Origin: a virus
Length of the DNA: 52,579 bases
IMG/VR virus record: IMGVR_UViG_3300030329_003894
Location: 1-52,579 of that record
Direction: 5' to 3' (one strand)
Shown here one piece after another: positions 1 to 52,579 of the stretch. The notes under the pieces are model-generated. The model saw only the letters and a program-made list of their open reading frames with translations. It ran no database searches and was not told the DNA's origin. Made by a program: the position numbers and the translations under genes. Position 1 is the stretch's first letter, and each line of letters starts with the position of its first letter.

Positions 1-98
1 TTTCTGGCCTTTTGAGTAAGTTCTCTAGCTTTTTTCATTGCTGCTCTATGTTTCTTAAAAGCTTGCTTTCTCATGCCCATTCCAGCACGAGCCATATA
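1..98. repeat. Left copy of 98-bp terminal direct repeat (contig overlap)
   Basis: These 98 bases are identical to 52480-52577; the last two bases of the window then differ (cc against tt). A gene on the minus strand (446 down to 1, then 52479 down to 52410) stays in frame when the two copies are merged, for 171 codons and a stop. This is the usual signature of a circular assembly of a circular or circularly permuted genome. A genuine short terminal repeat is the alternative. Confidence 0.93.
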
Positions 99-446
99 TT
101 CTCCACTCTGTCTTTTTATGCCCTTAATCCTATCTATAGCTTTATCTAACTCGGGCCCCCATAATGGCTTATTCTTTGCACCAGCTAATTCACCATATCC
201 AAAGCCTCTATATTTCTTACCGTAAAATTCCTCCCAATCTCTTCTAGAAACTGGAAGGTTTTCATCAACTGCTGTAGTTCTTCTAGGCATAGGAGATGTT
301 GCCCCACGAGGAAGCTCTCCCCTTGGAATCTTTCCCCTTTTAGCAATTTCCATATACTGTCTAGGATTTATACCCATATCAGCGGCCTTTTTCATGCCAC
401 CGCGTAAGCCAAATCTTTGTAATAACATCATAATTAGTCGCGCCAT
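1..446 (-). CDS. Small basic virion-type protein, N-terminal part (gene crosses the contig join)
   Basis: The ATG is at 446 and translation runs leftwards off the window and continues from 52479 to the stop at 52410-52412. The joined product is 171 residues and starts MARLIMMLLQRFGLRGGMKK. It is rich in Arg and Lys, with a helical C-terminal part of alternating Lys/Arg/Ala (MRKQAFKKHRAAMKKAREL) that could form a coiled coil or bind nucleic acid. The gene starts 1 nt after the stop of the 38-residue gene upstream and ends overlapping the start of the next late gene, so it belongs to the late operon. I do not recognise a family. A minor head or DNA-associated virion protein fits composition and position but is inference. 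Confidence 0.85.
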   Translation of the reverse strand, partial: MARLIMMLLQRFGLRGGMKKAADMGINPRQYMEIAKRGKIPRGELPRGATSPMPRRTTAVDENLPVSRRDWEEFYGKKYRGFGYGELAGAKNKPLWGPELDKAIDRIKGIKRQSGEYMARAGMGMRKQAFKKHRAAMKKARELTQKAR

Positions 447-447
447 C

Positions 448-564
448 TTAATAAGTCCTCTTTTTAGCCTTTTTCACCTTTTTACCAGTTTTTTTAGCAT
501 ATTTCTTAGCTGCGGCTTTACCCTTGGCTGTATAGTTAAACTTCTTTTTTCCTACTTTAGGCAT
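448..564 (-). CDS. 38-residue lysine-rich phage peptide
   Basis: This short gene starts at the ATG at 564 (MPKVGKKKFNYTAKGKAAAK) behind a GGAGG-type ribosome site at 571-575, and ends with TAA at 448-450. Nearly half of the residues are Lys or Arg, the rest mostly Ala, Gly and Tyr. Similar tiny Lys-rich peptides beginning MPKVGKKKF are common in phage genomes and may sit in the head with DNA. That is family impression, not proof. It is the first gene of the leftward late block, facing the ~1 kb non-coding divergence region, so late promoters should lie just upstream (565-740). Confidence 0.82.
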   Translation of the reverse strand: MPKVGKKKFNYTAKGKAAAKKYAKKTGKKVKKAKKRTY

Positions 565-740
565 ATATACCTCCAAATTACCACATAACTTAACAAAATA
601 TCAGACACTTTTCCAAATATTACTTATTTATCCTTCGCGCGTTAGTACTACTTAAGTTAAATATCTGACTATAGTGTTATGTACTATAGTCACTACTTAT
701 AGCCGTATACTATAGTACTACTTATAGTAGAATATAATCG
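565..740. promoter_or_regulatory. Divergent control region with short AT-rich repeats
   Basis: The palindrome ACTATAGT occurs at 668-675, 683-690 and 709-716. The element AGT(C)ACTACTTA occurs at 644-654, 688-699 and 714-724. Together they make a roughly 25-26 bp tandem unit at 682-727. A looser pair, acttaac..aaatatc.gac, lies at 588-606 and 650-669. A TATAAT box lies at 733-738 on the plus strand. Position between the start of the leftward late block and the rightward early block makes this the obvious place for promoters, operators or iterons. Which of these roles applies cannot be decided from sequence. Confidence 0.6.
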
Positions 741-840
741 AGTTGGGAAAAATTCCTAGAAAAAATTTTCAAAAAAATTTCTGTAGAATGGATGCACCTG
801 ATATAACATTGGTGCCCCGTGGTTGAATTAAGGGGTATGG

Positions 841-1525
841 GGGGTGCTGTAGTGTTGAAGTTCTTATATATGCACCCCAACTCTACCACCGCAATCAACT
901 GCAACAATACACTCAAAAGGCTTGTATATGTAAGTGCTATAAGCCTAGCCTTTATCATTCGTGTATTGTCTTGTTGACCATATTATATTGTTTTACTACA
1001 CATACAGTAGTCCAACTGACTGCCGTAGCAGGGACTAATCTCACTGTATCTGTAGTAAATCAATCCATCATTTTGCTACCCTATTAATACCAACAATTAA
1101 CTAAAGTTAATGGCAATACTCATTGTTTCTCTACAGCTCTTATGTATCTTAATGCTTTCTATCGCTGTATCCGAAAGTATCTAACGATACCCATTCAAAC
1201 AATATTGCCTTATTAACTCTTCATACAATTAATCATTGCTATTAATAGTTAATTCAACCACTTACCACACAGCACCACAGAACCTAGTCAGATGCTCACT
1301 AGTTAAAGTATTAATAGATAGCATATACACCAAAGACCTTAAGACCGTGTATCCCGTATGCTTATATCATCTATGAATACTTTCCCGAACTACTGAGTAT
1401 CTTCATTAATTCTTAATTTATCGGCAGGCCGACAAGCAGTTGAAAACCACTGTAAATTAAGCATTTTCTGTGTTGTCTGTGTTCGCACCAATGTTCAGCC
1501 TCTTCTAACTATGCTTTGCATAGTT
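841..1525. ncRNA. Candidate large structured non-coding RNA
   Basis: No convincing gene lies between 565 and 1577, but the stretch is full of long exact inverted repeats. They are 841-847/872-878, 904-912/961-969 and 992-1000/1051-1059. The last of these continues inward as 1002-1008/1043-1049, 1009-1013/1032-1036 and 1020-1023/1028-1031. Further pairs are 1106-1110/1213-1217 with 1112-1118/1203-1209; a stacked helix 1305-1312/1376-1383, 1314-1319/1369-1374, 1320-1325/1357-1362 and 1326-1330/1347-1351; 1412-1419/1454-1461 enclosing two small hairpins; and 1507-1514/1518-1525. The nested, multi-branched pattern resembles large ornate phage RNAs such as GOLLD or ROOL. Strand and exact ends are unknown. 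An origin with many hairpins is the main alternative. Confidence 0.6.
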
Positions 1526-1577
1526 GCAAACATTAGATAATTAATAATAAAATAACAAATCAAAGGAAAATTTAATT

Positions 1578-1898
1578 ATGAATGATATAATATCTGCTTT
1601 AAAATCAATAAAACAATTATTTCCACAAGTAGCTATCCTAAATAACAAGGATAAAAATGGAAATAAATGCATTGTATTATTGAATATAGATTCATCTATA
1701 GCTTTTAATGAAGTGCAATTAAAATCTATACCTGAATTTAATAATCTTTACCTCGCTGTAGATACTTTAGCTGATGACGGTGTGACCATTTCATACACCG
1801 ACCCAACTAAATCATCTAAGCAGGATGGTAAAGGATTAATATTTATAGGGAAATCTAATGTCGAAGAGCTTGACATTAATACCGTTTCCCTATCATAA
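1578..1898 (+). CDS. Early protein of unknown function, 106 residues
   Basis: This is the first gene of the rightward block, with ATG at 1578 behind caaaggaaaa. The product starts MNDIISALKSIKQLFPQVAI and has an alternating alpha/beta look: an N-terminal helix, then hydrophobic strands (KCIVLLNID, NLYLAVDTL, KGLIFIGKS). I see no signal peptide, membrane segment or recognised motif. A strong hairpin with a T-run follows the stop (1908-1951), so it is probably transcribed as its own unit directly after the large non-coding region. That is typical of an abundantly made early host-takeover protein, but this is inference. Confidence 0.8.
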   Translation: MNDIISALKSIKQLFPQVAILNNKDKNGNKCIVLLNIDSSIAFNEVQLKSIPEFNNLYLAVDTLADDGVTISYTDPTKSSKQDGKGLIFIGKSNVEELDINTVSLS

Positions 1899-1907
1899 AT
1901 ATTAATC

Positions 1908-1952
1908 ATCATAATAGGATACGAGAACCATTGTATCCTATTATGATTTTTG
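1908..1952 (+). terminator. Intrinsic terminator after the first early gene
   Basis: A perfect 15-bp inverted repeat (1908-1922 with 1933-1947, arms atcataataggatac and its complement) encloses a 10-nt loop and is followed directly by five T (1947-1951). The stem is AT-rich, but its length and the T-run make it the best terminator in the window. It separates gene 1578-1898 from the small genes downstream. Confidence 0.75.
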
Positions 1953-1963
1953 TATACTTAAAC

Positions 1964-2139
1964 AGTTAATGGTGGTGGTTTAGGCGATTATACACACTAA
2001 TGTAGTGAAAAAGTATGGTCTAAACTGCTACTATTAACTTTATTGCAACGAGGTAAACCTATAATAGCGAGAGCTTAACCAAAGGTTTGATGGGTGGTGC
2101 AAGAAAGGTATAAGTGAAATTCTTATGTGTAGTTGCAAT
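1964..2139 (+). ncRNA. Candidate structured RNA in an early intergenic space
   Basis: There are two adjacent structures. Bases 1964-1983 pair with 2020-2039 over 20 positions without a bulge; four of the pairs are G-U in the plus-strand transcript. G-U pairs are kept in RNA but are mismatches in DNA, which argues for selection on a plus-strand RNA. Then 2042-2049 pairs with 2132-2139 (attgcaac with its complement) around two inner helices, 2055-2060/2083-2088 and 2110-2114/2122-2126, a three-way-junction shape. No tRNA fold fits. It could be a separate small RNA or the leader of the gene at 2170. Confidence 0.5.
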
Positions 2140-2169
2140 AATTTAATTAATAAAATGAGGTAAATAGTG

Positions 2170-2316
2170 ATGAATAAAGGATATAAAGTAGTAAATCTAG
2201 CTAATGGTTTAATAACAATGGTAATTGCTAATAGTTTAATTGAGGCAACTAAAAAGGGTCAGAAATATTTTACTGAGCCTAATAGACCAACTGCTAGAGT
2301 TCAAATATTAAATTAA
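2170..2316 (+). CDS. 48-residue early protein, unknown
   Basis: A short gene begins MNKGYKVVNLANGLITMVIA at the ATG at 2170; the GTG at 2167 is in frame and slightly better placed behind gaggt (2156-2160). It ends with TAA at 2314-2316, 19 nt before the next start. The product is mostly neutral and looks like a small beta-rich fold ending in Arg-Val-Gln-Ile-Leu-Asn. No homologue is recognised. The good ribosome site and tight spacing to the gene at 2336 support it as real. Confidence 0.65.
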   Translation: MNKGYKVVNLANGLITMVIANSLIEATKKGQKYFTEPNRPTARVQILN

Positions 2317-2335
2317 ATAAAAAGGATGAATTATT

Positions 2336-2671
2336 ATGAATTGGGAAGCAATATTCTTGTATGCATTTCCTATAACTGCAATATTTATATTATTTATTAT
2401 ATATCCATTAGTATTTGATAAAGATGCTAAATTGCCATTATGTGAGCACGGATATGCTAATAAAACTATTTGTATGAGTTGTAGGGAATATTATGAAAAA
2501 TATAGTGAATACGAATATGATAAATATCATGAAGATAAGGTAAATGATGCTTATCGTTCTAGGTTTAATGAAGAACTTATCAAAGAAAATGATAATAGAA
2601 TTAAAAATGATAGTAATGATTCTAATTTTGAAGAAGAAGGTTTTGATAAGAATGGTAAACCTATTTGGTAA
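2336..2671 (+). CDS. Membrane-anchored small protein with Cys/His cluster
   Basis: The ATG at 2336 follows aaaaagga. Residues 5-27 form one hydrophobic segment (IFLYAFPITAIFILFIIYPL), so the protein is probably anchored in the inner membrane with a soluble C-terminal part. Just after it comes a likely zinc site, CEHGYANKTICMSC (Cys-x-His ... Cys-x-x-Cys), then a strongly charged, Tyr- and Glu-rich tail with low complexity (KYSEYEYDKYHEDK). Function is not recognised. Its place among early small genes makes a host-takeover or exclusion role possible, as inference only. Confidence 0.78.
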   Translation: MNWEAIFLYAFPITAIFILFIIYPLVFDKDAKLPLCEHGYANKTICMSCREYYEKYSEYEYDKYHEDKVNDAYRSRFNEELIKENDNRIKNDSNDSNFEEEGFDKNGKPIW

Positions 2672-2682
2672 TATTTAAAAGT

Positions 2683-2920
2683 GTAGTTGAGGGTAATACT
2701 GAAAGGTTGTTAGCTGTTATATTTATGATATAAGAGAAGACTTCTGAGTAGGATATTACCCGCTTCTACGATAACAATTAAATGGGTAAATAGTACAATT
2801 AGCTATTGAAATATATAGAAAATTATTAAATGAGCGACTCTAAGTATCAAGACAGCTTCCGTCAAAGGTTAAGCCAATATACTTTCAGTCTAAAATGCTC
2901 AATAAATCTATTTACCCATT
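2683..2920 (+). ncRNA. Candidate structured RNA in an early intergenic space
   Basis: Two helical domains fill the 272-nt gap. The first pairs 2691-2698 (gggtaata) with 2754-2761, with an outer 2683-2686/2766-2769 helix and an inner hairpin (ttatat/atataa). The second pairs 2781-2793 (aatgggtaaatag) exactly with 2908-2920. Inside it are 2831-2835/2897-2901, 2836-2839/2887-2890, 2842-2847/2879-2884 and a small hairpin 2851-2853/2861-2863. Its end lies close before the ribosome site of the gene at 2944, so it may act in cis as a leader. I see no coding potential here. Confidence 0.5.
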
Positions 2921-2943
2921 AACATTAAAAAGAGAGGTGTATA

Positions 2944-3240
2944 GTGAAAAAGTCAGATATGTTTTATTCAATATTAGCGGTAGTATTATTAATTGCTATT
3001 GCATATTTATCAGTAAAGGTAGAAATTGTTGAAAAAGTTAGTGAAGTAATCAGATGGGAAGAACCTGATACTTTAAAAGTTGAACCTGATTTAAATCATT
3101 TACCATTTGATGAAACATTTAAATGGTGGAGAACTCAATTAGGCCCGTGTGGTTTATTTGAATGGAATGATGATTTATATATAACTTTATATACAGAAGA
3201 GAATTTTGAAGATTGTATAAGGTTAGTCAGTAATGAATAG
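2944..3240 (+). CDS. Single-pass membrane early protein, unknown
   Basis: The start is a GTG at 2944 behind gagagg. The 98-residue product has an N-terminal hydrophobic segment (about residues 7-25, FYSILAVVLLIAIAYLSVKV) after two Lys and a Ser, then a soluble acidic domain with Trp-rich and Cys-containing stretches (FKWWRTQLGPCGLFEW ... ENFEDC). It may be inner-membrane anchored or exported. No family recognised. The next small gene starts inside its last codons (8-nt overlap), so the two are probably translated together. Confidence 0.75.
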   Translation: MKKSDMFYSILAVVLLIAIAYLSVKVEIVEKVSEVIRWEEPDTLKVEPDLNHLPFDETFKWWRTQLGPCGLFEWNDDLYITLYTEENFEDCIRLVSNE

Positions 3241-3373
3241 TTTTATCCCAAGGTGGACAAGAATGCAATTTATACAATGGGCTAAAAAAAGGTGGCCTAA
3301 CACCTCATTCAGTAAAATGCGGAAAAAGCAACTAATCGCAATTTATTGTAATACTAAAAATAGGTTAGACTAA
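3233..3373 (+). CDS. 46-residue basic early protein
   Basis: The ATG at 3233 overlaps the previous gene's stop (ATGAATAG), and the gene ends with TAA at 3371-3373. The product begins MNSFIPRWTRMQFIQWAKKR and is very basic (about a quarter Lys/Arg) with four Trp or Phe near the start, a composition compatible with nucleic-acid binding. There is no strong ribosome site of its own, so translational coupling is likely. It could be a chance reading frame, but the fit between two non-coding spaces and the overlap favour a real gene. Confidence 0.55.
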   Translation: MNSFIPRWTRMQFIQWAKKRWPNTSFSKMRKKQLIAIYCNTKNRLD

Positions 3374-3389
3374 ATGAAGTCTATTTATC

Positions 3390-3582
3390 TGTAGTCGGGT
3401 ATTATCCTCCTTACCCAAAAGGATATCATCCGTATTCTTGTCCCGATACTCGACTACAAAACTTTAAACTATGTACCTCATAGTAAATGGTGATGGGATT
3501 CCCATTATAAAGATATTGACAGGCGAGTAACCATACAGGCATTAATTCCCTGTATAAATTCTAACGAGGGTCAAGCCACCAT
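3390..3582 (+). ncRNA. Candidate structured RNA before the ubiquitin-like cassette
   Basis: The gap before the Ubl gene holds several helices. Bases 3390-3403 pair with 3445-3458 over 14 positions including two G-U pairs, around an inner tatcc/ggata hairpin. A short hairpin actatg/catagt follows near 3469-3485. A multi-branched unit is closed by 3487-3492/3577-3582. It contains 3493-3497/3501-3505, 3516-3520/3570-3574 and 3533-3539/3549-3555. No gene is visible. A cis-acting leader controlling the cassette is the simplest idea; an independent RNA is the alternative. Confidence 0.5.
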
Positions 3583-3632
3583 AAATATTTAATAGTTAAC
3601 TAATAACAAAAAGAAAGGAGAAATTTGTTCAT

Positions 3633-3917
3633 ATGGCAAATACTTCAAATACTCAAACAACTGAACCAAGACAGTTGCAAATCCACGAAGGTGGTTCTTG
3701 GACAACAAAAACTGTAGTAGTAAATACTATAGGCGAACTAAGGGTAGAATTAGATATCCCTAATGATGTACAAATTAATATTAATGATACTTTGTACTCT
3801 GATAATACATCACCAATGCCATTAAATGGTACTAATGATGATGGAAGTACTCAACCACTATTTGTTGGATGGCAATCTAACAATAAAACAGGAGGTTGTG
3901 CTGTGGTATTATCATAA
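3633..3917 (+). CDS. Candidate ubiquitin-like (beta-grasp) modifier protein
   Basis: This 94-residue protein starts at ATG 3633, 12 nt after aaggag (3615-3620). After a polar N-terminal tail the pattern is strand (QLQIHEGG), strand (TKTVVVN), helix (IGELRVELDIP), strand (DVQININDTLY), then a turn and last strand (STQPLFVGWQSN). This reads like the ThiS/MoaD/ubiquitin fold, where 'vNg...dd..L.dGd' motifs precede the last strand. It ends NNKTGG at 83-88 followed by six residues, CAVVLS. A near-terminal Gly-Gly with a short removable tail is the classic precursor form of a modifier that a JAMM peptidase trims. Beside E2-like, JAMM and E1 genes the call is strong by context; by sequence alone it is moderate. 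Confidence 0.72.
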   Translation: MANTSNTQTTEPRQLQIHEGGSWTTKTVVVNTIGELRVELDIPNDVQININDTLYSDNTSPMPLNGTNDDGSTQPLFVGWQSNNKTGGCAVVLS

Positions 3918-3928
3918 ATAAATAAATT

Positions 3929-3999
3929 AAGGGGGACAATAACTGGTCCTATAAGTCCTATGATAGCCAAGAAGGCAAAGGAATATGTGAGTCCCCCTT
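3929..3999 (+). promoter_or_regulatory. Stable hairpin between the Ubl and E2-like genes
   Basis: A perfect 9-bp arm pair, aagggggac (3929-3937) and gtccccctt (3991-3999), closes a 53-nt loop that holds a smaller gcc/ggc hairpin. It lies 11 nt after the Ubl stop and 8 nt before the ribosome site of the next gene. There is no T-run, so it is unlikely to be a simple terminator. It could protect the upstream message or set a high Ubl to low E2-like expression ratio. Confidence 0.55.
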
Positions 4000-4021
4000 A
4001 TAATTAGACAGGAGTAAATAA

Positions 4022-5707
4022 ATGAGAGAATATAATTTTATAAATCCTAATATTGATAAATATAGTCAAGCACCTGTTATTATTGATGGTGATACTATTA
4101 GTTTATTAAATTGGGATTATCGAGCATTATATGATGGTAGTTATGAGGTAACACCGCAATTACCATTATTTCCATTAGATTTATTATTAGAAACAGTTAA
4201 TGGTAATGATTTAGCAGATGTCACAGCTTTAGATTTTACTAGAAGATTTAACGATAAGGTAGAACATTTTGCTAAATATTATGGTAAATACATGACAGAA
4301 ATAACAGGTAGTGATTATGTATTTGAAACAACTAAAAACTTTAATTGGAAAAGAGGTATATATGATGTTTTAAGAGCTTATGCTAATGAAGTATGTGGCT
4401 TTAATAAGAAAAATTCTGGTATTGACACATTTTTTAATAGAATAAGTCAAGGCAGATATACACTTAATAATATTCATACTCAACTTTCTCGAATTGAAGA
4501 TTTGAAAAGAGAATGTAAAAGAAGAGTTGGTAGTGTTGTAGAAAATGCAGATGAAGTTGTTGAAGGATTTAAACAACAATTGAATAATATTAAAGAAAAT
4601 ACTGCTTTAGCTCTTAGTATGACTTCTAAATTTCAAATATATCATGGCATTAATCTAACTGACCTTAATCCTAATCCTCCATTTGATGGATTCTTAGACC
4701 TTACAGTTTATACTATAGTTATAGTTGAACCTAATAATATGAATCTAATTAAATCAAATGGTGTCAATTTAGGTGTAGTACCTGTGCCTAAAGCATATCT
4801 TGTATTTAAAAGACCTTTAACTAAAGTTTTATTAAATAATGTTAAAGGTAGTGATATACGATTTAAAGCATCTGTTGCAGGTAGTAAGCATCCATACATT
4901 TCAACTACAACATTTAACAATTTAGACATACATTCAACTCGAAATGACAATACAGTAGGTCCAAGTTTTGTACCATGGTCATCTTCATTATGTTTATCGG
5001 CTTTTGCTGATAATATATTAAATGCATTGCAAAGGAATGATTATGTGCAATTTGTAATGAGTTTAAATGCATGGAACAATACTTATAATGTAGAAACAAC
5101 TAATCCTCATAATCCACCAGCTTCAGTTTTTTATCTTAATGGATTACCTAAAGATATTGATGAAGACCAAATACAAACATATAAATCATATACTGATTTT
5201 AATGAGGAAAGATGTTGGGATGCACAAATAAGTAATCATGGGCTTGCTGAAGATATCGATGAGTTGACAGGATATTTAAGGGATGAAAGTAATTTAAATT
5301 ATTATGAATATGGGGATTATGTAGTTACTTCATGCAATAAAAGACAATGTCCATTGCGAGAAAGATGTATTAAATTCAATAAATATCAAGAATTTCTTGA
5401 AATTGAAGATATAATAGAAAAAATAGAATCTATAGTTGGTTATGTCATTGGTGAAAAATTACAAGATGTAGATTTTAAAAATTATTATAGTGAATTTGAT
5501 GCATATAATGAATTTGCTTATAACTTTAAACATCATTTTAATTCTTATATTATGAATAACAGTTCTATGTACTCTCAATTATTAGATTGGAAATATTGGG
5601 ATAAAGTAGAACAGAATGATGAATTTATAGAAGCATGTCAAAATGCGGATACTAAAGATTTGGCTAGAGCAGTTCAAGCTTGGACACAATCAATTAACTC
5701 ACAATAA
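4022..5707 (+). CDS. Candidate E2-like ubiquitin-conjugating protein (561 residues)
   Basis: The ATG at 4022 lies 7 nt after acaggag. Residues 223-360 carry features seen in prokaryotic E2-like domains: strands (LDLTVYTIVIVEP, KAYLVFKRP), then HPYI at 290-293, then about 30 residues later a cysteine in a hydrophobic motif, SSLCLSAF (C324), followed by helices and LNAWNNTYN near 348-356. In bacterial E2 families a His-Pro motif precedes a catalytic Cys in the same way. The first ~200 residues are helical and of unknown role. A second Cys cluster (C438, C443, C449) may bind zinc. It lies between the Ubl and the JAMM/E1 genes, the expected place for an E2. The residue match is read by eye; it could instead be an unrelated large early protein. 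Confidence 0.55.
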   Translation: MREYNFINPNIDKYSQAPVIIDGDTISLLNWDYRALYDGSYEVTPQLPLFPLDLLLETVNGNDLADVTALDFTRRFNDKVEHFAKYYGKYMTEITGSDYVFETTKNFNWKRGIYDVLRAYANEVCGFNKKNSGIDTFFNRISQGRYTLNNIHTQLSRIEDLKRECKRRVGSVVENADEVVEGFKQQLNNIKENTALALSMTSKFQIYHGINLTDLNPNPPFDGFLDLTVYTIVIVEPNNMNLIKSNGVNLGVVPVPKAYLVFKRPLTKVLLNNVKGSDIRFKASVAGSKHPYISTTTFNNLDIHSTRNDNTVGPSFVPWSSSLCLSAFADNILNALQRNDYVQFVMSLNAWNNTYNVETTNPHNPPASVFYLNGLPKDIDEDQIQTYKSYTDFNEERCWDAQISNHGLAEDIDELTGYLRDESNLNYYEYGDYVVTSCNKRQCPLRERCIKFNKYQEFLEIEDIIEKIESIVGYVIGEKLQDVDFKNYYSEFDAYNEFAYNFKHHFNSYIMNNSSMYSQLLDWKYWDKVEQNDEFIEACQNADTKDLARAVQAWTQSINSQ

Positions 5708-5719
5708 AGGAGGCCTTAA

Positions 5720-6718
5720 ATGGCAGAAGCAAAAGAATCAAAGAGAAGATTTATAATCTCTGAGAAAGATTGGAATACTATGCAACAATATGCCAGAATA
5801 TCTTATGATAAAGATAAAAACGAGATATCTGGTATTACTTGTTTGAAAAAAGTAACTCATCCAACATCAGGTGAATCAGTATGGCAATTATTTGACCCAG
5901 TTATTCTTAAACAAGAGAATACAGGAACAACTACTGAATTAGATGGTGATGCATTAAGAGATTTTTATATTAAAGCTGGCATGAAATATGGCAAAGATAT
6001 AAGATTCTGTTGGTGGCATTCTCATCATACTATGAATGCATTTTGGAGTGGAACTGATATTAATGAAATTAAAGAATGGAAAAATGATTCTTGGTCATTA
6101 GCATTAGTAATTAACCTATTTCATGAATATAAATTAAATGTTCATGTTTGGGACCCAATAGAATATAGTGAAGATGTTAGACTTGAAGTTCTAAGAAATG
6201 TTCCTAAAGCTACAGCAAAACAGCTTAAAGAATATGATGAACTATGTGATAGTCCAGCACAAATACAAACTATTGGAACACCTCAGCCATGGTATCGTAA
6301 TAATAATATAAATCAAGCAAATATATGGGACCATGCAAGGAAACTATCTAATCAGGTAGCTAAACCCTTAGACCCATTAGCTAGCGATGATAAATTATTA
6401 TGGGCTACACATGATAATGCTCTTCATTACTCTGAATTAATTGATTTTGTTATTGAAGAAATCAATGATATGATGACAGAATATGCCTTAGGCAAGAAAG
6501 ATTATAAGGAATATACTGAATTTGTTAAAATAGTTAATGACAGATTAAAAGTGCGAGATGCAAGAATGAAAATAAAGAAAATTGCTAAGGGTAAGTTACT
6601 TGAAGCAACAGGAACTATGGAAGCTGAAGACCATATTATTTTCAATGATGATACGACTAAAGAAATATATAGTCAAGCACAAATACAATCAGGAGGGTGG
6701 CATTATTATGGGCATTAA
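5720..6718 (+). CDS. JAMM/MPN+ family metalloprotease (deubiquitinase-like)
   Basis: The start ATG at 5720 follows a perfect aaaggagg. The N-terminal ~150 residues are a JAB/MPN domain with the complete JAMM motif: Glu at 35 (NEISGI), then HSHHTMNAFWSGTD at 100-113, that is H100-x-H102, seven residues, S110-x-x-D113. These are the zinc ligands and catalytic Glu/Ser of isopeptidases that cut ubiquitin-like proteins from targets and mature their C-termini. A helical domain of ~180 residues follows with no recognised motif. The gene sits 12 nt after the E2-like gene and overlaps the E1 gene by 11 nt. In this context it should trim the Ubl after its Gly-Gly and may remove it from targets. Tail-assembly JAB proteases exist in phages, but those are late genes. 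Confidence 0.88.
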   Translation: MAEAKESKRRFIISEKDWNTMQQYARISYDKDKNEISGITCLKKVTHPTSGESVWQLFDPVILKQENTGTTTELDGDALRDFYIKAGMKYGKDIRFCWWHSHHTMNAFWSGTDINEIKEWKNDSWSLALVINLFHEYKLNVHVWDPIEYSEDVRLEVLRNVPKATAKQLKEYDELCDSPAQIQTIGTPQPWYRNNNINQANIWDHARKLSNQVAKPLDPLASDDKLLWATHDNALHYSELIDFVIEEINDMMTEYALGKKDYKEYTEFVKIVNDRLKVRDARMKIKKIAKGKLLEATGTMEAEDHIIFNDDTTKEIYSQAQIQSGGWHYYGH

Positions 6719-7376
6719 TATGAGAAGTGAAGGTTTAATCAATAACCTTAATGAATTTACTTTCCATATATTAGGCTGTGGGGCTATTGGTAGTTCCGCA
6801 GCCAATCAATTAGTAAGAGCTGGTGCAACCAATTTCTTATTATATGATATGGATATTGTAAATACAGAAAACTTAGGTGTATCTCAATATTTGGATGAAC
6901 ATATTGGTAAACCTAAGGTAGAAGCTTTAAGTAATTATTTACAATCTATTAATGATGAAGTTGATATTATATGTTTTCATGAAAAATATGATATGTTTAG
7001 ATATCAACATAATCAAGATATAGTTATTTTAGGCTTTGATAGCATGGAATCAAGAAAAGAAGCTGTGCTAGATATTTGTCGCGATAAAATGCAAAAGCCA
7101 TTTATGTTAATAGATGGCAGAATGGGTGGAGAACATTACCAACAATATGTATTTACTGATGTAACATTGCCTAAATACATGAAAACTTGGTATAGTGATG
7201 AAGATGGAGACCCAGAACCATGTAATATTAAAGCGACAACATATTGTTCGAATATGGCAGGAGCATTTATAGTTAATGCAATAAGAAAGGTCTTAACACA
7301 GAGTCCTTACGAGAGGGAATTGTCATTTAATTTTCCTCATATGACACTGCAAAAAAAGACTTGTTTCCAAGCCTGA
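6708..7376 (+). CDS. ThiF/MoeB-type E1-like activating enzyme
   Basis: The ATG at 6708 lies 10 nt after aggaggg and inside the last codons of the JAMM gene; an earlier in-frame start would overlap far into that gene and has no ribosome site. The 222-residue product is a Rossmann adenylation domain: GCGAIGS at 23-29 (nucleotide loop), an acidic strand end YDMDIVNTENLG (46-57), a conserved Lys pair in HIGKPKVEAL, and ILGFDSMESR (97-106). Cys172 or Cys180 (EPCNIKATTYCSN) could form the thioester. It has no added ubiquitin-fold domain, so it is E1-like in the bacterial style. It should adenylate the Ubl C-terminus and pass it to the E2-like protein. A role in cofactor sulfur transfer is less likely without other cofactor genes. 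Confidence 0.85.
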   Translation: MGINMRSEGLINNLNEFTFHILGCGAIGSSAANQLVRAGATNFLLYDMDIVNTENLGVSQYLDEHIGKPKVEALSNYLQSINDEVDIICFHEKYDMFRYQHNQDIVILGFDSMESRKEAVLDICRDKMQKPFMLIDGRMGGEHYQQYVFTDVTLPKYMKTWYSDEDGDPEPCNIKATTYCSNMAGAFIVNAIRKVLTQSPYERELSFNFPHMTLQKKTCFQA

Positions 7377-7389
7377 CATATAGTAAATT

Positions 7390-7424
7390 GATAGTCCCTT
7401 AGCAGCCTTTGTTAAGGGATTATC
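7390..7424 (+). terminator. Hairpin closing the ubiquitin-like cassette
   Basis: Bases 7390-7401 (gatagtccctta) pair with 7413-7424 over 12 positions, one of them G-U, around an 11-nt loop. It lies between the E1 stop (7376) and the ATPase start (7451). There is no T-run after it, so partial termination, processing or message protection are all possible. Together with the hairpin at 3929-3999 it marks off the cassette from its neighbours. Confidence 0.5.
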
Positions 7425-7450
7425 GTTATCACAAATAAGGAAAATAAGCA

Positions 7451-8122
7451 ATGGCACTAAAGAAAGTAAAGAGGAAAGTTGTCTCTACTAATCCTAGTAC
7501 ACTTCTATTATATGGAGCTCCCAAAGTAGGTAAAACTACTATGTTATCTGTCTTAGATGATTGTTTAATCATTGATACAGAAAAAGGTAGCCGTATGATT
7601 GAAGGATACATACAAGAGGTTAATAGTAGAGAAGAACTTATTAATACTCTTATAGAGATAAAAGAAAGTAAAGATGTAAGCTATAAATATATTGCTATAG
7701 ATACTATAGATAAAGTAGCTGAATGGGCTGAAAGACAAGTATGCAAAGAAGAAGGTGTTGCAGCAATTGGAGATTTAGCATTTGGCAAAGGTTATGGTAT
7801 GGTTAGAGAGAAAGTATCTAGAACACTATCAGCTTTTAAAGAAGTAGCAGAGCATCTTATTATAATTGGACATAGAAAAGTAGCATATGCAGTAACAGAA
7901 GGTAATCCAATAGTTATACCTGAATCAATTGATTTGACAGGTAAGCTTAAGAATGTAATTATGGCTGGCTGTGATGCAATTGGATATGTCTATCGTAACG
8001 AAGATGAATTAATGGTTTCATTTAAAGCAAATGATGCTATTGAAGCAGGAAGTAGATGTCCTCATCTTAAAGGTAAAGAAGTTAAATTCGAATGGAAGAA
8101 TATATATAAGGAGAATAAATAA
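7451..8122 (+). CDS. Sak4-like RecA-fold ATPase (single-strand annealing/recombination)
   Basis: This 223-residue NTPase has a Walker A loop GAPKVGKT at 22-29, a following acidic strand (CLIIDTEKGS), a Walker B strand YIAIDT at 80-84, and a late strand LIIIGHRKVAY. The layout and size match the phage Sak4 family, RecA-like ATPases that work with a phage ssDNA-binding protein in annealing and replication. The next gene encodes such a candidate protein and starts on the shared A of TAATG, so the two are translationally coupled. It acts in the cytoplasm at replication forks or breaks. I am confident of the ATPase fold and fairly sure of the family. Confidence 0.85.
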   Translation: MALKKVKRKVVSTNPSTLLLYGAPKVGKTTMLSVLDDCLIIDTEKGSRMIEGYIQEVNSREELINTLIEIKESKDVSYKYIAIDTIDKVAEWAERQVCKEEGVAAIGDLAFGKGYGMVREKVSRTLSAFKEVAEHLIIIGHRKVAYAVTEGNPIVIPESIDLTGKLKNVIMAGCDAIGYVYRNEDELMVSFKANDAIEAGSRCPHLKGKEVKFEWKNIYKENK

Positions 8123-8706
8123 TGGCAATTTTCAAGCCTGAAGCTAAAAGCACTCCTTCTGGATTCTTAGGACCTATTGAAGTAGGTATTATAGGATTTA
8201 CAGATAGAAGTGGAGAATATGATTGGTCAGATATTTTTATTGAAGTAGAATTATCTGTTAAAAATAGTGAATACTCTAACAAAATGTCCATACTAGGTCG
8301 ATTAGATAAGGATGCTAATGGTGATATAGTAGGCGGTTCAGTTTTAAATAGAATGTACAAATTCTTTGAAGCTATAGGATGTAATGCTGGGCTAAATGTT
8401 AAGGGTAAATGGGAAGATGAGCACGGTAATGAAATAGAAAACATTGGTGATTATCTTAATCAAAGATTTACCACAAAAGGTGAAGAATATCAAGCTTACG
8501 CTTATAAGAAAAAGCCAAAGCCTGGTAAGAAAGTTTATACAGAAATTTATCCAAGATTATATCCTCTTGGAGAATCAGCTACTAAGCAATTATTAGATGA
8601 TGTTAAGTGGCTTAAAGGTAAAGGTGTTATCAAAGAAGCAGATGCAAGTGATATGCCACAACAATCTGATACACCTTTAGCAGATAATGCATTAAACAAT
8701 CTATGA
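8122..8706 (+). CDS. Probable single-stranded DNA-binding protein
   Basis: The 194-residue protein has a beta-rich first half (GPIEVGIIGFTDRSG, SDIFIEVELSV) and a lysine-rich middle (AYKKKPKPGKKV). A disordered polar C-terminal tail ends in hydrophobic LNNL. This design, an OB-like core and a flexible tail, is usual for phage ssDNA-binding proteins that follow Sak4 ATPases. No motif is diagnostic, so the call rests on the layout and on neighbours: coupled start with the ATPase upstream and a 4-nt overlap with the primase-helicase downstream. Confidence 0.62.
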   Translation: MAIFKPEAKSTPSGFLGPIEVGIIGFTDRSGEYDWSDIFIEVELSVKNSEYSNKMSILGRLDKDANGDIVGGSVLNRMYKFFEAIGCNAGLNVKGKWEDEHGNEIENIGDYLNQRFTTKGEEYQAYAYKKKPKPGKKVYTEIYPRLYPLGESATKQLLDDVKWLKGKGVIKEADASDMPQQSDTPLADNALNNL

Positions 8707-10469
8707 TATATGTAGAGATAGCAGTAGACTCTCCTAGAAATAGGGGTATATTGGTATTAAAGTCTGACCTTGCTAGGTATATACCTAAAGATGGGAAAGC
8801 TTTATATCGCTCTGTTTATCTTTATAATGAAGAAGCAAAGCAATTTGCTGATTCTAAAGGCTCTTTAAAAGGCTATCATGGAGAACGTGGAATTGACAAT
8901 GTCCTCATAGATATAGACAGAAAAGATAATTCAGATGAGTATACACTAAAGAAACTTAGAGAAACTCTATTACACTTAAATGTACTTGAAGTTGCTGATG
9001 AAAGCATTCAATGTTATTTTAGTGGAACTGGATATCATATCGTCATAACTAATGAAGTATTCAACTTCCAACCTTCTGATAGCCTGCCTTACCAAGTAAA
9101 GCAAACAATGTCTAGCTTGTTTGAAAACATTGATACTAGTATTTATATGAGAAGCGGAATATATAGAGTAGCACATACAAAGAATCAGAAAACTGGTCTT
9201 TACAAAATACCTATAACTCTATTTGAAGCTAATAATGCTAATATTGATGAAATACATGATTTTGCATCTGACCCTAGATTAGAATATCCATATGCACTAT
9301 TAAGTGGAGATAATGAACTAGAAGGTTATTTATGCCTAGAAACTCCAAAAATAGCCCAATTTGGGAAAGTTATGGAGCCAACGAAGGTAGTACCATGTGT
9401 TCAAACAATGTTGCGAAATGGGCCACAAGAGGGCTCTAGACATAATACTGCTCTTAGAATAGCAAGTCATTTTAAAAGGCACGGCATACCTAGTGAATAT
9501 GCAAAAGTAGCCTTATTACATTGGAATAATAATACTTTAAATGAACAGCAGATGATAGAAAAGACAGAATCTGTATACAATGGAAACTATAATTATGGAT
9601 GCCAAGATGTATTAATGAAAAAGTATTGTCAAACTAAATGTATGTATTTTAAAAACAAGGATTATCACATAAATGTGAAGGATTCTGATGAACTGCAAAA
9701 AGACTTTGAAGAGAGATTAACAACTAATTTCAAAGGCAGAACTATTCCATTGGCAGAAATGTTTGGCTTAGATAAATATGATACACAAATATATCCAGGA
9801 GAGTTAGTTACAATATTTGGGCCAACAGGTTCAAATAAAACAACACTTGCTCAAAATTTGGCATTAGGAGTTGATTTTAAAAACGATAAAATTAATCCAA
9901 CATGGCAAATTCCAACATTGTTTTTGTCCTTAGAATTATCAGCATGGTATATGCACAGAAGACATCTTCAAATAGTTTCGGGGTTATCAAAAGAAGAAGT
10001 TAATGAAGATTATAAAGAAATCTATAATAAACATGCAGATGAATTAAGGCATTTACAAATACAAACAATATCACCAACTTTAAATTCTATTCAAGATAAA
10101 ATAAAACAATTAAATCCATCAGTAGTAATAGTGGATTATATTGATTTAGTAGAAACTCCAAGAGATGTTAAAGGAGAATACGAACAAATTAAGTTTGTTT
10201 CTCATAGTCTGTCAAATCTTGCAGTTAATCTTGATGTAATAATAATTCAAATATCTCAGGTAAGTAGAGAATACAGTAGAAATGATATATTAGATTTATA
10301 TGCTGGAAAGGGCTCAGGAGCCATAGAAAATGCTTCGCGAAAAGTGATAGGATTAAATGGACAAGCTAACACAAATGTAAAGCATATACATATGTACAAA
10401 AATACTGATGGAGAATTATTTGATGTTGAAGTAGAATGGCGTGATAGTTTTAGATTGAGGAGAGTATAA
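8703..10469 (+). CDS. Primase-helicase: archaeo-eukaryotic primase fused to DnaB-type helicase
   Basis: The N-terminal half has the archaeo-eukaryotic primase signature: metal-binding LIDID at 68-72, nucleotide-binding SGTGYHI at 107-113, and an Arg-rich strand region RSGIYRVAHTKNQKTG at 150-165. Cysteines at 232, 300, 309 and 313 fit a metal or Fe-S subdomain like that of PriL-type primases. The C-terminal half is a RecA-fold helicase: GPTGSNKT Walker A at 373-380, LFLSLELS, and VVIVDYIDLV Walker B. One chain would unwind and prime the phage fork, like T7 gp4 but with a different primase. ATG at 8703 overlaps the previous stop by 4 nt. No DNA polymerase gene accompanies it. Confidence 0.87.
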   Translation: MIYVEIAVDSPRNRGILVLKSDLARYIPKDGKALYRSVYLYNEEAKQFADSKGSLKGYHGERGIDNVLIDIDRKDNSDEYTLKKLRETLLHLNVLEVADESIQCYFSGTGYHIVITNEVFNFQPSDSLPYQVKQTMSSLFENIDTSIYMRSGIYRVAHTKNQKTGLYKIPITLFEANNANIDEIHDFASDPRLEYPYALLSGDNELEGYLCLETPKIAQFGKVMEPTKVVPCVQTMLRNGPQEGSRHNTALRIASHFKRHGIPSEYAKVALLHWNNNTLNEQQMIEKTESVYNGNYNYGCQDVLMKKYCQTKCMYFKNKDYHINVKDSDELQKDFEERLTTNFKGRTIPLAEMFGLDKYDTQIYPGELVTIFGPTGSNKTTLAQNLALGVDFKNDKINPTWQIPTLFLSLELSAWYMHRRHLQIVSGLSKEEVNEDYKEIYNKHADELRHLQIQTISPTLNSIQDKIKQLNPSVVIVDYIDLVETPRDVKGEYEQIKFVSHSLSNLAVNLDVIIIQISQVSREYSRNDILDLYAGKGSGAIENASRKVIGLNGQANTNVKHIHMYKNTDGELFDVEVEWRDSFRLRRV

Positions 10470-10678
10470 TGAATGGTTTCTTATTAACAATAATATTAGA
10501 TAATGACTTATTTGTATTAGAATTTTTCAGATTATTTAGAATAGGTTTTGCATGGGGCGATGATGAAATGTCGTACCATAAAGGACTTATACTAGGTGTA
10601 TGGAAATTAGAAACTAATATTGTTCTTGCTTATAGAAAAGAATTAAAATGGCAAGATAAAGAAGTAGGTCAAGCATAA
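10469..10678 (+). CDS. Small early protein, 69 residues, unknown
   Basis: The ATG at 10469 shares the A of the primase-helicase TAA (TAATG) and follows aggagagt. The product, MNGFLLTIILDNDLFVLEFF and onward, has a hydrophobic first half and a basic last third (YRKELKWQDKEVG). The first half is interrupted by acids, so it is more likely a compact soluble fold than a membrane segment. No family recognised. Coupling to the helicase suggests a replication-linked or accessory role. Confidence 0.7.
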   Translation: MNGFLLTIILDNDLFVLEFFRLFRIGFAWGDDEMSYHKGLILGVWKLETNIVLAYRKELKWQDKEVGQA

Positions 10679-10694
10679 ATAAAAAGGAGAAAGT

Positions 10695-10919
10695 ATGATA
10701 CGACGTTTGAAAAGAATGTTTTTTAAAAGAAAACATTATAACAAATTCCCTAAAAGACCAAGCTGGAAAGAATTTAATGAATTAGAAAGTAAATATTACA
10801 GATTAAGTAATAAGCTTCATAATTTAGCAGCTAGCTTAGATAGGCAATTAATAGATTCTACATTTGTTTCTAGTAAAGATGCGAAAAAGTACGAAAAGAA
10901 CAACACCTGTATCTACTAG
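10695..10919 (+). CDS. Small basic protein, 74 residues, unknown
   Basis: The ATG at 10695 follows aaaaaggagaaa, a very good ribosome site. The N-terminal third is strongly basic (MIRRLKRMFFKRKHYNKFPK), followed by a helical stretch with heptad-like leucines (FNELESKYYRLSNKLHNLAA). A short DNA- or RNA-binding protein or an anti-host peptide would fit the composition; nothing is diagnostic. The HNH nuclease gene begins within its last 41 nt in another frame. Confidence 0.7.
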   Translation: MIRRLKRMFFKRKHYNKFPKRPSWKEFNELESKYYRLSNKLHNLAASLDRQLIDSTFVSSKDAKKYEKNNTCIY

Positions 10920-11364
10920 ATTAAGGAAATGGGAGGAAAGATTTCTTCCTAAGCTTAAGAAACACCATGGCAATAGGTCAAAAGGTGTATTTCATAGGCT
11001 TATGAAGAAATCTTCTACTCTTAGAACTTCCTTGAAAAGGAGAAGTAAAGAATATGAAGTATTATTTGATATATCTCTTAAGGAAATTCGTGAACTTATA
11101 CTTTCTGCCTATGGGAGAAAGTGTAAATATTGTATCGATATTCTTAAGGTTAATAATATGGTATGTGACCATATTATGCCTCTTAGTGGCGGTGGAGATT
11201 CTATTGTAGAAAATCTTCAAATGATTTGTGCACGATGTAATACAAGGAAAGGACCATTAACACATAAAGCATATAGTAAATTATTAGCTTGGTTAAAAAG
11301 ACAAAATAAAAATACAAGAGATTATATATTAAGAAAATTAGCAAGAAGTGATGTTTTTAAATGA
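10879..11364 (+). CDS. HNH endonuclease
   Basis: The C-terminal half holds a full HNH/zinc signature: CKYC at 82-85, then VCDHIMPLSGGG with the catalytic D97-H98, then ENLQMICARCNTRKG with Asn112, Cys117, Cys120 and Asn121. I take ATG 10879 (MRKSTKRTTPVSTRLRKWEE) as the start, giving 161 residues; a TTG at 10864 is in frame but less likely. The N-terminal half is very basic and may contact DNA. It might be a homing endonuclease, a packaging-associated nuclease or one that degrades host DNA; packaging HNH proteins usually sit by the terminase, which this one does not. The stop lies inside the arm of a downstream hairpin. Confidence 0.82.
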   Translation: MRKSTKRTTPVSTRLRKWEERFLPKLKKHHGNRSKGVFHRLMKKSSTLRTSLKRRSKEYEVLFDISLKEIRELILSAYGRKCKYCIDILKVNNMVCDHIMPLSGGGDSIVENLQMICARCNTRKGPLTHKAYSKLLAWLKRQNKNTRDYILRKLARSDVFK

Positions 11365-11563
11365 GCAGTAGAGAGTTGTTAGCGTGAGCGCAAACGAGGG
11401 TTTTTTGGGTTTTTGGATATACCGCTTAATATATCCCCCTTCCCGTTATTTTGACCCTATTTGATACTGCTCATTAATTTAATGGTAACTAACACCTTAG
11501 GTGTGATGTTGCCTCGTCGAAAAGAGAACGGGGGCGGGCTAATGAAGTTTATAACAGCCCCCT
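11360..11563 (+). ncRNA. Structured intergenic RNA after the HNH gene
   Basis: An 11-bp arm pair (11360-11370 with 11465-11475, aatgagcagta) spans the HNH stop codon and closes a domain with an inner hairpin 11415-11421/11430-11436. Two more hairpins follow: 11492-11496/11500-11504 and a GC-rich one, gggggc/gccccc, at 11531-11536/11558-11563. The last ends 7 nt before the aaaggag of the gene that starts at TTG 11583. The 218-nt gap has no gene. It resembles the other helical spacers of the early block, and a leader role is likely. Confidence 0.5.
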
Positions 11564-11582
11564 GACTCGAAAGGAGAATTAG

Positions 11583-11918
11583 TTGGATATTAAAACACAA
11601 GTTAAATTAAAAAAAAGATGTAGTGAATGTCTTCAAAAATATAATAGAAATTTTTGGAATGAATACAAGTTTCAATTAGACCTATATAATACAAGGAGAA
11701 CTCAAGAAGATTGGTCTCAATTTCATGGACACGATAGATTACATATTACAATAGCAAACTTTGTTGATAATAATAATGGACATACCCCTAGTACTACTTG
11801 GTCATTATATGTAGATGAAGATATGGGAGAGAAAGAAATTTTCTTAGGAGAAGAAATGCCTATAGAACAATTAGAAAGATTTTATGAATTTTTAAAAGTA
11901 GCTTTAAATAAAACTTAA
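11583..11918 (+). CDS. Early protein of 111 residues, unknown
   Basis: The start appears to be a TTG at 11583, placed 5 nt after aaaggag (11571-11577); no ATG is suitably placed. The product begins with a Lys-rich helix and a CSEC pair (KKRCSECLQKYNRNFW). A mixed fold with His and Trp-rich strands follows (FHGHDRLHITIANF, TTWSLYVDED), ending in an acidic helix. The weak start codon behind a GC-rich hairpin suggests low or controlled expression. No family recognised. Confidence 0.75.
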   Translation: MDIKTQVKLKKRCSECLQKYNRNFWNEYKFQLDLYNTRRTQEDWSQFHGHDRLHITIANFVDNNNGHTPSTTWSLYVDEDMGEKEIFLGEEMPIEQLERFYEFLKVALNKT

Positions 11919-11927
11919 GGAGAAAAA

Positions 11928-12182
11928 ATGAATCCGATAGTACAATTTTACTTAGCAGCATCTTTAATATTTGGTATTATAGATGAAAAGAATAATTTAG
12001 ATAATCCTAAATATCCAACATCAGATAGAAGATATATATTATGTAATTGGGAAGAAGAAGATTTCTATCCCATAGAAGTAATGGGTGGTCCATTATTAAG
12101 AGTCTCTAAAGAAAGTGATAGTAAGATTAAAGCTAAAGCAAGAAGAAGATATTGGGAAAGAAATGTTGAAACGGAAGAATAG
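11928..12182 (+). CDS. Early protein of 84 residues, unknown
   Basis: ATG 11928 follows aaggagaaaa, 9 nt after the previous stop. The product begins MNPIVQFYLAASLIFGIIDE, a moderately hydrophobic helix, and continues as a charged, Trp- and Tyr-containing domain ending in a basic helix (KIKAKARRRYWERNVETEE). It could be weakly membrane-associated. Function unknown. It overlaps the next small gene by 20 nt. Confidence 0.72.
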   Translation: MNPIVQFYLAASLIFGIIDEKNNLDNPKYPTSDRRYILCNWEEEDFYPIEVMGGPLLRVSKESDSKIKAKARRRYWERNVETEE

Positions 12183-12309
12183 GAATAAATTTGAAAAAGA
12201 TAATAAGGTAAAATTATCTAAAATTGAGTGGTTAGTAGTACTACTCTCGGTTGTTCTCATACCATGGTTATTTTACCTTTTTATCGAAATCTTGGAGGTA
12301 ATAAAGTGA
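12163..12309 (+). CDS. 48-residue single-pass membrane peptide
   Basis: The likely start is the ATG at 12163 (MLKRKNRNKFEKDNKVKLSK), which gives a very basic first 20 residues followed by one strong hydrophobic segment (IEWLVVLLSVVLIPWLFYLF). A longer in-frame start at 12115 exists but lies deep in the previous gene. Positive-inside topology would put the N-terminus in the cytoplasm. It ends with TGA overlapping the GTG start of the next gene (GTGA), a sign of coupling. Function unknown; small phage membrane peptides often act in exclusion or lysis timing. Confidence 0.6.
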   Translation: MLKRKNRNKFEKDNKVKLSKIEWLVVLLSVVLIPWLFYLFIEILEVIK

Positions 12310-12440
12310 GTAACATAAAGTTAAGTAAATGGGATAGAACAGCAATTAAATTCAAAAGGATGTTTGGATGGAAAATAAAAGAAATAGCAAAAAGACACAA
12401 AGTAACTACAAGGACAATCTACCGTGTGTTAAAAAAATAA
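12306..12440 (+). CDS. Small helix-turn-helix protein
   Basis: The GTG at 12306 lies 7 nt after a strong ggaggt (12293-12298), which decides the start. The 44-residue product has a clear HTH of the resolvase/Hin type: WDRTAIKFKRMFGWKIKEIAKRHKVTTRTIYRVLKK, quoted here only by its halves GWKIKEIAKRHK and VTTRTIYRVLKK. It is little more than a DNA-binding domain. It could act as a phage repressor or switch factor binding as a dimer, for example on the repeats at 644-727; that target is speculation. Confidence 0.68.
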   Translation: MSNIKLSKWDRTAIKFKRMFGWKIKEIAKRHKVTTRTIYRVLKK

Positions 12441-12538
12441 TAAAACATCAAGAAAAACTATATAAAGTAGTGTATAGGGATGGAAAATGGATAAGGAGAA
12501 GAAATGTCAGGATACAAAAAAAAGGTGTACCTAAATAA
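12368..12538 (+). CDS. Possible overlapping 56-residue reading frame
   Basis: An ATG at 12368 behind aaagga opens a 56-codon frame that overlaps the HTH gene by 73 nt and the next gene by 35 nt, and fills the 63-nt gap between them. The product is basic (LYKVVYRDGKWIRRRNVRIQ in the middle). The overlaps on both sides are long, so it may be chance; the basic, Trp-containing product and the filled gap leave it possible. Confidence 0.3.
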   Translation: MENKRNSKKTQSNYKDNLPCVKKIIKHQEKLYKVVYRDGKWIRRRNVRIQKKGVPK

Positions 12539-12740
12539 ATTAGGTGAAGCTAGTCGTAATAACGGATTAAAAGCAGGAAAATTAACACAGCAAAAAAATG
12601 CTATTGGTGATGGGCTAACACCAACTCAAAGAAGAACAGCTAAAATTAAGAAAGCGGCAATGGGTTGTTGGTGGATAGAACAATTTATAATGGGGTCTAT
12701 ATCATCAGGTAGAAATAAAAATGGCATAGATGATGAGTAA
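12504..12740 (+). CDS. Small basic protein, 78 residues, unknown
   Basis: ATG 12504 follows aaggagaag. The product begins MSGYKKKVYLNKLGEASRNN and is Lys- and Gly-rich, with few long hydrophobic runs until GCWWIEQFIMGSISSG. It may be partly disordered. No family recognised. The following nuclease gene starts inside its last codons. Confidence 0.65.
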   Translation: MSGYKKKVYLNKLGEASRNNGLKAGKLTQQKNAIGDGLTPTQRRTAKIKKAAMGCWWIEQFIMGSISSGRNKNGIDDE

Positions 12741-13116
12741 ATTCTTCGATATCGATTTACCTTTCGGGGAAAAATATGAAGATACACTCTCTAATTTATT
12801 GACAGATAATACAAATAATAAGATTGAAGTAAAAACTGAAAGAGATATCTGGAAATCGACTGGCAATATTTATATAGAATTGGCTTGTCGTGAGGCCTTG
12901 AGTGGTCTAAGCACTACTCAATCAGATTGGTGGGCTATTATACTTACTTTTGATGGAGCTATTGAAAGTATTTCTATAATACCCACCAATCTGTTAAAGA
13001 AAAGAGTTAAATCGTTAATTAAAAACAATAAAGCAGAATATCCAGTATATGGTGGGGATGATGATGCGAGCATTGGAGCTTTAGTTCCAATTAAGGAGTT
13101 ATTAAATGGAAGCTAA
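12733..13116 (+). CDS. PD-(D/E)XK nuclease-like protein (resolvase/Vsr-type size)
   Basis: Two in-frame ATGs stand side by side (12730, 12733); I give the second. The 127-residue product has FGEKYEDTL (11-19), then IEVKTE at 31-36, the Glu-x-Lys core of PD-(D/E)XK nucleases, then STGNIYIE and SGLSTTQSDWWAI. Small phage proteins with this motif order are seen as Holliday-junction or repair-type nucleases. It overlaps genes on both sides by 8-11 nt, so it is coupled, and it precedes a second, larger nuclease of the same superfamily. Confidence 0.72.
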   Translation: MSKFFDIDLPFGEKYEDTLSNLLTDNTNNKIEVKTERDIWKSTGNIYIELACREALSGLSTTQSDWWAIILTFDGAIESISIIPTNLLKKRVKSLIKNNKAEYPVYGGDDDASIGALVPIKELLNGS

Positions 13117-13855
13117 TAAATTAAAGAATTATCTTAAAAAACTTAATATTATTAGGCACAGCTCTGGTGATAGATGGTATTCACCAGCAAAGCTTACATT
13201 TTGGAAACCATCAGTAACAACTATTATTGGTGGTGCATTATCTAAAGGTATTGGATTTGAACAATGGTTAGGTAATCATCCTAGTTATAAAATAGCTTGT
13301 GAGGAAAGAGATGCAGCAGCTGCAAGAGGAACAGAAGTTCATGATTTAGCAGAGCAATATATGCTAGGTCATGAAGTTTCTGGCTCTACAGAAGAAGTTA
13401 ATAAACATTTAATGTCATTTGAAAAGTTCTGGAATGATAATGATATAGAATTAATAGCAACTGAATTATTTATGTGGTATGCAGATGTTCCTTGGGCTGG
13501 CACTTGTGATATAGTAGCTAAAATAGATGGAGAATATAGTATCATTGATATTAAAACTGGTAATTATTATAAAAGCCATGAAATACAATTAAGTATGTAT
13601 GCTGAACTATATAATCATATAGCAAGAGAATGTGATATTCCTGAAGTTACTAAAATTTATGGATTATATACTAAGGGCAAATGGATTAAAGAGCCAAATT
13701 ATCAATTTAAATCATTTAAAATTAATGTAGATATAGCCATGGCTACTAAACATATTTGGGATTTTATTCAGGGAGGAAAACCTTATCCTAAGTATAAACC
13801 AACTATTAAAACTAAATTTAAAGCAAAGGAGAAAGATTCTTATGATAGATTATAA
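13106..13855 (+). CDS. RecB/Cas4-like PD-(D/E)XK exonuclease
   Basis: ATG 13106 follows aaggagtt. The 249-residue protein shows RGTEVHDLAE (74-83), Glu120, GTCDIVAKI with Asp135, SIIDIKTG with Asp148 and Lys150, and the QLSMYAELY helix (161-169, the QxxxY motif). These are the catalytic residues of RecB-family nucleases in the usual order. It probably processes double-strand ends for recombination together with the Sak4 ATPase and SSB upstream. There is no four-Cys iron-sulfur cluster, so it is nearer to phage exonucleases than to Cas4. Confidence 0.85.
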   Translation: MEANKLKNYLKKLNIIRHSSGDRWYSPAKLTFWKPSVTTIIGGALSKGIGFEQWLGNHPSYKIACEERDAAAARGTEVHDLAEQYMLGHEVSGSTEEVNKHLMSFEKFWNDNDIELIATELFMWYADVPWAGTCDIVAKIDGEYSIIDIKTGNYYKSHEIQLSMYAELYNHIARECDIPEVTKIYGLYTKGKWIKEPNYQFKSFKINVDIAMATKHIWDFIQGGKPYPKYKPTIKTKFKAKEKDSYDRL

Positions 13856-14078
13856 AGAAAAAATTCAACTATTACAGCAATTAATTGATAAACAAGAAGA
13901 TAGAATTATGGAACTAGAAAAGAAATTAGAATTTTACGAAGAGGCTAATACTGAATTAATAGCCAAGGGTAATTCAACTATCACACCAATCCCTAAATTT
14001 ACAGGTGTTTCAATTAGTGCCATCTTACATGATAGAGAGATGGCAATTATTAAAATGAATAATAGGAATGGAGCATGA
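13842..14078 (+). CDS. Small coiled-coil protein, 78 residues
   Basis: ATG 13842 overlaps the nuclease stop by 14 nt and has aaaggag upstream. Residues 1-45 form a clear coiled coil (KIQLLQQLIDKQEDRIMELE and on), followed by a short Thr/Pro-rich linker and a final strand-helix. It may form dimers or bridge other replication proteins. The ATGA overlap with the next gene indicates coupling. Function unknown. Confidence 0.7.
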   Translation: MIDYKEKIQLLQQLIDKQEDRIMELEKKLEFYEEANTELIAKGNSTITPIPKFTGVSISAILHDREMAIIKMNNRNGA

Positions 14079-14353
14079 GTCCTCAATTATCATCTGACAG
14101 AATCTTAAGATTAGTTACGCATCACACTAATAAAGAATGTGCAATGTGTGATACGACTAAACTAGGTCCTCGCTGGGAATATAGACATTATAAATATGTT
14201 CCCAGCCACAGTCCTGAAATATTGTTATTATGTAGAAAATGTATATACAAAGAAGTCTATGGAACTAAAAATGCTTCAAAGGCAGATAGGCAAAGACTAT
14301 TACATAGATTAAATTATGATTATGGAAATAATACACCAAAAGTGGAGAAATAA
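14075..14353 (+). CDS. Small zinc-finger-like protein, 92 residues
   Basis: ATG 14075 overlaps the previous TGA (ATGA). The protein carries two Cys pairs, CAMC near residue 23 and CRKC near 53, about 30 residues apart with His and Tyr between, which suggests one treble-clef-type zinc site. The tail is basic. Nucleic-acid binding or an adaptor role is possible. No HNH catalytic residues are visible. It ends with TAATG shared with the next gene. Confidence 0.7.
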   Translation: MSPQLSSDRILRLVTHHTNKECAMCDTTKLGPRWEYRHYKYVPSHSPEILLLCRKCIYKEVYGTKNASKADRQRLLHRLNYDYGNNTPKVEK

Positions 14354-14592
14354 TGGCACAAAGTAATAAATATAAAAACATTGGTAAAAAACAAATTATC
14401 AATGTAATGAGTCAAGTTATACAAAAAGTGGAAGCAATTGAAATGACATTAAATTTATTAATAATGTTTGTTGATAAAGACAAGAAGTTTAATGAATTTA
14501 TGCAAGAAAAATTAGGAGGTACTAATGAAACACAAGGAGATGTGCAAACTGATAGACAAGAAGATTCTTCCGATAATAAAGAAAACTCGTGA
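14353..14592 (+). CDS. Small helical protein with acidic tail, 79 residues
   Basis: ATG 14353 shares the A of the previous stop. Residues 10-55 are predicted helical (INVMSQVIQKVEAIEMTLNL), and the last 25 residues are polar and acidic (TNETQGDVQTDRQEDSSDNK). The tail region is read a second time in another frame by the next gene over 68 nt, and this may explain its low-complexity composition. Function unknown. Confidence 0.65.
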   Translation: MAQSNKYKNIGKKQIINVMSQVIQKVEAIEMTLNLLIMFVDKDKKFNEFMQEKLGGTNETQGDVQTDRQEDSSDNKENS

Positions 14593-14830
14593 TGCTGGAC
14601 AGAAAGAATATGCACATACAGCAGACAATGTATTTGCTAATTTTGAAAGAGTAGCTAAAGCACTAGGCATTAGCAAGGAAGAAGTATTAATGGTGTATCT
14701 ACTTAAGCATATAGATGGGATTTCTGCCTATGTGAAAGGGCATAAGTCACAAAGAGAGGATGTAACAGGTAGATTAACAGATGCAATAGTATACTTAATG
14801 CTCTTATGGGGAATGGTAGAGAGGCAGTAG
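14525..14830 (+). CDS. All-alpha phage protein, possibly NTP-pyrophosphohydrolase-like
   Basis: ATG 14525 lies 5 nt after aggaggt (14514-14520 region), the best ribosome site nearby, although 68 nt overlap the previous gene. The 101-residue product is helical and contains KEYAHTADNVFANFERVAKA, LKHIDGI and GRLTDAIVYLMLLWG. This general pattern, with an early Tyr/Asn-Phe and late Asp in helices, occurs in small phage proteins often grouped near MazG-like all-alpha phosphohydrolases. I do not see a full EExxE metal motif, so enzyme function is uncertain. It is the last gene of the rightward block. Confidence 0.68.
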   Translation: MKHKEMCKLIDKKILPIIKKTRDAGQKEYAHTADNVFANFERVAKALGISKEEVLMVYLLKHIDGISAYVKGHKSQREDVTGRLTDAIVYLMLLWGMVERQ

Positions 14831-14836
14831 CCTCTC
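14819..14836. terminator. Hairpin between convergent gene blocks
   Basis: A perfect 7-bp stem, gagaggc and gcctctc, with the tetraloop agta, overlaps the stop of the last rightward gene and precedes the end of the leftward block at 14862. It lacks a T-run on the plus strand, so termination strength is doubtful, but its position at the only convergent gap (14831-14861) is what is expected of a two-way terminator. Confidence 0.5.
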
Positions 14837-14861
14837 AAGGAGCGGTTTCGGTTTATGGTGG

Positions 14862-15098
14862 TTAGAAATCGTATGTTAAATGAATACCATAAGGATTATT
14901 TCTTAATTCTTCTTCATCCCAGCCTTTAGGAAATTGAAATCCTAGATTAGTTCTATCCCCTAATCCAATATTCAAATTTCTTTTAAGAATAATATCCATT
15001 AAGGAATTACCTGCTGGGCCAAATCCTTGACCACCAGTATTCTTTAAATAGGCATCATATAATAAATTTGCACCTTGTCCTAATTGTTCCTTATTCAT
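14862..15098 (-). CDS. Last late gene, 78-residue protein, unknown
   Basis: The ATG at 15098 overlaps the previous gene's TGA (ATGA). The product begins MNKEQLGQGANLLYDAYLKN and is Gly- and Asn-rich, with the middle GFGPAGNSLMDIILKRNLNI. It may be a small virion component produced with the two proteins encoded upstream. No family recognised. Confidence 0.68.
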   Translation of the reverse strand: MNKEQLGQGANLLYDAYLKNTGGQGFGPAGNSLMDIILKRNLNIGLGDRTNLGFQFPKGWDEEELRNNPYGIHLTYDF

Positions 15099-16483
15099 TT
15101 CATTAATCCTTTAAATAATAATGATGGGTTTTTTCTTAAACTCATAGCCTTTGCTGCTATTTGAGCTAATCTACCTAATTTATCTTTTCTAATATCTGTT
15201 AATTTTGGAGAAGCTGGTTCTGGTCCATAAATTCTAGCAGTTTTTGATGCTGCTTGCGTTATTCTAGATTTCTTTGGAGATATGTCATACTCTTTTCTAG
15301 GCTTAGTCTCTGGTCTACGAGTTTTAAAGGTCCAATCAGCTCTATTTAAAACTGGTTGTGCAAACAACCTTTCTACACCTTTTGTAATCTTACCCGTACC
15401 TAAGTCATGAACATCTCTCATACCACCTCGTATTGGAAGATATGTACCGCCTTTTCCATTTTTATTAGGAATCCAAGCAAAATCCATGTATTGCCAATGT
15501 TGCCCAGCAACATATTCTAAAGCTTTAGACCATCCCATTCTGTTAATTGGAACAAATCCTAATCTAAAGGTCCTAGTAACAGTACCATCCTTCAATCGAT
15601 GCCTAAGGCCTTCTCCAGGTTTTATTTCAGTTAATTTCATATCACCTACAACTTCACCTCTGGGATTAACTGGCAACGATAATCCATTAATTACTTGCCT
15701 TGGGAATTTTCTAACTTCTGTACCATAATCATATTCAGCATTCATTATAGCTTTTTTAACATTAGATATTGCATTTCTACTACCGCTTGCAAATACTTTT
15801 TTAATACGACTTATTCTAGGGTCATTTTTTGCTTTATTTTTAAAATCATCTTGCTGCTCTTCTCCATGTATTAATGTCTCAATTTCTCTCCCAACATATG
15901 GTTTCATAGATGCATCTATCCTTGCCATTTGCGGCTCTACAATAGTTTTTACTCTTACATCACCCTTGCCCATTGGAATCATTGAAGGGTCCTTGCCAAC
16001 AGCAACTTTAGTATTGCCAACTAGTAATCTTCTTTTTTTCAACGTATTTTCTGCATTTTTTAAATCCTGCTCTTTTTGGATTCGTTCTCTTTCAGTGAAA
16101 ATTCCAAATTTATCATCTTTTCTTAATTCTTTTTTCTGGTCTTTAATTCTAGATTCCATAGCTTTCAATTCTAAAGATTCTCCAGTAACTAAACTATGCC
16201 CCAATTGATACATCCCACCTCTTACACTATAACCACCAGCTTGTAATGCATTATGTAATGCTTGAGATATCTTACCACCCTTAGCATATTGTTTAATAGG
16301 GCTACGAACTCCATATCCTTGAGTATCAACAACAGAAGATAATAGAGATTGTGCACCTTTTCCAAGGGCATAGCCACCTAAAGCAGCTCCCCCAGCTGTA
16401 TATGCAGCATACTTCCCAAAATTTTGGGCAGAATTTAACTCCTCATCTGAGGGGGTCATCGCTTCTATTAATTCATCTGCCAT
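15095..16483 (-). CDS. Virion-associated protein of 462 residues, likely internal/ejected
   Basis: ATG 16483 shares its last base with the stop of the giant protein gene (TAATG). Near the N-terminus there is a Gly/Ala-rich hydrophobic stretch (YAAYTAGGAALGGYALGKGA, about 26-45), like those of ejection proteins that cross membranes. A charged coiled region (105-150) and a long basic C-terminal region rich in Lys and Arg follow. It probably enters the cell or sits in the head with the polymerase-like protein encoded directly upstream. Function is inferred from position and composition only. Confidence 0.7.
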   Translation of the reverse strand: MADELIEAMTPSDEELNSAQNFGKYAAYTAGGAALGGYALGKGAQSLLSSVVDTQGYGVRSPIKQYAKGGKISQALHNALQAGGYSVRGGMYQLGHSLVTGESLELKAMESRIKDQKKELRKDDKFGIFTERERIQKEQDLKNAENTLKKRRLLVGNTKVAVGKDPSMIPMGKGDVRVKTIVEPQMARIDASMKPYVGREIETLIHGEEQQDDFKNKAKNDPRISRIKKVFASGSRNAISNVKKAIMNAEYDYGTEVRKFPRQVINGLSLPVNPRGEVVGDMKLTEIKPGEGLRHRLKDGTVTRTFRLGFVPINRMGWSKALEYVAGQHWQYMDFAWIPNKNGKGGTYLPIRGGMRDVHDLGTGKITKGVERLFAQPVLNRADWTFKTRRPETKPRKEYDISPKKSRITQAASKTARIYGPEPASPKLTDIRKDKLGRLAQIAAKAMSLRKNPSLLFKGLMK

Positions 16484-19400
16484 TAATAAAATTCTCCAGG
16501 TGTAGGCACTTTTCTTTCAGGTCCTTCTCTAAGGTCTTTAGATGCCTTTGTTAAACCGATTGCAGGAACTCCTGTCCATTTATCAATAATTCCTAATGGA
16601 TTTTCTATAATATTATTAGGTCCATGCAAATCTCTAATTATTCTTCCAAATGGGAACATTGTATATACATAATAGTTAGAAACACGCTCCCAATCGTCCT
16701 CTAATATAGCTCTCATAGAAGAAATAGGCAATCTTAAAATAGGAGGAGTAACTGTCTGTAATGGAGCTAATGCTCTAGGCCATTGTCCAAAGAAAGCTCT
16801 ATTACGCTCTTTCTCATCTCCGAATATCCAATCAGCGGTATCTTGAACCCAATTCCAAGGAGCTGGCATAGCAGTTTCAAATAAGGAATAAGCAAAAGCA
16901 TTACCTAAAGCAAATACAAATAAGTCCATTTGCATTATTCTAGCAGCTCTTTTAGCTTCCTCTCCTTTAAAACCATATATTCTAGCTTGTCGTAAAGCTT
17001 CTTTTCTAAATCTAACAGCATTCCATCCCCATAATTGGAAACGAGTCATTACTTTACCTAATGCAGTCCTAGCAAACATAGGTCTATATGGAGCAGAATA
17101 TAAAAACTGTGTAGCTTTAACACCTTTCTTAGCTAATTCAATAAGAATAGGATGGTCAAAATCTTTAATAGCTCCACCAAATTTATTATACCAATGTAAA
17201 TAATGTGCCATAAAAGCATCTCTTCTTAATGCTCTCTCAGGGACAGACATAAATTTAGCTGCTAATTCTGCAACAGGCTTAGTTATTTCTCTTTTCTTAG
17301 CTAAGTCAAGTACAGATTCTTGTGATAACTCAGGGTCCTTTGAAAGCTTTCTAGCTACATCTTGAATAAATTGCTTATTCTTACTTGTTTGATACTCTTT
17401 AGCTAATCCATACTCAGCCATTAAATATTCTGGCAATACTCCATGTTTAACAACAAATTCATCGATTGCTTGCAAAGAGTTCCATTTAGGATTAATAGCT
17501 GATAATTTTTTAGGATTTCTTGCTGTTAGCCAGGTATTAAAACCTACTGATTGAATAGTATGCATAGTACCACCAAAGATATTATTAACCACCGATTTAG
17601 GATGTGCTAATAATGATGCTAATTCAAACTTAGCTTCTAAATTACTCCAGTTCCTTATCTGGAATAAATCTATTCCTCTTAAATTCTCTGGTAGGTCTTT
17701 CTTAATTAATCCAAGCTTTTCGCCTATTTTATTAACTCTATTTTTAACTCTATTGTCAGCCCACCAAGCATATGGAGTACCTTTCATCTTCATCTTAGGG
17801 TCATTTAATACTTGCTCAGGAACAACATCAGGATTACCCATAGCTCCTTGCACATATAATTTCAAAAATGTAGACCAAGCTTCAGTTTGCTCTTTCCCCA
17901 TCTTTTTAAACATAGTACTATTAAAATCATTAATTGTATTTCTTCCAAATATCTGTGACATTTGTCTGAAGTAATTGCCTACTAATCCCTTGACATAATT
18001 ATTAGCTACTTGTCTATCTAGGGAATAGCCTGGCATATGAGCATTTCTAGAGAAAAGTGGACCAGCCTTCTTTAAACTTCTAAACCAATTAATACTTTCT
18101 TGTTTTTCTTGTTTTTTGGCAGATATGTTAGTTAATACTTCAAAATGTTTCCATTCATCTAAATCCTGAAAATTCCATTCACCTGTTAATGCATGATGTC
18201 TATAGGTTAAGCTTGTTAATATCTCTTCCATTTGAGCTTTAGGTAGCTCAGCCTTATTTAAAAAATCAGTATATCTTTTTAATGATTCTAATGCTGTTTT
18301 TCTATCAAAATGCATATGAGGCCAATATCTTTCAAAATCTATTGGTTCTGTTGCCCTAGTTTCAGATTGCATTAATTCTTTTTTTACTTTAGGGTCTTTA
18401 GTCATTTCAATCATCATTGATTTAGCAACTTTTCTTATCCCATCTACACCAAATTCCAATGGAAACCCTTTGCCTGCTTCATAACTTTTCTTTAGATGTC
18501 TGACAAATGCAACATGGTCTATTCTAGGACTTGTTTGTGCTTTGTCATACCATCCTATTCTAAATGGTTCTAATGATGCTTGTATAACTCCCTTAGGTTT
18601 ACCAGTGACTTTATTAATAGGCACATCACCAGCTATAACTTCTGTGAACATTTTTCTAAAGAAATTGGTATATGCATCATTAATAACTTTAATAACTTCT
18701 TCACCCCTCATTCTTTTTTGCTCACCTTTAATATTAACAGTATATATCTTATCCTTAATAGATTTGTCATAATCATATTTCTTTAAGACATTTTGATATA
18801 GCTCATTATATGTTTGAGAGTCGGCATAATTAATAGCAGATTCTTTATCTTGCCTAGACAAAAGGTATTTAGTGTTGGGGTGTTCTCTAATTGCTACTGC
18901 AATCTCGTGAAGTGCATCTGCCCCTTTAATATTATCTAAAAACAATAACTCTTCACCTAATTTCTTTTCATATTCTTCGCCTTTACCAATAGCAGCATCA
19001 TTAGCTCTACCAATCCAATGAGTTAATTCATCCATATACTGTGTTGGTTTAACTACCTTACCTTTTTTAAATATACCTTCAGGGGTCAAAAACATACCTT
19101 CTTTTTGCATTAGAACAATTTCATCTTTCATTAATTCTCTATTAATTGTTTCAGGGAATTGCAAATAATGTCTTTGTGATAATTTAGTAATTTTACCACT
19201 TTTAAGTCTTTGCCATAAAGTTCCTCTTTTAATATCATCAAACCAATTACTCATTGCCATCCAATCAGCTTTATTCATTAAACTTATATCTTTCTCAAGT
19301 AATCCCCTCACTAATAAATGGAAATTTTCAGTAACTTTATTATTTTCTGTCTTTAAATGAGTTAGGATATTATCAATAGCGGCTTTAGTTTCCTTAGATA

Positions 19401-22400
19401 CTTCTACCTTTTTCTTAGGTTTTTTAACACTTTCCCAACCAGAGGTAGAAGTTAAGAATTTATCCATATCTCCAGTAAAGTATTCAGGTAGTCCTTGTTC
19501 TATATTCTCTTGTTTTTGTGGCTCTTCTACAAGTCTTTGTCCTAATTTCCTAACATCTTCAGGGGCTCTTTGTTTAGAAATCTCTGTATAAACATCGCCC
19601 ATTTCTTTTAAAAATTCTATTCTACTATCTCTATTGACAGATTGACTATTATAACCTAGCCTAGATAATGAAGTTTTAGATGCTTCCTGCCTCATAGAGC
19701 TTATCCATCTATAAGCTACTTCATCTAAGGGTATCTTCTTTTTATTAATAAGAGCTTCAAAATTCTGTATTGCTTTTAAATCACCACGATTTAATGAACC
19801 TAACATAAGAACATCAATTAAATCTTGTTGATTCTTAGTATTGTATGTATTCTTTTTAACCTTTGCAATCTTGGCATCTATAGTAGCTTGGTCCATTACA
19901 GCAGTAGTTGGCTCAGTACTTTTAACCTCCCAACTAAATCCAGGTGATTTTAATCCATGTTTTTTTAAGAATGCTGCAATATCCAACCCCTGGTCACCTA
20001 CAGATTCTTGTAAGTCAGGGTCATTTCTTAATCTTCTTTTACTCATTAAATAACTATTTCTTTTCCAACTATCTACAGCTGCAACAATTCTTTTAATATT
20101 CTTTCGCTCATTAGCATCCATTTTATCAATGATTTCTCTAACTTTTTTAACGGTAACTAATGTAGTTAAATCTTTCATAAGAAATGCACTAGCTTTATCT
20201 CTTATATCTCTTAAAACTTGTATTCTTTCATTTTTCCAATTAAAATTCTTAAGAGTTTTAAAAGCACCTCGTTTAGTTTTAACTTTAAATTCTCTCTGAG
20301 TTTTTCTTAATAATTCTGGTGTATGCTGAATAGTAGTATTATGTATAACTTGTTTAAATAAATTATTATCACTAGCAACAATATCTAAATCAGTATTATT
20401 TAATAGCGATAATCTTCTTTTATTTTTCCCTGAGCCTGTTGTACCTGCATTTAATGTCACATCCATATAATGGTGATAGTCCATTTTAAAAGACTTTCTG
20501 TCTAATAATTCAAGCAAATCATCGTATTTATTAACAGACTCTTTGTAGTTTCTATATAAAGCTTCTACCTTGTCTACATCTACTCTTTTCAAAGGACCAT
20601 CTGAATAGTCTAATTCATGTAACATCCTAGCAATTTTTGGAGTTACTGTATTAATATCAGCTTCATTTTCAAACATTAATTTAGAAGTCATTTCATGTCG
20701 TTCTTCCATTGTAAAATTACGATTCTTTAAATAATCTCTACCATAATAAGCTGAATTTGCTTTTTCCATCATACCAAAAATACCTTGTTGCTTTAACTGG
20801 TATATATCATTATTATTAAATTTATCAATGAACTCATTTGGATTCTTAACCTCTTTTCCATTTTTAGTTACTGAATCTACATTAAAATGAGCTTTATACA
20901 TTTGTTTCCACCATTCTGCATAATTTTTCATCCCAGGATAGTCCATAGGGTCAGAAGAAAGTCCTACCATAGCCCTAGTAAGCTTACGTATATAATCTTT
21001 CTCTTTTGGGCTTGTTTTAGGCGAAATTTTAACATCGTATACATCTTCTATCCATTTTCCTTTAACTTTTTTATTAGTTTTAAAGCTAAAAGTATCAGAA
21101 CCTCTATCTACTAATACATTATAAACAGATGCCATTATTTGTTTAGGACTAATTGCTGCACCACTAAGTAAGTTTCTACCATCTGTAGCTGCATGAGACA
21201 TCTCCATTCTAGTATTAGGAGCATAAGCTGCAGATATATCATCTATATCATATTTTCTTGTATCTGGTTTTAAAAGACTCTTAATTATTTCTTTATCTTT
21301 ATTTTCAGTAATAATAATATTTCCATCTTTATCCTTCTCGTAATATTCTTCTTTATTAGCCTCATAAGCATCTTTCCAAGTCTTTTTAAAGCCACCTTTA
21401 CCACCCATGTATACATAAGCCGCATCACCATCAAGGTCAGCACCACCTAAGGCTTTCATAGCTCTAGAATGCAATAAAATCCCATGACCTTTTCTACCTG
21501 TAAAACCTGCAAATTCTAATATATGAGTGCCTGAGATAGAGTCCATTGGAACTCTCATTACAGCAGACCTAAATACTTCTTTTAATTCAGCCTTAGCTAC
21601 AGCGTCTTTTGTTCTTAGATACATTTCATACAGCTCTCCTAAAGACCTATTACCAAAAGATTCTGTCTCTACTCTCATTTGGCGATAAGCTTCATCTAAA
21701 AAGAAAAGCTTATCATTAGTATCTAATTCTTTTAATCGAGGGTTGACACCATCCATATCTTCTCTTAAATATCTATCATATGGTCTCATTCTAGCAGATA
21801 TAGAATTATTAATTTTTGGCTTTGTAGCTTTATTAATTACCCAACTAGACAGAACTTTCATTCTATAGTCATTAACAAAATTATGGACAAAGATAGCCAT
21901 TTGATTTTCTGGCCTATTGCTTAGTTTAGCAGCCACTCTACCATCTTGAATCATTTGACTACTAAGAGAATTAAACTCTTCTAATTCTTTAATTTCTGCT
22001 TTATATGTTTCAATATCCATATCACCATTTTCAAATTCTTCAGCAAGGGAATCTTTTCTTTTCTCTAACATAATTTCATATGCTTTACGAGCAAATAATT
22101 GATTGCCTTCAAGTTTCATAGAAGCAACTATTCTACCTAAACCCATATTTTCCCAATCTAATTTCTCTAATTCTCTCATTAATTCTTTGTCAGATGCTGT
22201 AGGTAGTTTATCTTCATATGCCCTTAATGCATCATTTGCCTTTTTAGTGCCCTTGTATTTAGGTTCTAACATAGTATCAAAGATATCATTGACTATATCA
22301 TTCATATGTATACCATCTTTAGTTTTAGGTGCAAATGCTAGTGATTCTACTAAACTATTTAATAATTGCTTTTTAAGGGATTGTTTTTGTAACATTTCAG

Positions 22401-25400
22401 GACCTTGTCTAACACTATAATTAAACTTTATAGCACTAGGGTCTAATTCATAAATAGCATTAGGATTCTCTGTAATCAAATCCCTAGTACCTCTTTGCTT
22501 AGCTGCTGTTTCTTGTATGATAAAATGTGTATCAGCTAATCTCATATCTTCACTTTGTTTTTTACCCGCAGCATGCATCATATACTTACCTAATAAAGCA
22601 CCATGCTTAGCATCAGGGGCAATGATAAATGATTTATTTTGCCCAGAAACAGGATGACCAGCATCCTTATTTAAAGCATCTATTACATCATCTCTTACTA
22701 TAATAGCACCATCCATCATTTCTTCCATCTCAGTATTCTTTAAATTAGCAAGTTTTTGATTTTTAAGCTTTTTACCAGGCTCTACATCTACATCATTATC
22801 CATAACAAAATTAAAATTACCATTTTTTGTTAAACCTAATTTTCGTTTAGTTGTAGGGTCTACATAGTTTTGATAAAATTCTTTATCACCACCATAAGAA
22901 TCTGTCATCCATATTTGACTTCTTTTATTCCAATTCTTTACATTGTTAATAAATCCTTTTCCTAACATCATCTTCATATTAGCATCATTAAATTCTAATC
23001 CATTTTTAGCTAAATTCCATAAGACATTTGATTTAAAAGCCTTATCAAAGTAATCTTTTGCTTGTTGCTTAGTCATAAAATTATCACCTGCAGCAAATTT
23101 CTTACTAAACTTTTCAACAAAATCATCTCTTAATTTATCAATTTTATATCTTCTAAATCTTTTAGTTATCTGATTATAAGAATGTTTATCTACATCAGGA
23201 TGCCATCTCATAAATATAAGCTTATCATTATCTCCTTTTCCCCCGAAATAATAAAAGCCACCATTTTCTTCTTTCCCCCAATGCTTTAAACTTCTAGATA
23301 ATAATTCATTAAAAGCTTTTTCTCCATATTTTTGAGAACCTCTAAATCTAGAAGGAGTTAATTCTCTATGTCTACCATTAAATCCTTCTACTACTATATT
23401 ATCTAAAACAGCAAAAGCCCTCTCATCCTTACCTGTTAAAGCACGCCAGATATCATCTACTAGTTTCATTGGTTCAAGAGTTCTTTTTACATTACCTGCT
23501 AAATTACTTTGATAAGTTTCATCCATCATAGTAATTTGCTTACCATCAGAGGTAAATTGAATTAATTTTCTGTCATTATTTCTACGACTAATCCATTGAC
23601 GAGCGAAGTTTTCAGCCTCATCTCTTTGCTCTTTATTATATTCTTTACTTTTAGGATTTAATTCTTTTATATCAAATTCTTTAATTATTTCTTTTAAAAA
23701 CTCTTGAGACCTATTAACTTTAGAGCCTGGATTATGATACTTAGGAAAGATTTCAGCAATCCTATCCATATCTTGTATCATTTTAGATTCTTTAATTGGA
23801 CCAACTAACCCCTTATAAGAACCTATATTTTTCATATATTTCTTAACAAATTTAAATGGATTAGTGCCTATTTCTTTTTCAGATGTAGGTATACTACCTG
23901 TATCAGCATCTTCAACATTCTTTAAGCCACTATCATCTTTTTCTGTTTGTTTACCTTGTGCAATGGCCTCTTTAGATAATTGCTCGGGAAAATGTTGTTC
24001 AAATAATTCAGCAAATGCTTTTTTAGATTCATTTTTATTAGTAGCATCTGCAATAAATCCCATAGCCCTAGGAGGAGTCTCTGGATTTCTAGGAGCAAAA
24101 CCCTTAGCTGATGGTATATATCTATGCCATTGATTTTTTACATGCTCATATACATATACTGGCTTATTCATATTAATAGCCATTTGAGCAGCCCAGCCTG
24201 GAGCACCTTCTAATTGTTTATTAGTTTCTATTACTCTACCATCTTTTAATGTCATCTTCCTAAATTCGCCAGATAAGTATAAAGCATCTGCATTTTTAAC
24301 TACAAAATAATTCTTTCTGACCATATCTAGATTATCTCCAGTAGGTGTTTTGCCTAGCATATTACCAGCTCTAGTAATCTCTACATTAGCTTCTGCTAAT
24401 TCTTCTGGCTTCAATCCATGGGCTACACCAGGAAAGACTTTCTTTTTCATTTTAGCAGCTTCAGGCCTAGTAACCATATGTATATTAGCTATCTTATCTC
24501 TTCTTTTATGACCTTCTCTAGCAATAAATGATTCCACTCCACTTTGTCCAGAAGTAATAACAAAATGTTCAAATCCTGCTAATGCACCAGGTTTAAGCTT
24601 TATTTTTTTACCATCTGCTCCTGCTACTTGATAGTATTCACCAATATTATCAAGCATTTTAGCTGCTTTTTTAACATCTACTCCAGTAGCTTTTGCAAAG
24701 TCTAATACAGCTTGAGTATTCTCATCCATAGTTCCCCATCTAGACTTAAACATTTCTTTAGTAACAGATTGAACTTCTGGAGGTAGTTTTTTAAATTCAG
24801 GATGAAATTCAGGGTCTCTCATAACTAGAAGCTCTGCATTATCCTTAGCATCCTTTTCATATCTTTGCATAAATTTTTGAGCCTTAGCATATGTCCAAGG
24901 TCTCTCATTCCCACCAAACCACGCCCCCATAACATATTGATATACTTGCTCAGGAGTAGTAGCTCCTTGCATTGTACTAGGTAATCCCATAAATAATGAA
25001 CCAGCTAATGTTTTAGCAACCTTATTCCCTGCTTCATCACCCACATTAATAAAATTTCCAATACTTCTAAATACACCACCTGCCATACCGCCATGGGCAA
25101 ATGCAGACATCATTTCATCTACACCCCCTTGCCAAGAGGATACTGCCGAAGCTGTACCTAAATGGAATGCTCCTTCAGCTATATGCCTAGCTCTATTCCC
25201 AAGAATAAAGTCAGATGCTGTCTTTACAGCTGAATTTTTAGCTAATCTGCCTTGATTTAAAAAGGGTTTTACTGACTTCTTAGCAAAATCAGTTGCTACT
25301 TTGGCAGCAGCCATAGGAACGGATTTATCATTAAGACTTCTAGCTAATTTAGCTGCAGATACTAATGATTGTGCTTTAGTTAATTTAGCAGCTCCCATAA

Positions 25401-25713
25401 GTGGAGCAGATATAATACCAGGAGCAAAACCTGCTAAATGACCTAGGTTTTTAAATATAGCTTCGTATTCATTGTCAGGAGCTTCGCCAAAATGTAATGT
25501 AGTGAATCCCTCCATAAAGCCTGCACCAAAATCAGTGAGTGCATCTTTAATACTAAACTCACCACCAAAAAATGGCACACCATGATATGCGGCATGTTGT
25601 TCTATTGATTGTTTAAAGGGTTCTGAAAAGGCTTGAGGATTATCTTTATAACGGTCTATAATACTTCGTAGAGTTTTTTCGTCCCACTTTGGTTGAAATT
25701 GGGCTTCCGCCAT
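16483..25713 (-). CDS. Giant virion protein with DxDGD RNA-polymerase motif (3076 residues)
   Basis: ATG 25713 opens a single frame of 3076 codons. At 1424-1433 it reads GGADLDGDAAYVYMGG with Asp1426, Asp1428 and Asp1430, the metal-binding motif of two-barrel RNA polymerases, closest in style to the DLDGD of the crAss-like phage and QDE-1-type enzymes. Upstream, MRVPMDSISG near 1386-1395 resembles the Arg-Pro segment that precedes the loop. A Lys-rich segment, DAKHGALLGKYMMHA near 1030-1045, could be the partner barrel. Gly/Ala-rich hydrophobic segments near 95-110 and in the last 250 residues resemble ejection proteins. The gene sits among ejection-type genes, so packaging and injection, as for N4 and crAss-like polymerases, is the likely mode. 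It would transcribe early genes. The rest of the chain is unassigned. Confidence 0.75.
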   Translation of the reverse strand: MAEAQFQPKWDEKTLRSIIDRYKDNPQAFSEPFKQSIEQHAAYHGVPFFGGEFSIKDALTDFGAGFMEGFTTLHFGEAPDNEYEAIFKNLGHLAGFAPGIISAPLMGAAKLTKAQSLVSAAKLARSLNDKSVPMAAAKVATDFAKKSVKPFLNQGRLAKNSAVKTASDFILGNRARHIAEGAFHLGTASAVSSWQGGVDEMMSAFAHGGMAGGVFRSIGNFINVGDEAGNKVAKTLAGSLFMGLPSTMQGATTPEQVYQYVMGAWFGGNERPWTYAKAQKFMQRYEKDAKDNAELLVMRDPEFHPEFKKLPPEVQSVTKEMFKSRWGTMDENTQAVLDFAKATGVDVKKAAKMLDNIGEYYQVAGADGKKIKLKPGALAGFEHFVITSGQSGVESFIAREGHKRRDKIANIHMVTRPEAAKMKKKVFPGVAHGLKPEELAEANVEITRAGNMLGKTPTGDNLDMVRKNYFVVKNADALYLSGEFRKMTLKDGRVIETNKQLEGAPGWAAQMAINMNKPVYVYEHVKNQWHRYIPSAKGFAPRNPETPPRAMGFIADATNKNESKKAFAELFEQHFPEQLSKEAIAQGKQTEKDDSGLKNVEDADTGSIPTSEKEIGTNPFKFVKKYMKNIGSYKGLVGPIKESKMIQDMDRIAEIFPKYHNPGSKVNRSQEFLKEIIKEFDIKELNPKSKEYNKEQRDEAENFARQWISRRNNDRKLIQFTSDGKQITMMDETYQSNLAGNVKRTLEPMKLVDDIWRALTGKDERAFAVLDNIVVEGFNGRHRELTPSRFRGSQKYGEKAFNELLSRSLKHWGKEENGGFYYFGGKGDNDKLIFMRWHPDVDKHSYNQITKRFRRYKIDKLRDDFVEKFSKKFAAGDNFMTKQQAKDYFDKAFKSNVLWNLAKNGLEFNDANMKMMLGKGFINNVKNWNKRSQIWMTDSYGGDKEFYQNYVDPTTKRKLGLTKNGNFNFVMDNDVDVEPGKKLKNQKLANLKNTEMEEMMDGAIIVRDDVIDALNKDAGHPVSGQNKSFIIAPDAKHGALLGKYMMHAAGKKQSEDMRLADTHFIIQETAAKQRGTRDLITENPNAIYELDPSAIKFNYSVRQGPEMLQKQSLKKQLLNSLVESLAFAPKTKDGIHMNDIVNDIFDTMLEPKYKGTKKANDALRAYEDKLPTASDKELMRELEKLDWENMGLGRIVASMKLEGNQLFARKAYEIMLEKRKDSLAEEFENGDMDIETYKAEIKELEEFNSLSSQMIQDGRVAAKLSNRPENQMAIFVHNFVNDYRMKVLSSWVINKATKPKINNSISARMRPYDRYLREDMDGVNPRLKELDTNDKLFFLDEAYRQMRVETESFGNRSLGELYEMYLRTKDAVAKAELKEVFRSAVMRVPMDSISGTHILEFAGFTGRKGHGILLHSRAMKALGGADLDGDAAYVYMGGKGGFKKTWKDAYEANKEEYYEKDKDGNIIITENKDKEIIKSLLKPDTRKYDIDDISAAYAPNTRMEMSHAATDGRNLLSGAAISPKQIMASVYNVLVDRGSDTFSFKTNKKVKGKWIEDVYDVKISPKTSPKEKDYIRKLTRAMVGLSSDPMDYPGMKNYAEWWKQMYKAHFNVDSVTKNGKEVKNPNEFIDKFNNNDIYQLKQQGIFGMMEKANSAYYGRDYLKNRNFTMEERHEMTSKLMFENEADINTVTPKIARMLHELDYSDGPLKRVDVDKVEALYRNYKESVNKYDDLLELLDRKSFKMDYHHYMDVTLNAGTTGSGKNKRRLSLLNNTDLDIVASDNNLFKQVIHNTTIQHTPELLRKTQREFKVKTKRGAFKTLKNFNWKNERIQVLRDIRDKASAFLMKDLTTLVTVKKVREIIDKMDANERKNIKRIVAAVDSWKRNSYLMSKRRLRNDPDLQESVGDQGLDIAAFLKKHGLKSPGFSWEVKSTEPTTAVMDQATIDAKIAKVKKNTYNTKNQQDLIDVLMLGSLNRGDLKAIQNFEALINKKKIPLDEVAYRWISSMRQEASKTSLSRLGYNSQSVNRDSRIEFLKEMGDVYTEISKQRAPEDVRKLGQRLVEEPQKQENIEQGLPEYFTGDMDKFLTSTSGWESVKKPKKKVEVSKETKAAIDNILTHLKTENNKVTENFHLLVRGLLEKDISLMNKADWMAMSNWFDDIKRGTLWQRLKSGKITKLSQRHYLQFPETINRELMKDEIVLMQKEGMFLTPEGIFKKGKVVKPTQYMDELTHWIGRANDAAIGKGEEYEKKLGEELLFLDNIKGADALHEIAVAIREHPNTKYLLSRQDKESAINYADSQTYNELYQNVLKKYDYDKSIKDKIYTVNIKGEQKRMRGEEVIKVINDAYTNFFRKMFTEVIAGDVPINKVTGKPKGVIQASLEPFRIGWYDKAQTSPRIDHVAFVRHLKKSYEAGKGFPLEFGVDGIRKVAKSMMIEMTKDPKVKKELMQSETRATEPIDFERYWPHMHFDRKTALESLKRYTDFLNKAELPKAQMEEILTSLTYRHHALTGEWNFQDLDEWKHFEVLTNISAKKQEKQESINWFRSLKKAGPLFSRNAHMPGYSLDRQVANNYVKGLVGNYFRQMSQIFGRNTINDFNSTMFKKMGKEQTEAWSTFLKLYVQGAMGNPDVVPEQVLNDPKMKMKGTPYAWWADNRVKNRVNKIGEKLGLIKKDLPENLRGIDLFQIRNWSNLEAKFELASLLAHPKSVVNNIFGGTMHTIQSVGFNTWLTARNPKKLSAINPKWNSLQAIDEFVVKHGVLPEYLMAEYGLAKEYQTSKNKQFIQDVARKLSKDPELSQESVLDLAKKREITKPVAELAAKFMSVPERALRRDAFMAHYLHWYNKFGGAIKDFDHPILIELAKKGVKATQFLYSAPYRPMFARTALGKVMTRFQLWGWNAVRFRKEALRQARIYGFKGEEAKRAARIMQMDLFVFALGNAFAYSLFETAMPAPWNWVQDTADWIFGDEKERNRAFFGQWPRALAPLQTVTPPILRLPISSMRAILEDDWERVSNYYVYTMFPFGRIIRDLHGPNNIIENPLGIIDKWTGVPAIGLTKASKDLREGPERKVPTPGEFY

Positions 25714-25718
25714 GATAT

Positions 25719-26912
25719 TTACTTACCTTGAGCTTGTGAATATAAATCCATTACACTTGGAGCAGCAAAGGCTAAAGAAGCAATTCTTCCTACTGGATGA
25801 GCTTTCAAAGCTGTTGCCCCGAGCATACCTAAAATACCTAGATTACCTAGACCCCTACCAACTTGTCCGCCAGCATCACCACCTAGGTATTCACCTAAAG
25901 ATTGGGCTTGGCTTAAAAGTCCATAACCTAAAATTTGAGCAGGCAAACCACCACCATAAGGCCTCATAGTTCTACCTAATGTTTTATATCTAGCTTCTTC
26001 AGGAGCTAAAGCTGCTCTTTCTGAAGCTAATTTACTTATATTACCTCTAATTTTACTTATTTTAGCTGAAGCAGTTTTACTTCGTTTTTGCTCTGTCTTT
26101 AATTCATTAACCCTAGCTTTAAGGTCTTTCATCTTCTGGTCATTTCTTTGCAAGACATTCTTATTAGCTTCTGCATTCAAATTCTTATTAGCAATACTTA
26201 AATCCTTTTTAATATCAGCTGCACTCCTAGGAACTGTAAGTTTATTTAATTTAGCCCTTTCAGCCCTTACATCCTTTAGTGTCTGTTCTCTAAGTTTCCT
26301 TGCCTCTTTATTGGCATCAATTACATCCTGAGGTGTTCCCATTAAATATTGACCACCAGCTACAGCGCCAGCTAATGCTAATGGACCTCCAATTCTTCCT
26401 AATAAGCCAGGTTCCTCTATAAGGCCTTCTATAGGACTAGGACTAGCATCTGGTAAATAAGCTCTTACTGCTTGAGCTTGTGCGAATGCATTTTCATCTC
26501 CACTTGCCTCTAAGTCAGAAACTAAATCGAGTAAATTTTGATATAATTGAGGAGAATCTTCTATAGCATCTTCAATCTGTGAATCAGTGGCTCCTCGCAT
26601 CTTTAGTTTATTAAGCTCTGACATTTGCTTTTGGGTTCTCATTGCACTAGCTTGGGTATATTGAGATTCAAAGTTTTGAACATCTTGAGCAGATATTCTT
26701 CCACCCTTCATAGAAACAAAAGAGTTCCATAAGGCAGTTTTGTCGGGCATAGGAGTACCGCCTGTGTATACAGGAGCTCCATCTACCATATCAAATTGTC
26801 CACCAGCACTCATTCCATATTGTAATAAATTGCCAAAGAATTGTTGTTCTCTGCCCGCTTTACGAGCTCGCATTACATCTGCAAATGATTGGCCTGGGTC
26901 GCCGTATGCCAT
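25719..26912 (-). CDS. Probable ejection (internal virion) protein, 397 residues
   Basis: ATG 26912 follows ggaggag. The protein has a polar N-terminal third with acidic helices, a Gly/Ala-rich segment (GRIGGPLALAGAVAGGQYLM, about 168-187), a long Lys/Glu-rich coiled coil (200-310), and a second hydrophobic Gly-rich C-terminal region (LGNLGILGMLGATALKAHPV). Hydrophobic patches around a coiled coil are the hallmark of podovirus internal proteins that build the conduit across the envelope. It lies 5 nt before the polymerase-like gene, which would use that conduit. No homologue recognised by name. Confidence 0.72.
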   Translation of the reverse strand: MAYGDPGQSFADVMRARKAGREQQFFGNLLQYGMSAGGQFDMVDGAPVYTGGTPMPDKTALWNSFVSMKGGRISAQDVQNFESQYTQASAMRTQKQMSELNKLKMRGATDSQIEDAIEDSPQLYQNLLDLVSDLEASGDENAFAQAQAVRAYLPDASPSPIEGLIEEPGLLGRIGGPLALAGAVAGGQYLMGTPQDVIDANKEARKLREQTLKDVRAERAKLNKLTVPRSAADIKKDLSIANKNLNAEANKNVLQRNDQKMKDLKARVNELKTEQKRSKTASAKISKIRGNISKLASERAALAPEEARYKTLGRTMRPYGGGLPAQILGYGLLSQAQSLGEYLGGDAGGQVGRGLGNLGILGMLGATALKAHPVGRIASLAFAAPSVMDLYSQAQGK

Positions 26913-27122
26913 TTATTCTCCTCCATTCCATGGGAAATATTTACTTATTAAACCTTTAACTATAAATAATAATACTACTACTCCGAATACAGAGCCAACA
27001 TCTACAAAATGATTACCACTATCACTTTCAATTTTGCCTCCTCCTGGAGTTTCAATAGTAAACTTTTTTAGTTTCTTTGGCTCTCCGCCTACAATAATAT
27101 CCATTAATCGCCTGTCCACCAT
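26913..27122 (-). CDS. 69-residue single-pass membrane protein
   Basis: ATG 27122 overlaps the end of the previous gene by 19 nt, and the stop abuts the next start. The first half is polar (KKLKKFTIETPGGGKIESDS); residues ~42-62 form one hydrophobic segment (VGSVFGVVVLLFIVKGLISK). It could be a membrane component of the ejection machine or a holin-like protein. Position between two ejection-type genes favours the first. Confidence 0.65.
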   Translation of the reverse strand: MVDRRLMDIIVGGEPKKLKKFTIETPGGGKIESDSGNHFVDVGSVFGVVVLLFIVKGLISKYFPWNGGE

Positions 27123-28276
27123 TTATATACATCGTATATCTTATTTGCACCTTTTCTACCTATATTATAAACTCCTTTAGCAGCATCTATACCCAAATCT
27201 ATATACTCTCCACCAACTTCTCCTAATGCTTCTCCTAAAAGGCCTCTTTTATGAGGGTCTATTACTCCCATTGGATTCAAAAGATTCAAAAATGGGTTAT
27301 AATGCATTGCTTTATCCGTTGTCGATTTTAACCCTGGAACAACATCACGTTGTATTCCACCTACAAAGCCGTGTCTCATTCCATAAGGCCTAGGTGGCGT
27401 AACCCACATTTCCCCAGCTTCTCTTGCATCCTTATATCGCCTTTTTTCATCTACAGCCCATTTTTCTTCATCGCTTAAATTTAGATAGTCCAAATATTCT
27501 TGTTCTTGCCTTGCCTCATCTGTTAAAACAGGAGATGGTCTCTCACCCCATTCTTTACCAGGTGTATACGGAGCCCCTATTAAATTTGGATTTACCAAAG
27601 GATTCCAGGGGCCATAACGATATTCAGGTGCTACTTTCCTACCCATTACATCCAGGGGCTCTATACTTTCATCATAGGTATTTAAAGCTATAGGACTTTC
27701 TACACTTTCTTGAACTAATTCTGATTCTACTTCATCAGAAACTAGGTCTTCATCTTTGGGGATTAAAGCTTGCAATTCTGTTATTCTTTTTTGTTTATCT
27801 TTTTCAGCATCTTGAACAAAGCTCTCTTCTTCCTCATAATGAGCTTCTGCATCAGATAAATCTTGCTTATAATCATCATATAAATTCATACCATGCTCTG
27901 CTTCCCAATCAGACCTAGATTTTCCTCCAACTTGCTTGTAATCTTCATATCTTTTATCAAGCATATGAGAAAAAGCTTCATCTTTCTTTTTTATTTTATC
28001 GAATTTCTTTTTAGCTTTTGCTAATATTTTTTGTGATTTTTTAAATTCCTTTAGGTCAGGGAAATCTTCAGCTGGCTTACCTGAATCCTTATGCTCTGTT
28101 AATGCCTCGGCATATTTAGCACCCCATCTCTCATCTGATTTCTTCTTTATACCACCTAAAAGACTACCAATACCATAACCTATGTCAGAACCTAATGTAG
28201 AGGCATGTTGTTGTGCCATTTGGGCATTTGCTGCTTGCACCCATTGAGGGCTACTCATATCAAATTTAAGTGCCAT
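27104..28276 (-). CDS. Virion-associated protein of 390 residues, unknown
   Basis: ATG 28276 directly follows the end of the gene upstream. The product is hydrophilic: a Gln/Ala-rich start (QWVQAANAQMAQQHASTLGS), a Lys-rich coiled coil (80-110 and 140-165), an acidic middle, then Pro/Trp/Tyr-rich segments (YRYGPWNPLVNPNLIGAPYT). It resembles internal or conduit proteins in composition and lies within that cluster. No motif is diagnostic. Confidence 0.7.
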   Translation of the reverse strand: MALKFDMSSPQWVQAANAQMAQQHASTLGSDIGYGIGSLLGGIKKKSDERWGAKYAEALTEHKDSGKPAEDFPDLKEFKKSQKILAKAKKKFDKIKKKDEAFSHMLDKRYEDYKQVGGKSRSDWEAEHGMNLYDDYKQDLSDAEAHYEEEESFVQDAEKDKQKRITELQALIPKDEDLVSDEVESELVQESVESPIALNTYDESIEPLDVMGRKVAPEYRYGPWNPLVNPNLIGAPYTPGKEWGERPSPVLTDEARQEQEYLDYLNLSDEEKWAVDEKRRYKDAREAGEMWVTPPRPYGMRHGFVGGIQRDVVPGLKSTTDKAMHYNPFLNLLNPMGVIDPHKRGLLGEALGEVGGEYIDLGIDAAKGVYNIGRKGANKIYDVYKWWTGD

Positions 28277-28917
28277 TATTGATTCCAGAGGCCGCCTTCA
28301 CTAGCTGCCCCTCCTGCAAAAGACCCAAAACCACTTGCTGCACCACCTAACATTCCACCCCAGAAACTAGACGTCCTATTTTTACGAGCTTCAGCAAGAG
28401 CCATTGCTTGTTGTCTTCTAGCTATATCTGCCTGTGCTATATTTTCTTGTATACCCATTTGCTGACTAGCCATTCCTGATTGTAATCCTGCTATTTGACC
28501 TAATAAACCTTGGCCTTGATTAAATTGACCTAACCCTTGCATATATTGTTGATTAAGACCTTGTTGCCATTGCTGATTAATATCTCGAGCCATTGCTGTA
28601 GTTGCACCTCTTTGTTGAGCTTGAGTAATACCACTTTCTTGTCCTAGTGCAGCGGCTTGTCTTCTAGCTAATAAATTTTGTAATGCCAGAGATTGATTCC
28701 CTTGCTGCTCCATAAGTCTTCTTTGTTGAAGATTGCGAACACTCATTGGGTCCATCATATCTTCTGCAAATCCCATAGATTGACCATATGCACGTTGCAT
28801 TTGACCTGCAGTTCCACCTTGCAAGTCAATTAATTCTTGAACAGGTTGCATGTATTGTTTTATTTCCTCAGGCTTAATTGAAGTATTTTCTGTTTTTGGG
28901 AATAGCCATCCAAACAT
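28276..28917 (-). CDS. Gln-rich internal virion protein candidate, 213 residues
   Basis: ATG 28917. The protein is remarkably rich in Gln, Met and Ala (LQQRRLMEQQGNQSLALQNL; GLNQQYMQGLGQFNQGQGLL) and ends in a Gly/Ala/Ser-rich tail (GGMLGGAASGFGSFAGGAAS) likely to insert into membranes. Gln-rich helices with a glycine zipper-like tail are common in phage ejection proteins. It is the first of the ejection-type cluster, downstream of the tail genes. Confidence 0.72.
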   Translation of the reverse strand: MFGWLFPKTENTSIKPEEIKQYMQPVQELIDLQGGTAGQMQRAYGQSMGFAEDMMDPMSVRNLQQRRLMEQQGNQSLALQNLLARRQAAALGQESGITQAQQRGATTAMARDINQQWQQGLNQQYMQGLGQFNQGQGLLGQIAGLQSGMASQQMGIQENIAQADIARRQQAMALAEARKNRTSSFWGGMLGGAASGFGSFAGGAASEGGLWNQ

Positions 28918-28980
28918 TATATAATGATTCCTATTTTTACCTTATAATATAATAATATCTTGTCTAACAATCCAATCACT

Positions 28981-30306
28981 TTATTCTCCTGTTACTATTG
29001 TTGCTGGTAAAGCAGTTGCTTTTAAAATTATTGGTGGATAATGCGACCCTGTTGTTCTGTTTCTACCATGTGATATATAGGTACTAGAGCCACTGGCTAA
29101 TCCTGCTAAATAATATGTAGTATCTGTTCCAGCAGTAAGCCCAGTTACAGTAAATTTTATAGTACTAATACTATGGTCAGTTTCATCTATATATACAACT
29201 TGGTCAGCATCATATGTATGTTTTTCATCTAATTCTGCATAAGATGTTCCAGTTGATAATGAAAATTTAGCACCTTTAGATACACCTGTCATCCAAAAAG
29301 AGCATTCTATTTCTACATTACCACTTGGAGGTACTTTAAATTGTATAGATAAATCAGTTCCTTGTGCAGTTTGCATAACAGTCATAGAGCTAGAATTAAT
29401 TGTAATAGTAGCATGTCCTACAGTAGTACTGTCATTCATTATTTTAGTATATCCAAGCATCATCCCAGCATAAGCACTATTAGCAGCACTAAATTCAGTA
29501 CCTGCTTTCTTTGCTATGAAATTCCCACTATGAGAATCTAATGTTATACTAGCTCCAGAATCAACAACAAAATCATCAGCAATAATTTGGTCTAAACTAG
29601 ATATAGTTAAATCGCCACTAGAATAAGTGACATCAGACAAATCATTTAAGGCAGATACACTACTAGTACCTGCACCAATATCACTTCTAACTTCTGATGC
29701 GGAGCGACTTTCTAATCCATTTGCTGTAAAGCGAGCATATTCATCATCAGCAACTGAATTACTATCTATCTTAACTGCATTAGTATCAGCGATTCCAAAT
29801 GTTAAAGTTTCTTGACCTCCAATATATGTTAAAAGATTAACTCCCGTAACATATTTAACTTCTCCATTATCTGACATTAATATTTTATCAGTGTCAGAGC
29901 TTATTTCGCTTAAACTTCCAATGGTTAATTTAGAATATGTACTTAAATTACCTAACTTATCGTATAGTAATGCCTCATTTTTAATAGGTTTATTTCTATT
30001 GCTACGTAGGCCCTTAGATGGCTTATTCCCTTTGCTTAAAGGCACTAAATTGGCGTTTAAATCAACCTGATAGCCCATAGGTGTTTTAACAGCCAATAAA
30101 AATTCACCTTTATAATTTCTAGCAAGCATAGTAGAACCAACTGGACTCTCTCTTTTTCTAATAGGACTTTGTTTAGCTTCTAAATCAGGCTGCAAATCAT
30201 CTAATCTGTCATATATTTCTTTTAAAGCCTTATCAGTTATAGGTTCTCCAACTAGAGTTCTGAGAACTTTTGCTTTTGTCATTGTTCTTGGAGAATGTCG
30301 AGGCAT
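28981..30306 (-). CDS. Tail appendage/fibre-like protein, 441 residues
   Basis: ATG 30306 shares bases with the stop of the 2582-residue gene. The N-terminal ~110 residues are basic and polar. The remainder is a Ser/Thr/Asp-rich beta structure (TFGIADTNAVKIDSNSVADD; ASITLDSHSGNFIAKKAGTE) with a C-terminal beta domain (GLTAGTDTTYYLAGLASGSS). This is the usual look of phage fibres or head/tail spikes that bind the host surface. The name is based on composition and neighbours. Confidence 0.7.
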   Translation of the reverse strand: MPRHSPRTMTKAKVLRTLVGEPITDKALKEIYDRLDDLQPDLEAKQSPIRKRESPVGSTMLARNYKGEFLLAVKTPMGYQVDLNANLVPLSKGNKPSKGLRSNRNKPIKNEALLYDKLGNLSTYSKLTIGSLSEISSDTDKILMSDNGEVKYVTGVNLLTYIGGQETLTFGIADTNAVKIDSNSVADDEYARFTANGLESRSASEVRSDIGAGTSSVSALNDLSDVTYSSGDLTISSLDQIIADDFVVDSGASITLDSHSGNFIAKKAGTEFSAANSAYAGMMLGYTKIMNDSTTVGHATITINSSSMTVMQTAQGTDLSIQFKVPPSGNVEIECSFWMTGVSKGAKFSLSTGTSYAELDEKHTYDADQVVYIDETDHSISTIKFTVTGLTAGTDTTYYLAGLASGSSTYISHGRNRTTGSHYPPIILKATALPATIVTGE

Positions 30307-33300
30307 TATTTAATACTCTTTGGCTTAAATACTACTCCTATTGAATCTATATAACCTCTTTGTTTTTCTAAGATAATTTTTAGTTTTTTGCCCTTCTTAT
30401 TGCTAGTTATTTTTAATCGAGGGGCAATTAAGGAAATAGGAGCATTAACACTATGTATAACATTGGTAGTAGATAATTGAGCTCGAAGAACAGTTATTTT
30501 CGTAACATCTTCAAAAGTATTAATTGCTGATACCCACATAATTTCATCATTTATTTTGATATAATGACCTGGGCGTATAAATTCTTGTTTAGTATTGACA
30601 GGATTTTCACTCTTTATTTCAAATTCATCCGTATCTGCTGGTAGATTCTGAGATAAATATGTTCCTCCTAATATTGTAGATGCATAATGTTTATTTTCTA
30701 TATTCAATGGCACTTGGCTATCATTTATATACATTCTAACTGAATTAGAGACAGATGCAGTAGAACTAAATTGACTCCCATCATCTATATTAAAATAACT
30801 AGGAGTTCCTGTTAGATTCATACTTTTAAAAACTTTATCTTGTGTGTCTGCCCCAAATGTTAAATCACCACTATGCCACGTCCATTCTCTTCTAGCAAAA
30901 TTTGTAAATTCCTCGTCTTCAGCAGAAGTAATATTATATAATAAATTTCCATCAGATAATAATACAGTACCATCTGAACTTGAATTAACATATCTAGGGC
31001 GAGGAGATTCAGATAAATCCCATCTTTGATTTAAAATATTATATAAAAATAATCTTCCCTTTCCCTCAGAATTAGATAAGGTAATTGCAAAACTATTTTT
31101 TGAATTTAGGAAAAATACTGTAGGCAAATCACCATTTATTAATGTTTGTTTAATTAATTCTTTATAACCTGCTTGTATTTTATTTCCTGATGTGTCCTTA
31201 GGGAATGCTGCAGAATTTAATATTGGATTGCCTATTGGATTAGGTTTATTGCCATCATGTAAATATACATTGTTCTTATCTAAGAAGCATAATCCAAATT
31301 CAGTTTTAACAAAGGCATTTTTTCCTGTAATACTTATACCTTCATATTCATCTTCTATTAATAATGTAATAGGGTCTAGCTTATATAATTTATTCTGCCC
31401 CCAAATATATAATCTAGAATTAAAACTAGTCATTGCTATCGGAACCTCAGGCATTATACAAAAGTCTGATGTCCAATCATATCTAAAGAAATTACCAGGT
31501 GATGACCTAAAGACATATCTTTGAGTATCATTTAATTCAGGATGCCATGCATTAGAAATAAACATATATCCCTTGTATATAGCAGATAATCCATAATGCA
31601 TTGATGAGGTGTGCTCGAGGTCTTGTGAAATACCATTCCAGTCTTCATAACTGATAGATGTGCCAGTATCCTTTATAGTATGATAAAAAACATCTTGATG
31701 CACATCATAAGTCCATTGGTCAGCTTTTAATTTAATAATATCAACTAATCCATAGGCAGAATCTTCTCCTATAGTTCTATAAACACCTATGCCAGTGATT
31801 CTTTTATTAATAGTTTGCAAATATGATGGAGTTAATTTAATTGTAAGCTCTAAGAAATCTAGGACATCATCCACTTCTTCTGTGTAAGGCCCAAATTGCT
31901 GTAATTCTGATTCAAATTCTCCATCATACTCAAATGTAAATTTATATTTATATAATCCTACCTCAATAGGACCTCCTTCAGTAGGATTCCCTTGTGTAAA
32001 TTCTATAGAAGTTAGAGAAGTACTTATAATAGCACCGTCATTTTCGCTATGTAAAAATATATCTTTAAAGTATCCGCCAGTTTCTGCTGCACCTGCTACT
32101 ACTATATCACCATTGTCATCAGTTATCTGAGCTCCTGCAATATATATATTTTGTCCTCCTTTTTCTAAATCAAAAATATTTTGATTATATCCAAAAAGGT
32201 TTTTTGACCTATTAAAATTTAAGGTACTGAACCATATATTAACATTATCAGTCGCTGTACTACTAACACTACCATTTGTAGTAACAGTAGTTTGTGTTAC
32301 TGGGGTCATATTGCTAGAATCCCATATTGTTAAATTATCGCTAAAGATATCTGAATTATATTCCTTAAAAGCAGCTCCTCTGAATCTTAGAAGATTTGAA
32401 TTTTGAGAAGAACCATCTTTGATTTTACTAATGCTATCAGTAATTTGGATTGTTTCTAAAAGTGAAGTATCTCTATTGTGATAACATGTATACCTAGCAT
32501 TACTATCAAATTCCCAATTAACACCATTACAATTAGCCCTTTTAAGAGTAGTGTATAAACTAGCTTTTTTAAATTGATTATTATAATCCCAAAAAAGCGC
32601 AGAATAAGAGCTTCTTTTTGAGTCCTTAGCCATGAATGTTGTCATGTCTTGATTTATAACTAAAATAGCAGATGTATCATTTTCTTTCTTAACTCCACAC
32701 AGATAAACAGGTGTATATTGATTATATGTTGCTATATTACTCTGTGCTTCATCAAAAGTACCATTTACATTATTATTATATTCTATATGATTCCTTGCAA
32801 CAGTAGAAGCAGCACTTCTTAAAATAGTAGGGAAAATATTATTAATTTTATCAAAACCCTCTACATCTATCTTATGCATTGTGCAAACAGGGCCCATAAC
32901 TTGTCCTCTTCCCCATTTAAAGACAGAATCCATATGCTCTCTCTTATGGGCATTAAGCTCAGAATCATGTTTAACTGAAAGTCCATATTGCACATTATTA
33001 TTTTCAGTTATCTTTTTGGGTATGTCGGTATATATATTATCATCATCTTGCTCATAAGCAAAACTTCGTGCAACATATTTATTACAAGCCCATACTTGAT
33101 TTTGATGAGCATCACCTTGCTGAACAAAATCAGCTTGTTTAAATGTTTGTTTGTTATACGCATTTTTATTGTGAAAGCCAGCAGGTGATGTATCAAAGCC
33201 ACCTCTGGTAGATGCTGAGAATGCATAAATTGGGAATGTAGCATCTGCTACTGCTGTGCAACTAAAGTTATTCCATCTATTTGCACTTTTATCAAGCCTA

Positions 33301-36300
33301 TCTCCATATCCTAGATTTGTATTTAATCCACTCTCTTCCATTCTATCCTTAAACAATGAATCATCGGGCCAATCATACCATTGAAATTTCCAAACATTAG
33401 GTTCCCAAGTAGTGGGACTTACTTGTATCTCATGATAATTGTAGTAAGGGTCAACCCATGTATCATTTACCCATTCTCCTGGAACATATTCAGACCAGTT
33501 AAATTCTTGATTGCCAGCCCACATATTTTGACTATATTTATTATTTAAAAGAGTTCTATTTGATGCAGTTTTCCATGTTCTGTTAATAAATACATAATAC
33601 CCTTGTCCAGGTTCAAATAAAGATGGTGGTTTATATCCGCCCCATCCCTTATTTAAATCCTGGTTTCCATTATAAAAACCTCTATTATTACTTTGATTAG
33701 TAAGAACATGCCTAGTAGAATCAGCCCCTGGTATAGTATTATATTTATATTCCTCTTCATCTTCCATCTCACCATTGCCAGAAACCATTACCCATGGTTT
33801 ATACTTGGGATTTTCTATTTCTGGACCACCAAAATTAGGTCTTCCACGAACAACGCCAAAATCAGTTTGAGATGGAGTATCTCCCTCATAAGTATTTCTA
33901 TAAACAATTCCAGGATGACCAGTCCATTCATCTAATTGAAATAATGTAAGGTCATTACTATATACAGTATTATAATGTACTGTATCACCTAATTCATCTA
34001 TCCAACCTGTTGACCCAACTGTGTAATTAACATTTTCATTAAAATCAGTATAATTACTTATATCTCCCTCTGTGGTCGATTCAGGTACATTAGATTGAGA
34101 ATCTTGATTGGTTGGCAAAAATGTTCTTAATACTGATAAATCATTTTCGTCTCTTTCTAAAGTTGGAGGTTTGCCAACAAAATCTCCAGTTAAATTGCCT
34201 AAAAAGGATACTGCATGCCTAGGCAGATTAAATGTCTCTTTATCATCATATGAACTCCCATGATATATTCTACCTGCTAAAAAGCTTCGACTATAATGTG
34301 ACAAAGGGTGCAATGAATTAGAGAGAGGTTCAATTTTTCTTCCTGTACGACAATCCCATCCTAGATTATGTCCCCAAAATAACTTACCATTAGCCATTGC
34401 TCCATGTTGTAAAAAATGCCTTTCATCTGTATCATCGTTTCCATAGCGGTCAGTACTTCTCCCTGGATAACTTACCGAATAAAATTGTCCAGCAGATTGA
34501 TAATTATCAGATAACCATTGCATTCCTCCATCTGTAGTCCATCTACCACCTTTATCATAAATACCCCAAGAAGCAGCGTATGGCTTGCCTGATATCCCTG
34601 ACTCTACACTAGAAGATATGGAATAGCCATTTGGCATAAAATTACTTCTTTTTAAATGACTCCCGTATATAGAGTCATAATCAACTAAACTACTAGGATT
34701 AACGCTTGAATGTGCATTAGAAAAAGTATGATTCATCATAAAGGCAAATTGTCTTGGATAATACATATCTCCAGCTGTTGGATGATTATAATAACCTACT
34801 TCAGAATATGGCAATGTTCTATCTGCCATATTTAATTGTTTTTGATTATCTATATCTAGGGTATTTGCATTATATAGAAATAAGTCCCATTTATTAAATC
34901 CCTGACCTTCTGTTTCTTTTGCATATAATATCCATATTTTAGAGTTCCACCAAAAAGATTTATTATTGGAATCTACAACTTCGGCATTTTCTTCATGATA
35001 AGTACCATTTTTAGGTATTCCGCCCTCTGAGGTTGTTTGTACTATAAATTTATTTACATCAACCATATTGACTTCATGTGGGGAATGTACATTGAATTTT
35101 GTATGTGTTTCATTAAGTGTAGGATTATCAGCACTTCCTGCATCAAGGCCCACAAACATTACCTTATCACCAGTTGTTAATCTGGTAACCCATTTAGGAG
35201 AAGTTGTATCTGCCTCATTAGTACTATCTCCATGATTTTCTCCAGCTCCGTAAGAATCTGGATACCGTCTTCCAGACCATTCACTTTCTATACTAGTATC
35301 ACAGGGTAATGCTGTAAATTCAACAGCTTCACCTACAAAATCACCTTGTATATCAGGACTTGTATTAACCTTTGTAATACGTCCACATTCAAAAGTTTCA
35401 CAAATACCAACAATTTGTGCATCAACAGGTATATTCGACCACATAAAGTTTTCTGGGGAATCACCATCTTCAGCTAAGTACATTGTACCTAATTCTGGGT
35501 GCATTTCAGCATCTGATTCTTCTGACCTATTTGGTCCATATTCTTGGTCAGCAATATTAATATTAATAATGCCATGGCCATCAGGAGAATCTCCCCAATC
35601 CTGTTCAGTATGATTATTCCTTAACCTATTCGGAATATTGCTGAAATTAAAGTTTAATTCATCGTGGCCTACACCATTATCAGTAATATCATGAAAATCA
35701 ATTAAATTTAATCTATAAATTTTATTTACTTGGCCCTTTAGTCCTAAGTAAAATACACCATGCCTTGATACCCATTTTAAATTTCCATTTACTCTAAAAA
35801 TATCAGAAGTTTGATAATTGAATGGAGTAATTTGTGAACTAACACTTTCAGTTCCACTTTCTCCGCCTGGAAGTCCAAAAGTATTATATAATAAAGGACT
35901 TTGGCAAGGGCTTAAAGATGTAATATATGTATTATATTCTGAAGCTATTAAATCTAAAATATCAATATAGGCAACTCTATTACCTACATTGCTTATAGCT
36001 ACTACATCAGATGTTCCATCTGAAGGCTGTATACTACCAGCACTGCCTCCAGTAAAGGCCTCATTATCACTTGTAGTTGTTAAACTTACTTTTCCAATAT
36101 TTGTAGAATACTTTTGATAGGTATAAGAAAATGAAGGTTCGCCTCCTAAACCATCCGCTTGTTTTCCTACATATCTTAATACAGGATATGGAGTAGCATG
36201 TTCAGCTTCGCCACAATACATGAATAAATCATTTTGTAATACTGTAGCAGTAACATCATAATCATATCTTTTCCATGCTTGAAAAGCCCCATCATCACTA

Positions 36301-38054
36301 TCCTCACTATCTGCGTGAATCCGAATAATCTGTCCTATTTGGACATTATTTGTACTAATAAATGTATGCAAGGCTGCATCTGAAGTTGTACCAACTGTTT
36401 CAAAATCATAATCTAAATTACTTGTTTTATTATCATCAGCCCAACTCTCGTCAGAATAAGGGTCATGACCTAAATCTAATTGTGGGCCCCAGGATATTAC
36501 ATGATTAGCTTCATCAGTGGCAACTTCTCGACCATGTATTGGGAATATAACTGTTTCCCCAGCAACAATCGAATCTGTAGTTATACCGCTTTCCTCATAT
36601 GATGCTAAATTAAAATCTTCCAATTTCATTCCTTCAATAGAATTTATGAAGTCATTACTTTCTGTTTTTAAAGCTACTTTAGGTGGAGTGTCAGCATTTC
36701 CTCCTGTGCCTATATATATTTTATCAGAATCTACTTGTAAATCTAAATCAGTAAAAGTAATTGTTCCAGAATTTAATTGTGTTTTTGTTGGTTGCTGTGA
36801 AAATATATTAGAATAAAGAAAAGCACTTGCACCATTTCCACTTTCCGCAATAGATACTATATCTGTTTTACTTCTATCAAATTTATCTGGCATGCTTTTA
36901 AAACTTACACCATTAAAAGTTATTGGAGCAAAAGAAGTAGTTGTAATTTTTGCTTCCCAATTATCTAACCAATCCGCTGAAGTACTAAAATGACTTACCC
37001 TAGCAGTATTATATGCATCTGTATTTTTAGGTATAATAGTTATTGTTTGATTATCAAGAGTAACAGATTCAACCTTATCTGATGCATTTAAGGTAGCTAT
37101 AATATTAACTAAAAAAGCTTTTACATAATTAATTGTAGCCCCTGCAATTGTTTTAGTTCTATTCCAGTTAAGGTCTACATCATAATTAACAACATTTACA
37201 TTCCAATTATTACCAAAGAAAGTATTTCCTGTTAAAGAATCTGGAGGCATGACATTTCCTTGCCAACCTGAAAGCTCAGCAGTCAAGGGGACGGGATAAG
37301 GCGCAGATGCATCAGTATCTGTTATTTTAAATAACCATTCTTCCCCATCTAAATGTATTTGTACCATATTTAAAAGCGGATGTAAAAAAGTTGGCCTTGG
37401 TTCACTTGGGTTTTGACCTCCCCCATCCTCAGGGAAAAATCCAACTCCATACATAGGCCTAGAACTAAAAGCAGAACCATTAACATCAGCTCCAGTTAAT
37501 CTTTTTGGCAAAAACGCACCCAAATCATGCCATTTCATCATTGCTGGATTAGCGCTGTTTCGTATTATAGGTATATATTGTAATGTTCCATTATCATCAA
37601 AAAAGAAAAAAGGTCTTGGTTGGTCATAAGCTGGATATTCATCTCCAGACAAAGGCTCCATTGAATATCTCTCCATATTATCAATAGATGTAACACTTGA
37701 CTGTTCATCTGCTGCATACATTTCTAATAGTCTATGAGTCTTCTGAATATTAAAATCATCTATATCTGTAGTTGCTTGCGTCTCACCTCCACCATAAACA
37801 CCTATAATATTCTCAAAATCAATAATAATACTTGCTGGATTATCAGCTTGAGATTCAGATTGCAACTCTTCTATTGTTTTAAATCCATTTTCAGATAAAA
37901 TCGTATCTTGTTTAATACCTTCTAATCTACCTAAAATATTATTAGAGTTAATATTTAATGAATAAGAGGCAGATTCATCATGAATATCTGTAGGGGAGGC
38001 ATTAGAAGTAATGCCTTTCATAAAGTTTTTCAGTTCTTTTAATTGCTTAGGCAT
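30306..38054 (-). CDS. Giant tail protein of 2582 residues (tail hub/stabiliser type)
   Basis: ATG 38054 overlaps the preceding 43-residue gene by 8 nt. The N-terminus (LKELKNFMKGITSNASPTDI...SLNIN..NILGRLEGIK) matches the opening style of podovirus tail stabiliser or nozzle proteins, in which 'G...' segments precede a beta-propeller. The C-terminal 700 residues have propeller-like repeats (LYIWGQNKLYKLDPITLLIE; GLCFLDKNNVYLHDGNKP). The middle ~1500 residues are Asn/Trp/Tyr/Gly-rich beta structure with many DG and PG turns, as in receptor-binding or glycan-facing parts. Tail nozzle proteins of this kind are usually much shorter, so this looks like a nozzle with large insertions. Late, structural. 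Confidence 0.75.
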   Translation of the reverse strand: MPKQLKELKNFMKGITSNASPTDIHDESASYSLNINSNNILGRLEGIKQDTILSENGFKTIEELQSESQADNPASIIIDFENIIGVYGGGETQATTDIDDFNIQKTHRLLEMYAADEQSSVTSIDNMERYSMEPLSGDEYPAYDQPRPFFFFDDNGTLQYIPIIRNSANPAMMKWHDLGAFLPKRLTGADVNGSAFSSRPMYGVGFFPEDGGGQNPSEPRPTFLHPLLNMVQIHLDGEEWLFKITDTDASAPYPVPLTAELSGWQGNVMPPDSLTGNTFFGNNWNVNVVNYDVDLNWNRTKTIAGATINYVKAFLVNIIATLNASDKVESVTLDNQTITIIPKNTDAYNTARVSHFSTSADWLDNWEAKITTTSFAPITFNGVSFKSMPDKFDRSKTDIVSIAESGNGASAFLYSNIFSQQPTKTQLNSGTITFTDLDLQVDSDKIYIGTGGNADTPPKVALKTESNDFINSIEGMKLEDFNLASYEESGITTDSIVAGETVIFPIHGREVATDEANHVISWGPQLDLGHDPYSDESWADDNKTSNLDYDFETVGTTSDAALHTFISTNNVQIGQIIRIHADSEDSDDGAFQAWKRYDYDVTATVLQNDLFMYCGEAEHATPYPVLRYVGKQADGLGGEPSFSYTYQKYSTNIGKVSLTTTSDNEAFTGGSAGSIQPSDGTSDVVAISNVGNRVAYIDILDLIASEYNTYITSLSPCQSPLLYNTFGLPGGESGTESVSSQITPFNYQTSDIFRVNGNLKWVSRHGVFYLGLKGQVNKIYRLNLIDFHDITDNGVGHDELNFNFSNIPNRLRNNHTEQDWGDSPDGHGIININIADQEYGPNRSEESDAEMHPELGTMYLAEDGDSPENFMWSNIPVDAQIVGICETFECGRITKVNTSPDIQGDFVGEAVEFTALPCDTSIESEWSGRRYPDSYGAGENHGDSTNEADTTSPKWVTRLTTGDKVMFVGLDAGSADNPTLNETHTKFNVHSPHEVNMVDVNKFIVQTTSEGGIPKNGTYHEENAEVVDSNNKSFWWNSKIWILYAKETEGQGFNKWDLFLYNANTLDIDNQKQLNMADRTLPYSEVGYYNHPTAGDMYYPRQFAFMMNHTFSNAHSSVNPSSLVDYDSIYGSHLKRSNFMPNGYSISSSVESGISGKPYAASWGIYDKGGRWTTDGGMQWLSDNYQSAGQFYSVSYPGRSTDRYGNDDTDERHFLQHGAMANGKLFWGHNLGWDCRTGRKIEPLSNSLHPLSHYSRSFLAGRIYHGSSYDDKETFNLPRHAVSFLGNLTGDFVGKPPTLERDENDLSVLRTFLPTNQDSQSNVPESTTEGDISNYTDFNENVNYTVGSTGWIDELGDTVHYNTVYSNDLTLFQLDEWTGHPGIVYRNTYEGDTPSQTDFGVVRGRPNFGGPEIENPKYKPWVMVSGNGEMEDEEEYKYNTIPGADSTRHVLTNQSNNRGFYNGNQDLNKGWGGYKPPSLFEPGQGYYVFINRTWKTASNRTLLNNKYSQNMWAGNQEFNWSEYVPGEWVNDTWVDPYYNYHEIQVSPTTWEPNVWKFQWYDWPDDSLFKDRMEESGLNTNLGYGDRLDKSANRWNNFSCTAVADATFPIYAFSASTRGGFDTSPAGFHNKNAYNKQTFKQADFVQQGDAHQNQVWACNKYVARSFAYEQDDDNIYTDIPKKITENNNVQYGLSVKHDSELNAHKREHMDSVFKWGRGQVMGPVCTMHKIDVEGFDKINNIFPTILRSAASTVARNHIEYNNNVNGTFDEAQSNIATYNQYTPVYLCGVKKENDTSAILVINQDMTTFMAKDSKRSSYSALFWDYNNQFKKASLYTTLKRANCNGVNWEFDSNARYTCYHNRDTSLLETIQITDSISKIKDGSSQNSNLLRFRGAAFKEYNSDIFSDNLTIWDSSNMTPVTQTTVTTNGSVSSTATDNVNIWFSTLNFNRSKNLFGYNQNIFDLEKGGQNIYIAGAQITDDNGDIVVAGAAETGGYFKDIFLHSENDGAIISTSLTSIEFTQGNPTEGGPIEVGLYKYKFTFEYDGEFESELQQFGPYTEEVDDVLDFLELTIKLTPSYLQTINKRITGIGVYRTIGEDSAYGLVDIIKLKADQWTYDVHQDVFYHTIKDTGTSISYEDWNGISQDLEHTSSMHYGLSAIYKGYMFISNAWHPELNDTQRYVFRSSPGNFFRYDWTSDFCIMPEVPIAMTSFNSRLYIWGQNKLYKLDPITLLIEDEYEGISITGKNAFVKTEFGLCFLDKNNVYLHDGNKPNPIGNPILNSAAFPKDTSGNKIQAGYKELIKQTLINGDLPTVFFLNSKNSFAITLSNSEGKGRLFLYNILNQRWDLSESPRPRYVNSSSDGTVLLSDGNLLYNITSAEDEEFTNFARREWTWHSGDLTFGADTQDKVFKSMNLTGTPSYFNIDDGSQFSSTASVSNSVRMYINDSQVPLNIENKHYASTILGGTYLSQNLPADTDEFEIKSENPVNTKQEFIRPGHYIKINDEIMWVSAINTFEDVTKITVLRAQLSTTNVIHSVNAPISLIAPRLKITSNKKGKKLKIILEKQRGYIDSIGVVFKPKSIK

Positions 38055-38178
38055 TTTCTAATTTTTTAATCCTATCTTCTAATTCTTTTAATTTGGCTTT
38101 AATATCTATTTCTCCACCTTTAAGTTTTTTTCCTAAAGCTTTAATTACAGCATCTACTATTAATTTTTGACCAATCAT
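38047..38178 (-). CDS. 43-residue coiled-coil peptide
   Basis: ATG 38178 shares bases with the stop of the gene upstream (TAATG), and the stop overlaps the next start by 8 nt. The product begins MIGQKLIVDAVIKALGKKLK and ends with a heptad helix (IKAKLKELEDRIKKLENA). Tight coupling on both sides supports a real gene. It may be a small virion chaperone or an oligomerising lysis accessory; unknown. Confidence 0.65.
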   Translation of the reverse strand: MIGQKLIVDAVIKALGKKLKGGEIDIKAKLKELEDRIKKLENA

Positions 38179-38474
38179 TACCAATCCTCATTTTTCTTTT
38201 TTAAAAACTTTTCCTTTAAACCATTACCGCTCATAGCAGCTAAAATCTCCACTATCGCACGATAACTAGCTTTAATCTCTTTTTGCTCTAACTGAGTAAG
38301 TTTAGCTTGGTCTATTAATTTAATAATAATACCTTCTAATCTTTTGAAAGACTCTTCAAGCTCTTCCATTAAAGTATTCTGTATAAAGCTATTTTGCTTC
38401 CATATAAAGTATCCAAAAGCTACAGCTACTGCAATTGGTATTCCATATTGGTCTAATATTCCTAAAAATTCCAC
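38178..38474 (-). CDS. Holin-like membrane protein, 98 residues
   Basis: ATG 38474 overlaps the phosphatase stop by one base. It has one N-terminal hydrophobic segment after a short acidic start (LDQYGIPIAVAVAFGYFIWK, about 7-26), then a long charged amphipathic helix (LMEELEESFKRLEGIIIKLI). This single-segment plus helix plan resembles BhlA/UviB-type holin-like proteins. Late position beside other membrane proteins agrees. It could also be a spanin-like or tail-membrane factor. Confidence 0.62.
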   Translation of the reverse strand: MEFLGILDQYGIPIAVAVAFGYFIWKQNSFIQNTLMEELEESFKRLEGIIIKLIDQAKLTQLEQKEIKASYRAIVEILAAMSGNGLKEKFLKKKNEDW

Positions 38475-39259
38475 TATTTCTTTTTGCCTTTAATTAGTTC
38501 ACCCCATAAAGAAGCCATACCATTTACTATTTGCACAATATGAACAGTAAAATGTCCTCGTGCATAAAAATCTACTACTCCAAATGCATGTGCCCACTTA
38601 TGCTGTCTGCCACCTAACCATTGATTCTTGTCACCTGACATATCTTTTAGGCAACCTAATGACCAAGCTGACTTAGGTCCATCCATATGGGTTACAGAAT
38701 CTTGCTGTAAACTATGATGATGACCATACATTATATTGCATCCAAGCTTTCTTAAGTGGTTAGATGTGTGATACTGACCACCAAAATGATGACCATGGTA
38801 AAAGAATATCTTGCCTATTTTAAGGTACTCTCCTGCCTTATGGTATATATACCCCCTATCATCAGACTTTATTGCCTGTTTGAACCCATATTGGGACAAA
38901 TAAGGGTATTCTTGCACAAAATAGTCTAACCATTCATCGTGATTACCCGCGCAAATGTGTCGTTTCTTACACCCTGCTTTATCTAAAGAGCTATCCATCT
39001 TATCTAAAAATAGATTGACAGATTCTATTTCTTTTTCTACTTTTGGGATTATGTATTCAACAGGTGGCTTCTTCTTTCTTTTCCACTGCCAATGTGATAC
39101 ACTACCCCATTCACCTAAATCTCCAAGGTCTATATAAATGTCAGGCTTTATAATCTCTATTGCCTGACGAACCACACTAGTGGCTAGAACATCATGAAGA
39201 GGAACATGCTTGTCTGGTGTGACAATCGCACGTTTTACAACGCCTCTATCTTTACTCAT
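38474..39259 (-). CDS. Calcineurin-like metallophosphoesterase
   Basis: ATG 39259. The 261-residue protein has the five metal-site motifs in order: TPDKHVPLHD with Asp16-x-His18, DLGDLGEW (45-51), AGNHDEW (104-110, the GNHD motif), YHGHHFGG (154-161), and MYGHHHS (177-183). These bind two metals in the family of MPP phosphatases and nucleases such as Mre11 and Lambda phosphatase. The substrate is not predictable; a DNA end, nucleotide or phosphoprotein are all possible. It is odd to find it in the late block between a zinc protein and a holin candidate rather than with replication genes, so a packaging, virion or late signalling role deserves thought. Confidence 0.87.
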   Translation of the reverse strand: MSKDRGVVKRAIVTPDKHVPLHDVLATSVVRQAIEIIKPDIYIDLGDLGEWGSVSHWQWKRKKKPPVEYIIPKVEKEIESVNLFLDKMDSSLDKAGCKKRHICAGNHDEWLDYFVQEYPYLSQYGFKQAIKSDDRGYIYHKAGEYLKIGKIFFYHGHHFGGQYHTSNHLRKLGCNIMYGHHHSLQQDSVTHMDGPKSAWSLGCLKDMSGDKNQWLGGRQHKWAHAFGVVDFYARGHFTVHIVQIVNGMASLWGELIKGKKK

Positions 39260-39267
39260 TCAGTCTC

Positions 39268-39585
39268 CTACGAGAAGTCTGAGCGAGACCTCCATCCCCA
39301 ATCATTGGGATTAGTGTAAGTATCTTTTACATTATCGAGCATCTGCTCAGTCTCTTTCTTATTAAAGCGTCTTTGTAAAAAACCACAATGCATACAGCCC
39401 CATAAAATGGGGCCGTCGTATGCGCCTAAAACCTCAATACCTCTGACTTTCCTATCATGGCAATCAGGGCATTCTTTAGGTTTAGTTTTTCGAGCTCTTT
39501 TTTTACTAACGCCTATATCATACAGAACATCACCAGTTCTTGCTTCTAGCATATCTTCAAAAACGATGAGCCTGTTTTTACTCAT
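39268..39585 (-). CDS. Zinc-ribbon protein, 105 residues
   Basis: ATG 39585 shares bases with the stop of the gene upstream. Two Cys pairs, CPDC near residue 39 and CMHC near 64, stand 25 residues apart as in a zinc ribbon, in a basic context (KKRARKTKPKECPDC). The tail is acidic then Trp/Arg-rich (NPNDWGWRSRSDFS). Such ribbons are found in phage proteins that bind nucleic acid or partners. Function unknown. It is 8 nt before the phosphatase gene, so the two may work together. Confidence 0.72.
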   Translation of the reverse strand: MSKNRLIVFEDMLEARTGDVLYDIGVSKKRARKTKPKECPDCHDRKVRGIEVLGAYDGPILWGCMHCGFLQRRFNKKETEQMLDNVKDTYTNPNDWGWRSRSDFS

Positions 39586-39869
39586 TATTTATCAGAACGC
39601 AATCCGCTAATAAATCCCTTTACGGCACTACCAACGATATTGTCTATAAGGTCTACTAGCCAAGGTTCTATAGTAGAGTTCCATACTTTTTTAGTAAGAC
39701 TCCATTTCGCTAATCCTAGAGTCATAGTGCGACCCATTAAACGAAAGAAAGATTCTACCTTAGAAGCAATCATATCATTAGGGACTTTTTTAAGAACCCA
39801 TAATACTACCCCTGCTACACCTCCGCCAGCAAGTAATCCTACATTGCCTGTTAAAAATGATAAATCCAT
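39585..39869 (-). CDS. Small membrane protein, holin candidate, 94 residues
   Basis: ATG 39869 behind aggagaaac. The N-terminal part is Gly-rich and hydrophobic (LSFLTGNVGLLAGGGVAGVVLWVLKK by parts, residues 4-27), followed by amphipathic helices ending SGLRSDK. It directly follows the fibre gene. Holin or tail-tip membrane protein are both possible; two such candidates lie within 1.7 kb. Confidence 0.62.
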   Translation of the reverse strand: MDLSFLTGNVGLLAGGGVAGVVLWVLKKVPNDMIASKVESFFRLMGRTMTLGLAKWSLTKKVWNSTIEPWLVDLIDNIVGSAVKGFISGLRSDK

Positions 39870-39898
39870 AGTTTCTCCTAATTAGTTACTATAATTTA

Positions 39899-41317
39899 CT
39901 AAGCTGTACCCCATATTTCAATAAGAAATTTTCCACCTGTATATGTCGTATCAGTTGCAGCTTCTCCTGTAAGAAGATATAAATAATTATTATCAGTAAT
40001 AACCTGAGTAGCTGTTCCAAATGCTTTCACATCATTAGCTGCCCATGCACCTGCACGTTCTACTAAAGTTGTACCACTAGTTAAAGAGGCTGCTTCTACA
40101 TCATCTGCATCAGCTGAAAATGCTAAATCAATATCATCTATTGAAGCGTGACCTGCAGGAGCCTCTAAGCAGCTCATTCTCCCTGATACAACCGTCCCAT
40201 TAACTCCAGATGTTATTCGAGTTAAATAACACGGATTACTTGTTCCATCTACTCCAATGATTTTAGCAGTACCATTTGCCTGAAGACCTGTTAAGTCTAG
40301 ATATATAGTAGTTTTAATCATAGTTCCAAATCTCTCAGTATAAACTCTGCATACAGTTCCAGAACCACCTGTAATACCTGTTCCTGGTGTATTTCCTACA
40401 TTACCAGTAAATAAAGCTGTTCCACTTATAGTTGTTGTTCCTGCTAATGTTAATGTTTTACCTGAATTAAAAGTTGTTCCGCCAGAAGCAAAACTAATAT
40501 ACGATGTTGAACCATCATTAATATCCATACCATTTGTACTAGTAAATCGGATATCTTTATTATCTGCTATTGTTAAATTCTCAGTTACTGATAAAGCACC
40601 TGCTAAAGTAACATTTGCCCCTGATGTAGTAATAGCTGTAGTGCCATCGCTAGCTTTAATATCATTACCACCTAAGGTTAAATCGCCATCAATTTGTAAA
40701 TTGCCAGATTCATCTAATGTTGCTATTTCTACATCTGTATGAGTTCCATTATAAAAATAGAATTTCTGACCAGTTTCATCAAAATCTTTATCAAGATAAA
40801 AAGACATATTTCCATCTGACTTAATATTTAAATCACCATCTGTAGTTCCTATTATATCTCCACCTGCAACTGTTAAATCACCAGCTAAGGTAGCATTAGC
40901 TCCAGACAATGTAAAAGCTGTTGTTCCGCCAAATGATTTTATATCATTCCCCGCAACAGTTAAATCACCACCAATAGTAACATTGTCATCGGTATCCATT
41001 GTAATAGTACTCCCACCATCTGATGCTTGTATGATATTGCCAGTAACTTTTAAATAATTCCCTATAGTAACATTATCACTTGTATCTAATGAAATAGCTA
41101 TACCACCGTCAGATGCATATATTCTATTATTACTAAGTTTAATACCTGATGTTGCTGTTATCAATCCTGAAAAGGTTAAAGCTGATGTTAAAGTCGTCAT
41201 CTTAACATCGCTAGACCCATCTGTATAATATATATCTCCAACGCCTGAACTCGTCTTATCTGTAAAAATTAAGCTTTCATAGGTCGAAGATATAGCACTT
41301 CCTGTTAAAGTTCCCAT
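39899..41317 (-). CDS. Repeat-rich tail fibre, 472 residues
   Basis: ATG 41317. Residues ~60-310 consist of repeated beta modules: GGDLTVAGNDIKSFGGTTAF, then SGANATLAGDLTVAGGDI, then GGNDIKASDGTTAITTSGAN, each with the pattern D-G-x-T-x-I/A and GDLTV. This is the trimeric triple-beta fibre style common in aquatic phages. The last ~150 residues form a distinct domain (GTGITGGSGTVCRVYTERFG onward), probably the receptor-binding tip. It sits between connector genes and small membrane proteins in the late block. Confidence 0.82.
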   Translation of the reverse strand: MGTLTGSAISSTYESLIFTDKTSSGVGDIYYTDGSSDVKMTTLTSALTFSGLITATSGIKLSNNRIYASDGGIAISLDTSDNVTIGNYLKVTGNIIQASDGGSTITMDTDDNVTIGGDLTVAGNDIKSFGGTTAFTLSGANATLAGDLTVAGGDIIGTTDGDLNIKSDGNMSFYLDKDFDETGQKFYFYNGTHTDVEIATLDESGNLQIDGDLTLGGNDIKASDGTTAITTSGANVTLAGALSVTENLTIADNKDIRFTSTNGMDINDGSTSYISFASGGTTFNSGKTLTLAGTTTISGTALFTGNVGNTPGTGITGGSGTVCRVYTERFGTMIKTTIYLDLTGLQANGTAKIIGVDGTSNPCYLTRITSGVNGTVVSGRMSCLEAPAGHASIDDIDLAFSADADDVEAASLTSGTTLVERAGAWAANDVKAFGTATQVITDNNYLYLLTGEAATDTTYTGGKFLIEIWGTA

Positions 41318-41327
41318 CTATATTCTC

Positions 41328-41519
41328 CTATTGTTTAGCCCATATTGTTCTTTTAGAAACATAAAAGGCGTTAGTTGTTAAATCTTCCCAATTAGTTGTT
41401 ACTTCTTGTACTCTAAAATTACCTGGATAACTCTTAAAATTAGCTGTAGTTGGCTTTATGGAACGACCTAATTTTATTGTAGTTCCACTACCCATTTTCC
41501 TTGAATCAAGTGATGGCAT
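41328..41519 (-). CDS. Small late protein, 63 residues, unknown
   Basis: ATG 41519, 3 nt after the end of the gene upstream. The product begins MPSLDSRKMGSGTTIKLGRS, is basic and has no hydrophobic segment. It lies between connector proteins and the fibre, so a minor tail or joining protein is likely. No motif recognised. Confidence 0.68.
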   Translation of the reverse strand: MPSLDSRKMGSGTTIKLGRSIKPTTANFKSYPGNFRVQEVTTNWEDLTTNAFYVSKRTIWAKQ

Positions 41520-41521
41520 AA

Positions 41522-41947
41522 TTAATACTCCTGTGGGACTATTTGTCCAGTTGTTTGATAATTACTTCTTGCAAATTTCTTAGCTCGTTTACATAATTTT
41601 TCATATTCATTATCAAAATATTGAGCTAATTCTATTTTCATATTTCTAGGGTCTTGATATCCTATAGCTATAGCTTTATATGCTAAAGCTTCATGAAATT
41701 GAATTGGTATCTCATCTAATGGCCCATGGAAATTATCAGTATAAGCATTTTCATAATTCCTATCATTTCCAACTGGAAATTTAGTAGGCAATGACAGTCC
41801 CTTAATTAAAAGTGATTTAGCTTCACTGATAGATACTATATTAGTGCTTACTCCATCTACTGTAGTTGTAGTTGTGCTATCTTCTATAAGACCGATACGA
41901 CCTCTTTCGGTAAACCATAATCTTTTAGGGTCAGTGTAATGAGGCAT
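41522..41947 (-). CDS. Head-tail connector-region protein, 141 residues
   Basis: ATG 41947 shares bases with the stop of the gene upstream. The protein starts MPHYTDPKRLWFTERGRIGL and has a mixed strand/helix fold with an acidic middle (FHGPLDEIPIQFHEALAYKA) and a C-terminal helix with YFDNEYEKLCKRAKKF. Proteins with 'IP..fHeala..A' segments are common next to connector genes in short-tailed phages. Adaptor or stopper is the likely class. Confidence 0.7.
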   Translation of the reverse strand: MPHYTDPKRLWFTERGRIGLIEDSTTTTTVDGVSTNIVSISEAKSLLIKGLSLPTKFPVGNDRNYENAYTDNFHGPLDEIPIQFHEALAYKAIAIGYQDPRNMKIELAQYFDNEYEKLCKRAKKFARSNYQTTGQIVPQEY

Positions 41948-42255
41948 TAAATTTCGTCCTCCTCTGATTCGTAATCATTAATAATAGGTTTAGTTATAGA
42001 CCTAGGTATTCTAACTCCATTTAAAAATACTTCATTTATTTTAAATAACCCTTCGGGTAATTTATAAAATCTTTGGTCTGCAGTAGTATTTAGGGTATCG
42101 CCAGTTAAAGTATCAACCATTTCAAATTGAGTACTAATTAATTCACTTTTCATACATAAATCATCAGCAGCTCTGTTTAATAAATGCCTTATCTCATTCT
42201 CTGCCATATGAGGATGGTGTTGTTTTACTAATTCAATTAATTGTGTTAAATTCAT
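41947..42255 (-). CDS. Connector-region protein, 102 residues
   Basis: ATG 42255. The first half is helical and begins MNLTQLIELVKQHHPHMAEN, and the second half has strands (QRFYKLPEGLFKINEVFLNG). This matches the general plan of phage head-completion or adaptor proteins in which a helix bundle is followed by a 'yyLP..f.....V..ng' motif. It lies 3 nt after the 248-residue adaptor gene. Function by position. Confidence 0.7.
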   Translation of the reverse strand: MNLTQLIELVKQHHPHMAENEIRHLLNRAADDLCMKSELISTQFEMVDTLTGDTLNTTADQRFYKLPEGLFKINEVFLNGVRIPRSITKPIINDYESEEDEI

Positions 42256-42258
42256 AAA

Positions 42259-43005
42259 TTAACCTTCTTCTACTCCAAGATTCCTCCATTTAATATTAAG
42301 CCTACTGGCCTCACTTTCAAACCATTGTTGTAATTGCTGCATTTGTGCTTGTTGCAATCCAAGTAATTCAGGGTCTTCATCGTCATGGACAGATATTCCC
42401 ATTTTTACTTGTAAAATATTCATAGCACTTTTAATAGTTGCTAATAATTGAGCTTCCTTAGGGAAGCCAAATAAATCATTGTTTATATGATATGAGAAAT
42501 ATTCAGTATTATTTGTTTCGGAACTAAATTTATCTTCATGTTCATAATTCCAATATTTTAACTTATGAAGTTCATTCCAAGCATTATCTGGGTCTGGATA
42601 TACCTTTAATAATCCATCCTTATCTATACTGTATACAGGGTCTTTAGAAGACGTTCTATTATAATATAAGCTATTTGAATCTGCCCCTGAAAGAAGTTCC
42701 TCTTGTGTGACTTCCCTGCATTTTCTATGTGAAGCTGTATTTGAATCATATCGCCAAACACTAATTATCTTTAATGAAATGCCGTAATCGTCAGATTCAT
42801 CTGATGATGACCCATGAATTATTTGTCCATCTGAGCCAAAAGTTTTCTCTCTAAGCTTAGGGCTTGCCCACAATATAGAATCTACAGGGATTAAGTCAGC
42901 GACAAAATTAAAACCAGCTTTAAATAACTCAGGATTCTCTGATGCGGTATAATCTCCTATCAGATTTGATATCATTTGAGCATGAGTTAATAAAGTCTGA
43001 ACCAT
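42259..43005 (-). CDS. Head-tail adaptor-like protein, 248 residues
   Basis: ATG 43005 directly follows the stop of a 59-residue gene. It begins with a helix (VQTLLTHAQMISNLIGDYTA) and a buried segment with DLIPVDSILWASPKLREKTF, then acidic loops, strands (GISLKIISVWRYD, PVYSIDKDGLLKVYPDPDN), and a helical C-terminus rich in Gln (LGLQQAQMQQLQQWFESEAS). The plan is that of podovirus adaptor proteins that sit below the portal. No catalytic motif. Confidence 0.72.
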   Translation of the reverse strand: MVQTLLTHAQMISNLIGDYTASENPELFKAGFNFVADLIPVDSILWASPKLREKTFGSDGQIIHGSSSDESDDYGISLKIISVWRYDSNTASHRKCREVTQEELLSGADSNSLYYNRTSSKDPVYSIDKDGLLKVYPDPDNAWNELHKLKYWNYEHEDKFSSETNNTEYFSYHINNDLFGFPKEAQLLATIKSAMNILQVKMGISVHDDEDPELLGLQQAQMQQLQQWFESEASRLNIKWRNLGVEEG

Positions 43006-43185
43006 TTATTTTGCCTTCTTATCTTTCTTTTTTTCATCAACTATTTCAGGTTCGACTACTTCTTCCATACCTGTAAGTACTTCAATAGCACCAGATAGTT
43101 TTAGACTAATTTGAGTTAATCTGTCTAATTCTTGTGCTACTTTATTATACTCTTCCTTAAGTTGACTTAACTTATCTTCTATCAT
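43006..43185 (-). CDS. 59-residue coiled-coil protein, possible scaffold or head accessory
   Basis: ATG 43185 behind aggagata; stop abuts the adaptor start. The first 40 residues are one coiled coil (LSQLKEEYNKVAQELDRLTQ), and the tail is Lys-rich (DEKKKDKKAK). It fills the gap between the decoration gene and the adaptor. A small structural or assembly factor; function unknown. Confidence 0.7.
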   Translation of the reverse strand: MIEDKLSQLKEEYNKVAQELDRLTQISLKLSGAIEVLTGMEEVVEPEIVDEKKKDKKAK

Positions 43186-43207
43186 ACTATCTCCTGTTGG
43201 TTAAATC

Positions 43208-43762
43208 TTATAAATATTCTATACCAAATACAAATTCTAAATCATCAGCTGCGAATGTATCGCCTCCATCTCTATCTATTATAGTAAAATAAATACTCGT
43301 ACTATTATCTGCAGCTTGCAACATAATAGGTAATTGTCCTGTAACGGCGCCATCACTAGAAGCACCTGGGGCAGCAAATTGATTTACCTCATTCCCATTC
43401 AAAGTTATTGGGGCTTTATCCCACATTATTACACCTAATACTTTACTAGCAACTAAATTAGGGTCACTAATATTTAATCCACTTCCTAGCGAAGCAGAAT
43501 ATTGTGTCTCTACTTGCATAAGAATAATATCAATATTTAAATTTAGCGCTTGCTGACAAGTAAACATAAGACTTGTTAACTTAGAAGCTCCTCCAAGAGT
43601 AGCTACTGCATTAGGGATTTCTGTTGTTAAACATATAACATCATTATCAGCACTTGTAGCAGCATGAAGAGTTGGTGTTACTCTTATTACTTGACCACCA
43701 CTTCTGATAGGTCCAGTGTTAGGAGTAACACTATTTCCTGCGTGTGTTATTGTTAAGCTCAT
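43208..43762 (-). CDS. Beta-rich head protein, 184 residues (decoration candidate)
   Basis: ATG 43762. It starts MSLTITHAGNSVTPNTGPIR, with strands rich in Thr/Ser/Asn and a C-terminal DGGDTFAADDLEFVFGIEYL. No hydrophobic segment. It is the second of two beta proteins after the major capsid gene, so a head decoration or minor capsid role is likely. No family is recognised. Confidence 0.7.
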   Translation of the reverse strand: MSLTITHAGNSVTPNTGPIRSGGQVIRVTPTLHAATSADNDVICLTTEIPNAVATLGGASKLTSLMFTCQQALNLNIDIILMQVETQYSASLGSGLNISDPNLVASKVLGVIMWDKAPITLNGNEVNQFAAPGASSDGAVTGQLPIMLQAADNSTSIYFTIIDRDGGDTFAADDLEFVFGIEYL

Positions 43763-43786
43763 TTCTTTTCCTTTTTAAGTTATGCT

Positions 43787-43807
43787 AGGGGGCCATAAAG
43801 ACCCCCT
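43787..43807 (-). terminator. Short GC hairpin in the head gene cluster
   Basis: The arms aggggg and ccccct (43787-43792 and 43802-43807) enclose nine bases in the gap between two head protein genes. No T-run follows on the minus strand. It may reduce read-through or stabilise the message for the upstream head genes, which must be made in excess. Confidence 0.45.
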
Positions 43808-43820
43808 AACGATTACATCA

Positions 43821-44285
43821 TTATGATGGGTCTTTACCTATACCGCCAAATGAAACACCTTCTTCTTCAGTACTATAAGAAAGTTTACATTTTCCAGAAG
43901 TTCCTAGATTCACCGCAGTAACTCCAGTTCCTCCATTAAAATGTATTCTAAACGGGCCCATACCCTTTACGTCACTAAGGTCAGCAGAGAAAAACTTTTG
44001 ACCAGCTGTGTCATGAGGGTTTGTATCGGAAGATGCTGTCGCAACAACACCCCAAGTAGTTCCATCATCCATTGAAGCTTCCACACTTAAAACTCCAGCT
44101 ACATCAGCATATGCAACTGTAGTTTCAAAACCTACTAAGATTTTTTTACCATTTAAATCGTCATAGATTGCAGGAGAAGCTACTGAATCTCCAGTACTAC
44201 TATTTACTGCAGATTCCTCTGTTTCATAATTTTTATATCCACCAGAAACAGATTCAGTCCATGTTGATAAAGATTGTATTGCCAT
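43821..44285 (-). CDS. Head decoration-like protein, 154 residues
   Basis: ATG 44285, 14 nt after the major capsid gene. The protein is a beta sandwich by appearance (KKILVGFETTVAYADVAGVL; VEASMDDGTTWGVVATASSD), with DDGTTW and FSADLSDVKG loops as in Ig-like or BACON-like head proteins. Genes directly after the capsid gene in phages often encode decoration proteins. The call is by fold look and place. Confidence 0.7.
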   Translation of the reverse strand: MAIQSLSTWTESVSGGYKNYETEESAVNSSTGDSVASPAIYDDLNGKKILVGFETTVAYADVAGVLSVEASMDDGTTWGVVATASSDTNPHDTAGQKFFSADLSDVKGMGPFRIHFNGGTGVTAVNLGTSGKCKLSYSTEEEGVSFGGIGKDPS

Positions 44286-44299
44286 GCTTTACCTCCTAC

Positions 44300-45730
44300 T
44301 TAAGAAAACTTAAGAACTGCGTGAGTTTCAGGGAGACTAATTTCAAGCCCAGCTTCAGTCAGAACCATATCTTGTCTGCCGTCAATGCCGTTATCTTGCA
44401 CATTAGTTTCTATCATAGTATCTCGACTAATACCATTACCCACTAGTGGTCTATATGCTACATTTTTCATATCAACTGCTGCACAATAATCTTCCCAAGG
44501 ACCTCTAAGTAGAGGGTCAGCAATAAAATGTAAATTACCAAAAATAGTATTTACCATTGTTACTTGATGACCAAATGAACCCTTAATGTTTTGTACATCT
44601 AATCGATATTGAGATGAACCTACAGAGTTATTTAAGAAAGAACCATTACCTAGCTTATTAAGATAAGTAATAACTTTTCTAGAACAAAGAACTAACTTAT
44701 TTCCAGAGTTTCCACCTTCAGGTGCAAAGAAATCTTCCATTGCATCTAAGAAAGCATCATATCCAGAAGAAGCATAAGACATGTTATATACCTTACCATA
44801 AGATTCTGCATAAGGTAAAATACCCCAACTGTATCTAGTAGAAGCAGTCCCTGCAGTACCTTCTATAGCAGAAGTAGTATAACCAGTTCCAAACAACATA
44901 GCATGCTCAATGTCCATTTTATGTTCCATTAGCTTATCTTGCCATATTCTTTGAAACTCATTTTTAACTCCTCTATATTCTGTAGCAAGAGAAGTTCCAG
45001 AGAATATATTCATACCAGTTTTGAATATCTGGCAATATCCTTCTCTATCAAACAACTTATCTTCCCAACCTACAGGAGAATCAGTTCCTTCAGCCCATGC
45101 ACTACCAATTACCTGACCTTTATTTCCACCTGCAAATGATTCACCTACTGCTACATCATTTAATGGAGTTAAAGATTCTGATGTAATTACAGTACTTAAA
45201 TCACTTGAATGCTCTAAGTGTTTTATTCCTACTGCATTCATATCACCATCACTATAATTACTTGTAGTAGTAGTTACGTCAGCACTCTCACTGATTTTAA
45301 ATCTTCGAACAGTGCCATCATCATTAGCTACAGCTATAACTTGACCTGGAAGAATAAAATAGCAAGGATTATTAGCAGAAGTGACTTTACCATATTTATC
45401 ATAATTACATGATATATATAAATCAGCACCAGCATCTGCTGTTGTTCCTGCTGTTTCCGCACCAGTATCCCATGCTGCGCTTGTTACTGCTGTATCTACT
45501 TCGAATGTACGTCTTTGCCACTGATGTCTTTGCTCAAGAAACTTGAACACTGGGTCATTAGTGGGCTTTTTTGCCACCTTATTTAAATATACGAAGAAAG
45601 GACTTTGCTGAGGAGCAAGTTCGGCAACCCTATCACCAAAATCAAACTTTCTACGCGTATTATCTAAGGAAGCTGTCCAGGATTGTCCCTGTGACGGATT
45701 ATTTGCGTATAATGTACTTGCTGTTGCCAC
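44300..45730 (-). CDS. Major capsid protein (SU10/HK97-like)
   Basis: ATG 45730, with an aaggagaga ribosome site. The 476-residue protein begins MATASTLYANNPSQGQSWTA and has the pattern ELAPQQSPFFVYLNKV followed by a WQRRTFEVDTA strand, typical of the SU10-type capsid family of the HK97 fold. Later come YSWGILPYAES, LVLCSRKVITYLNKLG and a P-domain-like segment, LHFIADPLLRGPWEDYCAAV. It lies after the scaffold and portal genes and before two decoration candidates, the standard order of a head module. It should be the most abundant virion protein. Confidence 0.85.
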   Translation of the reverse strand: MATASTLYANNPSQGQSWTASLDNTRRKFDFGDRVAELAPQQSPFFVYLNKVAKKPTNDPVFKFLEQRHQWQRRTFEVDTAVTSAAWDTGAETAGTTADAGADLYISCNYDKYGKVTSANNPCYFILPGQVIAVANDDGTVRRFKISESADVTTTTSNYSDGDMNAVGIKHLEHSSDLSTVITSESLTPLNDVAVGESFAGGNKGQVIGSAWAEGTDSPVGWEDKLFDREGYCQIFKTGMNIFSGTSLATEYRGVKNEFQRIWQDKLMEHKMDIEHAMLFGTGYTTSAIEGTAGTASTRYSWGILPYAESYGKVYNMSYASSGYDAFLDAMEDFFAPEGGNSGNKLVLCSRKVITYLNKLGNGSFLNNSVGSSQYRLDVQNIKGSFGHQVTMVNTIFGNLHFIADPLLRGPWEDYCAAVDMKNVAYRPLVGNGISRDTMIETNVQDNGIDGRQDMVLTEAGLEISLPETHAVLKFS

Positions 45731-45790
45731 AATAATCTCTCCTTAAATTAACCCTCTCTCAGCTGTCGTGAGACCTTCGAGTAGGGCTGG

Positions 45791-46735
45791 TTACCACGGA
45801 TTTTTACTTTTAAAATCCGCTATCATATTATCCATAATCTTGTCAGATTCACTTCTCGCATCATTGCCTTGGCCTTGACCCGTCTGAACCCCCATCGGAG
45901 ATGGAATTTGTTGAGCTCTTTGAGTTTGTTGAAACTCAGGACTCGGGCCAGTATTTTGGGCTGGTTGACCTTGACCTTTCTGCAATCTATAAAGCTGAAC
46001 TAGATTATCTAAAGACAATGAATTAGGGTCAGACATCTGTTGAATAAACTCTTGGGCATCGCTATCATCAAATCCATAATGACCTTGTAGATGTTGTGAA
46101 ACCCCTTGCATTTGCTGTTGTTGTTGAGCATATGCTTGTTGTCTCTGTATTTCATCTTGCCTTATTTTTTCTTGAGCATCAAGTCTCTCTTGCATTTGTG
46201 CAACAGTATACTCTTGCTTAAGACTGTTATATTCAACCATATCATCACGCCATGATTCATAATCTTCTAAATACCTAGCACTTTCACTATTGGGGTCAGC
46301 ATAAGCTTCCTCTCTATTAAAAGTTCTAGGCTTATTGGGCTTGTCTGGGGGTGCAGGAAATTGTTCAACTGGTTCTTGTGAAGGTTGCTGTTGCATAGCT
46401 TGCATAGCATTAACTTGCGCTTGCAATTCTTCATATTTTTTTTGAGAATTAGCTAATTCATTTTGAGTTTTCGAAGCTTGACTTTGCCAATATTCAAATC
46501 TTCTCTCATCATTTTTAGCATTATACTCTTGTGCCTGCTCTTGTATAGGAGCAGTTTCGGGTGTTCCCTCTACTGGGGAAGCCTCGTCTTGAACCTGTTC
46601 AGTATCCTGGCCGCCAAAAAAAGCATCCTCAACTGACGTAGTATTAGAGTCCTCTGTAGGCCATGGTCCTTCAAACGCCTGATTAGAGTCGTTAGGATTA
46701 GCACTTTGAGGAGTGTCTATATTATTATCTGTCAT
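45791..46735 (-). CDS. Scaffold protein, 314 residues
   Basis: ATG 46735 overlaps the portal stop by 4 nt. The product is polar, acidic at the N-terminus (QAFEGPWPTEDSNTTSVEDA) and helical, with long Gln-rich coiled coils (QAYAQQQQQMQGVSQHLQGH). Short helical motifs stand at the C-terminus (IMDNMIADFKSKNPW). This is the usual make-up of capsid scaffolds, which are encoded between portal and capsid genes and leave the head later. The gap of 60 nt to the capsid gene can fold into a small hairpin. Confidence 0.85.
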   Translation of the reverse strand: MTDNNIDTPQSANPNDSNQAFEGPWPTEDSNTTSVEDAFFGGQDTEQVQDEASPVEGTPETAPIQEQAQEYNAKNDERRFEYWQSQASKTQNELANSQKKYEELQAQVNAMQAMQQQPSQEPVEQFPAPPDKPNKPRTFNREEAYADPNSESARYLEDYESWRDDMVEYNSLKQEYTVAQMQERLDAQEKIRQDEIQRQQAYAQQQQQMQGVSQHLQGHYGFDDSDAQEFIQQMSDPNSLSLDNLVQLYRLQKGQGQPAQNTGPSPEFQQTQRAQQIPSPMGVQTGQGQGNDARSESDKIMDNMIADFKSKNPW

Positions 46736-48951
46736 TTCTTTTTACTCGCTTTCGACTTGCTCTTCTTGCCGCCTGAAGAGGTGGAAGTCTTATCTTTAAT
46801 TGAATCAGCGACATCTCGCTTGATTACGGCCATATTGTCGTCAAGTCGTTTTTCATAAATAGAACCTGCAGCTTTTGCTTTATTGCTAACCTGGTCAAGT
46901 TCTGTTTTAAACTTCTCAACTTCAATTCTTTTTCTTAGGTTGACAGACTCTCTATCCCTTGTCTGTAAGTCACCTTTTAATTTTTTAACCTCTTCGGTAG
47001 CCTGTTGTAATTGTGCTTGCAGCTGACCAACTTGGTCTGTTCTCTGGAGTACTCCTTCCATATCAAATACTTCAGTCTTTTTAAGCACTTCAACTCTATC
47101 AACAATACCTTTTTGATATGCATCCATATAAAATTCTAACTCTGCATATCTATTAGAAGGTAATGTGCTACCTGCTAGATAAATTACATCATATTTACCA
47201 ACTGTAATATCATTAAATATCATTATTTCACCTGTTTTATCATCAACAAGCTTTTTATTTATAACATATTCACTTAATGAATTATTAGGTTGTATGACTC
47301 TAAATACTTTTTCTGTTGTATATAACTCTTGCATAAGAGCTACTGCAACTTGTCCAATCTTTGTTAAACCAGCTTCTATATCAGCTAATTTAGATTTAAT
47401 TTTTCTTTGCCCAAACTCATCTAAACTTATTGTAGCTTTATAAGTTTGAGGAGCTGCTTGTGTATTACCCATCATCATTTCATATAATCCTAATTGATGG
47501 TCAATATCCTGTTTAGCAACCTGTTCACCATTATATAATTCATTAGGTAGTGGAGAGGGTTGAACAGGCATAGGTGCTCCATCTGTTGGGTCATAAGGTA
47601 TCGCCACTCCTGGCTGAGCCCATTTCTGTTCAAACTCATTCATATCTACACTGCCTTCAGGCACTAATATTTTAGTATTTGTACTTGTTGTTGCATGAGC
47701 AACTATTAAAGAACGCATTTTATTAATATATTCTTGTAACCCCTTTATCATTCTTACATCCGACTGTGGATAAGGAGTTCTTGTGTGTAAACTCATAAAA
47801 GGTACAATTGGGTATTTATCTGTTGGCAATTCTCTGCTATATAAATGTTTATCTCCCATTATTACACACATTTGCACTCTTGATACTTGGACAGTTACCA
47901 TTTGTATTAATTTTCTAGCTATTAGTTCACCAAATGTTAATTGCTCAACTTCCATTTTTTGTGGAGGCATAGGCATTTCAGCACTTTCATCTAATCCCAT
48001 AGTATTCATACTAGCTTGCATTTGAGCTTCATGTTGTTGTCTAATTTGTTCAAATTGAACCATCATCTGTTGCGCTTGTTTCTCATCAGATATAACTTGA
48101 CCATTAATTATCCAAGCAGGTTTTTGCACATATTCTTCAAATTCTGATTCATCCAATAGATGTTCTTTCTTACTAAAGGTTTCAAAAATCCTATATCTAT
48201 CTACTATAGTTTTATAATATCTTTCATATCCTCTGAGATATTCAGTATTCACTGTTCTATCAATATCTTCTGGAAAATGAGTAGCTAAATCATTAGCTCT
48301 TCCAGTTTCTGGCCTATCATGGTCGAAATCGGCTGTATTATTTTGAGCATTTTTAATAGCTTTATCATACATAGGATACAAAGCAGCTGCTTGGTCTCTA
48401 GTAAACAATCTAGATATTATTATATTTTCCGCATCTTCAAAAAACTTATCCCTACTATTAGGGTCTACATATACATCAAGAGGGTCTACATCATGCATGC
48501 AAACCTCTCCCTTGCCCATATCCATCATTGGGTCTTGATATACATGGATATATCCTAATCCCATAACATAATAGTCATCAATCATTTGACGAACTACTGT
48601 TCTGCCATCAGATATATCATACATATAGGCTAGCATAGCACTAAGTACCTGTGCAACCTGATTATCAGAATCTTCTCTAGGGGCAACCCTAAAAGCTGGT
48701 CGATTAGCTGACATCATAGATTTAGCAGCTTCAACTGCAGGATGAACTCTATTAACAACTAAAGGAGCCTGTCCTCTAGCTTTAAGAATTTCCTCTTGTT
48801 CTTCCGTCCATTGTCTGCCTAATCTAAATTCTTTATCTTCTTTAGCATGCTCTGCCCAAGCATCTCGCTTATCGCCATATCTCTTCCAAAGGTCTAAAGT
48901 TTCATCTACTAAAGGTTTGCCTGAAAGTTTCTTTTTTGCGCTATATGCCAT
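46732..48951 (-). CDS. Portal protein (P22-like), 739 residues
   Basis: ATG 48951. The chain begins MAYSAKKKLSGKPLVDETLD and shows typical portal segments: EFRLGRQWTEEQ, APLVVNRVHPAVEAAKSMMS, and DVDPLDVYVDPNSR, plus a crown/stem segment (VRMIKGLQEYINKMRSLIVA). The last 120 residues are a coiled coil ending in a Ser/Lys tail (SGGKKSKSKASKKK). It forms the dodecameric DNA channel and terminase dock at one head vertex. It follows the terminase gene by 15 nt and precedes scaffold and capsid, the standard packaging order. The long coiled C-terminus recalls the barrel of P22-type portals. Confidence 0.88.
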   Translation of the reverse strand: MAYSAKKKLSGKPLVDETLDLWKRYGDKRDAWAEHAKEDKEFRLGRQWTEEQEEILKARGQAPLVVNRVHPAVEAAKSMMSANRPAFRVAPREDSDNQVAQVLSAMLAYMYDISDGRTVVRQMIDDYYVMGLGYIHVYQDPMMDMGKGEVCMHDVDPLDVYVDPNSRDKFFEDAENIIISRLFTRDQAAALYPMYDKAIKNAQNNTADFDHDRPETGRANDLATHFPEDIDRTVNTEYLRGYERYYKTIVDRYRIFETFSKKEHLLDESEFEEYVQKPAWIINGQVISDEKQAQQMMVQFEQIRQQHEAQMQASMNTMGLDESAEMPMPPQKMEVEQLTFGELIARKLIQMVTVQVSRVQMCVIMGDKHLYSRELPTDKYPIVPFMSLHTRTPYPQSDVRMIKGLQEYINKMRSLIVAHATTSTNTKILVPEGSVDMNEFEQKWAQPGVAIPYDPTDGAPMPVQPSPLPNELYNGEQVAKQDIDHQLGLYEMMMGNTQAAPQTYKATISLDEFGQRKIKSKLADIEAGLTKIGQVAVALMQELYTTEKVFRVIQPNNSLSEYVINKKLVDDKTGEIMIFNDITVGKYDVIYLAGSTLPSNRYAELEFYMDAYQKGIVDRVEVLKKTEVFDMEGVLQRTDQVGQLQAQLQQATEEVKKLKGDLQTRDRESVNLRKRIEVEKFKTELDQVSNKAKAAGSIYEKRLDDNMAVIKRDVADSIKDKTSTSSGGKKSKSKASKKK

Positions 48952-48966
48952 TTCGAAATTTAACTC

Positions 48967-50463
48967 CTACATTGTCAACCAATCAAGGAATTTCTTTTTC
49001 TTCTTTTTATCATATTTCTTTTCATCGTATTCTGCTAATCTACAAGGCTTAGCGCCATCTAATGCTGTCCATACTGCATCCATGACATCATCATGCTTTC
49101 CTCGTGGATAAGAAAGAAATTCTTGCTGTGGTTTTATGTCTTCTGGTCTAAAGTAAAATTGTTTTCTTGCGAACATAGGCACCATTGATAGTAATCGCTC
49201 TGATTTCCTTGTTCTGGGCTTAACACCTTTCTCTAATCCTGGTATGTATAAACCCTTTTCTTTCATTATATCTCGTACACCTACTCTTAATGCCTCCTGA
49301 TATCCAGTTGTTTCTATTTTCATTCGTCTGGGTTTGTACTTCATATATTTATCTATTATCAGACCTGGCTGCTTAGATGGTGTAATTCTTTCTCTTACAA
49401 TATCTATTACATATTTATTATTTTCGTTATCAATACCTATAGTAGCAATGCAGAAATAGTCTGCTCTTGCAGATAGAGATGATGCAGGGTCTACCCCACT
49501 ATACACCTCTACTGGTATTATTGTTTCTTTATCTTCTATTTTTTGTACCATTACTCCTTGCCCATTGCGAATTTCATAATCATAATGATGTAATTGTATC
49601 CATTCAGGTTTAAATGGAGCATTATCAGGAGATTGGGCTATATTCATGTATTCTTGGTAAAATCCATTTAAATTACCAATACTAGCAAATTCATCCTTTA
49701 TTTGCAAAATCCTCTCCCTAGGAAACCTTTCTGGCCATAAACTCTTTTCATCATCGTCCCAAATAGAATACCACAATACTTTCCAGGCTTTACTCTCTTT
49801 AATCCAATAAAGAAAGCAATCCTCTGATATAACCGTACCAATCATTACTAATTTACCATCATCAGACAAAGATGGTATAACAGCTTCAGTCATCCACTTC
49901 TTGTTCTTAGCACGAGCTTCTGGAGTGAAAGCATTAAGCTCAGACTCGAAATCATCTACTATAATTAGATTAGGACGAGTATCTCCTTCAATAAAACCCC
50001 TAACTCTCTGTCCTGTGCCCACAGCTATGATTCTAGTACCATTAGCTAGTATAACATCGTTATTAGTCCATCTCTTTGCAGTTTCGGGCCCCATTTCTCC
50101 AAATAGCTCTCTAAATGTATCGGAGTGTCCTAAATGGTACTTTATCCTAGATAAGAAGTTAATCGACTGGGTTTGTGATTCTGATATAATAACAATAAAC
50201 AGGTCTTCATCACTTCTCTTAAAAGCAGCTTTCCATAGAGGGTATATTAAGGAAGTAGTAGTACTTTTAGCAGTGCCACGAGGGGCCGCTATTGCGACCC
50301 TTCGTTGCTCGTTATCGGATAAGGACTTGTATATATTGAAGTGGAAAGGAGGTATCTCCTTTCGGAGGGCTGTTGGGAAGCAGTACCTTCCAAACAATGC
50401 CATATTATTATATAACTTCTTTAACGCCTGCTGTTGAGCATAACGTTCTTCATAATCACTCAT
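48967..50463 (-). CDS. terL: Terminase large subunit
   Basis: ATG 50463 overlaps the gene upstream by 8 nt. The 498-residue protein has the ATPase motifs IAAPRGTAKST (Walker A at 58-68) and NLIIVDDFESE (Walker B at 165-175), with a coupling-motif region near LVMIGTVIS. The C-terminal nuclease shows SGVDPASS (first metal Asp) and the last acidic motif GKHDDVMDAVW. It pumps and cuts phage DNA at the portal, acting with a small subunit. It is the clearest marker that the leftward block encodes packaging. Confidence 0.93.
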   Translation of the reverse strand: MSDYEERYAQQQALKKLYNNMALFGRYCFPTALRKEIPPFHFNIYKSLSDNEQRRVAIAAPRGTAKSTTTSLIYPLWKAAFKRSDEDLFIVIISESQTQSINFLSRIKYHLGHSDTFRELFGEMGPETAKRWTNNDVILANGTRIIAVGTGQRVRGFIEGDTRPNLIIVDDFESELNAFTPEARAKNKKWMTEAVIPSLSDDGKLVMIGTVISEDCFLYWIKESKAWKVLWYSIWDDDEKSLWPERFPRERILQIKDEFASIGNLNGFYQEYMNIAQSPDNAPFKPEWIQLHHYDYEIRNGQGVMVQKIEDKETIIPVEVYSGVDPASSLSARADYFCIATIGIDNENNKYVIDIVRERITPSKQPGLIIDKYMKYKPRRMKIETTGYQEALRVGVRDIMKEKGLYIPGLEKGVKPRTRKSERLLSMVPMFARKQFYFRPEDIKPQQEFLSYPRGKHDDVMDAVWTALDGAKPCRLAEYDEKKYDKKKKKKFLDWLTM

Positions 50464-51214
50464 CTAATTCTTTGGTAGTTGTTCTAGAAGCTGCTATATG
50501 TGATTCCTCTTTAGTAATATCATCTATCATAGATATAGACTTAGATTCTATCTTGTCTACAGTCTTTTCCATATACTTCTCTTTCATGCCATGCATATCC
50601 TGAAGATTCTCTACAGCACGCATCATACTAGGAACATCCTTCTTAGTTTTAGCTACCTTAATTGCATCTTCTAGTAAATCAAGAGTATACTTCTCTGTTA
50701 AACCATGTTCATGCAATAAATTCTGCAATTCTTCTCGTACCATCTTTTTAAAGACCTCCGATTTCATTGTTCGTTTCCATTTACGCCTTTGAGACTGTGT
50801 TACCGCCCCTATGGCCCATTCTATAGCCAAATCATAATCTGGCTTTAATGCAAACATTTGTGCAAGATTCTTCATTTTGTCTTGCCCAGCTTGTACTTCT
50901 ATATAACTCTTACCTGTAAAGGTTACATTTGTTTTGCGACCAGCGACCACAAGTTTTTTAGAACTATACTTAGGATTATAAAAGGTATAGCCCCAAGGAA
51001 AACGCATATATACGCTGTCGCGCCCAGCATCTGAAGTATATGTCCTCTTTGAGATAACTTTTGAAACATAGTCATCATCAGAGATTGCATATTCTCCTTC
51101 TTGGGCTTTTTTCCAGTGTTTGAAGTCAATTCCCTTATCCTCTGCTTCGTTTTTTCGATATACTGTATAAGTAACCTTGCCTTGGTTCTTATGATTTATG
51201 TCTATATCATACAT
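50456..51214 (-). CDS. Terminase small-subunit candidate, 252 residues
   Basis: ATG 51214, overlapping TerL by 8 nt and the gene upstream by one base. The N-terminal half is basic with aromatic residues (KRTYTSDAGRDSVYMRFPWG). The C-terminal half is helical (TLDLLEDAIKVAKTKKDVPS; MMRAVENLQDMHGMKEK), like the oligomerising part of small terminases and similar helix-bundle proteins placed before TerL. No HTH is certain. The place and coupling make small terminase the best guess. Confidence 0.6.
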   Translation of the reverse strand: MYDIDINHKNQGKVTYTVYRKNEAEDKGIDFKHWKKAQEGEYAISDDDYVSKVISKRTYTSDAGRDSVYMRFPWGYTFYNPKYSSKKLVVAGRKTNVTFTGKSYIEVQAGQDKMKNLAQMFALKPDYDLAIEWAIGAVTQSQRRKWKRTMKSEVFKKMVREELQNLLHEHGLTEKYTLDLLEDAIKVAKTKKDVPSMMRAVENLQDMHGMKEKYMEKTVDKIESKSISMIDDITKEESHIAASRTTTKELDE

Positions 51215-51852
51215 TAATATGTAAATGCACTCTCTGTCCTATTATAATCAGCCATAGTATCATTTATAGCTTTATTTTTAAATGATTTAGCATATTTAGC
51301 TCCTGCTGCAACAGCGCCTAAAGCTTGATTCTCTGGATTCCTTAATAATTCCATTAATTGAGCATCATCCATACCAAATAAGTCTTCAGCGCTATATCCA
51401 GTTAATTCTGTCGCTTTGGGTCCCCAATATGCTGTAGAAGGATTAGAAACACCACCTTCCTGGGTAGCTGTAACTAAGTCTCTAAGAGTAGAAGGCTCTA
51501 CTTGAAAATAAGATGACCCAGGGCCACCGCCCATTTGGGCTAATTCTGGGTTACCACTAATTGCATTAGACTCATGAAACCCAGTATGATAAAGTAAATT
51601 AGCAAAATCTCTAGGATTCATACCAGTTTCTGATTGACTAAAGGCGGATGCACCCCTTTGAGCTAAATCCATTAACATAGGATTTATAGGTTGTTCCATT
51701 TCTGATTGAAATTTAGCCATTTTATCGGGATTTTGTGTAGTTTGATAGTGTTCTCCCCATAATTGAGCCATTTGGTTATAATTAGATGGATTATCGTTAT
51801 CACTAACATTATAAACCTGCTGTTCCATTGGATTTAAATTCTTATCTGCCAT
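51214..51852 (-). CDS. Possible virion lysozyme-like protein, 212 residues
   Basis: ATG 51852. After a polar N-terminus it contains LLYHTGFHESNAISG with Glu94, then MGGGPGSSYFQVEPSTLRDL (108-126). A Glu in an early helix followed by a 'GPG.s.FQ.ep.T' loop is seen in lysozyme-fold transglycosylases, where the Glu is the acid and the loop holds glycan. This could locally open peptidoglycan during entry or act in lysis. It has no signal peptide. The call is tentative; other muramidase residues are not evident. Confidence 0.5.
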   Translation of the reverse strand: MADKNLNPMEQQVYNVSDNDNPSNYNQMAQLWGEHYQTTQNPDKMAKFQSEMEQPINPMLMDLAQRGASAFSQSETGMNPRDFANLLYHTGFHESNAISGNPELAQMGGGPGSSYFQVEPSTLRDLVTATQEGGVSNPSTAYWGPKATELTGYSAEDLFGMDDAQLMELLRNPENQALGAVAAGAKYAKSFKNKAINDTMADYNRTESAFTY

Positions 51853-51853
51853 A

Positions 51854-51958
51854 TTAAGTACCAGTTGAATGCATAGGATTGCCTACACTATTTGTAAACC
51901 TATTTGCAAGTCTTTTCTTTCTTTTTTTTCTACGTTCTTTTAATTTTTTATCTGCCAT
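51854..51958 (-). CDS. 34-residue basic peptide
   Basis: ATG 51958 follows a good aggagata ribosome site. The product begins MADKKLKERRKKRKKRLANR and continues FTNSVGNPMHSTGT; half of the first 20 residues are Lys or Arg. It stands between two late genes with 8- and 1-nt gaps. A DNA-binding head peptide like the 38-residue one at 448-564 is likely. Confidence 0.6.
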   Translation of the reverse strand: MADKKLKERRKKRKKRLANRFTNSVGNPMHSTGT

Positions 51959-51966
51959 ATTATCTC

Positions 51967-52410
51967 CTAAGGTACATCATCTATTATAGCTGCAACATCG
52001 CAAACTGATGTTCCAGTATTTGTTATAGCTAATAATTCCTCAACTTCGCATTGAAGTTGTCCAAACCAAGCTTTCCCATTAGGAATAATTATTGCATCCC
52101 TTGAGGAAGTAGTAACTGTAGTGCCATCTAATGTTAAGTATACAGTATTTGAGCCATTATTCTTTATATATAGAAATTTAACTATATCCGTACCCGCTGT
52201 AATAGTATCGTGTGCAGTGCCAATAGCTTCTTCGCTAATAAAAGACCCTGATATAAGTATTGTACTCGTATTAGATACTGTTGTGTTCTTATAATACCAC
52301 TTCTCAGTAGCATCTGCGGGAGTATATCCAGCTGATAGGCTAGTTAAAGCCTTAGATATCTCATCAGGTAATATTGTAGCACTAAATGTTATTGTAGCAT
52401 CATCAGCCAT
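51967..52410 (-). CDS. Beta-rich virion protein, 147 residues
   Basis: ATG 52410 shares a base with the stop of the gene that crosses the join. The protein is Thr/Ser/Ile-rich with alternating strands (DATITFSATILPDEISKALT; TIDTITAG-type turns; VKFLYIKNNGSNTVYLTLDG). It ends with a Val/Asp strand, CDVAAIIDDVP. It looks like a small beta-sandwich virion protein, perhaps a head or tail decoration. It has no hydrophobic segment. Function by look only. Confidence 0.7.
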   Translation of the reverse strand: MADDATITFSATILPDEISKALTSLSAGYTPADATEKWYYKNTTVSNTSTILISGSFISEEAIGTAHDTITAGTDIVKFLYIKNNGSNTVYLTLDGTTVTTSSRDAIIIPNGKAWFGQLQCEVEELLAITNTGTSVCDVAAIIDDVP

Positions 52411-52579
52411 TAAAAGGCACCATATGTTTCATCCATTAATCTCATACCCTCAGCATGAGCTCTTGCATCAGCTTGAGCTTTTCTGGCCTTTTGAGTAAGT
52501 TCTCTAGCTTTTTTCATTGCTGCTCTATGTTTCTTAAAAGCTTGCTTTCTCATGCCCATTCCAGCACGAGCCATATACC
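52410..52579 (-). CDS. Small basic virion-type protein, C-terminal part (joins 1-446)
   Basis: This is the 3' part of the gene that starts at 446. The unique part is 52410-52479 and the rest repeats positions 1-98. The reading frame ends with TAA at 52410-52412, after AEGMRLMDETYGAF. The sum of 446 and 70 nt equals 172 codons, so the frame is unbroken over the join. See the entry at 1-446 for the product. Confidence 0.85.
   Translation of the reverse strand, partial: YMARAGMGMRKQAFKKHRAAMKKARELTQKARKAQADARAHAEGMRLMDETYGAF
52480..52577. repeat. Right copy of 98-bp terminal direct repeat
   Basis: Identical to bases 1-98. Beyond it the window ends in cc where the left copy reads tt, most likely an assembly-end error. 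See the entry at 1-98. Confidence 0.93.

Follow-up and report, generated by a model that had tools for sequence, protein, structure and literature searches.

Several bacterial systems are known in which ubiquitin-like (Ubl) proteins are attached to targets, and their use against phages has been reported (Jenson et al., cited in PMC10449767). Bil is an anti-phage Ubl conjugation operon. Its BilA consists of two consecutive Ubl domains, the E1 enzyme BilD combines an inactive and an active adenylation domain with a Cys domain of about 80 aa, and BilB carries a CEHH motif after the catalytic Cys (PMC11354881). In PRTRC operons, classified as type 6d, the E2 has no classical His upstream of the Cys, and a conserved His follows the Cys; moreover, the JAB protease carries an extra N-terminal domain, and an extra alpha-helical protein is encoded (Iyer 2006, PMC1779556). 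One PRTRC locus examined here carries a ParB-type gene. In type II CBASS and types 6a-6c, E1 and E2 are fused. Phage lambda TAPI and TAPK are a phage-encoded Ubl and JAB, located in a tail-assembly gene cluster without E1 or E2 (PMC1779556). Among open-access papers, searches combining phage, crAss or ThiF with ubiquitin revealed no description of a phage cassette.

The stretch of DNA analysed here, referred to as the window, comprises positions 1-52,579 of the IMG/VR virus record IMGVR_UViG_3300030329_003894 (52,579 nucleotides). At 3633-7376 on its plus strand lie four adjoining genes in the order Ubl-E2-JAMM-E1, and all four are preceded by a Shine–Dalgarno sequence. The features of this region are as follows.

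3633..3917, plus strand: Ubl, 94 aa, predicted single-domain beta-grasp protein with Lys85, Gly87-Gly88 and the 6-residue tail CAVVLS
3926..4005, plus strand: conserved structured RNA element in the gap between the Ubl and E2 genes, without an Rfam match
4022..5707, plus strand: E2-like protein, 561 aa, with H290-P291 and the catalytic-type Cys324; helical N-terminal region, predicted E2 core at about 182-375, and C-terminal region with Cys398, 438, 443 and 449
5720..6718, plus strand: JAMM/MPN+ metalloprotease, Rpn11-like, with E35, H100, H102, S110 and D113
6708..7376, plus strand: E1/ThiF-type adenylating enzyme, 222 aa, one domain, with GCGAIGS and Cys172 (codon 7221-7223)
7451..8122, plus strand: Sak4-like recombinase, the gene next after E1 (PHROG 124, E 5.4e-34)
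8703..10469, plus strand: primase-helicase (DnaB_C, 9.3e-18; PHROG 19 and 16345)

An earlier reading of the letters alone (the sequence-only reading) had proposed that a virus carries here the whole set of Ubl, E2-like, JAMM and E1 functions, and all four classes were indeed recovered. The four adjacent plus-strand genes lie where it had placed them, and the motifs it listed were confirmed: the near-C-terminal Gly-Gly of the small protein, HPYI (H290-P291-Y292-I293) and LCLS (L323-C324-L325-S326) in the large protein, the full set of JAMM residues, and GCGAIGS in the E1-like adenylation domain, which matches Pfam ThiF with an E-value of 3.4e-22. Its placement of the cassette directly before replication genes is borne out by the Sak4-like and primase-helicase genes. 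The E1 gene itself stands, but its listed start, TTG 6582, does not; the likely start is ATG 6708, preceded by the Shine–Dalgarno sequence AGGAGGG, which gives the protein of 222 aa and an 11-nt overlap with the JAMM gene. Considering the ThiF and JAMM profile matches together with the conserved Gly-Gly and catalytic residues, chance resemblance can be regarded as excluded for the cassette.

The likeness to PRTRC and Bil operons that had been pointed out earlier holds for gene content and fails for family membership, namely in the E2 motif, the number of Ubl domains and the E1 architecture. Bil also encodes a Ubl, an E2, a JAB protease and an E1, and the likeness to it is one of working analogy. 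In contrast to BilA, the window Ubl has one beta-grasp domain of 94 aa; the E1 has one adenylation domain of 222 aa, with a Cys at the position of ThiF C184, in place of the BilD arrangement; and positions +6, +8 and +13 from C324 of the E2 are D, I and Q rather than the residues of CEHH. Bil membership was rejected on these three points. PRTRC operons likewise hold Ub-like, E2-like, JAB and E1-like genes, with a single-domain ThiF-like E1. Membership in this group was also rejected, because the window E2 keeps the classical His (H290-P291 precede C324, with H in 41/58 and P in 55/58 aligned members) and because PRTRC models from NCBIfam stayed below their cut-off, the only match being PRTRC_ThiF at 25.6 bits versus a cut-off of 144.75. 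Unlike in CBASS, E1 and E2 are encoded by separate genes in the window and its relatives. A Gly-Gly Ubl, an E1, an E2 and a JAMM protein occur here as one unit, which is the composition of the Ubl conjugation class. In effect, by the definitions of PMC11354881 and PMC1779556, the cassette appears to work like Bil, PRTRC and CBASS without belonging to any of them.

The gene order was sought in viral metagenomes, as the sequence-only reading had suggested. Searching IMG/VR with a profile of the E1s from the window, crAss-like and Flavobacterium phages gave 289 related stretches, and 80 of these were retained; a search with the JAMM protein gave 93, with 80 likewise retained. Gene families were then called by applying iterated HMMs to the open reading frames in the fetched loci. 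The order Ubl-E2-JAMM-E1 recurs wherever the loci are long enough for it to be assessed: E2 is present in 92/92 loci that extend more than 2.5 kb beyond JAMM on its 5' side, and Ubl in 81/81 that extend more than 3.5 kb, although these counts include overlapping fetches of one contig, so that independent viruses are fewer than loci. Sak4 is the first recognised family downstream of E1 in 73 loci, and the primase-helicase takes this place in 64. In the loci examined, the cassette can thus be considered core rather than accessory. A tBLASTn search with the JAMM protein against isolate phages found nothing, and the marine clade that includes the window is therefore without a closely related cultured member among those phages. 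Searches based on terminase and capsid did not reveal the host.

The same four-gene order is also found in gut crAss-like phages and Flavobacterium phages, cultured ones such as crAss001 and DAC15 among them, where the genes are annotated as hypothetical, metalloprotease or ThiF. It occurs in Steigviridae of the Crassvirales (crAss001 gp79-gp76, DAC15, cr111_1 and cr128_1), beside primase and UDG genes, and in Flavobacterium phage FpV4, beside primase/UDG. The E1s of both groups match the marine E1 profile (9e-38). A Foldseek search of the window E2 model against viral predictions matched a cr128_1 protein of 435 aa (E 0.022, prob 0.98), which equals in length that phage's gene at the E2 position (435 aa). 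Direct hhalign comparison of marine and crAss E2 profiles was not significant (E 0.12), and that of the Ubl profiles was suggestive (E 0.0016). In the crAss Ubls the corresponding point mostly reads SGA instead of SGG and is followed by a long tail, and the E2 motif of the crAss-like and FpV4 loci is HSH...CLG as against HPYI...LCLS in the window. Additionally, crAss-like phages contain a fifth, uncharacterised gene between the E1 (ThiF) and UDG genes (7624-8436 of the crAss001 locus, gp75, and its equivalents), and in FpV4 an uncharacterised gene lies directly 3' of ThiF. In cr106_1, at 2687-3890 of the fetched locus, the Ubl gene is apparently interrupted, directly behind KKIKSGK, by a gene for an HNH endonuclease, which suggests an inserted homing element.

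Scanning GTDB contigs with the JAMM profile gave only three matches, all in metagenome bins: L155 (Deltaproteobacteria), L156 (Calditrichaeota) and L157 (Verrucomicrobia), whose loci may be chromosomal or phage. In L155 and L156 the order is again Ubl, E2, JAMM and E1, the Ubl being of the ThiS type, and in L155 an additional gene follows the Ubl; L157 has E2, JAMM and E1, without a clear Gly-Gly Ubl. The E2 motif of the bins is HPHIS..C(L/W)G, with a short spacing of 9-10 residues between HP and Cys.

The window Ubl ends in ...NNKTGGCAVVLS. In the alignment of IMG/VR relatives, Gly-Gly is the sole invariant feature (75/75 distinct Ubls), and it is followed by 0 to 31 residues, many Ubls having tails of 1-2 residues. 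The AlphaFold2 model (pLDDT 78.5) shows a beta-beta-alpha-beta-beta order, and its neighbours in a structural search, with Z about 6, are nearly all beta-grasp or ubiquitin-like domains, including those of ubiquitin and ISG15. The window Ubl on its own gave no usable match in the Pfam scan of window proteins; Pfam ThiS was matched by 20 of 49 relatives, the best at 1.9e-5. The sequence-only reading had staked its proposal beforehand on a beta-grasp fold in this protein, and that fold is the one predicted.

It had likewise depended on an E2-like fold in the large protein. The AlphaFold2 model of this protein (pLDDT 86.9, pTM 0.82) had no match in a whole-chain Foldseek search of the PDB. A second-look alignment (VIA-align) over residues of about 182-375 placed Ubc12, UBC9, the TSG101 UEV domain and the CBASS Cap2 E2 among its matches, with Z-scores of 3.5-4.9 that are weak and within the possible noise range. 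The Pfam scan of window proteins gave no usable match for the E2 alone, and that of 55 E2-like members matched no E2 family. Among 58 aligned members, all 58 keep Cys324, 55 keep Pro291 and 41 keep His290, the remaining 17 having F or Y at position 290. The four cysteines of the C-terminal part (398, 438, 443 and 449) are also highly conserved and possibly form a metal site.

A more convincing line to known E2 enzymes runs through the metagenome bins. The marine E2 profile, compared with the three bins, matched the E2 of L156 alone (E 1.9e-6); the reverse search with the bins' E2 profile matched no marine E2. The L155 E2 core aligns with human UBE2A (E 0.0046), HPHISQDGTPCLG being placed on HPNVYADGSICLD, and the L155 and L156 E2s can be aligned with each other over the core that matches UBE2A. 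Against the PDB, a profile of the L155, L156 and L157 E2s listed only E2s, none below 0.3, which is weaker than the L155 sequence alone. The bridge therefore leads from marine E2s to L156, then to L155, and finally to UBE2A. This bridge can be taken as a stronger case for E2 identity than the structural matches. The large protein is best described as having a predicted UBC-like core with the active-site Cys after an HPx motif, its structural matches being weak, and the E2-like assignment is retained.

For the JAMM protein of the window, the Pfam match to Prok-JAB is sub-threshold (E 0.0018), and the JAMM profile matches an archaeal Rpn11-like protein (4.9e-6). The E1 profile matches UBA6, UBA5 and ThiF. 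Among IMG/VR relatives, the catalytic residues of both enzymes are more than 90% conserved, and the equivalent of Cys172 is kept in crAss and Flavobacterium E1s. An E1 tree shows long branches to ThiF and PRTRC, its deep placement being unsure.

The cassette is probably a phage-encoded, reversible ubiquitin-like conjugation system. In such a system, JAMM would trim the Ubl tail where one is present, exposing Gly-Gly, after which E1 would adenylate the Ubl and then hold it as a thioester on Cys172. The Ubl would be handed to Cys324 of the E2, which would attach it to lysines of target proteins, while the Cys-rich C-terminal part of the E2 may bind metal and aid in the choice of target. Finally, JAMM would take the Ubl off the targets again. 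The most likely use of this system, proposed at somewhat less than an even chance, would be the modification of host proteins during takeover or counter-defence. A broader version is offered a little more tentatively still: the cassette might be a core set of several lineages (marine, Steigviridae and Flavobacterium) that modifies host proteins, with the E2 as its fast-evolving specificity part.

The targets might instead be the phage's own replication and repair proteins, the cassette then being a viral counterpart to the conjugation of SUMO or ubiquitin to replication factors. This reading would accord with the core status of the cassette in the loci examined and with its place beside replication and repair genes in three lineages, the neighbours being Sak4 and primase-helicase in marine phages, primase and UDG in crAss-like phages, and primase/UDG in FpV4. 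However, early genes, among which the cassette would be counted, often cluster merely for reasons of expression, and the E2 has a several-fold higher rate of evolution than the replication proteins, which is unexpected for partners. The rates were obtained from closer pairs, many of them mutually non-independent, because comparisons of the window with its nearest relatives are near saturation. All cassette genes are under purifying selection, with median dN/dS in close pairs of 0.32 for E2, 0.17 for JAMM, 0.14 for Ubl and 0.07 for E1, as compared with 0.06-0.09 for replication genes (0.06 for the primase-helicase). Within the E2, the fastest-evolving of the cassette genes, dN/dS is 0.37 in the core, 0.40 in the C-terminal part and 0.22 in the N-terminal part. 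This excess could stem from looser constraint, though the core evolves as fast as the C-terminal part; otherwise it lends mild support to a shifting target, which likely belongs to the host. Conjugation onto the phage's own proteins is considered somewhat less likely than the modification of host proteins.

A different chemistry, in which E1 thiocarboxylates the Ubl and JAMM only matures it, would make the cassette a sulfur-carrier or cofactor system, as in Qbs or ThiS-JAMM clusters. The ThiS matches of the Ubls, the 1-2-residue tails of many of them, and the best NCBIfam matches of the E1, which are ThiF/MoeB, agree with this possibility. Cys184 of E. coli ThiF is the counterpart of the E1 Cys172 (residue 169 of the sequence as aligned), a correspondence that fits either conjugation or sulfur-carrier chemistry. 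On the other hand, the CxxC metal pairs of ThiF are absent from the E1, no rhodanese or sulfurtransferase was found among the neighbouring genes scanned, and a conserved E2-like protein accompanies the other genes in every testable locus. Moreover, 17 Ubls end exactly in Gly-Gly, and JAMM is intact in 17/17 of those loci, where there is no tail to trim; JAMM is therefore probably more than a maturation enzyme, which suggests a role in deconjugation. A sulfur-carrier function is accordingly given a low probability.

It is about equally improbable that the cassette serves as a decoy or counter-system, in which the phage Ubl, E1 or JAMM would compete with or reverse conjugation by host Bil, CBASS or PRTRC systems. 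Bacterial Ubl conjugation does act against phages, and JAMM could remove host Ubls. Nevertheless, all four parts, the Gly-Gly and both catalytic cysteines are conserved, although a lone protease or decoy would need less, and the components are only distantly related to those of Bil or PRTRC. Finally, the view that only the JAMM-E1 pair is real, with Ubl and E2 misassigned, draws on the missing Pfam matches of the window Ubl and E2 alone and on the empty whole-chain Foldseek search, and it was rejected as very improbable, being contradicted by the Ubl fold, the ThiS matches, the bridge to UBE2A and the strictly kept Cys324.

If the broader version given above is correct, the cassette would provide viruses with ubiquitin-like signalling of their own, as opposed to the hijacking of a host system. 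Bacteria are known to use Ubl conjugation as a defence against phages, and here phages seem to carry a complete pathway; phages are not known to encode in full a kit for both attaching and removing such a tag. The combination of a classical HPx-Cys E2 with a minimal ThiF-type E1 would add a lineage to the evolution of ubiquitin systems. In cultured crAss-like and Flavobacterium phages the cassette is annotated as thiamine biosynthesis or metalloprotease, and since these phages carry it, viral Ubl use can be tested in laboratory phage-host pairs.

In the RNA element at 3926-4005, a stem closes the conserved core, AAYAACTGGTCC...AGGAATATGTGA; most positions of this stem keep standard pairs of several types (21 distinct arm pairs). 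A search of Rfam gave no match for it, and it is possibly a new RNA family. Searching IMG/VR for an exact core pattern gave 84 stretches, in which it lies at varied genome locations, and the element is therefore probably independent of the cassette. Elsewhere in the window, two very long open reading frames lie on the minus strand, at 16483-25713 (3076 aa) and 30306-38054 (2582 aa), and a strong terminator-like hairpin of 17 pairs is located at 1908-1947 on the plus strand, directly 3' of the small open reading frame 1578-1898.
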